Source: a virus. Taken from it: a stretch of 28,385 nucleotides of DNA. The DNA lies in the IMG/VR virus record IMGVR_UViG_3300010885_014814, positions 1 through 28,385 of that record. One strand, 5' to 3'. Below, one piece after another: positions 1-28,385 of this stretch. Positions within the stretch are counted from its first letter, which is position 1, and each line of letters opens with the position of its first letter. The notes under the pieces were generated by a model. It was given only the letters and a program-made list of their open reading frames with translations, did no database searches and was not told where the DNA came from. The position numbers and the translations under genes were made by a program.

Positions 1-12
1 ATTACTTTACTT

Positions 13-456
13 CTATTTATCTGCGGCATCTTTTAATTGATTCTTAAGAAGTTTAGATAATTCAGCAGTGGAACCAACAAATAGTGCGTTTGTGACGTTT
101 GTTGGCCCTCTTGTTGTTTTTATATCATCTAGACTCTTCAATTTCTTCTGAAGGTCCATTAATTTATCTGTAGCATCAGATACATTTTTAATTAATTGCC
201 CAACAACTTCATATGCTCTTGGTGTATCTGTTTCCTGTGCTAATTCTAGAATACCATTGATTGCTTCTTGTCCTTTCTCAATCAATGAGTATAAATTACC
301 TCTGGTGTAATCATAATCTTTACGAACATCATCTATAGAAGATGATATTTTTTCAATTTTTTCTTCGGGTGTTTCAATTTCAACTTCACTAGAAATTACT
401 TCACTAGCAATATTAAAAGTTTCATTTAGCTTGTTGAATTTTTTCGTCATTTTCAT
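13..456 (-). CDS. 16: terminase small subunit, gp16-like
   Basis: This 147-residue protein resembles T4 gp16, the small terminase subunit that binds DNA and regulates the gp17 packaging motor. The resemblance is by recall, not alignment. An acidic N-terminus is followed by a helical core with DYDYTRGNLYSLIEKG (about 48-63), DTPRAYEVVGQLIKN (76-90) and LMDLQKKLKSLDD. The segment NALFVGSTAELSKLLKN near the C-terminus corresponds to the NATVFMGSPTELMDEI region of T4 gp16. T4 gp16 is about 164 residues, so the length fits. It lies 8 bases after the gp15 stop, matching the T4 order 15-16-17. No clear Shine-Dalgarno precedes the ATG at 456; a second ATG two codons inside is an alternative start. 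The stop is TAG. Gp17 should begin just past the left edge. Confidence 0.85.
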   Translation of the reverse strand: MKMTKKFNKLNETFNIASEVISSEVEIETPEEKIEKISSSIDDVRKDYDYTRGNLYSLIEKGQEAINGILELAQETDTPRAYEVVGQLIKNVSDATDKLMDLQKKLKSLDDIKTTRGPTNVTNALFVGSTAELSKLLKNQLKDAADK

Positions 457-464
457 AGTTCAGT

Positions 465-1472
465 TTAGTTGAATGACCCAGAGAATCCAAAGTCGTCCCC
501 TGGTTGAATAAGAGCATCGTCTGTTGTGGTGATTAGTCTAACATCAGACCCAGTAACATGAGTGGTTATTGGTGTGGAATCAGCTCCTCTCGTTACAGTT
601 AATATATTACCAGATTTTGCAGAAACATAAATCTCCTCATTATCAATATCAATATAAGAATTAATTGGAATATTTGTGGAATCTATAACTTCTATTAGAA
701 CATCTGTTATAATAATATCTTTTGCTAATGTAGTTGTAGTAGTTCCTGTATAATTCTGAATAGCTCTTGGTAATGCTGTATAAGTAACTTCTCTTCTTGG
801 TGTATTTGTTGAATCACCAGAAACGAGTCCAATGGAAACCTTTTTAATAATATCTTTAGTAGTATTACTAGAAGATTCAATTGGGCCAAATATATATGTT
901 TTTGCGGTGAACTTTAGAGTATAAATTAATGCTCTTCTTTCTTTAAAATCACCCTCATAATTATCTGTCATAGTAATATTATCCAATACTATTGGAATAT
1001 CTCTCTTTTCTCCAATCTCTTTCACTAAATCAATGGTTAATGTATAGTTTGGCTGAAAGTATGGAATTATTTGTTCTATAATTTCAAGCATATCTTCATT
1101 TAACTTAGTCATAATACTCAACTCAAAGTTAACATTATATGGAACTGGTAGATAGGCTTTTCTTGTTGACCCATCATTTACGTCTTGAGTAACAAAAGTT
1201 TGAGTTGATGTTAGCTTTCTAGATGGATCATATGAAATTCCAATAATTTCAAATGACATTCTTGGTAATGACATTTGAATTGGTTTATTTAAATCTGGTA
1301 CTTGAGTTAATCTTGCTAGAAACTTCTGCGTTGGTCCATAAGAAATGGGAACTTTAGTAATAGATACAACATCTCCATTATCATTTACTTTTTGTAAATG
1401 AATGTTGTTGAACAGTGTACCAAATGCCACTACTGTTTTTTCTAGTATCTTATTATAAAAGTAGTTGAACAT
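465..1472 (-). CDS. 15: tail sheath stabilizer and completion protein, gp15-like
   Basis: This 335-residue protein corresponds to T4 gp15, which caps the finished tail tube and sheath and forms the interface to the neck. It opens with MFNYFYN and FNNIHLQKV, like the T4 start MFGYFYN...FSNIQIKR. Further matches are VPISYGPTQKFLARL, LPRMSFEIIGISYDPSRK, FELSIMTKLNEDMLEIIEQI (117-136), PYFQPNYT (137-144) and EKRDIPIVLDN (155-165). T4 gp15 is about 272 residues. The extra length is mostly a module at about 250-315 with IDIDNEEIYV, LTVTRG and a downstream His-Gly. This module recurs in gp7 and the DUF4815 protein, and a short tail containing PGDDFGFSG follows it. It lies 21 bases after gp14 in the same direction. 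The ATG at 1472 lacks a strong Shine-Dalgarno. Confidence 0.9.
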   Translation of the reverse strand: MFNYFYNKILEKTVVAFGTLFNNIHLQKVNDNGDVVSITKVPISYGPTQKFLARLTQVPDLNKPIQMSLPRMSFEIIGISYDPSRKLTSTQTFVTQDVNDGSTRKAYLPVPYNVNFELSIMTKLNEDMLEIIEQIIPYFQPNYTLTIDLVKEIGEKRDIPIVLDNITMTDNYEGDFKERRALIYTLKFTAKTYIFGPIESSSNTTKDIIKKVSIGLVSGDSTNTPRREVTYTALPRAIQNYTGTTTTTLAKDIIITDVLIEVIDSTNIPINSYIDIDNEEIYVSAKSGNILTVTRGADSTPITTHVTGSDVRLITTTDDALIQPGDDFGFSGSFN

Positions 1473-1490
1473 ATGATTACATTAATTTAA

Positions 1491-1498
1491 TATTTATG
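1491..1498 (-). promoter_or_regulatory. possible late promoter before gp15
   Basis: The minus strand reads CATAAATA, one base from the T4 late motif and fitting the looser NATAAATA pattern described for T4-like cyanophages. It overlaps the gp14 stop and is 18 bases before the gp15 ATG, so the leader would be very short. It could separately drive gp15-gp16 and the packaging genes. Confidence 0.4.
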
Positions 1499-2867
1499 GT
1501 GATCCAAAAGGATTACTTTGAGTGAAATCTAATATGGTATTTGCTTCTGTCTGTATATCTGCATTTTCGGCAAATGAATCATTTGTTATATTATCATTTA
1601 CAACTCTTATTTTATAAGTTGCATTAGAAACACCACCAACCAGAATTTCTCCTGGGTAGAATTGTCCAGTAATATTAGATAGTTCTAATTGATTTGTACC
1701 AGCATCCCAAGACTTAACTCTGGCTGTATGTGAGCTTATTCCACCAGTAACTGTCTCATTATATTGATATGTACCAATTCCTATCATATAAGGACTATCA
1801 ATAATAATTTGTGGTGCTACTGTATATCCTAATCCAGAATTGATAACATTAATTGTTGTAATTGTACCATTAACTAAAGTAACTCTAGCAGAAGCAGATA
1901 CACTTGAAATCCCAACAAAAGAAACAATAGGTTCTGTTGCATACCCAGAACCACCACTATTAACTGTAATGGCACCAACAATACCATCTCCAATAGTTGC
2001 ATATGCATCTGCTCCAGTTCCACTACCACCATAAAAAGCAACGGTTGGAGCAACAGTATATCCATATCCAGAATTTGTTAATTCAACTCCTTGAACCCTA
2101 AACAATGTTGAATCTGGTTCACATAAATCTACAATTCCCCCAATCATAGTTGCTATACCAGTGGCAGTTACTCCACTTATTGGTGAGCCAAATTTCACTT
2201 GAGGCGTTGTTTTATATCCATCTCCTCTATTAGTGAGAGTAACTAATCTAACCCCACCATTTACTATGGTTGCAGATGCGGTTGCGGTAATACCAGCACC
2301 AATCATATTAAATGTCTCACTATATCCTTGTCGTTCTACATTATCATCAATAAAATCAACTCCCGTATCAATAAGTTCATCACCATACCGGAATAGTTCA
2401 CATTTTAAATTATAGACATATGTTTTTTGTAATTGATAGAAAGGATTTTCGTGTTCTATGTATTTTATTTCAAACAATCTATCTCCTAATGGAAAATATA
2501 TCAAATCTCCTTCTTTTGGTCTTGAAGATAATTCAATATTTGGAACATTGGCTATTAATGGAGCAATATACATCTCATAACGTTCTCTTGATATAATAAG
2601 AGTCAAATCATCCATTGGCTGAATGCCAAATTTGGTCATTAAAGTTCCCGCACCCTCATATCCATCAAACGTATCTACATATGCCTCAATTGGATATGCG
2701 TGATTAAACTCAGATTCAATAACCTCTTTTATTATTCTTCTTTTTGTTATATATTGTCTTGGAATATAATATACTTCTATTCCGTACATTTTTAATTGTT
2801 CATTAATTAAATCTTGAATTAATCCCTGTTCTGATTTTGACCCTTGTAAGAAATATGGATTTAACAT
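1494..2867 (-). CDS. 14: neck protein gp14-like, with inserted Gly-Tyr repeat domain
   Basis: This 457-residue protein matches T4 gp14, a neck protein that helps join the tail to the DNA-filled head. The N-terminal third carries the diagnostic blocks: LNPYF (2-6), MYGIEVYYIPRQYI (27-40), AYVDTFDGYEGAG (62-74), KFGIQPMDDLTL (79-90), PKEGDLIYFPLGDRLFEIKY (117-136) and NPFYQLQK (141-148). T4 gp14 is only about 256 residues. The difference is an insertion at about 186-360 of four degenerate repeats of roughly 40-48 residues, each centred on an N-S/R-G-x-GY motif followed by a Pro and a short beta segment. The native C-terminus returns as ILDFTQSNPFG. The start follows the homing endonuclease stop by 2 bases. 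In the ancestral arrangement it probably followed gp13 directly. Confidence 0.92.
   Translation of the reverse strand: MLNPYFLQGSKSEQGLIQDLINEQLKMYGIEVYYIPRQYITKRRIIKEVIESEFNHAYPIEAYVDTFDGYEGAGTLMTKFGIQPMDDLTLIISRERYEMYIAPLIANVPNIELSSRPKEGDLIYFPLGDRLFEIKYIEHENPFYQLQKTYVYNLKCELFRYGDELIDTGVDFIDDNVERQGYSETFNMIGAGITATASATIVNGGVRLVTLTNRGDGYKTTPQVKFGSPISGVTATGIATMIGGIVDLCEPDSTLFRVQGVELTNSGYGYTVAPTVAFYGGSGTGADAYATIGDGIVGAITVNSGGSGYATEPIVSFVGISSVSASARVTLVNGTITTINVINSGLGYTVAPQIIIDSPYMIGIGTYQYNETVTGGISSHTARVKSWDAGTNQLELSNITGQFYPGEILVGGVSNATYKIRVVNDNITNDSFAENADIQTEANTILDFTQSNPFGSP
1788..2312 (-). repeat. Gly-Tyr repeat domain within gp14
   Basis: This part of gp14 (residues about 186-360) encodes four degenerate units of 40-48 residues. 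Each contains an alanine/valine strand, a GxV/I turn and then N-x-G-x-GY with a downstream Pro (for example TNRGDGYKTTP, TNSGYGYTVAP, NSGGSGYATEP, INSGLGYTVAP). T4 gp14 lacks it. The same unit occurs in gp7 and gp8 here. Confidence 0.75.
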
Positions 2868-2869
2868 AA

Positions 2870-3415
2870 TTATACTCTACTAAAGGTATATCCACGATGA
2901 CGAGTTTGTCCTTTTTTATTCAAACACTTACAAATCGCACTAGTATCCCCACTAATATAATCTGCACATTCCTTTATTGATTCAAATTTTTTATTTAATT
3001 CATTTATCATAACTGATTTTGATGGTATATGATTTCCTTTACCTTTTTTTGTATTTGATATTTTTTTTCCTCTTTTTTTTCTGTCTTCAACCGACAAATT
3101 ATCCCAAAATTTTTGTACTCCTGCAATATGATTATTATTTCCTTTTTTCATACGAGGGGGATTCTCTCCACCATCAGTTTTATTATAAAGAATACCTGTT
3201 CCCAAATCCTTTCTTCCATATTTTTTTATATACATTTTTTCCATTTGCATCGCATCTTCCTCTGTAAGATTATCTGCAACTTTTATTCTTCTTTCTTTTA
3301 GGGGAAGACTTATTCCAGGATGAGCTTTACTATCTATCCTACCATTGCACCCTTTACCAACATAGTAAGGAGTACCATCTTCTCGGTTATAAAAGTAGCA
3401 ATAGTATTTTTTCAT
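2870..3415 (-). CDS. free-standing GIY-YIG homing endonuclease
   Basis: This 181-residue protein has the layout of a GIY-YIG nuclease with a modular DNA-binding tail. YYCYFYN (4-10) and TPYYVGKG (15-22) form the GIY/YIG strands. R26 of CNGR is the likely catalytic arginine, E59 the likely metal-binding glutamate, and GTGILYNKTDGGE (72-84) the closing block. A basic Lys/Asn/Gly-rich segment at 88-132 resembles NUMOD3-type DNA-binding motifs. The end (about 143-180: KFESIKECADYIS, then ICKCLN and RGYTFSRV) resembles an IENR1/NUMOD1 helix-turn-helix. Such enzymes nick or cut an allele lacking the gene and copy themselves in by repair. It sits between gp13 and gp14 with gaps of 3 and 2 bases, so it is a free-standing insertion, not intron-borne. 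It appears intact. Confidence 0.87.
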   Translation of the reverse strand: MKKYYCYFYNREDGTPYYVGKGCNGRIDSKAHPGISLPLKERRIKVADNLTEEDAMQMEKMYIKKYGRKDLGTGILYNKTDGGENPPRMKKGNNNHIAGVQKFWDNLSVEDRKKRGKKISNTKKGKGNHIPSKSVMINELNKKFESIKECADYISGDTSAICKCLNKKGQTRHRGYTFSRV

Positions 3416-3418
3416 ATC

Positions 3419-4276
3419 TTAACCTATAAGGTCCAGTGGTGGAAGTTCATACGTATTAGACATTCTTTCTGCTATAATATCTAATTCTCTCTGTGCATCA
3501 TCATAAATTTGCCTTCCGTTTAGTTCAACACCACCAGGTAATTTAACACCCTGGAATTTAATAAGATTTTGTCCCCATTGTTTCTTAATTAAAGCTGTTA
3601 AATATGGTTTAATAAAAGAATCATTCCATACTCTAGGAAAATCATTTGGGTCTAACAGCCGATAACAATCTATTATTAGAAACTCACCAACCTTTAATGA
3701 AGACCAATCAATATCAAGATATAATCTATCCATTCTTTGATTGAATCTAATTTGCTTTTCTGTACTCAATAGCCAATCAATATCCTCTAGATATCTCTTA
3801 ACCATTGAATAAGAAAGTAATTCAGTTGACCCCCAGTAGTAAATATCGTTTAGAAATAATTGATATTTAATACTAAACATTCCACTAGATACACTATTAG
3901 CACCACCAAATTTGAATATCTTATTAATGCCGATTACAGATGGTGGAACCTGAAGATAGTTACTATTTTCATAATAAGAGAAAGTAGTGGAAGAACCAGC
4001 AATATTAGTGGTCGCAGTAGTTGTTACAATACCAGAAGATGTTGTACCGGCATTAGGAGCAATTGAAGCACGACCTCTATCTATATCATTTTGAGTAATT
4101 TGGTATTTTAAATATATTTGAGTTACACCATCAAAGTGTCTCTCTTGGAAATATTGAATAGCATCATCTACACGGTCTTCTAATTGTTCTTGCGCTACGT
4201 TAACCTCCAGAACTGGAGCACCCAATTGTCGTAGGCAGTAGTCTATTAGTTCTTGTCTAGATGATGGTTGTGCCAT
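3419..4276 (-). CDS. 13: neck protein gp13-like
   Basis: This 285-residue protein matches the T4-like gp13 neck family, which acts with gp14 to seal the filled head and join it to the tail. Visible family blocks are DYCLRQLGAPVLEVNVAQEQ (12-31), EDRVDDAIQYFQERHFDG (33-50), PPSVIGINKIF (111-121), DIDWLLSTEKQIRFNQR (165-181) and LIIDCYRLLDP (200-210). They are followed by WGQNLIKFQGVKLPGGVELN (234-253), GRQIYDDAQREL and a Pro-Pro-x-x-x-Ile-Gly tail. T4 gp13 is about 309 residues, so it looks complete. Residues 72-105 are a low-complexity Ser/Thr/Gly stretch. The ATG overlaps the stop of the upstream 54-residue gene in a TAATG junction, which suggests translational coupling. Confidence 0.9.
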   Translation of the reverse strand: MAQPSSRQELIDYCLRQLGAPVLEVNVAQEQLEDRVDDAIQYFQERHFDGVTQIYLKYQITQNDIDRGRASIAPNAGTTSSGIVTTTATTNIAGSSTTFSYYENSNYLQVPPSVIGINKIFKFGGANSVSSGMFSIKYQLFLNDIYYWGSTELLSYSMVKRYLEDIDWLLSTEKQIRFNQRMDRLYLDIDWSSLKVGEFLIIDCYRLLDPNDFPRVWNDSFIKPYLTALIKKQWGQNLIKFQGVKLPGGVELNGRQIYDDAQRELDIIAERMSNTYELPPLDLIG

Positions 4277-4440
4277 TAGAAACTCAGAATTACTTCTTGT
4301 TGTTTAAGGTATAATTTTACATACGATTTTGCGAAATTTCGCAATAAATCTACATCACATATACTATCTATATCTCTTGATATTTTCTCATATTCAAATA
4401 ATTTATTTACATTCTCAAGAACTATGTCATTTGGGTTCAT
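4276..4440 (-). CDS. small conserved-type hypothetical protein (54 aa)
   Basis: A 54-residue open frame fills the gap between the 75-residue gene and gp13. The protein begins MNPNDIVLENVNKLFEYEK and ends with SYVKLYLKQQEVILSF; it is predicted to be mostly helical and charged. The ATG at 4440 has GGAG about 9 bases upstream. The frame overlaps the preceding gene by 14 bases and ends in a TAATG overlap with the gp13 start, so the spacing argues strongly that it is translated. Similar short proteins with an EYEKISR...KLYLKQQE pattern occur, as I recall, in marine T4-like phages; I know of no function. A 16-bp perfect palindrome (4329-4344) lies inside it. Confidence 0.72.
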   Translation of the reverse strand: MNPNDIVLENVNKLFEYEKISRDIDSICDVDLLRNFAKSYVKLYLKQQEVILSF

Positions 4441-4654
4441 TTATTAAACTCCGTAATAAGGTTTTAATTTCAGATAAATCGTCTTTAACTATTTTCACAT
4501 CAGATTCTAAATTTTTTATTCGTTGTTTTTCATCATTCATTTTTTTTCTTTGTTGCACATACACATTATAATCGTGTTCATTTTTATTTACTATAACATT
4601 TGTTACCGAATTTCGGTAGAGTCCAGGTATACCTTCAACTGGAATTAAATTCAT
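4427..4654 (-). CDS. small coiled-coil hypothetical protein (75 aa)
   Basis: This 75-residue protein starts one base after the stop of the DUF4815 gene and overlaps the next small gene by 14 bases, so it fits the operon. The N-terminus (MNLIPVEGIPGLYRNSVTN) looks like a short structured head. Residues about 37-70 form a charged helix with heptad-like spacing of hydrophobics (MNDEKQRIKNLESDVKIVKD, then LSEIKTLL), probably a coiled coil. Similar short head-plus-coil proteins occur, as I recall, in the structural clusters of T4-like marine phages, where they may be minor virion components. I cannot assign a function. The stop is TGA. Confidence 0.72.
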   Translation of the reverse strand: MNLIPVEGIPGLYRNSVTNVIVNKNEHDYNVYVQQRKKMNDEKQRIKNLESDVKIVKDDLSEIKTLLRSLINEPK

Positions 4655-4655
4655 A

Positions 4656-7600
4656 TTATGCTAAAGCGATGATTCTCAAATTTCTGAATAATGGAACAAC
4701 TGCTTGATTTGTGGTTGTTCCAATTAATTTTATTCTGAATGAATTGAATGAAGTAAGTTTATCAATAGTAAATTTGTACTCATTAAACAGGGATAATGGT
4801 GGATTAAATACATAAGAGTCTACTTTAGCTATTTTTCTATCCGGTAATCCATCATTTAATGCGCTATCAATTACTATTCCATTATTATCTAAATTATTAT
4901 ATCCAGGGAATGGTACAAATATTGCCTCCTTGGCACTTGCTCCAGGATTAATGGAATAGAATGCTCTTACATCACTGTAATTATTAATATATGCATCAAC
5001 AAGTAATTGTATGGATGTTGCTGGATTTTCTAGATTAATTGTTTTGGTAGCATAATAAAATGCATTTGGGTCATCAATAATACTGTTAACCCTAGGGTCA
5101 TTTGCATAATCTGTAATAGGATTATTTATTCGGTTTGAAGTAAATACAACTTTACAGTGCTGTAAATCAATAGCTGGTGATAATTTAGAATCAGAAGAAG
5201 ATAAATTCATATTAACCGTAAATGATTTATTTGCGGGTAAACTACTAAGATAAGTAGATTGATTAATATCGGATGCAACAATTCTTGGGGAATCAAAGTA
5301 ATTTGGATTATTTAATGTAATATCCTGGAATCCTTTATCCACAAATTCAGATTCTGTCCCATTTAGACTTCTTCCGCTAATTGTTCTGGCTGAACAATTA
5401 ATTATTGTACCAGTAGGAGTTATAGTTTTGATTGATGGTGTAATTAGCTCAAATGGAATATTATAAGTTGATTTAGCTAATGTTCCGCCGGTATTGGTAG
5501 TAGAATTAAAATGAAGTATTGGAAATCCAGAGGACGTTGTACTTCTATTTACTCCATTTGTTGAAGTATCCACCTTCACGTGATAATAGTCAAGATTTGT
5601 TTGTTCTATAACATCAATAACGTCACTCATTGCGTGTGATGTATTGATTCTTCTTAGTGATACTCCATTAAGTTCATATTTATATACTAAATCACCTGAA
5701 GCATATGAGAATGGTTTTGTATCATCTATACCTCGTGTTATACTAGTTAATGTATTTCCGGAAATTCCAGTATATTTAATGATTTCATCACCTATTAATA
5801 CATATCCTGGATTAGTAGTAGCAACACCAACATTTTCAAATGTACCAAAATTAGTTGAACTTGTAATATTAATAGACCCACTGTCTCCCGAACCATAATT
5901 GGTGGTGAGTGTGGTTGGTAATGTATCCGAAGTTACATTACCAACATTAATCAAATTAGAAGCCGCTGTTAAATTCGTATTAACGTGCATTCCGTGATTC
6001 TTTTGATATACTTTAAAATGTAATCCATCACTTAATGTGGTAATGGGGGATGATGGAACAACAGTTGCTCCATTTAAATTAGTAGTAGTTCCAGAATTAT
6101 TGACGTATTTAATATAATTAGTTATTCCAGTTAAAAATTCTCCCTGTACATTATCAACAATTAATTGATTCTGTCCAGTTAAAGTAGCGACACTTAATTT
6201 CATTCCCAATCCTAGGGTATTTGACCCAATTTGAATTGGTGATAATACATCTCCAATAGTATATCCTTGTCCACCAGCTAATATAGTTGCCCCAACAGCA
6301 ACTCCATTAGCTACTGTTATATTTGCTGTAGCATTTATACCACTACCAATATAGCTAGTTAATGCAACTCCGGTAAATGTATAACTCCCCGAAGATGGGG
6401 TATATCCAACTCCAGCATTTGTTATAGTTAAAGTATTGGTAGCACTTCCACCATACCCAACTAATTTCCCAGTTGCGTTTGATCCATTTTGGAGAATGGT
6501 ATTACCAACAGTTAGTCCAGAATCATTAACTGTTGTTCCAATTCCAATTTTTACATTATTTGATATAGTGATTAATGAATCCTTCGCTAATAGCTCTAAA
6601 TCTGATGGTAATGATGGATTAAACAATTGAACGGATCCATTAGGAACAAAGTTTGCTCTATAAATCTCAAATGTTAAATCATCATATTGGCTGGGTGTCC
6701 AAGTAGATGCATTTTGTGAAGTAAATAATGAACCAAGTAATCTTTGGGTACTTACTGGAACTTTTCCACCATTTTGACTGTTAACATTAAATTCACCCAA
6801 TCTAGATATCCATACATTGTATTCGGATGAGTCTGAAATAACTACCAAAGCATACTCTTTTTGCCCCTGTAAATACACTGGTGCATCAAAGGTGAAAGTG
6901 GTTGGAATACTAGCATCATCGGATAAATTAATTTTATCTGGTGGTAATATTACTTGAGAATACGCAAGTATTTTTCTACTTGGAGTTCCAAGTTCTACTT
7001 CTCTTATTTGTAGAGTTACTGGAAGAATTGGGTCTTTGGTGTTAAAATATAAATCAACTTTTGTGACAAATATTCCAGTATTTTCATCTACAGCAAAACT
7101 TTGTGCCAATGGGTCTTGATATACTCCAGTTAAACTAGATGAAGTTCCTGATGTGAATGTAGTGCTAGCGGTATCTGACCCATCTAACGTTCTATGTTGT
7201 GGTGTTTGATCTATGTGGTCAACAGTAGCATTTCTTAGAGTTAATGTAGTTTCTTGGGTATTATCTATATCTCCCTGTGAGAAAAATATTTCCTCGGCGG
7301 AAGTTGTTACTATCCCTGGGATTTTTGAATCTATTGAACTACTTGTTAATCTTAATCTATTTCTTCCAGTTTCAAATATTGGATTAGCCGTATTTTTACT
7401 ATCAGGAACTAGGAAGGAACCAATTATTGTTCCTAAACTATCGGTAATTAATCTATTATTAGTAATAGTTGCTTCAGCACCACTAGTTTGTCCCTTAAGT
7501 ATCATTCCAGTTTTAATACATCCAGTGAGTGTAGGTAAACTTTCGGAAGATAGGGATGCGGTATCAACATTTAATATAGTAGAAGTTGCTGAATATGCTG

Positions 7601-10600
7601 ATTGTATTGTATTTGTTTTGTCATATGGATTTTTATCAAAGGTAGAGCTTGGTATATTATATGCACCTTCTTTATGATTAGAAGTAGCAACCCTAAAAGA
7701 TATAGTAGTAGTTGAACCTGATGTACTTGTTTGATTAGCGGTTGGTGTTGTTCCTTTAACAGTTTCTCCAACTAGGAATACTCCAGAAGACATTGAAATT
7801 TCAAGAAGTTTACTGAAGCAGAAACTGTTTACATCAATATTATCAAAGAAACCATAGACTTGAGTATATGGTTTTAATCTCTTTCCAGTAAATTGGATAT
7901 TTCTGGACCTCATAGTATGAATAATATTTCTACTTATTATTCTATTACCAAGATTTGATGTATCTAGTTTTTCAGTTACCTTTGTTTGTGTTCCTGTTCG
8001 TTGTTGATCTAATGTTACTTTAACTTCTCCACTTACTGTGGATTTTGTTTCTGAATTTGTTGTTTCCGCCAAGAATGAACTTGGAACAACTCCATTTCTA
8101 GCATCTAGAGCATCAGATCCAAATTGCATTGCGAATTCATCCGCAGTTCCAGCCCTAGATGATGTTGTTGGAGTTGTACTGGATGATGAATTTAGATTAA
8201 AATCAACATTAACTCCAGTTGTTTCCCACGAATTCCAAATAACTGGACTAATTCCACTTCTTGCACCATTCGCATCTGCTGTGACAACAGCCCGCATTGC
8301 CTGAGCAACACCAAGAAATGACCCCTCCATTGTTACTGCATTTACTTTTTGTTGAGCAACATCAATCCACACATCTACCGTTGGGTCAAGTTCAATTGAA
8401 CCTTCCCATAATTTTACTAGAAATGGAGTTACATTCTCAGTTCTTGTAGCAAATGGTTGTTTTAGCCAAGATGTATCACTATAATCAAGTGTGACTACAT
8501 CTTTATTTCTTTTTGTGTTAGTTCCTAGGATATCTGCATATCTAGTATCTTGATTGGCTGTTGCTTTTGTTCCTATTTCCAGATTTAATGCGGTACTATA
8601 ATGAGATGGTCTTAATTCTTTTCTTGTTATATCAATACAGTTATTGACTCCAATACTAACATCTTGATTATCCATAGATGTGAAATTATCTACGGAGATA
8701 CCAGATTTAAATCTATTTAATCCATTAGAATCTGAAATAAATGAATTAAATGTTGCATTTTCAACTATTGATAGTGAAGTATAATATTCTAGATTTTTAA
8801 TTCTCGTCTCTAATCTAGAAATATCATCCATTTGATATCTTCTATGTGGAATAGAAGTAATTTTGACATTTTCTGCAGAATAAAGATATGCTGGTAATGC
8901 TATATTAGCAATATTCATTGCACCAGAAACTTCTTCTGGTAATTGTGGATTATCAGAAGGAGTTCCATATTTTACAGTAAGAATTCCAGATTTATCTATG
9001 AAAATTCTATCAATTCTTGGCAAATAATAAGAATATGATAGAGACATAGACTCACCAGACGCTATGATGTTCTTAGAACTATGTTGTCCGGTAGTACCCA
9101 AATCAAATGATCTACCATAAAATTCAAATGGTGATCTAGAATCTACAGTTACTGTATAATCAACTACTCTAGGTCTAGCATCTATTATATCTGTATTTCT
9201 AATAGAATTAACAGTTGGGATTTCTGACGTGTAATTGTATCCATTATATGATTCTACTGTTGTAATATCACCAATATCTGAAGAATTATATACTCCCTTA
9301 GAAAAATAAAAAATTAATTTACCCTTTGGTTCTTCTACTTCAGACTTTCTTAGTATTCTTGAATAATCATAATGAGTTAATGTTTGTCCATTTGTGAAAG
9401 TATAATTTTTTGTTATATTCTTACTACCAGAATTTAATTGAGATACAATAGCACTAACATTAGAGGTAGTGAATGTAATAACTTCGCCATTCTCAAATGA
9501 AATTGAATTTTTTTGTATAAATTCAATACTGGAATCTCCAGTCCTGACAATATATAATGCTCTTGCTCCACTTACAGTACCAACAATCTCCTCACCAAGT
9601 ATTAAATCATTTGTTGTTGATGTTGGTCCATCTAAGGAACCAACAGTCATATATGGAGCAGTTGGGTTTGCAGTTGTATTGGATTCAAATATACCATATA
9701 TCCTGACAACATCTGGAACATTTAAACAAATTACATCATCTTGAACTCTTGTTCCAAATGGGTAATTTCCATATGTTAATCCATCATTTACTGTTGCTTG
9801 TCCGGTTCCAGAATATGAATATTTTGATTTACTTATTACTAGATTAGATACAATATGTTGTTTTTTAGATTTTGATTTTATTTTATCTTTTCTTAACGTT
9901 GCTATTAATATTGCCCCAGTATTATTTGTGCCTAGTCCATTAATTACTAATTCAGTTGAACCAGGAGTAAAACTAAATTTATCTGAAGATAGTGGTTCAA
10001 TAGCACCATCTGAGCGAATTAGAATATATCTTTCTTCATCAAATGGTAAAAATACTTCATTTTCTCCAGAAAAAATAGTTGCAGTTGATTTACTTGTTAT
10101 ATTTGTAGTAAATTGCTTGCGGATTGTTAAACTAGAATTTATTAAGTCTATAGATTCTATATTTTCTTTTGGTAGAATACTGAATAATGATCTATTATCT
10201 GCTGCATTACCACTACCAGAAATTTTTTGTATATCAGATGATACTACAGTTAAATCTGTAACAGCGGTAAGTGCGGATGGTAGTCCACCATCACATACTC
10301 CAGTAACTGTAGTAACACCAGATATAACAATAGAATTTGTAGATACTGTGGTCACTTTTGCATATGATTTATCTGTAAATCCAACTCTAGAATATCTTAC
10401 TATATTTCCAACGGATACTGTACCTGGAAATGTAATTTGAGAAGTACTAATGGTAGAAATTCCACCACTAGTAGCAGATATATCCGCTACTCCAATAAAT
10501 TTAGATTGTGTCTGAATAACATCTGCAGTAAATGTACTTGATGTGCCAACAATACCATATACAGACTGAACATCGGAAATACCAAAATTAGTAACGGCAA

Positions 10601-12209
10601 TACTTACTCTACTATTATTAGATACCCCATTGAATACTAAATTTTCTCCAATAAAGAAATTACCATTTACTTGATATGCAGTTAATCCAGTTCCAACACT
10701 AACGGCAGATTTTAGGAATGCTGTTGCTCCACTAGATTCACCTTTAATATAAGTTGGTAATGTAAGAGTTACTGGAGTATTAACTGTAATATCAGTATAT
10801 GTTTGTACATCAAATAAAGATACGCTCCATTCATTTATATTTAAATTAGATGTATTATATGAACCAGATTCCATTTTGAAATCATATATTCTGGCAATAC
10901 CGATTTCTTTACCAGCAGCAGATGTTTGAGTTGACCCAACTCTATCATTTCTTAAACTTAATGTGTTGGATGTATTAAATCCAATAGTTGCTGATCCATA
11001 TACTCTATTTACAGACAATGTTGGACCAAATCCAAAATTTACTGCCTGGTTATTTATTTTATTTGTGGTTCTTGGTTTTGGTACATCTAGAAAAGTTGGT
11101 CCCTCAGTCTTAACTTCATATCCTCTAACATATGCTTTTCCTGGACCTATTTTATAGATTGCTATAGAATCGCTTGGGACATTTCCACTGGATGTCTGTT
11201 GATTGGAATTATATAATCCACGGTTACCATATCCATTATTTAAACTTTCCTTACAAAAAACAGAAAATTCTCTTATATAATAATGTCCAGATTCATCAAA
11301 TGTCCTTGTTGCTAACGCATCCCCTAAAATATTATACTCAATGGAATCATTAATATCTCTCAAAATCCCATTCTCAACTGTAGCTAGTTGAATAAAATTT
11401 TGGTCTTCAAAATCATTTATTGATTTTTTGGCAAGTGTTGCTGTTATTTTTAGTCTATCTGCTCCAGGGGCAGCATAATTATTAAATCCTTTGGAATTAT
11501 CATTCAGTGTTGGATCTAGTTCTTGAGTTATTATTTGTTCATATACATCAAATCCAACTCTATAACTAGGTGTATTGGTATATTGATCTAATATTAATAT
11601 CTGGTCATTAACATTAACAAAGTGTCCTCTTAGAAAATATACCCCACTACTAATAGTAAATGCCGATCCAGTTGAAGATGCATTTGATGATATTACCGTA
11701 GAGAATCCCTCTCCAGCAGAAATAGAGGTAGTTGAATATTCTAAATTCTCATCTGTAATTAAAATTTCGCCATCAGTAAATTCTCTCGTTGTGAAATTTA
11801 CTGAATTTGATTCTAGATAATCAATATATATTGTATAATTATTCTTCTCAGATACCGAATTGGTGATATAAGTCACTACTTTGGCAACTACCCCAGAAGA
11901 TTGCCCACGTATCTTTTTACCAACTAGTTGATCTAAGTATAAAGATACTGGAATTCCAAGAAATTCACTCTCAATTTGTACTGAATAAAAATTACTAGAG
12001 TACTTTGTTTGTCCCGGAATTACTTTAGCTCCCTCTTTAAAGAAGTGGGTACCAAATTGTTCTACTTGATTCTGTAATATTGACTGTAAACTAGTTAATT
12101 CCCTAGCTTGAACAGGGGATGTTGGTTTGAATAATACCCTATAATAATCACTTTTGGGACTAAAGTCATCAAAATATGGAGCAACATTAAGACTAGTTTC
12201 TTGTGGCAT
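4656..12209 (-). CDS. giant DUF4815-type baseplate/tail structural protein
   Basis: This 2517-residue protein sits where T4 has gp9-gp12. Its N-terminus (DYYRVLFKPTSPVQARELTS, about 21-40; LQSILQNQVEQFGTHFFKEG, about 41-60) is the signature of DUF4815 proteins, large virion proteins common in marine T4-like phages. Conserved blocks further on are RLETRIKNLEYYTSLSIVE (about 1130-1150), KELRPSHYSTALNLE, GKRLKPYTQVYGFFDNIDV (about 1430-1450), DPLAQSFAVDENTGIFVTKV (about 1700) and TWTPSQYDDLTFEIYRANF (about 1835-1855). A turn-rich module with GDEIIKYTGISGNTLTSITRG lies near 2140-2160. The C-terminal 300 residues are another beta-rich unit ending LFRNLRIIALA. No transmembrane or enzymatic motif is apparent. 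The likely role is a peripheral baseplate or fibre-attachment protein; the exact T4 counterpart is uncertain. The frame is intact and starts 6 bases after the gp8 C-terminal stop. Confidence 0.82.
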   Translation of the reverse strand: MPQETSLNVAPYFDDFSPKSDYYRVLFKPTSPVQARELTSLQSILQNQVEQFGTHFFKEGAKVIPGQTKYSSNFYSVQIESEFLGIPVSLYLDQLVGKKIRGQSSGVVAKVVTYITNSVSEKNNYTIYIDYLESNSVNFTTREFTDGEILITDENLEYSTTSISAGEGFSTVISSNASSTGSAFTISSGVYFLRGHFVNVNDQILILDQYTNTPSYRVGFDVYEQIITQELDPTLNDNSKGFNNYAAPGADRLKITATLAKKSINDFEDQNFIQLATVENGILRDINDSIEYNILGDALATRTFDESGHYYIREFSVFCKESLNNGYGNRGLYNSNQQTSSGNVPSDSIAIYKIGPGKAYVRGYEVKTEGPTFLDVPKPRTTNKINNQAVNFGFGPTLSVNRVYGSATIGFNTSNTLSLRNDRVGSTQTSAAGKEIGIARIYDFKMESGSYNTSNLNINEWSVSLFDVQTYTDITVNTPVTLTLPTYIKGESSGATAFLKSAVSVGTGLTAYQVNGNFFIGENLVFNGVSNNSRVSIAVTNFGISDVQSVYGIVGTSSTFTADVIQTQSKFIGVADISATSGGISTISTSQITFPGTVSVGNIVRYSRVGFTDKSYAKVTTVSTNSIVISGVTTVTGVCDGGLPSALTAVTDLTVVSSDIQKISGSGNAADNRSLFSILPKENIESIDLINSSLTIRKQFTTNITSKSTATIFSGENEVFLPFDEERYILIRSDGAIEPLSSDKFSFTPGSTELVINGLGTNNTGAILIATLRKDKIKSKSKKQHIVSNLVISKSKYSYSGTGQATVNDGLTYGNYPFGTRVQDDVICLNVPDVVRIYGIFESNTTANPTAPYMTVGSLDGPTSTTNDLILGEEIVGTVSGARALYIVRTGDSSIEFIQKNSISFENGEVITFTTSNVSAIVSQLNSGSKNITKNYTFTNGQTLTHYDYSRILRKSEVEEPKGKLIFYFSKGVYNSSDIGDITTVESYNGYNYTSEIPTVNSIRNTDIIDARPRVVDYTVTVDSRSPFEFYGRSFDLGTTGQHSSKNIIASGESMSLSYSYYLPRIDRIFIDKSGILTVKYGTPSDNPQLPEEVSGAMNIANIALPAYLYSAENVKITSIPHRRYQMDDISRLETRIKNLEYYTSLSIVENATFNSFISDSNGLNRFKSGISVDNFTSMDNQDVSIGVNNCIDITRKELRPSHYSTALNLEIGTKATANQDTRYADILGTNTKRNKDVVTLDYSDTSWLKQPFATRTENVTPFLVKLWEGSIELDPTVDVWIDVAQQKVNAVTMEGSFLGVAQAMRAVVTADANGARSGISPVIWNSWETTGVNVDFNLNSSSSTTPTTSSRAGTADEFAMQFGSDALDARNGVVPSSFLAETTNSETKSTVSGEVKVTLDQQRTGTQTKVTEKLDTSNLGNRIISRNIIHTMRSRNIQFTGKRLKPYTQVYGFFDNIDVNSFCFSKLLEISMSSGVFLVGETVKGTTPTANQTSTSGSTTTISFRVATSNHKEGAYNIPSSTFDKNPYDKTNTIQSAYSATSTILNVDTASLSSESLPTLTGCIKTGMILKGQTSGAEATITNNRLITDSLGTIIGSFLVPDSKNTANPIFETGRNRLRLTSSSIDSKIPGIVTTSAEEIFFSQGDIDNTQETTLTLRNATVDHIDQTPQHRTLDGSDTASTTFTSGTSSSLTGVYQDPLAQSFAVDENTGIFVTKVDLYFNTKDPILPVTLQIREVELGTPSRKILAYSQVILPPDKINLSDDASIPTTFTFDAPVYLQGQKEYALVVISDSSEYNVWISRLGEFNVNSQNGGKVPVSTQRLLGSLFTSQNASTWTPSQYDDLTFEIYRANFVPNGSVQLFNPSLPSDLELLAKDSLITISNNVKIGIGTTVNDSGLTVGNTILQNGSNATGKLVGYGGSATNTLTITNAGVGYTPSSGSYTFTGVALTSYIGSGINATANITVANGVAVGATILAGGQGYTIGDVLSPIQIGSNTLGLGMKLSVATLTGQNQLIVDNVQGEFLTGITNYIKYVNNSGTTTNLNGATVVPSSPITTLSDGLHFKVYQKNHGMHVNTNLTAASNLINVGNVTSDTLPTTLTTNYGSGDSGSINITSSTNFGTFENVGVATTNPGYVLIGDEIIKYTGISGNTLTSITRGIDDTKPFSYASGDLVYKYELNGVSLRRINTSHAMSDVIDVIEQTNLDYYHVKVDTSTNGVNRSTTSSGFPILHFNSTTNTGGTLAKSTYNIPFELITPSIKTITPTGTIINCSARTISGRSLNGTESEFVDKGFQDITLNNPNYFDSPRIVASDINQSTYLSSLPANKSFTVNMNLSSSDSKLSPAIDLQHCKVVFTSNRINNPITDYANDPRVNSIIDDPNAFYYATKTINLENPATSIQLLVDAYINNYSDVRAFYSINPGASAKEAIFVPFPGYNNLDNNGIVIDSALNDGLPDRKIAKVDSYVFNPPLSLFNEYKFTIDKLTSFNSFRIKLIGTTTNQAVVPLFRNLRIIALA

Positions 12210-12215
12210 AATACT

Positions 12216-12854
12216 TTAGAACTGCAAGATGATTTTTATATCTTCTTTCTGAGAAGTGGATCTAGTTATAGATGGTCTATTATCAACATAAATTATGTTG
12301 CCAGAATATTTTTTAACTTCTGGTTGTGCAACACCTTGATTAAAATTTTGACCAAGATAATATGTTCTACTATTTATTACAGTAGATATACCAGTAAATC
12401 CAGTATCAATTCCAAGATTTATCGTACCACCGTGAATGATTAAATTCCCACTAGTTGTTGGTGATGCGGTAAATCTATTTAAATTAAATCCATAAATTGG
12501 AGATGAATTTAATGAATTATCTGTATTGAATCCAACAACGGATCTATCTTGCCAATATTTTAATACCCCAGTATTTTGGTCATATGATATTACTCTACCA
12601 ACTGCAGTTGAACCAATTCCAATTGTTTGTGTGACAAATGTATCTGCAGTAAATATTGCTCCATTATATCCAGTTCCACTCAATTTAAGTGCATAAACAG
12701 CACTTGCTTTATCGGGAGTTAAATTTTCACTTGACCCATATGATTTTGGATTTTCAATTATACCAACTCTGGCTATTTGATTACCAATTATAAAATCTGG
12801 ATTTTCTGTATCATTTTCAATTCTTGAATATATTAGTACATTATATGCACCCAA
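12216..12854 (-). CDS. 8: gp8 baseplate wedge protein, C-terminal fragment
   Basis: This 212-codon frame is the C-terminal part of gp8, separated from the N-terminal part only by one in-frame TAA at 12855-12857. Its beginning (GAYNVLIYSRIEN, then GNQIARVGIIENPKSYG) lines up with the T4 gp8 segment RQISIITNPLEAKA. Its end (IIYVDNRPSITRSTSQKEDI, then KIILQF) lines up with the T4 C-terminus MIYMENRPPI...QTEEINILFTF. The middle contains marine-type insertions. The only start at the left border is the TTG directly after the TAA, with no well-placed Shine-Dalgarno, so independent initiation would be weak. It could be made by reinitiation or readthrough, or the TAA could be a sequence error. It ends 6 bases before the DUF4815 gene. 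Confidence 0.8.
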   Translation of the reverse strand: MGAYNVLIYSRIENDTENPDFIIGNQIARVGIIENPKSYGSSENLTPDKASAVYALKLSGTGYNGAIFTADTFVTQTIGIGSTAVGRVISYDQNTGVLKYWQDRSVVGFNTDNSLNSSPIYGFNLNRFTASPTTSGNLIIHGGTINLGIDTGFTGISTVINSRTYYLGQNFNQGVAQPEVKKYSGNIIYVDNRPSITRSTSQKEDIKIILQF

Positions 12855-12857
12855 TTA
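12855..12857 (-). other. in-frame TAA interrupting gp8
   Basis: On the minus strand the local reading is ...GGA TAT GAC ATT TAT CGT TAA TTG GGT GCA TAT AAT.... Codons on both sides stay in one frame and both sides match gp8, so one base substitution explains the interruption. A glutamine or glutamate codon (CAA or GAA) is the simplest ancestor. TAA also ends most intact genes here, so it is not reassigned throughout the genome. Confidence 0.85.
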
Positions 12858-13775
12858 ACGATAAATGTCATATCCATGCCCACCGTCTGGTGGAATTATT
12901 ACATCAAAAGATGGTTGTATGGACCCAGTTGGTACACCACCAGCGACCAAATCTAGAGTACCATAAGTGTATTGAGAACCACCATTAGAAACAACAACGG
13001 ATTCTATTTTTGAATCACCATTGATTACAACAGTTGCTTCCGCCCCATATCCATCACCTCTGATGGGGACTTTTGTGTATATTTTATTTGGTAAACCTAT
13101 TCCAATTCCTCTATTTGTTATTGTGATTATTTTTAATTGTCCACTAGATGTTGCATTATTTCTAATGGATACACTATCAATAGATGATTCCCAATTTTTT
13201 GGTACTGGAATATAATTGGTGGAATCAAATTTAATAACTTCACTTGGTTTAATTGTATAGAGATATTTCCAAATATACCCATCTCCACTTGTACCCGCCT
13301 CTCTTGGTTCTAAATCTGTAAATGTTGGCTCATCAAGAGATGGTCTTCCAGAAATATTATCAGGACTTATTCCATTATGTAGACAAATGTATACTCTATA
13401 GTCACTATTAAGAATATAATAATTGGCAGAATATAAATTTGTTGAGCCAGATGGGTTAGCTCCTTTATTTGGATCAACACTTATATCATGACGATACATA
13501 TCGTATGTTGTGCCAGAAGTCCACCTCAATTTTTTAATAACTTGACTAACATCATTGGAATTGATTTTCTTCAATCCAATCATTGTATCCCAATAATTGT
13601 TTTCTTCATCAAAATTATCTTTTGGTGAAGGTGGAGACACATCCCAGTCGGATTGGAAACTAGTGGCGTTTGGTAATCCAACAAAAGTATAGTATGAATT
13701 GTTAGTGGATGATACTCCAGAAACAAAGTTCTTGGCGTTTAGTATACGCAATTGGTCAGTTATAATAGCAGGCAT
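12855..13775 (-). CDS. 8: gp8 baseplate wedge protein, N-terminal fragment
   Basis: This 306-residue frame is the N-terminal part of a gp8-like baseplate wedge subunit. The T4-like features are YWDTMIGLKKI (61-71, compare MWTHMMGTVKV in T4), YRVYICLHNG (126-135, compare LVYRCLD) and GDGYIWKYLYTIKPSEVIKF (164-183, compare GDGYVWEYLFEIPPD). NYIPVPKNWE (187-196, compare EYIVVPWPEE) follows. Residues 210-290 hold the Gly-Tyr repeat type also seen in gp14 and gp7. Translation stops at TAA after PDGGHGYDIYR, but the same frame continues with LGAYNVLIYSR, which is plainly the rest of gp8. Read through, the protein would be about 519 residues (T4 gp8 is 334). The ATG is 19 bases after the gp7 stop, with a weak ribosome binding site. 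Confidence 0.85.
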   Translation of the reverse strand: MPAIITDQLRILNAKNFVSGVSSTNNSYYTFVGLPNATSFQSDWDVSPPSPKDNFDEENNYWDTMIGLKKINSNDVSQVIKKLRWTSGTTYDMYRHDISVDPNKGANPSGSTNLYSANYYILNSDYRVYICLHNGISPDNISGRPSLDEPTFTDLEPREAGTSGDGYIWKYLYTIKPSEVIKFDSTNYIPVPKNWESSIDSVSIRNNATSSGQLKIITITNRGIGIGLPNKIYTKVPIRGDGYGAEATVVINGDSKIESVVVSNGGSQYTYGTLDLVAGGVPTGSIQPSFDVIIPPDGGHGYDIYR

Positions 13776-13794
13776 TTTAAATATTTTTCTTTAT

Positions 13795-16700
13795 TTAGGA
13801 TAGATAGTTTAGATATTTTAGTGGATTGATTCTAGTTACTACCGAAGAGGTAGTTAATCCAATAATTCCGTTTCTAGTGTACGCATTAAATTCTTGTGGT
13901 ATGGATCTATCCCCCAATACTATCTTACCCCAAGAAAATTCACCAAAATAGGAACTATATCCAGTTCCAGTCAATGAATTATAATTAGAAACACTAACAA
14001 TTACTCTAGATACATGAGTTATTCCAATTCCAGTAACACTTGTTTGAGCAATAGATACGTCAGCAACTTCATATACATTATCTAGATATTGTGTACTAAT
14101 ACCAAGAATTGATGAATTCTGATATAACGAAGTTACTCCATTTCCAATATTTGTATTAAATGTTGAGAAATAGTATCCAGTTTGTATTCCACTTATAGTT
14201 GTCACTCCAGTTATAACTGAATTTCTTAAATCCGAATTCATAGGAATATATAAATCAAATATTATTCCAGTAGAAGCTACACCAACAGAAGTAGTCTTAA
14301 CACCAACAATAATACCATAGTCCCCAGAATAGGATACATTTTTAATTTCTTCATATACTAATGATGGAGATTCAATCAATACAGATGGTGAATTTGTGGG
14401 GGTATATCCGATTCCTGGATTTATAATACTAATGCTAGTAACAATTCCGGATGTTATGGCTGATTGTGCAGATGCCATATAAGTGGAACCAATTCCTATG
14501 GGGTAACTAATCGTTACTGATGGAATAGATGCGTATCCACTACCACCATTTGATATATTAATTGAAGAAATTGTTCCGGCTATTGATACAATAGCTGTTG
14601 CTGCTGCACCAATTCTCTCGTCTTGTGATATTAATACAATTGATTTTTGTAATTGGTCTGTTGAATTCTCATTTAAACTATCAAATAGTGGTCTTGCATT
14701 TTGCACGAACATCACATCAGACCCAATACCAACTGATTGAATCATATAAGTCGTTGGATTAATTAATGGTTCATATTTTACTCTTGATTTTCCAACAACT
14801 TTTCCATTAATAATTTTATCTACTAGTTGTCTACACCAATTAATTGGTCTAACTATTAGTTCATCATTAGATAATCCTGGTCCCGGATATGGATTTGTTT
14901 GTATTAAATCTGTTGCATTTATTCTTGTTACTGCTCTTTCATCTTGAAGTAAAGAATTATTTTGACCAAGTTCTGGTGAATTTCTTAATTGTACATCGTC
15001 CCCAATTTTTATAGTTTCTAATATATCATTATAGATGACATCTATTTCTCCGCTACCCTTATAAAACAATAATTTAGATAAATCACCTGCTTTTGGTGAT
15101 TCATTAAATGTTATTGTGCTACCACCATCAAATAAATATGCATCTCCGGGAATTTGTAATACATTATTAATAAACACAAATAGTGTTGCTTGGATATCTA
15201 TATTTGATCCTTTTTTAGCACGAATAGTTATTGGCGATTCGTTTAGTGATATTCCAAATGTCTTAGCTGTACCATCAAATTGTGGATCTAATCTATCCAA
15301 TACTTGTAATTGCCCTATAGACCACGCGGAGAAACTAGTGTTATATGTTTTATCTATAAGTATCTGAAATTCTTCAAATGGTTTTGAAGAATCAGTAGGT
15401 ATACCAGACAATCCTCCAAAATTTACAGTAAGTATTTCATTTGGTTGATAACCATACCCAAAATTATTAATTGTTAGGTCAATTATACTAGAACCACTAC
15501 CAACAACAATATCAATATTTGCTTCAGTTCCTACACCAACTGAAGAAGATGTGCTATAAATTAGTGGGATATTGGAGTAACTAAATGGCGCATCAAAAAA
15601 TACAGTTGGTGGATTTGTGGTTGTGTATCCAGTTCCTGGATTTGTTATAGCAACACTAACAATGTGTCCATTACTAATTGCTGCTGTTCCTATAAATTGT
15701 ATAGTAGCCGCGATATCATCATCAGTTCTTACTCCAACATTTACGTGAGTTTGAATTCCCGCCCTATATCCAGCTCCACTATTACCAATACTTATTGATG
15801 ATATTGTACCCGCAATGGAAACAATCGCAGTTCCTCCAGCAGATACTAGTGGTTGATATCCAAATCCACTAGAAGATCCAACAGAAACTATAATTCCACC
15901 AACAGGAAGACTAGATGTATTGATATCATAACCAACAGATGAAGCTGCTCCTATGAATGATATTGTACTTATTCCAGAATTTTCTGAAATAGTATAATTT
16001 TCTAATGCACTCTGTACTCCTTGTGGTTGTTGAAATACCCCACCAACCAAAACTATTGCATTATCTGTTGAAAACCCAGTAACATTTTGTTGGCTAGATG
16101 TTAGAGTAAAATCACTATCCATCCCAGTAAATTCATTTGAAAAATCATCAAATACATAATTTTTAGAATATGTTTCACTTACGCCATTTACATCTCCAGA
16201 TCGTAGGAATACTCTTCCGTGGAAGGTATAACTAGTAGAAATTCCAATCCAATCTCTTTCATTTGGTGGATTTGTTGTTGAGCTTATTGGAGTTAGTCCA
16301 GTTGGTGCCTCAACAAAATTAATAATATTATTTACGATATTATAATTTCCTTGATACTTTCTAACCACTGAATTAGATGGATGTGATGAGATTCCCGTTC
16401 CCATCCAATGTCTATCAACAAGTAATACATTAGTACTACCGAATCCAACAGTTTGAATCTTCATCAATTCATCATCTATTTTTATTAAATCACCACCAAA
16501 GAATGAAGTTATTTGATTAATTTTTATTGTTGAGTCATATTCATTTGAATAATCTGCAAGTGTTGTGGTCATTGCGGTTGATACAATAGGTGATTGAATT
16601 ATATTGTTGAGTGATATTAGAGTTTTAGCATTTTGATTAGTTGCTGTAAATATGTGTACAGATCCAATTCCAACTGAAGTAATGTCTAAAGGCTTTGGAA

Positions 16701-19700
16701 TAAATTTAAGTGCATCCTCAGCGGATCCAGCTAATTTTATTTTCGTATCATCAATTTTTATAGCATATACATTTGTTGGTAATTTATCAATAATACCAAC
16801 TCCAACAAAGCTAGTTGATGCTATACCAATTGCCTGAGTATTTCCAATTCCAGAATTGTTATATGCTAATTTTTCTCCAGTTACATAATAATGATATGGA
16901 ATTAAAATTGTATCATCTATAGTGTTAATAATAGAAGAATCTGATCCATCTATTGTTCGTTCAAATATTTTATTCAATCTATGTGTTAAATCAAATTCTC
17001 TAAGAATTGTAGTTTCTGTACCATCATAATCACCATATCCACTTACGATATTGGAATTACCCAAATCAATAATATCTGTTGATGTACTTTCTCCATATAG
17101 AGATAGTGCTAATTGAAATACTCTAACCTCAATATTCACATTAGCAATTGGAGTAAACGTTAATTGAGTTACCCCAGAAGAAATAATGGCTCCAATAGTA
17201 CCAAGATTACTATTTGTTTCTAAATTCGCAAATTCTGAAAATGATACTGTAGTATCATCAATCAGGACAACTTCAGATAATTGATATTCATTATTTGTGG
17301 TATCTTCAACACTTATTAAATAATATGCTCCTCTATATGTTCCATTTTCATATTCTGCTATAACATTTTCAGTTGGAGAAACGGATGATGGAATAGAGGT
17401 GTAACTTGAGTTTAGTACCCCAGTGTTCATTGGTATAGTTCCAATTCCAGTTGCTAATGTATTTGCTATAGATACTCTTACCGTATTTGCAGTTAGTGCT
17501 ACCCCAGCACTAGGAATAAAATCAATATTAATATTTGATCCAGAATAATAGGTTGAATATGTTCCTAATCCACTACTAGAGTATGAATTTAGTGAGTGAT
17601 TGGTTAATTGTCCATATTCAAGAACATTTATATTTGTTCCATCGTGAACCAAATTTAATTCACTAAACTCATATATATTTCCACTTCCAGTAATTTCAAC
17701 CAATATTTTAGATGACCTATATGTTGATGCAATACCAACAATAGTAGTTGTTGTTCCTATAGAAATATTTGTATTTGTTGTCTGGATATCAATAATATCA
17801 CCTAATGATGTAGTTCCAATTCCAGCTGTTGTGTCTTTCAAGTCAAATGATATATAACTTAAATTATAATCATTAATACTATATTTTGTCGGGTAAAATA
17901 ATAATTGTCCATTAGAACCAGCTATACTAAAATCATATGAACCAAGATCGGTAAATGTCTCTACTCTACCATATTGATTCATATATCCAAAAGAACCATC
18001 GTGTAATAGAGAAACGATAAGAAACTGTCTTTCGTGTGTGTATCTATTATCTTGTATAAAAGTAAAATATTTTTTAGTTCTTGCTGATGTTATAACAAAT
18101 TCATCTACTACACTATATCTGGTGAGTCTTGGTTCACTATTAAATTGGGGACTAATATCATCTATAATAAGAACTCTATTTCCAATAGATTCAAAATAAT
18201 CTGTTAATATTCTATTTTCTAGAATAATCTCATTAGATATTGTTCTGGTGCCAATTTGTATTACTTTTTCTCTGGCGAGGTCAAAATCATATTCACAATT
18301 TAGGCTACCATCACCAACAATATCCACAACAATTTCAATATTACTACTATCTCTACTATTATTTTGATTATTACTAGATACACTCTCTATAACCAAATCA
18401 CTGAATTTTAAGAATCCAGCAGCGTGGTTTAGTGAATTTACTGCGTCATTCCAAGTATCAAATGGTACTTTTGATTTTAATGCATATGAGAAGTGTTGAT
18501 AATAATGATTATCTGGAAGTCTTTGTGTATTGTCGTTTAAGAATCCAGTATTTCTACTCCAGCCTTTTTTAACTATGGAGAATGAATTCAATAGAATTTC
18601 AGCATCAAATTTAATTTTTGATTTTACTATACCTTGAGTATTGGAGCTTTGGCCAATAACAAGATTACCAACATCAAATGTTTTATTTGTTGATACTTTA
18701 AGATAATCAATTTTATTATTCCAACTCTCAACTACTCCAGAGTTATTTTCATATTTTACAATTTCTCCAGAATAGAAATTATTCTTCTTTAATTCAATAT
18801 CAAATATTGGAAATTGTTTTTCTGGAATAGCTCTACCATTTGATTTTAATAATTGTATTATTCCTGGAGTTTCACCAGAAGTTAAGAAATTTTCTAAACT
18901 ATATGTTATATTTGATTTAGATCCACCTAGAGAAGTGGATACTCCAATTAATTCAAATAATTGATAATTATAATCTTCAGAATTATAACCAGTGCCAGTT
19001 GAATTTACACCGACATTAACATTTTCAATTAATATATTATCTCCAATCTCAAATGGGAAATCTTGTGGATTACTGAAATCTTCAGACAAATATAATGTAG
19101 TATGTTTTGTTGTATCATTATATGATATTGAGTGAATACCAACACCATTTTGATTGTTTATTGGTATAATTCTTGGAATTGTATTATAAATTCCATATGT
19201 ATTTTTCAGAATTTTTACTTCTGTTGCACCGAGAACGAATTGTAAATCAACATCGTCTATTATTTTGTTTGTGTATGCATCTATTACTATCAATCCAGGT
19301 GGAGAAATATAATTTTTACCACCAGAAGAAATTCCAATTTTAGAGAATGATGATAATGGGTCTACATTTAATATTTCTGGTAGATTAGCTACTGGACGTA
19401 ATGTAGAATCTGTAGGATAATTGAATCCAATATCTTGTATTTTATTATCTAATATTTTACCAATAATTTCTTCCTTTACCTTAAGAATTGCCCCAGAACC
19501 ATATTGAGAACTTACGCTACTGATTCCTGGGATGGTTTTATATTCAATTCCGCTATTAGTGATGTTAATTTTTGATATTGAACCTGTGGCCGTTTCGGAT
19601 GTAGTTTGATATGTTATTATTGCATTTGTATTATCATATGTTGTTGATTCTGGTGATTCAAAAATTGTAAAAGTAAATGTTGTTGTACCAATACCAGAAA

Positions 19701-22700
19701 TTGAATGGTTTCCGGTATAAACACTATTAATGACATTTATTTGATTGTGGTTTTTTACGTCTAAATCATTGACAATACCAAGTTTTGTATCTGTATTTAA
19801 ATCTATATTCGTTGGTGTGAATTTATAGTATAAAATATTTGGAATTTGGTCACTTAATTGAATTGAAACATTGGCAGTTGAATCTATTCCTATTTTACCA
19901 GATTTAATTACTTCAAATTTACTTGTCGTTTTAGATGAATATAATTTTGTATTAAATTCTGAATCAATATAAAAATCAAAATCAAATGCGGTATATTTGA
20001 TTGCTCCATTAACAAATGATAAAGTTGAATCAGATAAATCAAATTTTAAAGTATTATTTTTTCTAATATTTACTATTGGATTTATTTTTGAAATAGTTCC
20101 ACTTGATGCTGTTGTTATATTGATGGTTGTTGGATAATCACCATCAAGTTGTGATTTTTCAGATACTAATTTTATTCTATTATTATCATAAAATATAACA
20201 TAATATATCTTTTCGTTTTCAAGTCCACCCGAGGAAGAAGACGAAGTATGTATTACTTTATCTCCGGTTATGAGACCGTGATTTACTATCTGAATAGTAT
20301 TATTTGTGATGTCAACATCAGAAGCAATGAAGCTTTTAGAATCAAATATTATTCTCCGATTATAGTCATCATACTTAACAGATACTGTAGTTATATTAAA
20401 CGGTTTAATTTCCATATCAATGGAATCAAACACAGAAAGCCCGTGAGTGGCTGCTGTGGAGACCGTGACGTGGTTCTTATTAACTTGACCAACAACTACA
20501 TTGGGATTTGATGTTTTAAGACTATGATATACTCCAGTACCATTGTCGTGGAAATATAATATCCCAGCTGTTATGCCAATTCCAACATATGTTCCAGTAG
20601 TTCCTAATCCAACTTTTATTGTGGATATTCCTAAGAAATCTTTAGATATAGCGGTAGCATATACTATATCACCCAAATAAAATGTTGATATTCCAGTATT
20701 GGAGACTAATAATGAATTACCACCATTATTTGAATATAGAAGTTCTTCTCCAGTTTTAATATTATGATTTGGTAAATATATTGATTGTGTGGGAACAAAT
20801 ATATTTGTTGGTCCAACCCCAGGATTAGTAAAGGTAATTGTTATTCCAATACCAATTCCAGAAGTTGTTCCTACTCCAACAGATTCAGATGGGTCAAAAT
20901 AAATTTCTTTATTTATTGGGAAATTTCTGGTTGTATTATACCCAACATTAAATCTAAATTTTCTTGGATTTTCATATAAAATAGTATATGATGAATGCGC
21001 CAATCCTATGGTGGAATTCTGTTCTCTTACTACTCTAATTCTAGATGTTTTTTGGTCAATATTGAGAACTTTCACATCCTCATCTTCAATTTGTAATATA
21101 TCATTTTCACGAATAAATGGATATTCCAATGCACCAGAAATATAAAAATATGTAACTATTCCTGTTACTGGAGTACTACCAATTCCTAGGGACAATACAA
21201 AATTATCATTGCGAATTCCTAGTTTATAATTTCCATTTAATTTTGATACAGATGTACTTAATCCAGATATTGAGATTAAATCAAAATTACTTAATTCGTG
21301 TGGAGATGAGGAAAAACCAATAAATTGATTAGATGTGGTATCTGGAGTTAATTCAATATTGAATATAGATGTTGATGCTGTACTTACTTGAGAAACAGTT
21401 TTCCCTAATATTTTAGATACTTTAGCTGCGGCACCAGTTCCACCGGTAGTAGAATTATCAAAGATGATACGATCATTTATAACATAGTTAGTTCCACCAG
21501 TTATTATACCAATATTTTGAATACCATCTGTGGATGTTGCTATGATATCAATATATTGTTTATCTGAATTAATTATATAATTATATCCACTACTATCATT
21601 GTTGATATTATATGGTGTAGTATTTCTAAACCAGGATGTATTTTGTAAATTTGTATCTATTTGATTGGAAGTTTTTTTAAAATTAAACTCATTTGGTTTG
21701 GATTTATATGTATTTCCAACCACATATGGATATACTGGTCTTCTATAATGATTAAATGTTCCTCCACTATCGTTGGAATTTGGGTTTATTGTATTGAAAT
21801 ATGCATATGTCCCATTTGGAAATTCTGGAGTTAAACAAAATCTCCCATTATGTTCATCTAGGTCTCCAGTTCCTTTAAATTCGTAATCATTAATAAAAAA
21901 TCCTTGTGGAAATGCGGAAACACTAGGCCGATTATCTTTATTTACTAATTCATATCCAGATTTCATTAATCTAGTGAACCCACCAGAATTGGAAGTATAT
22001 CCATATGGTCCATAAATTGGATTTCCATCATATGCCCATCCAATAATTGGTGAATGTTTGAAGGAATTTAGAGGGATATTTTCCTCATTATTTTCGACTT
22101 TTAAGTCTGGAACACCATATAAAGTTACATTATCTTGATTTTTTACGTAAATATTTTTTCTTAATATTCTTGGTGGATATAGGTGAAAATATTGTAATTC
22201 ATCCGCATTTACAGATGATTTTTCAATAATACCATCATCATTTTCAATAATATTTAAATTTTTATGAAATAAATCTACATTCCACGTCTGTATTTGTGTA
22301 TTAACATTACATCCGACACCAGCAGAAACCACTTTAATTTCAGTATCATTACCGAAACCAATTCCACCATTAACAACATTAATGGATATTAATTTCCCAT
22401 TTTGAATAATTGGAGTTAATTTATGATAATTTCCGGATCCGGTGACTATAATATTTGGTGGAGAGTTATAATTTGAACCGGAGTTTCTAATAAGAATTTC
22501 GGAAATTTTTCCATTATTGATAATTGGAGTAATTTCAGCATCACTACCACTAATAAATGATATTTCGGGATTGCGAACATAATTTAAAATTTCTGATGAC
22601 CCATAACCAACGCCAAAATTTGTAACATCAATAGAATCTATTCCACCTCTAAAGATTGGTTGTATTTTAGCAGAAAAGTCCTGTCCAGTTCTGGTAGAAA

Positions 22701-25695
22701 CACCAATTGCTCCAGATATATTAACAATTATATTTGGATAATTGAAATAATGTGTTCCAGAACCAAAGGAGGTTATATCAATCGGTTCATTAATAGTTGT
22801 ATTATATAATGAGAATGTATCATTATCAATTTTATTGACATAATACTGTGTAGTAGTAGATAATCCACCAATAACACTTCCAGTTGATGAATATACTACA
22901 GTTTCTCCAGTATTATATCCGTGATTTTTTATAGTAAATTTATCTGATGATGTATTAATTCCTACAGATTGCGCTATTCTTTTTTTATTCTGATAATTTT
23001 CACCAGAATTAGTAACTACGATATTAGATATTATTTGCTTCTTATTTGTTGCTTTTATATTATGTATTCCAGAGCCATATGTTTGTAGGCTTACTGTATT
23101 AATGCCAGTAATTGAATCTGATTTAGTATTATGTAAAGTAATTCTAAATGAATCAATTATATAAACATAATAATTCGCATCTGTTGTTAGTCCAGATATT
23201 CCATTTTGATTATCAGTTTGATATACTACACTCTCATTGTCTCTAAATTTATGATAAGTGGAGAATCCGATAGTGTTTGTAACTAAATTAACACTTGTAT
23301 ATGTTGATTCTGCATTAAAAGGTACAATATGATCTATTTTAGTCATATTTACTTCTGCCTTTGCACCAATACCATTTCCGCCAGTAATGGTAATAATTGG
23401 AGTATGTGTATAATCAAAACCAGAATCAATAATATTAATTCTTTTCAATTGACCAATTACAGCACAGGTTCCAGTTGCCCCAGTACCAATTGGATCTGAA
23501 ATATTGATTAGTGGTGGATTAATTACATCATAATCATATCCAGGTGATGTGATTTGAATATCATCTATTCCACCATAAGATACAAAATCCGTAGATTTAT
23601 AATTAAGTATCTCCACACCATTAATTAAAATCCCAACAGGTCCCGGAACAGTATTAAAAGTGCCACTAAGAGTATTTGGTGGAAGAATTTCTCTTACTAT
23701 ATTTTGGGCATTTACTGTTCTATTATGAAAATCAAAGTATGTTATTTCATCATTTTCTATTTTTCCAGAGACAGTTATAAATTCTTTTATTAAAAGATTA
23801 TATTTACTTGTTGCTAATTTAATTGTTGTTGCATCTACTCTGTATATGAAGTATAATCCACTTAATAAATTAGAAGAATTATAAATCTTTTGATTATAGT
23901 ATATTGAATCTCCAGTATAAAAACCATGGTCTTTGGATGTACTTAATGTAATTAATTGATTATCATAATCTCCAGATAATATAATGAATTTGGAGTATGC
24001 ATTTAATGGTTGATCTGGATAATTTGGTAATGATGAAGATGTAATTAGAACATCATTAGTAAATTTTACATATGAATTCTGAATATTGGCATTGTATTTC
24101 TCTAAATTAGAATATATTGATTTTACTTTTAGTATGTTTCTCTCTATTACATAATATACAGTTAAATTTAATGGCGATGCAGTTTTTATAGTGAAAGACT
24201 TATTTGTTATTATAGATTCTACGATACCATTTATTGTAGATGCATCACTACCAGTTAATGTTACACTATCTCCAATACGAAATAAAATATTATCATATGT
24301 TATTAAATTATATTTTAATTCAGATAAATCAGATACACTAAATGTTCTGACATTATAATATACCTTAGTATTATAAATTAGACTATTTGTTATTACATCG
24401 TCTGCTAATTTACCCAATGAACGAATTCGTATAGTATCGTTCTTAGAATATAGATATGTATCCTGATATGTTTTTAACTTCTCAAGAACTGAATTGATTC
24501 TTATTGTTATTAAACTTGTTGAATTGTCCTCATATCCATAAGCAAATACATTTAATCTAATCTCTTCAGTATCAAAAATTGTACTGGTAATTCCATCAAC
24601 ATTATAAAATTGATTTATTGATTTATCGGTGTAAGTTAAAATTTGTCCATCTAATGTAATTAATTCACCGGAATTTGGAAATCCAATAGTTGAATCTACA
24701 TCTAAAGTAGTGAAACCACTAAAAGCGGAGTTTAATAATTTTGTTTTGGGGTGTACTGAAAAATCGGATAATATACTTCCACTAACATTAATATCCTTAT
24801 TATAATCATAATCTAAACTTAATTTATAATAAGTTTTTCCTTCTGTATAAATTTTTTCTACATTTGTTACTGAACCTCTAGCGGATGGTATATTATAATT
24901 TTCATTGACATCTTGAAATATAGTTTTATTAATAAGATTTAATGGATTTCCACTTATTTCCTCAACTACAATATCTTTTGTTATTCTATATTCCGCATCT
25001 GATGGTCTGAAGAGATTATCTTTTGGTTTTATAATTTCTACTTCTTCACCATATAATGCTTTAAATAAAATCTTAAATGAATTATCTGTTCCTTTAGAAT
25101 TATAGAAATCTTTTGATTGGGTAATGAATAATTGTTGATTTAGATTATTATATAATGGTCTGTCATCAAAACCAGGAATAAGTTGTTTTTTTATTTTCTT
25201 TAGAAATTCCTTAAGAAATAGAATAGATAAATTGTATATTAATGTTCCTGAGGTATGGTCAGACGCAACTGAACTAGTGAAAACTAACTCATCTGGTGTA
25301 TTGGGACCATAGAGAGAAGTTACTCCACTGAATCCTCTTACACATTCGTTTAATGTTAATCCAGTTTTACTGACATATGTAATTATCTCATCATCAATTC
25401 TTAATAATCCATAGTTTTGTGGTAATGAATTAACAAAGTTTGTGTCTGATAATGTAATTGAAGTTTCAAACGAATCTAAATCATTCAATAATACACTAGA
25501 TTCTACAACTTCATTTATTGTTTCTAGTTTTAGATATTTGTCTATATTTTGAATAAGATCCGCCGCACTCCCTTGAAATTCCTGGGAAACGTAGTATTGT
25601 TTTAAAAATTCAACAACCAGTGGAAATTCTTCTCTTACAAATATTGGAAGTTGATTCTCTACAATATTTTGTATTTTTACTCTATTTTCAATCAT
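13795..25695 (-). CDS. 7: giant gp7-like baseplate wedge protein with YHYH domain
   Basis: This 3966-residue protein occupies the gp7 position between gp6 and gp8. The key homology is near the N-terminus: SKDFYNSKGTDNSFKILFKA (194-213), continuing LYGEEVEI (214-221), matches T4 gp7 YDFYSTKGIEASYKFLFKVLYNEEVEIE. A helical head precedes it (REEFPLVVEFLKQYY, 21-35), interrupted at about 80-160 by an IDDEIITYV...CVRG module. Beyond about 260 come many beta-rich repeats: NHG-x-x-TG-E/D units followed by YYV...D, and Gly-Tyr units ending in a Pro-beta strand. A YHYH-like domain lies at about 1215-1300 (IIGWAYDGNPIYGPYGY ... GDLDEHNGRFCLTPEFPNGT). T4 gp7 has about 1030 residues. It probably forms the wedge scaffold plus a large peripheral extension. 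A GATAGGA sequence lies just before the ATG, which is 2 bases after the gp6 C-terminal stop. Confidence 0.85.
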   Translation of the reverse strand: MIENRVKIQNIVENQLPIFVREEFPLVVEFLKQYYVSQEFQGSAADLIQNIDKYLKLETINEVVESSVLLNDLDSFETSITLSDTNFVNSLPQNYGLLRIDDEIITYVSKTGLTLNECVRGFSGVTSLYGPNTPDELVFTSSVASDHTSGTLIYNLSILFLKEFLKKIKKQLIPGFDDRPLYNNLNQQLFITQSKDFYNSKGTDNSFKILFKALYGEEVEIIKPKDNLFRPSDAEYRITKDIVVEEISGNPLNLINKTIFQDVNENYNIPSARGSVTNVEKIYTEGKTYYKLSLDYDYNKDINVSGSILSDFSVHPKTKLLNSAFSGFTTLDVDSTIGFPNSGELITLDGQILTYTDKSINQFYNVDGITSTIFDTEEIRLNVFAYGYEDNSTSLITIRINSVLEKLKTYQDTYLYSKNDTIRIRSLGKLADDVITNSLIYNTKVYYNVRTFSVSDLSELKYNLITYDNILFRIGDSVTLTGSDASTINGIVESIITNKSFTIKTASPLNLTVYYVIERNILKVKSIYSNLEKYNANIQNSYVKFTNDVLITSSSLPNYPDQPLNAYSKFIILSGDYDNQLITLSTSKDHGFYTGDSIYYNQKIYNSSNLLSGLYFIYRVDATTIKLATSKYNLLIKEFITVSGKIENDEITYFDFHNRTVNAQNIVREILPPNTLSGTFNTVPGPVGILINGVEILNYKSTDFVSYGGIDDIQITSPGYDYDVINPPLINISDPIGTGATGTCAVIGQLKRINIIDSGFDYTHTPIITITGGNGIGAKAEVNMTKIDHIVPFNAESTYTSVNLVTNTIGFSTYHKFRDNESVVYQTDNQNGISGLTTDANYYVYIIDSFRITLHNTKSDSITGINTVSLQTYGSGIHNIKATNKKQIISNIVVTNSGENYQNKKRIAQSVGINTSSDKFTIKNHGYNTGETVVYSSTGSVIGGLSTTTQYYVNKIDNDTFSLYNTTINEPIDITSFGSGTHYFNYPNIIVNISGAIGVSTRTGQDFSAKIQPIFRGGIDSIDVTNFGVGYGSSEILNYVRNPEISFISGSDAEITPIINNGKISEILIRNSGSNYNSPPNIIVTGSGNYHKLTPIIQNGKLISINVVNGGIGFGNDTEIKVVSAGVGCNVNTQIQTWNVDLFHKNLNIIENDDGIIEKSSVNADELQYFHLYPPRILRKNIYVKNQDNVTLYGVPDLKVENNEENIPLNSFKHSPIIGWAYDGNPIYGPYGYTSNSGGFTRLMKSGYELVNKDNRPSVSAFPQGFFINDYEFKGTGDLDEHNGRFCLTPEFPNGTYAYFNTINPNSNDSGGTFNHYRRPVYPYVVGNTYKSKPNEFNFKKTSNQIDTNLQNTSWFRNTTPYNINNDSSGYNYIINSDKQYIDIIATSTDGIQNIGIITGGTNYVINDRIIFDNSTTGGTGAAAKVSKILGKTVSQVSTASTSIFNIELTPDTTSNQFIGFSSSPHELSNFDLISISGLSTSVSKLNGNYKLGIRNDNFVLSLGIGSTPVTGIVTYFYISGALEYPFIRENDILQIEDEDVKVLNIDQKTSRIRVVREQNSTIGLAHSSYTILYENPRKFRFNVGYNTTRNFPINKEIYFDPSESVGVGTTSGIGIGITITFTNPGVGPTNIFVPTQSIYLPNHNIKTGEELLYSNNGGNSLLVSNTGISTFYLGDIVYATAISKDFLGISTIKVGLGTTGTYVGIGITAGILYFHDNGTGVYHSLKTSNPNVVVGQVNKNHVTVSTAATHGLSVFDSIDMEIKPFNITTVSVKYDDYNRRIIFDSKSFIASDVDITNNTIQIVNHGLITGDKVIHTSSSSSGGLENEKIYYVIFYDNNRIKLVSEKSQLDGDYPTTINITTASSGTISKINPIVNIRKNNTLKFDLSDSTLSFVNGAIKYTAFDFDFYIDSEFNTKLYSSKTTSKFEVIKSGKIGIDSTANVSIQLSDQIPNILYYKFTPTNIDLNTDTKLGIVNDLDVKNHNQINVINSVYTGNHSISGIGTTTFTFTIFESPESTTYDNTNAIITYQTTSETATGSISKINITNSGIEYKTIPGISSVSSQYGSGAILKVKEEIIGKILDNKIQDIGFNYPTDSTLRPVANLPEILNVDPLSSFSKIGISSGGKNYISPPGLIVIDAYTNKIIDDVDLQFVLGATEVKILKNTYGIYNTIPRIIPINNQNGVGIHSISYNDTTKHTTLYLSEDFSNPQDFPFEIGDNILIENVNVGVNSTGTGYNSEDYNYQLFELIGVSTSLGGSKSNITYSLENFLTSGETPGIIQLLKSNGRAIPEKQFPIFDIELKKNNFYSGEIVKYENNSGVVESWNNKIDYLKVSTNKTFDVGNLVIGQSSNTQGIVKSKIKFDAEILLNSFSIVKKGWSRNTGFLNDNTQRLPDNHYYQHFSYALKSKVPFDTWNDAVNSLNHAAGFLKFSDLVIESVSSNNQNNSRDSSNIEIVVDIVGDGSLNCEYDFDLAREKVIQIGTRTISNEIILENRILTDYFESIGNRVLIIDDISPQFNSEPRLTRYSVVDEFVITSARTKKYFTFIQDNRYTHERQFLIVSLLHDGSFGYMNQYGRVETFTDLGSYDFSIAGSNGQLLFYPTKYSINDYNLSYISFDLKDTTAGIGTTSLGDIIDIQTTNTNISIGTTTTIVGIASTYRSSKILVEITGSGNIYEFSELNLVHDGTNINVLEYGQLTNHSLNSYSSSGLGTYSTYYSGSNINIDFIPSAGVALTANTVRVSIANTLATGIGTIPMNTGVLNSSYTSIPSSVSPTENVIAEYENGTYRGAYYLISVEDTTNNEYQLSEVVLIDDTTVSFSEFANLETNSNLGTIGAIISSGVTQLTFTPIANVNIEVRVFQLALSLYGESTSTDIIDLGNSNIVSGYGDYDGTETTILREFDLTHRLNKIFERTIDGSDSSIINTIDDTILIPYHYYVTGEKLAYNNSGIGNTQAIGIASTSFVGVGIIDKLPTNVYAIKIDDTKIKLAGSAEDALKFIPKPLDITSVGIGSVHIFTATNQNAKTLISLNNIIQSPIVSTAMTTTLADYSNEYDSTIKINQITSFFGGDLIKIDDELMKIQTVGFGSTNVLLVDRHWMGTGISSHPSNSVVRKYQGNYNIVNNIINFVEAPTGLTPISSTTNPPNERDWIGISTSYTFHGRVFLRSGDVNGVSETYSKNYVFDDFSNEFTGMDSDFTLTSSQQNVTGFSTDNAIVLVGGVFQQPQGVQSALENYTISENSGISTISFIGAASSVGYDINTSSLPVGGIIVSVGSSSGFGYQPLVSAGGTAIVSIAGTISSISIGNSGAGYRAGIQTHVNVGVRTDDDIAATIQFIGTAAISNGHIVSVAITNPGTGYTTTNPPTVFFDAPFSYSNIPLIYSTSSSVGVGTEANIDIVVGSGSSIIDLTINNFGYGYQPNEILTVNFGGLSGIPTDSSKPFEEFQILIDKTYNTSFSAWSIGQLQVLDRLDPQFDGTAKTFGISLNESPITIRAKKGSNIDIQATLFVFINNVLQIPGDAYLFDGGSTITFNESPKAGDLSKLLFYKGSGEIDVIYNDILETIKIGDDVQLRNSPELGQNNSLLQDERAVTRINATDLIQTNPYPGPGLSNDELIVRPINWCRQLVDKIINGKVVGKSRVKYEPLINPTTYMIQSVGIGSDVMFVQNARPLFDSLNENSTDQLQKSIVLISQDERIGAAATAIVSIAGTISSINISNGGSGYASIPSVTISYPIGIGSTYMASAQSAITSGIVTSISIINPGIGYTPTNSPSVLIESPSLVYEEIKNVSYSGDYGIIVGVKTTSVGVASTGIIFDLYIPMNSDLRNSVITGVTTISGIQTGYYFSTFNTNIGNGVTSLYQNSSILGISTQYLDNVYEVADVSIAQTSVTGIGITHVSRVIVSVSNYNSLTGTGYSSYFGEFSWGKIVLGDRSIPQEFNAYTRNGIIGLTTSSVVTRINPLKYLNYLS
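21796..22053 (-). other. YHYH-like domain within gp7
   Basis: Residues about 1215-1300 of gp7 read IIGWAYDGNPIYGPYGY, later NDYEFKGTGDLDEHNGRF and then TPEFPNGTYAYF. This is the DG-x-PIYGP-x-G ... LDE-x-NGR ... TPE-P-GTYAY pattern of YHYH domains known from secreted proteins and phage virion proteins. Function is unclear; metal or carbohydrate binding has been suspected for the family. The literal YHYH motif itself is not preserved here. Confidence 0.75.
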
Positions 25696-25697
25696 TC

Positions 25698-26204
25698 CTA
25701 TCTCACCAATACTCCGTTAGAATAGCTAGATGATACCGTATAAGATGTTCCGGAAATATCTTCACCTGATGATATACGATCTGAAATCATATTCACATCA
25801 ATATTATTCATATCTAATTGTAAATATAAATCCTGTAATCCAATTACATCATTAGATTGTGGTGTTGCGGATATTTCAATAATTGGTACACCACTATTTA
25901 CCACGGTAGAAATAATGTTTATTGGGTTCAATATCACTTCTCCTTTGGTATAATCAATAATTCCGATAGAATTACGAACTACTATTGGTTGAGTTTCGGA
26001 GTTTAATTTAAATAGAAATAGTTTTCCTGTTTTTTTATTTGTGTTTGGAATATCTGATAGATACACAACATCCGATACTCCACTGATTGTAAATCCAGAG
26101 GATTTTATATTATATCCACTCATATCTTTAATATGAAATTCATTGCCGAAACAAATTTCATAACTAGCAAATGTATTAGTTAATACACTTAAATCTCTTC
26201 TCAT
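25698..26204 (-). CDS. 6: gp6 baseplate wedge protein, C-terminal fragment
   Basis: This is the 168-residue portion of the gp6 C-terminus downstream of an in-frame TAA, counted from its first ATG. The homologous frame actually extends 34 codons further upstream to 26306 (TELNTFGSRFKYSKFIKLID, then DSDIAITSNITKIN), which is the gp6-type segment expected after the upstream fragment. The sequence then runs MRRDLSVLTNTFASYEICFG with NEFHI and ends SYSNGVLVR. Without readthrough this fragment would have to start at 26204, where no Shine-Dalgarno is visible, and would lose those 34 residues. Together with the upstream fragment it gives about 635 residues, close to T4 gp6 (660). The stop is TAG, 2 bases before the gp7 ATG. 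Confidence 0.78.
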   Translation of the reverse strand: MRRDLSVLTNTFASYEICFGNEFHIKDMSGYNIKSSGFTISGVSDVVYLSDIPNTNKKTGKLFLFKLNSETQPIVVRNSIGIIDYTKGEVILNPINIISTVVNSGVPIIEISATPQSNDVIGLQDLYLQLDMNNIDVNMISDRISSGEDISGTSYTVSSSYSNGVLVR

Positions 26205-26306
26205 ATTAATTTTAGTAATATTAGAAGTTATCGCAATATCACTATCATCTATAAGTTTAATGAATTTACTATATTTGAATCTGGATCCAAATGTATTTAA
26301 TTCTGT

Positions 26307-26309
26307 TTA
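26307..26309 (-). other. in-frame TAA interrupting gp6
   Basis: On the minus strand the reading is ...AAA TAT TCA AGA TAA ACA GAA TTA AAT ACA TTT GGA.... The frame stays open for 34 codons to the ATG at 26204 and on to the TAG at 25698, and both halves look like one gp6. A single substitution is sufficient. As in gp8, the stop follows an arginine codon. Confidence 0.85.
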
Positions 26310-27605
26310 TCTTGAATATTTTTCTATATTTGATAATGTGGATGTTTTTAATTTATTTGTAGATGAAGTTAGATTATTATTATAATAAACGCTTGAATTG
26401 ATTTCTAGATATAGATATTTTAAATCTGTAATTACTGGAACTATTCCGGCAACAGAATATTTTTTAAGATTCCTCTTTATGTTGTCTTTAATCGAATTGG
26501 AGAGGAATACTCCATTATGTGGCTTGATACTAATAAAGATTTTACCATATTGTGGAGGAATTAAATCTTCTCCACCAAATGCCGCAACAGATTCCGCTTC
26601 TGGATAAATTATAGGAATAATTGCCTCATAATCATTAGTAGTAACTGCTCTATTGCGAGAAGCAAATATCTGAGAAGAATATTTACGAATAGAATCAATT
26701 CCCTCAATACTACTTCCACCATATGAACTTTGATGTGTAGTTATTAGTGACATTCCACTAGTAATAGCAACATCATTATTATCTACTAATCTACCATTAA
26801 ATGAAAATGAGGATATTGAATTAGCATTGCTTCCATTGCTTATGGGATAAGAAACTGTAATATAATTACCTTCTTGTGGTTTCGTACCAAATACATTATC
26901 TCCAAATATTATTTCATATTTTTCGTCTGGAATCTCTTGAACAAAAAATATAGTAGAACTTGAGTTAACATCAAATAAACTATCAGCCTGGTTATATTTT
27001 ACTGATACAGATGAATATAAGTTGGCTCTAATGGATACAGAAATTAAAGAGGTATCTATTCCTATGTTTTCTAAAATAAATCGTTGATTTGGATTATTAG
27101 AACTCACAGTAAAATTTGTGGTTATGAATGTTCCTTCGTATATGTCTATATTATTAAAATATGCCAATCCATCACTATTAACTGATGCTGTGATATCAGA
27201 TGGAATAATAAATGTAAAGCTTTGATTACCAAATGTGCTAGCAGTAGTTGCCACTATACCAGCTTTTAATGTTATTGTTACTGGTTTAGTAACAAATTCT
27301 GTGGTGTCAACAAAAAAACTTATATTTGATCTAGCTGCTCTTCTGGATTGTGGAACATATCCAATATTCTTAGCAAGTGAAACTACATTCTCTCTGAGTG
27401 TTGCACTATCAATAAACACCTCATTAGCCACCATATTGGCATTATAAGATGTAATGTACGTATTATATGCCAAAGTATCAATAATTACTGATAGATTAGA
27501 TCCTGCAAAATCATAGTCAGTAAAATTTGAATTCGATCTAAGATAATCTTTTATCGAAATTTTTATTTGGTCGTAGTCTAAATTGGTGAAGTTTACGAGT
27601 GACAT
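26307..27605 (-). CDS. 6: gp6 baseplate wedge protein, N-terminal fragment
   Basis: This 432-residue frame matches the N-terminal two thirds of T4-like gp6, the wedge subunit that forms the inner baseplate ring. Family blocks are NFTNLDYDQIKISIKDYLRS (6-25), FTDYDFAGSNLSVIIDTLAY (28-47), NEVFIDSATLRENVVSLAKN (65-84), then IGYVPQSRRAA (85-95). Later blocks are YEIIFGDNVFGTKP, IRKYSSQIFASRNRAVTTND and YEAIIPIIYPEAESVAAFGG followed by PPQYGKIFISIKP. It starts directly after the gp25 TAA (no gap), consistent with coupled translation. It terminates early at an in-frame TAA after LSNIEKYSR, while the C-terminal domain continues in the same frame. In T4 gp6 the C-terminal region mediates contacts within the gp6 ring, so this fragment alone is unlikely to be fully functional. 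Confidence 0.88.
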   Translation of the reverse strand: MSLVNFTNLDYDQIKISIKDYLRSNSNFTDYDFAGSNLSVIIDTLAYNTYITSYNANMVANEVFIDSATLRENVVSLAKNIGYVPQSRRAARSNISFFVDTTEFVTKPVTITLKAGIVATTASTFGNQSFTFIIPSDITASVNSDGLAYFNNIDIYEGTFITTNFTVSSNNPNQRFILENIGIDTSLISVSIRANLYSSVSVKYNQADSLFDVNSSSTIFFVQEIPDEKYEIIFGDNVFGTKPQEGNYITVSYPISNGSNANSISSFSFNGRLVDNNDVAITSGMSLITTHQSSYGGSSIEGIDSIRKYSSQIFASRNRAVTTNDYEAIIPIIYPEAESVAAFGGEDLIPPQYGKIFISIKPHNGVFLSNSIKDNIKRNLKKYSVAGIVPVITDLKYLYLEINSSVYYNNNLTSSTNKLKTSTLSNIEKYSR

Positions 27606-28007
27606 TTAACGTGTTGATTGCAGTGCGAATGATAACTGCTGAGGCAATACATCAATACCGATGATATTATATTGGATATAAACATCAAACGTATATTCAT
27701 CATAATTAGGACTTACTTCAACTTTAATTAACTTAACACTTGGTTCATAATTATTAATAACATTTTCTATTTCATCTTTAAGAACAGAAGACGAAATATC
27801 GTCAATATTTTCAAATAATGATTGGGAGATTTTAGACCCAAGATTGCTATTAAAGAATCTTTCTCCAGTAATAGTATAAACTAAATTACGAATAGAACGG
27901 GAAATAGCGGCTTCGTTTTTTAGATCTACTAAGTCGTAATTAAGGGGATTAACCTGGAACGACATACTAATATCCTTAAAGCTTTTACTTACCCGTTCTA
28001 TAGGCAT
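27606..28007 (-). CDS. 25: baseplate wedge subunit gp25-like
   Basis: This 133-residue protein is a typical gp25, the conserved wedge component related to the TssE protein of type VI secretion; it sits in the wedge core with gp6 and gp53 and meets the tail sheath. The family blocks are ISRSIRNLVYTITGERFFNS (35-54), NLGSKISQSLFENID (55-69), IENVINNYEPSVKLIKVEVS (80-99) and YDEYTFDVYIQYNI (102-115). T4 gp25 has 132 residues. It is the first recognised wedge gene in this operon and has a TATAAATA late-promoter motif 24 bases upstream of the ATG. No strong Shine-Dalgarno is visible (GAATAA precedes the ATG). Its TAA abuts the gp6 ATG. Confidence 0.93.
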   Translation of the reverse strand: MPIERVSKSFKDISMSFQVNPLNYDLVDLKNEAAISRSIRNLVYTITGERFFNSNLGSKISQSLFENIDDISSSVLKDEIENVINNYEPSVKLIKVEVSPNYDEYTFDVYIQYNIIGIDVLPQQLSFALQSTR

Positions 28008-28030
28008 TTATTCAACGATTCAGCTATCTT

Positions 28031-28038
28031 TATTTATA
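28031..28038 (-). promoter_or_regulatory. T4-type late promoter motif before gp25
   Basis: The minus strand reads TATAAATA, the perfect T4 late promoter -10 motif recognised by the gp55 sigma factor. It lies one base after the stop of the 70-residue gene and 24 bases before the gp25 ATG, leaving a leader of about 15-20 bases. In AT-rich DNA such 8-mers arise by chance, but the intergenic placement ahead of a late operon is supportive. Confidence 0.7.
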
Positions 28039-28039
28039 C

Positions 28040-28252
28040 TCAATCTATAATGGTTCTTGGCTCAATACCATAATCCCAATCATTATATGATTCGGATTCA
28101 GTAATTTCTGAATCTTCGGTAACTATATTTTTATCAATTAGGTCATCATAAGTAATTTCTCTAATTAGATTCTTATTATAGTCAGTGACTAGAGATGTGG
28201 TTCCCCACATTTCCTTCATATATTCTACGTTGCGATCTACTATTTTAGCCAT
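28040..28252 (-). CDS. small hypothetical acidic protein (70 aa)
   Basis: This 70-residue protein precedes gp25. It is acidic, especially in its second half (DEITESES-like run, then YNDWDYGIEPRTIID), and has no membrane segment or motif I recognise. Translation looks strong: AGGAGA lies about 7-8 bases before the ATG at 28252, the best ribosome binding site in the window. It has its own upstream TATAAATA and a leader hairpin. The stop is TGA. It is probably co-transcribed with the baseplate operon, but I cannot assign a function. Confidence 0.7.
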   Translation of the reverse strand: MAKIVDRNVEYMKEMWGTTSLVTDYNKNLIREITYDDLIDKNIVTEDSEITESESYNDWDYGIEPRTIID

Positions 28253-28260
28253 AAGAAGTC

Positions 28261-28267
28261 TCCTAAG
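28261..28267 (-). promoter_or_regulatory. strong ribosome binding site of the 70-aa gene
   Basis: The minus strand reads TAACTTAGGAGACTTCTT ATG. AGGAG at optimal spacing stands out, because most other starts in the window have weak or no Shine-Dalgarno sequences. Confidence 0.65.
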
Positions 28268-28282
28268 TTAATATTAGAACTT

Positions 28283-28310
28283 TTATGTGTCGGGGTTCTA
28301 TCCCGCATAA
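28283..28310 (-). promoter_or_regulatory. 5'-leader hairpin downstream of late promoter
   Basis: Complementary arms TTATG (28283-28287) with CATAA (28306-28310), and CGGG (28291-28294) with CCCG (28302-28305), form a stem with a 3-base bulge (28288-28290) and a 7-base loop. It is the most GC-rich spot nearby. It lies where a transcript from the TATAAATA at 28313-28320 would begin, so it could cap and stabilise the mRNA 5' end. There is no T-run typical of a terminator. Confidence 0.5.
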
Positions 28311-28312
28311 GA

Positions 28313-28320
28313 TATTTATA
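28313..28320 (-). promoter_or_regulatory. T4-type late promoter motif at the head of the operon
   Basis: The minus strand reads TATAAATA within GAATTATAAATATC. It overlaps the last copy of the tandem repeat array and lies 60 bases upstream of the 70-residue gene. Expected initiation is about 6-7 bases downstream, near 28306. It is probably the main late promoter for the cluster as far as the window shows. Confidence 0.7.
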
Positions 28321-28385
28321 ATTCTCAAGACCCTATAAGAATCTCAAGACCATATAATTCTCAAGACCATATAATTCTCAAGACC
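28317..28385. repeat. short tandem repeat array, four units
   Basis: Two identical 17-base units ATATAATTCTCAAGACC (28352-28368 and 28369-28385) follow two diverged ones (28317-28332 and 28333-28351), all ending TCTCAAGACC. The array runs to the window edge, so its full length is unknown. The diverged copy nearest the gene contributes the TATAA of the late promoter. Confidence 0.85.

Follow-up and report, generated by a model that had tools for sequence, protein, structure and literature searches.

A contig-private in-frame stop codon in the gp6 baseplate gene of a metagenomic T4-like cyanophage

Gp6 in described phages and in the window

Gp6 of phage T4 (PDB 5hx2 and 5iv5) is one chain, and the gp6 genes of Prochlorococcus phage P-TIM68 and Synechococcus phage S-SM2, both members of the Kyanoviridae, are unbroken. 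In P-TIM68, B23 and S-CAM9, gp6 lies within the gene order gp25-gp6-gp7. The same order is displayed by the window, the whole stretch of 28,385 bases analysed here (IMG/VR record IMGVR_UViG_3300010885_014814), whose gp6 belongs to a T4-like, Kyanoviridae-like cyanophage. TBLASTN analyses revealed that the gp6 product of the window is 61% identical to that of P-TIM68 over 96% of the query, and 58% identical to that of S-SM2 with a query coverage of 96-97%. In contrast to these genes and to the single chain of T4, however, gp6 of the window is interrupted at codon 433. The following features were recognized:

25698..27605, minus strand: gp6, baseplate wedge subunit, 635 codons including the premature stop, then TAG
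26306..26308, minus strand: premature in-frame TAA at gp6 codon 433, with Ser in the sister contig L161 (described below) and in 155 of 158 aligned relatives

The wider order gp25-gp6-gp7-gp8 was also found, with gp25 adjoining gp6 upstream and a 3966-aa protein (13795-25695, minus strand) adjoining it downstream at the gp7 position, followed by gp8. Genes of comparable giant size carry the annotation baseplate wedge initiator in P-TIM68, B23 and S-CAM9.

On the minus strand, gp6 encodes 432 residues ending in ...SNIEKYSR, followed by TAA and then by TELNTFGSRFKYSK..., in the same frame throughout. An earlier note on this DNA, which named no strand, had described one in-frame TAA cutting gp6 after 432 residues and an unchanged frame beyond it, for a joined length of about 635; both observations were reproduced by the minus-strand reading, with the stop at 26306-26308 and 635 codons preceding the TAG. 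The N-terminal part matches positions 3-425 of PHROG 219 (baseplate wedge subunit, 598 positions; E 1.6e-150), and the part after the TAA matches positions 427-595 of the 598 (E 3.1e-37). Since the two halves match consecutive parts of one profile, the interruption truly exists in the sequence as given, and the two ORFs are not paired by chance. Gp6 thus belongs with PHROG 219 by its whole-length profile match, but not by a single uninterrupted frame. Among the Pfam domains, Gp6-like_1st and Gp6_C-I were detected above their cut-offs and Gp6_C-III under its own. Residues 10-495 of the intact protein of the sister contig match T4 gp6 (E 7e-39), and the stop of the window corresponds to about residue 449 of the 660 residues of T4 gp6, within the region of the C-terminal fragment 3h2t. 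A truncated product would be without about its last third.

Relatives, sister contigs and a second stop in gp8

A gp6 match was present in 160 fetched loci, 158 of which span the stop site; the first 80 were picked by the N-terminal part alone and were thus not selected for being fused. The earlier note had proposed to establish by alignment the residue expected at the stop, and this residue is Ser: the column holds Ser in 155, Ala in two, Thr in one and a stop in none of the 158 aligned relatives, some of which are contigs fetched twice. With identical stretches removed, Ser was still found in 128 of 130. No stop codon occurred anywhere in the aligned gp6 of the 158 relatives, and none of the aligned relatives encodes gp6 as two genes, a situation that the earlier note had raised as one that would count against its account.

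A scan of IMG/VR identified contig IMGVR_UViG_3300009160_001135 (L161), which aligns without gaps to 7,890 bases of the window at 99.92% identity, differing by six substitutions, and has an intact gp6 of 635 aa with Ser at codon 433. An exact-pattern scan at the gp6 site, with the variable base left open, returned only L161 besides the window. A second contig, IMGVR_UViG_3300027974_000189 (L329), has 8 differences over 17,942 bases (about 99.95% identity), and contig 3300009152_001919 matches another part of the window at about 99.95%. Between them, L161 (at gp6) and L329 (at gp8) have sense codons in place of both premature stops of the window, a comparison in which only one near-identical contig spans each site and in which the sister contigs may not come from independent samples. 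The sister contigs too carry a few private differences, and at codon 167 of gp6 it is the sister contig whose residue is rarer, the window carrying the common one. Among everything found, the TAA is a one-base change confined to this contig, in a T4-like baseplate gene that is conserved and elsewhere intact, and gp6 of the phage population is most likely an ordinary single chain of about 635 residues.

The gp6 stop is accompanied by a second one in gp8, which the earlier note had missed, and by an unusual residue in gp25:

12216..13775, minus strand: gp8, a baseplate wedge subunit of 519 codons that appears as two separate ORFs, 12855-13775 and 12216-12854
12855..12857, minus strand: second premature in-frame TAA at gp8 codon 307, with Glu in L329 and in 74 of 74 relatives
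27606..28007, minus strand: gp25 baseplate wedge, with Ser at codon 90 (27738)

The codon directly after the gp8 stop is TTG, encoding a Leu that is conserved in the closest relatives shown. At gp25 codon 90, the Ser of the window stands against Arg in L161 and in 118 of 118 relatives. Other residues of the window are rare or absent elsewhere, namely Ile at codon 9 of orf75 (the same residue in 0 of 65 relatives), Phe at codon 967 of a 2517-aa gene (1 of 76) and Met at codon 3042 of the 3966-aa gene (0 of 58); at the orf75 site, a scan found no other contig matching the window's own letters. In a leave-one-out tally of deviations at near-invariant columns, the window ranked 16 of 229, and several other contigs scored as high, so that the total has no diagnostic value. 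The window is set apart by its stops rather than by the number of its deviations. A single-contig lesion in a conserved gene was also seen at about position 6770 of another metagenomic contig (L288), whose gp14 is split across two frames.

Comparison of the window with the longest sister contig of each region, covering all but positions 17943-20495, where no sister contig exists (a pattern scan around 19 kb found none), revealed 14 differences, including four synonymous, eight missense and two nonsense changes. Non-synonymous changes (10 of 14) are close to the neutral expectation of 77%, suggesting a set unfiltered by selection. The neutral expectation for nonsense changes is 4.9%, and the probability of at least two among 14 random changes is about 0.15; if the changes are regarded as unselected, no special cause thus has to be invoked for the stops. 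G:C-to-T:A transversions account for five of the 14 differences, all of them non-synonymous, against 10.4% of the opportunities (P about 0.01), an excess carried by five sites. Transversions of this class are typical of oxidative DNA damage during library preparation.

Possible origins of the gp6 stop

The stop is private to the window contig among everything found, with intact gp6 genes in the sister contig and in the relatives. A private one-letter difference, together with the same kind of blemish in gp8, most likely reflects a wrong base or a defunct copy rather than new biology, and the gp8 TAA and the Ser at an invariant Arg position of gp25 point in the same direction. Four options had been left side by side in the earlier note; base error and a dying genome are retained here, and readthrough and a true split are strongly disfavoured. 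Our preferred reading, to which we give a probability of about 0.7, is that the TAA is a consensus base error in the metagenome contig and that gp6 is intact in the population. Such a consensus or base-call error might have been fixed while the contig was assembled, assuming thin coverage. We infer a technical cause rather than a real defective allele, which ranks second.

The nonsense mutations of gp6 and gp8 might nonetheless be truly present in the genome, which would then represent a lineage that is dead or dying, or a defective form carried along by intact phages in co-infection; this is possible, if considerably less likely. One contig holds two nonsense changes as well as a departure from an invariant gp25 residue, and a defective allele could be complemented by the intact copies present in the same population; real mutations too recent for selection to have removed them would likewise fit the two nonsense changes. 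However, no stop interrupts the giant genes (the one at the gp7 position and the 2517-aa gene), which together span about 6,480 codons; elsewhere the contig agrees with its sister contigs at about 99.9%, which leaves no visible time for decay; and a majority consensus in which two essential genes are knocked out would be out of the ordinary. The stronger proposal of a real and abundant defective genome, with two or more essential baseplate genes damaged and with complementation by intact co-infecting siblings from the population, is improbable.

Full-length gp6 could also arise by programmed or suppressor-driven UAA readthrough, or by recoding of TAA as a sense codon, and the open frame on either side of the stop and the conserved downstream half would suit such a product. 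This is very unlikely, as the stop is kept in no near-identical contig and in 0 of the 158 aligned relatives, and hence lacks the conservation that a programmed signal would show. TAA is the terminator of eight genes out of 12 and, within 9,320 codons, is found only at the two lesions, indicating that it is not recoded; the window has neither many in-frame TAA codons nor an avoidance of TAA as terminator, and recoding was rejected on this terminator use and on the open giant genes. No tRNA gene was found in the window, a 28,385-base record that may be a fragment, which argues against readthrough and recoding, and a suppressor tRNA encoded in this fragment was rejected on the same search.

A genuine division of gp6 into two chains, with the second starting from the ATG at 26204, is scarcely credible: an ATG-started ORF of 168 aa does exist at 26204-25698, but gp6 is unsplit in all aligned relatives, gp6 is a single gene in the annotated Kyanoviridae examined, and an internal restart at this ATG, 34 codons downstream of the stop and with no evident ribosome-binding site, would lose the conserved ELN-FG-RFKYSK stretch. 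The phage label 'baseplate wedge subunit (x2)' was considered as a sign of a split gp6 and rejected, both records examined consisting of gp25 and an unbroken gp6.

In annotation, gp6 and gp8 of the window contig should accordingly be described as interrupted by private substitutions, and not as split genes. For genome scans that rely on single metagenomic phage contigs, sister contigs of the same population should be compared before recoding, splitting or decay is claimed; here, this comparison settles most of the question.

Other features of the window

Between gp13 and gp14 lies a homing-endonuclease-like gene of 181 aa (2870-3415, minus strand), with a weak NUMOD-like match and matches to PHROG 15526 and 314, whose C-terminal part has only one relative among the fetched loci. 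At the contig end (28317-28385), a 17-base unit, TATAATTCTCAAGACCA, is repeated in tandem about four times, and L161 ends in a longer array of a like repeat; the tandem array is probably what stops assembly at this point. Read on the minus strand, this array leads into an exact TATAAATA, the T4 late-promoter core, located upstream of orf70.

Follow-up and report, generated by a model that had tools for sequence, protein, structure and literature searches.

The tandem repeat array at the edge of this viral DNA is best explained as a minisatellite private to one phage lineage and without a conserved role, and the late promoter that adjoins it as a real one, whose transcript would start at or near a conserved RNA element capable of forming a pseudoknot. 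We put the probability of this reading at about 65%. Of the two, the array is unremarkable and the RNA leader is the discovery. The DNA analysed is a 28,385-bp virus fragment (IMGVR_UViG_3300010885_014814), referred to here in its entirety as the window. Replication slippage or recombination probably built up the array within the short gap that precedes the late promoter of the gp25 baseplate operon, and the array would have broken the assembly of both contigs that carry it. The leader, conserved at what would be the first bases of a late message, is a small target that is present in cultured phages, and it might control production of the phage tail baseplate.

What kind of phage does the window come from? 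It is a late structural region of a T4-type phage, and the fragment is cyanophage-like. Ten minus-strand ORFs, other than the two giant ones at 4656-12209 and 13795-25695, were scanned with PHROGs, and eight of the ten were also run against Pfam. Nine of the ten have a family match: gp25 (27606-28007), gp6 (two pieces, 25698-27605), gp8 (two pieces, 12216-13775), a head-tail adaptor, a head closure (neck) protein, a tail sheath stabiliser and one family of unknown function. In a protein search gp25 matches 2,198 phage records, all at less than 60% identity, the best being S-B05 at 59.4%. By DNA comparison, nine Synechococcus or marine records match the window at 60-80%. ARAGORN found no tRNA in the window, a tRNA remnant having been rejected. 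The genes nearest to the array are as follows.

27606 to 28007, minus strand: gp25, baseplate wedge protein (PF04965, E 2e-11; phrog_261, E 1.1e-47)
28040 to 28252, minus strand: small gene, an ORF of 70 amino acids, function unknown, the first gene after the leader
28260 to 28264, minus strand: Shine-Dalgarno-like AGGAG of the small gene, from reading the sequence

The window's copy of the small-gene protein has no match in Pfam or PHROGs. A relative of the gene is encoded in 109 of 111 viral-contig stretches found by pattern, of which the best 80 of 109 were retained. The protein family is kept ahead of gp25, and many members have the motifs YMKEMWGTT and DYDDWEYGTEP. Two other genes of the window are interrupted. 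An in-frame TAA at 26307-26309 (minus strand) breaks gp6 into 432 and then 168 amino acids in one frame, and gp8 is divided by an in-frame TAA at 12855-12857 (minus strand) into 306 and 212 amino acids that match consecutive parts of phrog_438. Since gp6 is uninterrupted, at 635 amino acids, in a second contig, L015 (IMGVR_UViG_3300009160_001135, 7,983 bp), its TAA reflects either variation between strains or an error in the sequence. The two interruptions raised the idea of a changed genetic code, which was rejected: both stops are TAA, with which other genes of the window also terminate, and L015 has gp6 intact.

Two copies of the late promoter box lie close to these genes.

28313 to 28320, minus strand: T4-type late promoter box TATAAATA, from its sequence and the position of TAAATA in relatives
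28031 to 28038, minus strand: second TATAAATA box, immediately upstream of gp25, from its sequence

A T4-type late promoter has a TATAAATA-like box shortly upstream of a late gene, and this is the arrangement found here. By itself the box is not enriched in the window (3 copies, 10.75 expected), so support for the one at 28313-28320 is positional and comes from the placement of TAAATA in relatives. Among 61 distinct contexts collected through the small gene or gp25, the window included, 32 have TAAATA within 40 nt of the RNA element, and in 32 of these 32 the nearest copy is 4-7 nt from the 5-bp stem; the set keeps rows with little upstream sequence (L131, L171 and L152, 26 nt). A larger set gives the same picture, with TAAATA within 24 nt in 88 of 175 contexts and the nearest copy at 3-7 nt in 88 of 88. 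Two of 177 contexts, with less than 24 nt, were left out of this set, and in two of the 88 with a box there is another at a greater distance (9 and 18 nt). Contexts obtained by DNA pattern only have the box in 55 of 110 cases. All of these are counts of related sequences rather than of independent events; the background is 45 TAAATA in 30,036 positions. Two kinds of case run counter to this spacing: the 87 of 175 contexts without a box, and three of six cultured phages. In these phages the box-to-stem distance is 5 nt in S-SKS1, 4 in B23, 7 in ACG-2014f and 13 in DSL-LC03, the last standing outside the 88 of 175, and S-SRM01 and S-SCSM2R have no box. The gap in the window is 6 nt, which would place the transcript start near 28306. 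The preliminary description of this DNA had proposed a late promoter with a start near this point, and position argues for it, since the conserved RNA element begins with base 28306. Sigma-70 promoters were considered and rejected: a search of 27900-28385 gave three sites, two of them overlapping the array on the minus strand, compared with 2.5 in shuffles.

By box and place, the promoter fits the T4 late type. T4 late promoters have the same box upstream of virion genes, as in the window, and late starts in T4 have been mapped downstream of such a box at gene e, as described in PMC3014915. Many of the relatives depart from the T4 form in having GT, CT or AA before TAAATA.

The leader that would follow this promoter has four recognisable parts.

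28276 to 28306, minus strand: conserved RNA element at the presumed 5' end of the transcript, from the relatives' alignment and covariation
28302 to 28305 paired with 28291 to 28294, minus strand: leader stem, from covariation
28295 to 28301, minus strand: leader loop AUAGAAC, from conservation
28276 to 28280, minus strand: GUUCU, which can pair with AGAAC of the loop, from complementarity

On the minus strand, between the box and the small gene, the element reads GCGGGAUAGAACCCCG-ACACAU-AAAAGUUCU. Relatives keep its plan: four to five stem pairs enclose the loop AUAG(N)AAC, and a linker with A's at its end leads to GUUCU. The four inner pairs of the stem are all present in 82 of 91 distinct cores and the fifth in 46, and any of C, A, G and T may stand at loop base N across the 91. 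Covariation was computed on 89 cores, after exclusion of those of L306 and L387, which have no gp25 context and one stem pair. In the stem, the share of paired cells is 93.3%, compared with 84.4% in shuffles and no more than 61.3% when slid. The cells changed on both sides number 99, where shuffles have 33.5, and covariation scores 0.260, where shuffles have 0.082 and sliding gives no more than 0.102. Any of these three values is attained by 0 of 500 shuffles, with the warning from the covariation tool that related sequences can beat shuffles without structure. Two further measures are not above shuffles: there are 3 pairs with changes on both sides, a value as high in 496 of 500, and 12 further pair types, as high in 209 of 500. 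Among the stem columns, two are changed on both sides, in 47 and 42 sequences, and the outermost pair is open in 44 of 89. In alignment A1 the row for the window is off by one column in the stem, which counts against structure.

The hairpin loop would pair with the downstream GUUCU. This second helix pairs in 98.6% of cells, and because it hardly varies, covariation is no proof of it. Three cores, and also B23, have GUUUCU, and their loops still fit by eye. The window's leader (28250-28310) folds better than shuffles, with a z of -2.28 and 3 of 200 shuffles as good. Together, the stem hairpin and the loop-GUUCU helix can form an H-type pseudoknot, a structure that the transcript may adopt in the cell. 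Rfam 15 has no match at the gathering score in the window or in 10 relatives' loci, and none up to E 10 in the window's 28200-28385.

The element is closely tied to the baseplate genes. In a pattern scan that took no account of context, gp25 follows the element in 113 of 120 cases among the matches listed, and the small gene is recognised in 91 of 120 among the matches listed. Four listed matches have neither gene: L319 and L383 are close to the end of a contig, ahead of an ORF that by eye is similar to the small gene, and L306 and L387 appear to be due to chance. The element occurs in the cultured phages ACG-2014f, S-SRM01, S-SKS1, S-SCSM2R, DSL-LC03 and B23, and it did not turn up, by pattern or in the stretch inspected, in Bellamy, S-B05, SynMITS9220M01 or S-RIM2. 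The pattern search found none in 7 of 110 small-gene loci (L105, L106, L110, L121, L122, L123 and L142, the last with merely 23 nt upstream). Several copies per genome were considered and rejected: with a strict pattern, 4 of 12 records had one match each and the other 8 had none; the strict pattern misses the variant loop of L097, and L098, L099 and L103, three of the 8, carry it by their upstream sequence. Most matches in genome contigs are probably due to chance, because the four-pair stem is present in 15 of 119 parsed matches among those listed, compared with 111 of 120 viral ones. A cellular origin of the leader was rejected on the same count. Two genome contigs, L476 and L501, combine the full stem with a TAAATA box and are possibly of phage origin. 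Searches of open-licence PMC papers brought up nothing recognised as this element in cyanophages.

What might the leader do? At close to even odds, it is no switch but a 5'-terminal structure that guards the late mRNA from decay, or a plain protein operator. The distance from box to stem would set the stem at about the first bases of the transcript, as such a structure would require, although 87 of 175 contexts have no TAAATA upstream, and for that reason the element is perhaps not terminal there. A second difficulty for a guarding structure or plain operator is a competing hairpin that reaches the Shine-Dalgarno sequence.

28262 to 28278, minus strand: candidate competing hairpin of UCUAA (28274-28278) and UUAGG (28262-28266), which extends to the Shine-Dalgarno sequence; weak, five pairs

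A stem of at least six pairs from the GUUCU region to the Shine-Dalgarno sequence is possible in 93 of 123 distinct leaders, compared with 14.6% of shuffles, and in many leaders it runs from UCU to AGG of AGGAG. In pairing calculations that ignore pseudoknot energies, mean predicted pairing of this AGG across the 123 leaders is 0.82, and it drops to 0.28 under a constraint that keeps GUUCU unpaired, the condition that the pseudoknot would impose. Mutually exclusive pairing of GUUCU in most relatives suggests the layout of a translational switch. A tentative proposal, with somewhat less than an even chance of being right, is that the leader is a new RNA family of T4-type cyanophages with a 5'-terminal pseudoknot. 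GUUCU would pair either with the loop, leaving the ribosome site open, or toward the Shine-Dalgarno sequence, closing it, and a metabolite or phage protein would time translation of the small gene and possibly of the baseplate operon. The window itself favours a guarding structure or plain operator, its Shine-Dalgarno sequence being predicted to pair with or without GUUCU held. Its stem has five pairs (row L044, same sequence), and predicted AGG pairing goes from 0.51 when free to ~0.9 with GUUCU held, because another hairpin forms. Since the switch prediction fails in the window, this phage may have lost the switch or have a different one, or the element may instead shield the 5' end of the message.

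Several known RNAs invite comparison. In T4, as described in PMC3014915, RNA structures act on translation of genes 25 and 38, and there is a pseudoknot at gene 32. The leader resembles the gene 32 operator by analogy only: that operator is likewise a pseudoknot before the ribosome site in a phage mRNA leader (PMC3014915), but it belongs to another gene and has another sequence, no protein is known to bind the window's leader, and the gene that follows the element is overwhelmingly gp25, as counted above. The split ribosome site of T4 gene 25 is likewise an RNA structure that acts on initiation at the gp25 locus. However, it lies between the Shine-Dalgarno sequence and AUG of gene 25 itself according to PMC3014915, whereas the window's element is 5' of the Shine-Dalgarno sequence of the small gene that precedes gp25. 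More distant T4-related phages are described in the same source as lacking the gene 25 split site. Finally, manA, wcaG and PhotoRC-II are structured RNAs of T4-like cyanophages and marine metagenomes, often in possible 5' UTRs; unlike the window's element, they are reported in PMC2864571 with metabolic or photosynthesis genes.

Upstream of the promoter lies the array.

28317 to 28385, no strand assigned: tandem array of four units (16, 19, 17 and 17 bp), truncated by the end of the record; from TRF, unit counts and L015

That four tandem units lie beside the promoter box and partly contribute to it, as the preliminary description had it, is confirmed. TRF reports an array at 28317-28385 with a period of 17, 3.9 copies, 87% matches and a score of 106. 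The plus-strand units are TATAATTCTCAAGACC (16), CTATAAGAATCTCAAGACC (19), ATATAATTCTCAAGACC (17) and ATATAATTCTCAAGACC again. Every unit terminates in TCTCAAGACC, which has four exact copies in the window, each inside the array; when one mismatch is allowed the number of matches rises to 7, which 0 of 100 shuffles attain (shuffle mean 0.99). The first unit and the minus-strand TATAAATA share 28317-28320 (TATA). Turnover of the repeats had been suggested as a way to move or multiply the promoter, but only the unit that touches 28313 yields TATAAATA, and the others read TATATGGT or TATAGGGT on the minus strand. On the plus strand, those other units have by eye TATAATTC or TATAAGAA, with 6 of the 8 letters of the late box, which may be chance in so AT-rich a unit. 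Nor does the unit recur before other late genes in the record: GGTCTTGAGAATTATA with up to two mismatches has three copies in the 28,385 bp, all in the array.

Like minisatellites, or VNTRs, the array consists of head-to-tail units, of 17-19 bp, with few variants. Its units are within the ~10-60 bp range of such repeats. A VNTR would also differ in copy number between individuals, and here the two contigs that can be compared agree over four units, at which the window ends. Because these two contigs are all that carry the array, we infer its slippage origin rather than observe it. L015 is 99.92% identical to the window over 7,890 bp, with six differences. It has the window's four units in identical order, the two contigs agreeing up to the window's end, and then five extra 19-mer units, the last of which has 17 of 19 bases; this contig likewise terminates within the array. 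The window's final base closes a unit, and the next letter could be A (17-mer) or C (19-mer), so a k-mer graph would be expected to fork there. Two unit types can follow at the edge, which is therefore best read as an assembly break and not as a genome join, the two options that had been offered for it. The neighbourhood is internal in S-SRM01 and B23, records marked circular and free of the array in the stretch read, and no terminal repeat or circular join was found for the window, whose own genome is incomplete. The array would account for the halting of two assemblies at one place, and it counsels caution about biology read from contig edges.

How widespread is the array? In the collections searched, only the records of the window and L015 carry it. 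Two adjacent units were found in L015 alone in the viral collection (the window's own record being excluded by the tool) and in no genome contig. A 16-mer of the unit is common to 40 viral stretches, and it is tandem only in L015. Among 72 distinct regions up to 240 nt upstream of the small gene, which include the window copy (L001) and L015, the strongest other TRF score is 53 (L126), compared with 106 for the window and 256 for L015. BLAST of the L015 array against phages returned 6 records, the best at E 0.5. A recent function in this one lineage is conceivable.

An unlikely alternative is that the units are binding sites for a phage or host regulator, whose target would be the late promoter or a divergent gene on the far side of the array. 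The array abuts the promoter, its units are nearly identical, and it probably lies in a divergent promoter region, because 11 of 69 upstream regions of relatives have a divergent next gene with an opposite-strand TAAATA at 64-79 nt from the small-gene start. These 11 include L045-L048 and L050 (51-52% by the small gene) and L125 (74% by gp25), and an opposite-strand TAAATA lies within 160 nt in 13 of 69; a divergent gene would be expected beyond the array. However, the spacings of 17 and 19 bp are mixed, which would put the units on different helix faces, no other relative examined has the array, and we know of no need for an upstream operator in this type of late promoter. Much less probable still is an iteron cluster of a replication origin: units of this size are found in tandem at iteron origins, and T4 oriE is said to contain iterons, but there is no unit elsewhere in the record and no array at this place in other relatives. 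Hardly credible is an assembly artefact, since, although both contigs terminate inside the array, two contigs that are separate assemblies by their record names, and have six differences outside the array, share the four units in the same order.

Some minor observations concern the surroundings of the array and other repeats. Upstream of the small gene, L125 and L393 (B23) have divergent genes with the similar N-termini MKTFKEFI and MKTYREFI and their own opposite-strand TAAATA box, and a gene of this type is a candidate for what follows the array. L074 (TRF score 175) and L079 (61) have arrays of ~20-bp units, different from those of the window, about 500-640 nt upstream of the small gene; the genome part upstream of this gene may thus gain repeats now and then. 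A looser tandem search gave 56 stretches, of which nine were inspected besides L015. Five of these have two separated copies, and L232, L242, L246 and L254 have other short-period arrays. In L232 (4127-4185) and L242 (26-84), both viral contigs, these are 10-bp tandem arrays of GGTCTTGAGT, with nine letters in common with the window's unit, letters that the search pattern itself required. In L246 (6-104) and L254 (16-114), 18-bp units with CTCAAGACC stand at the very start of both contigs, where assembly has again stopped at a repeat.
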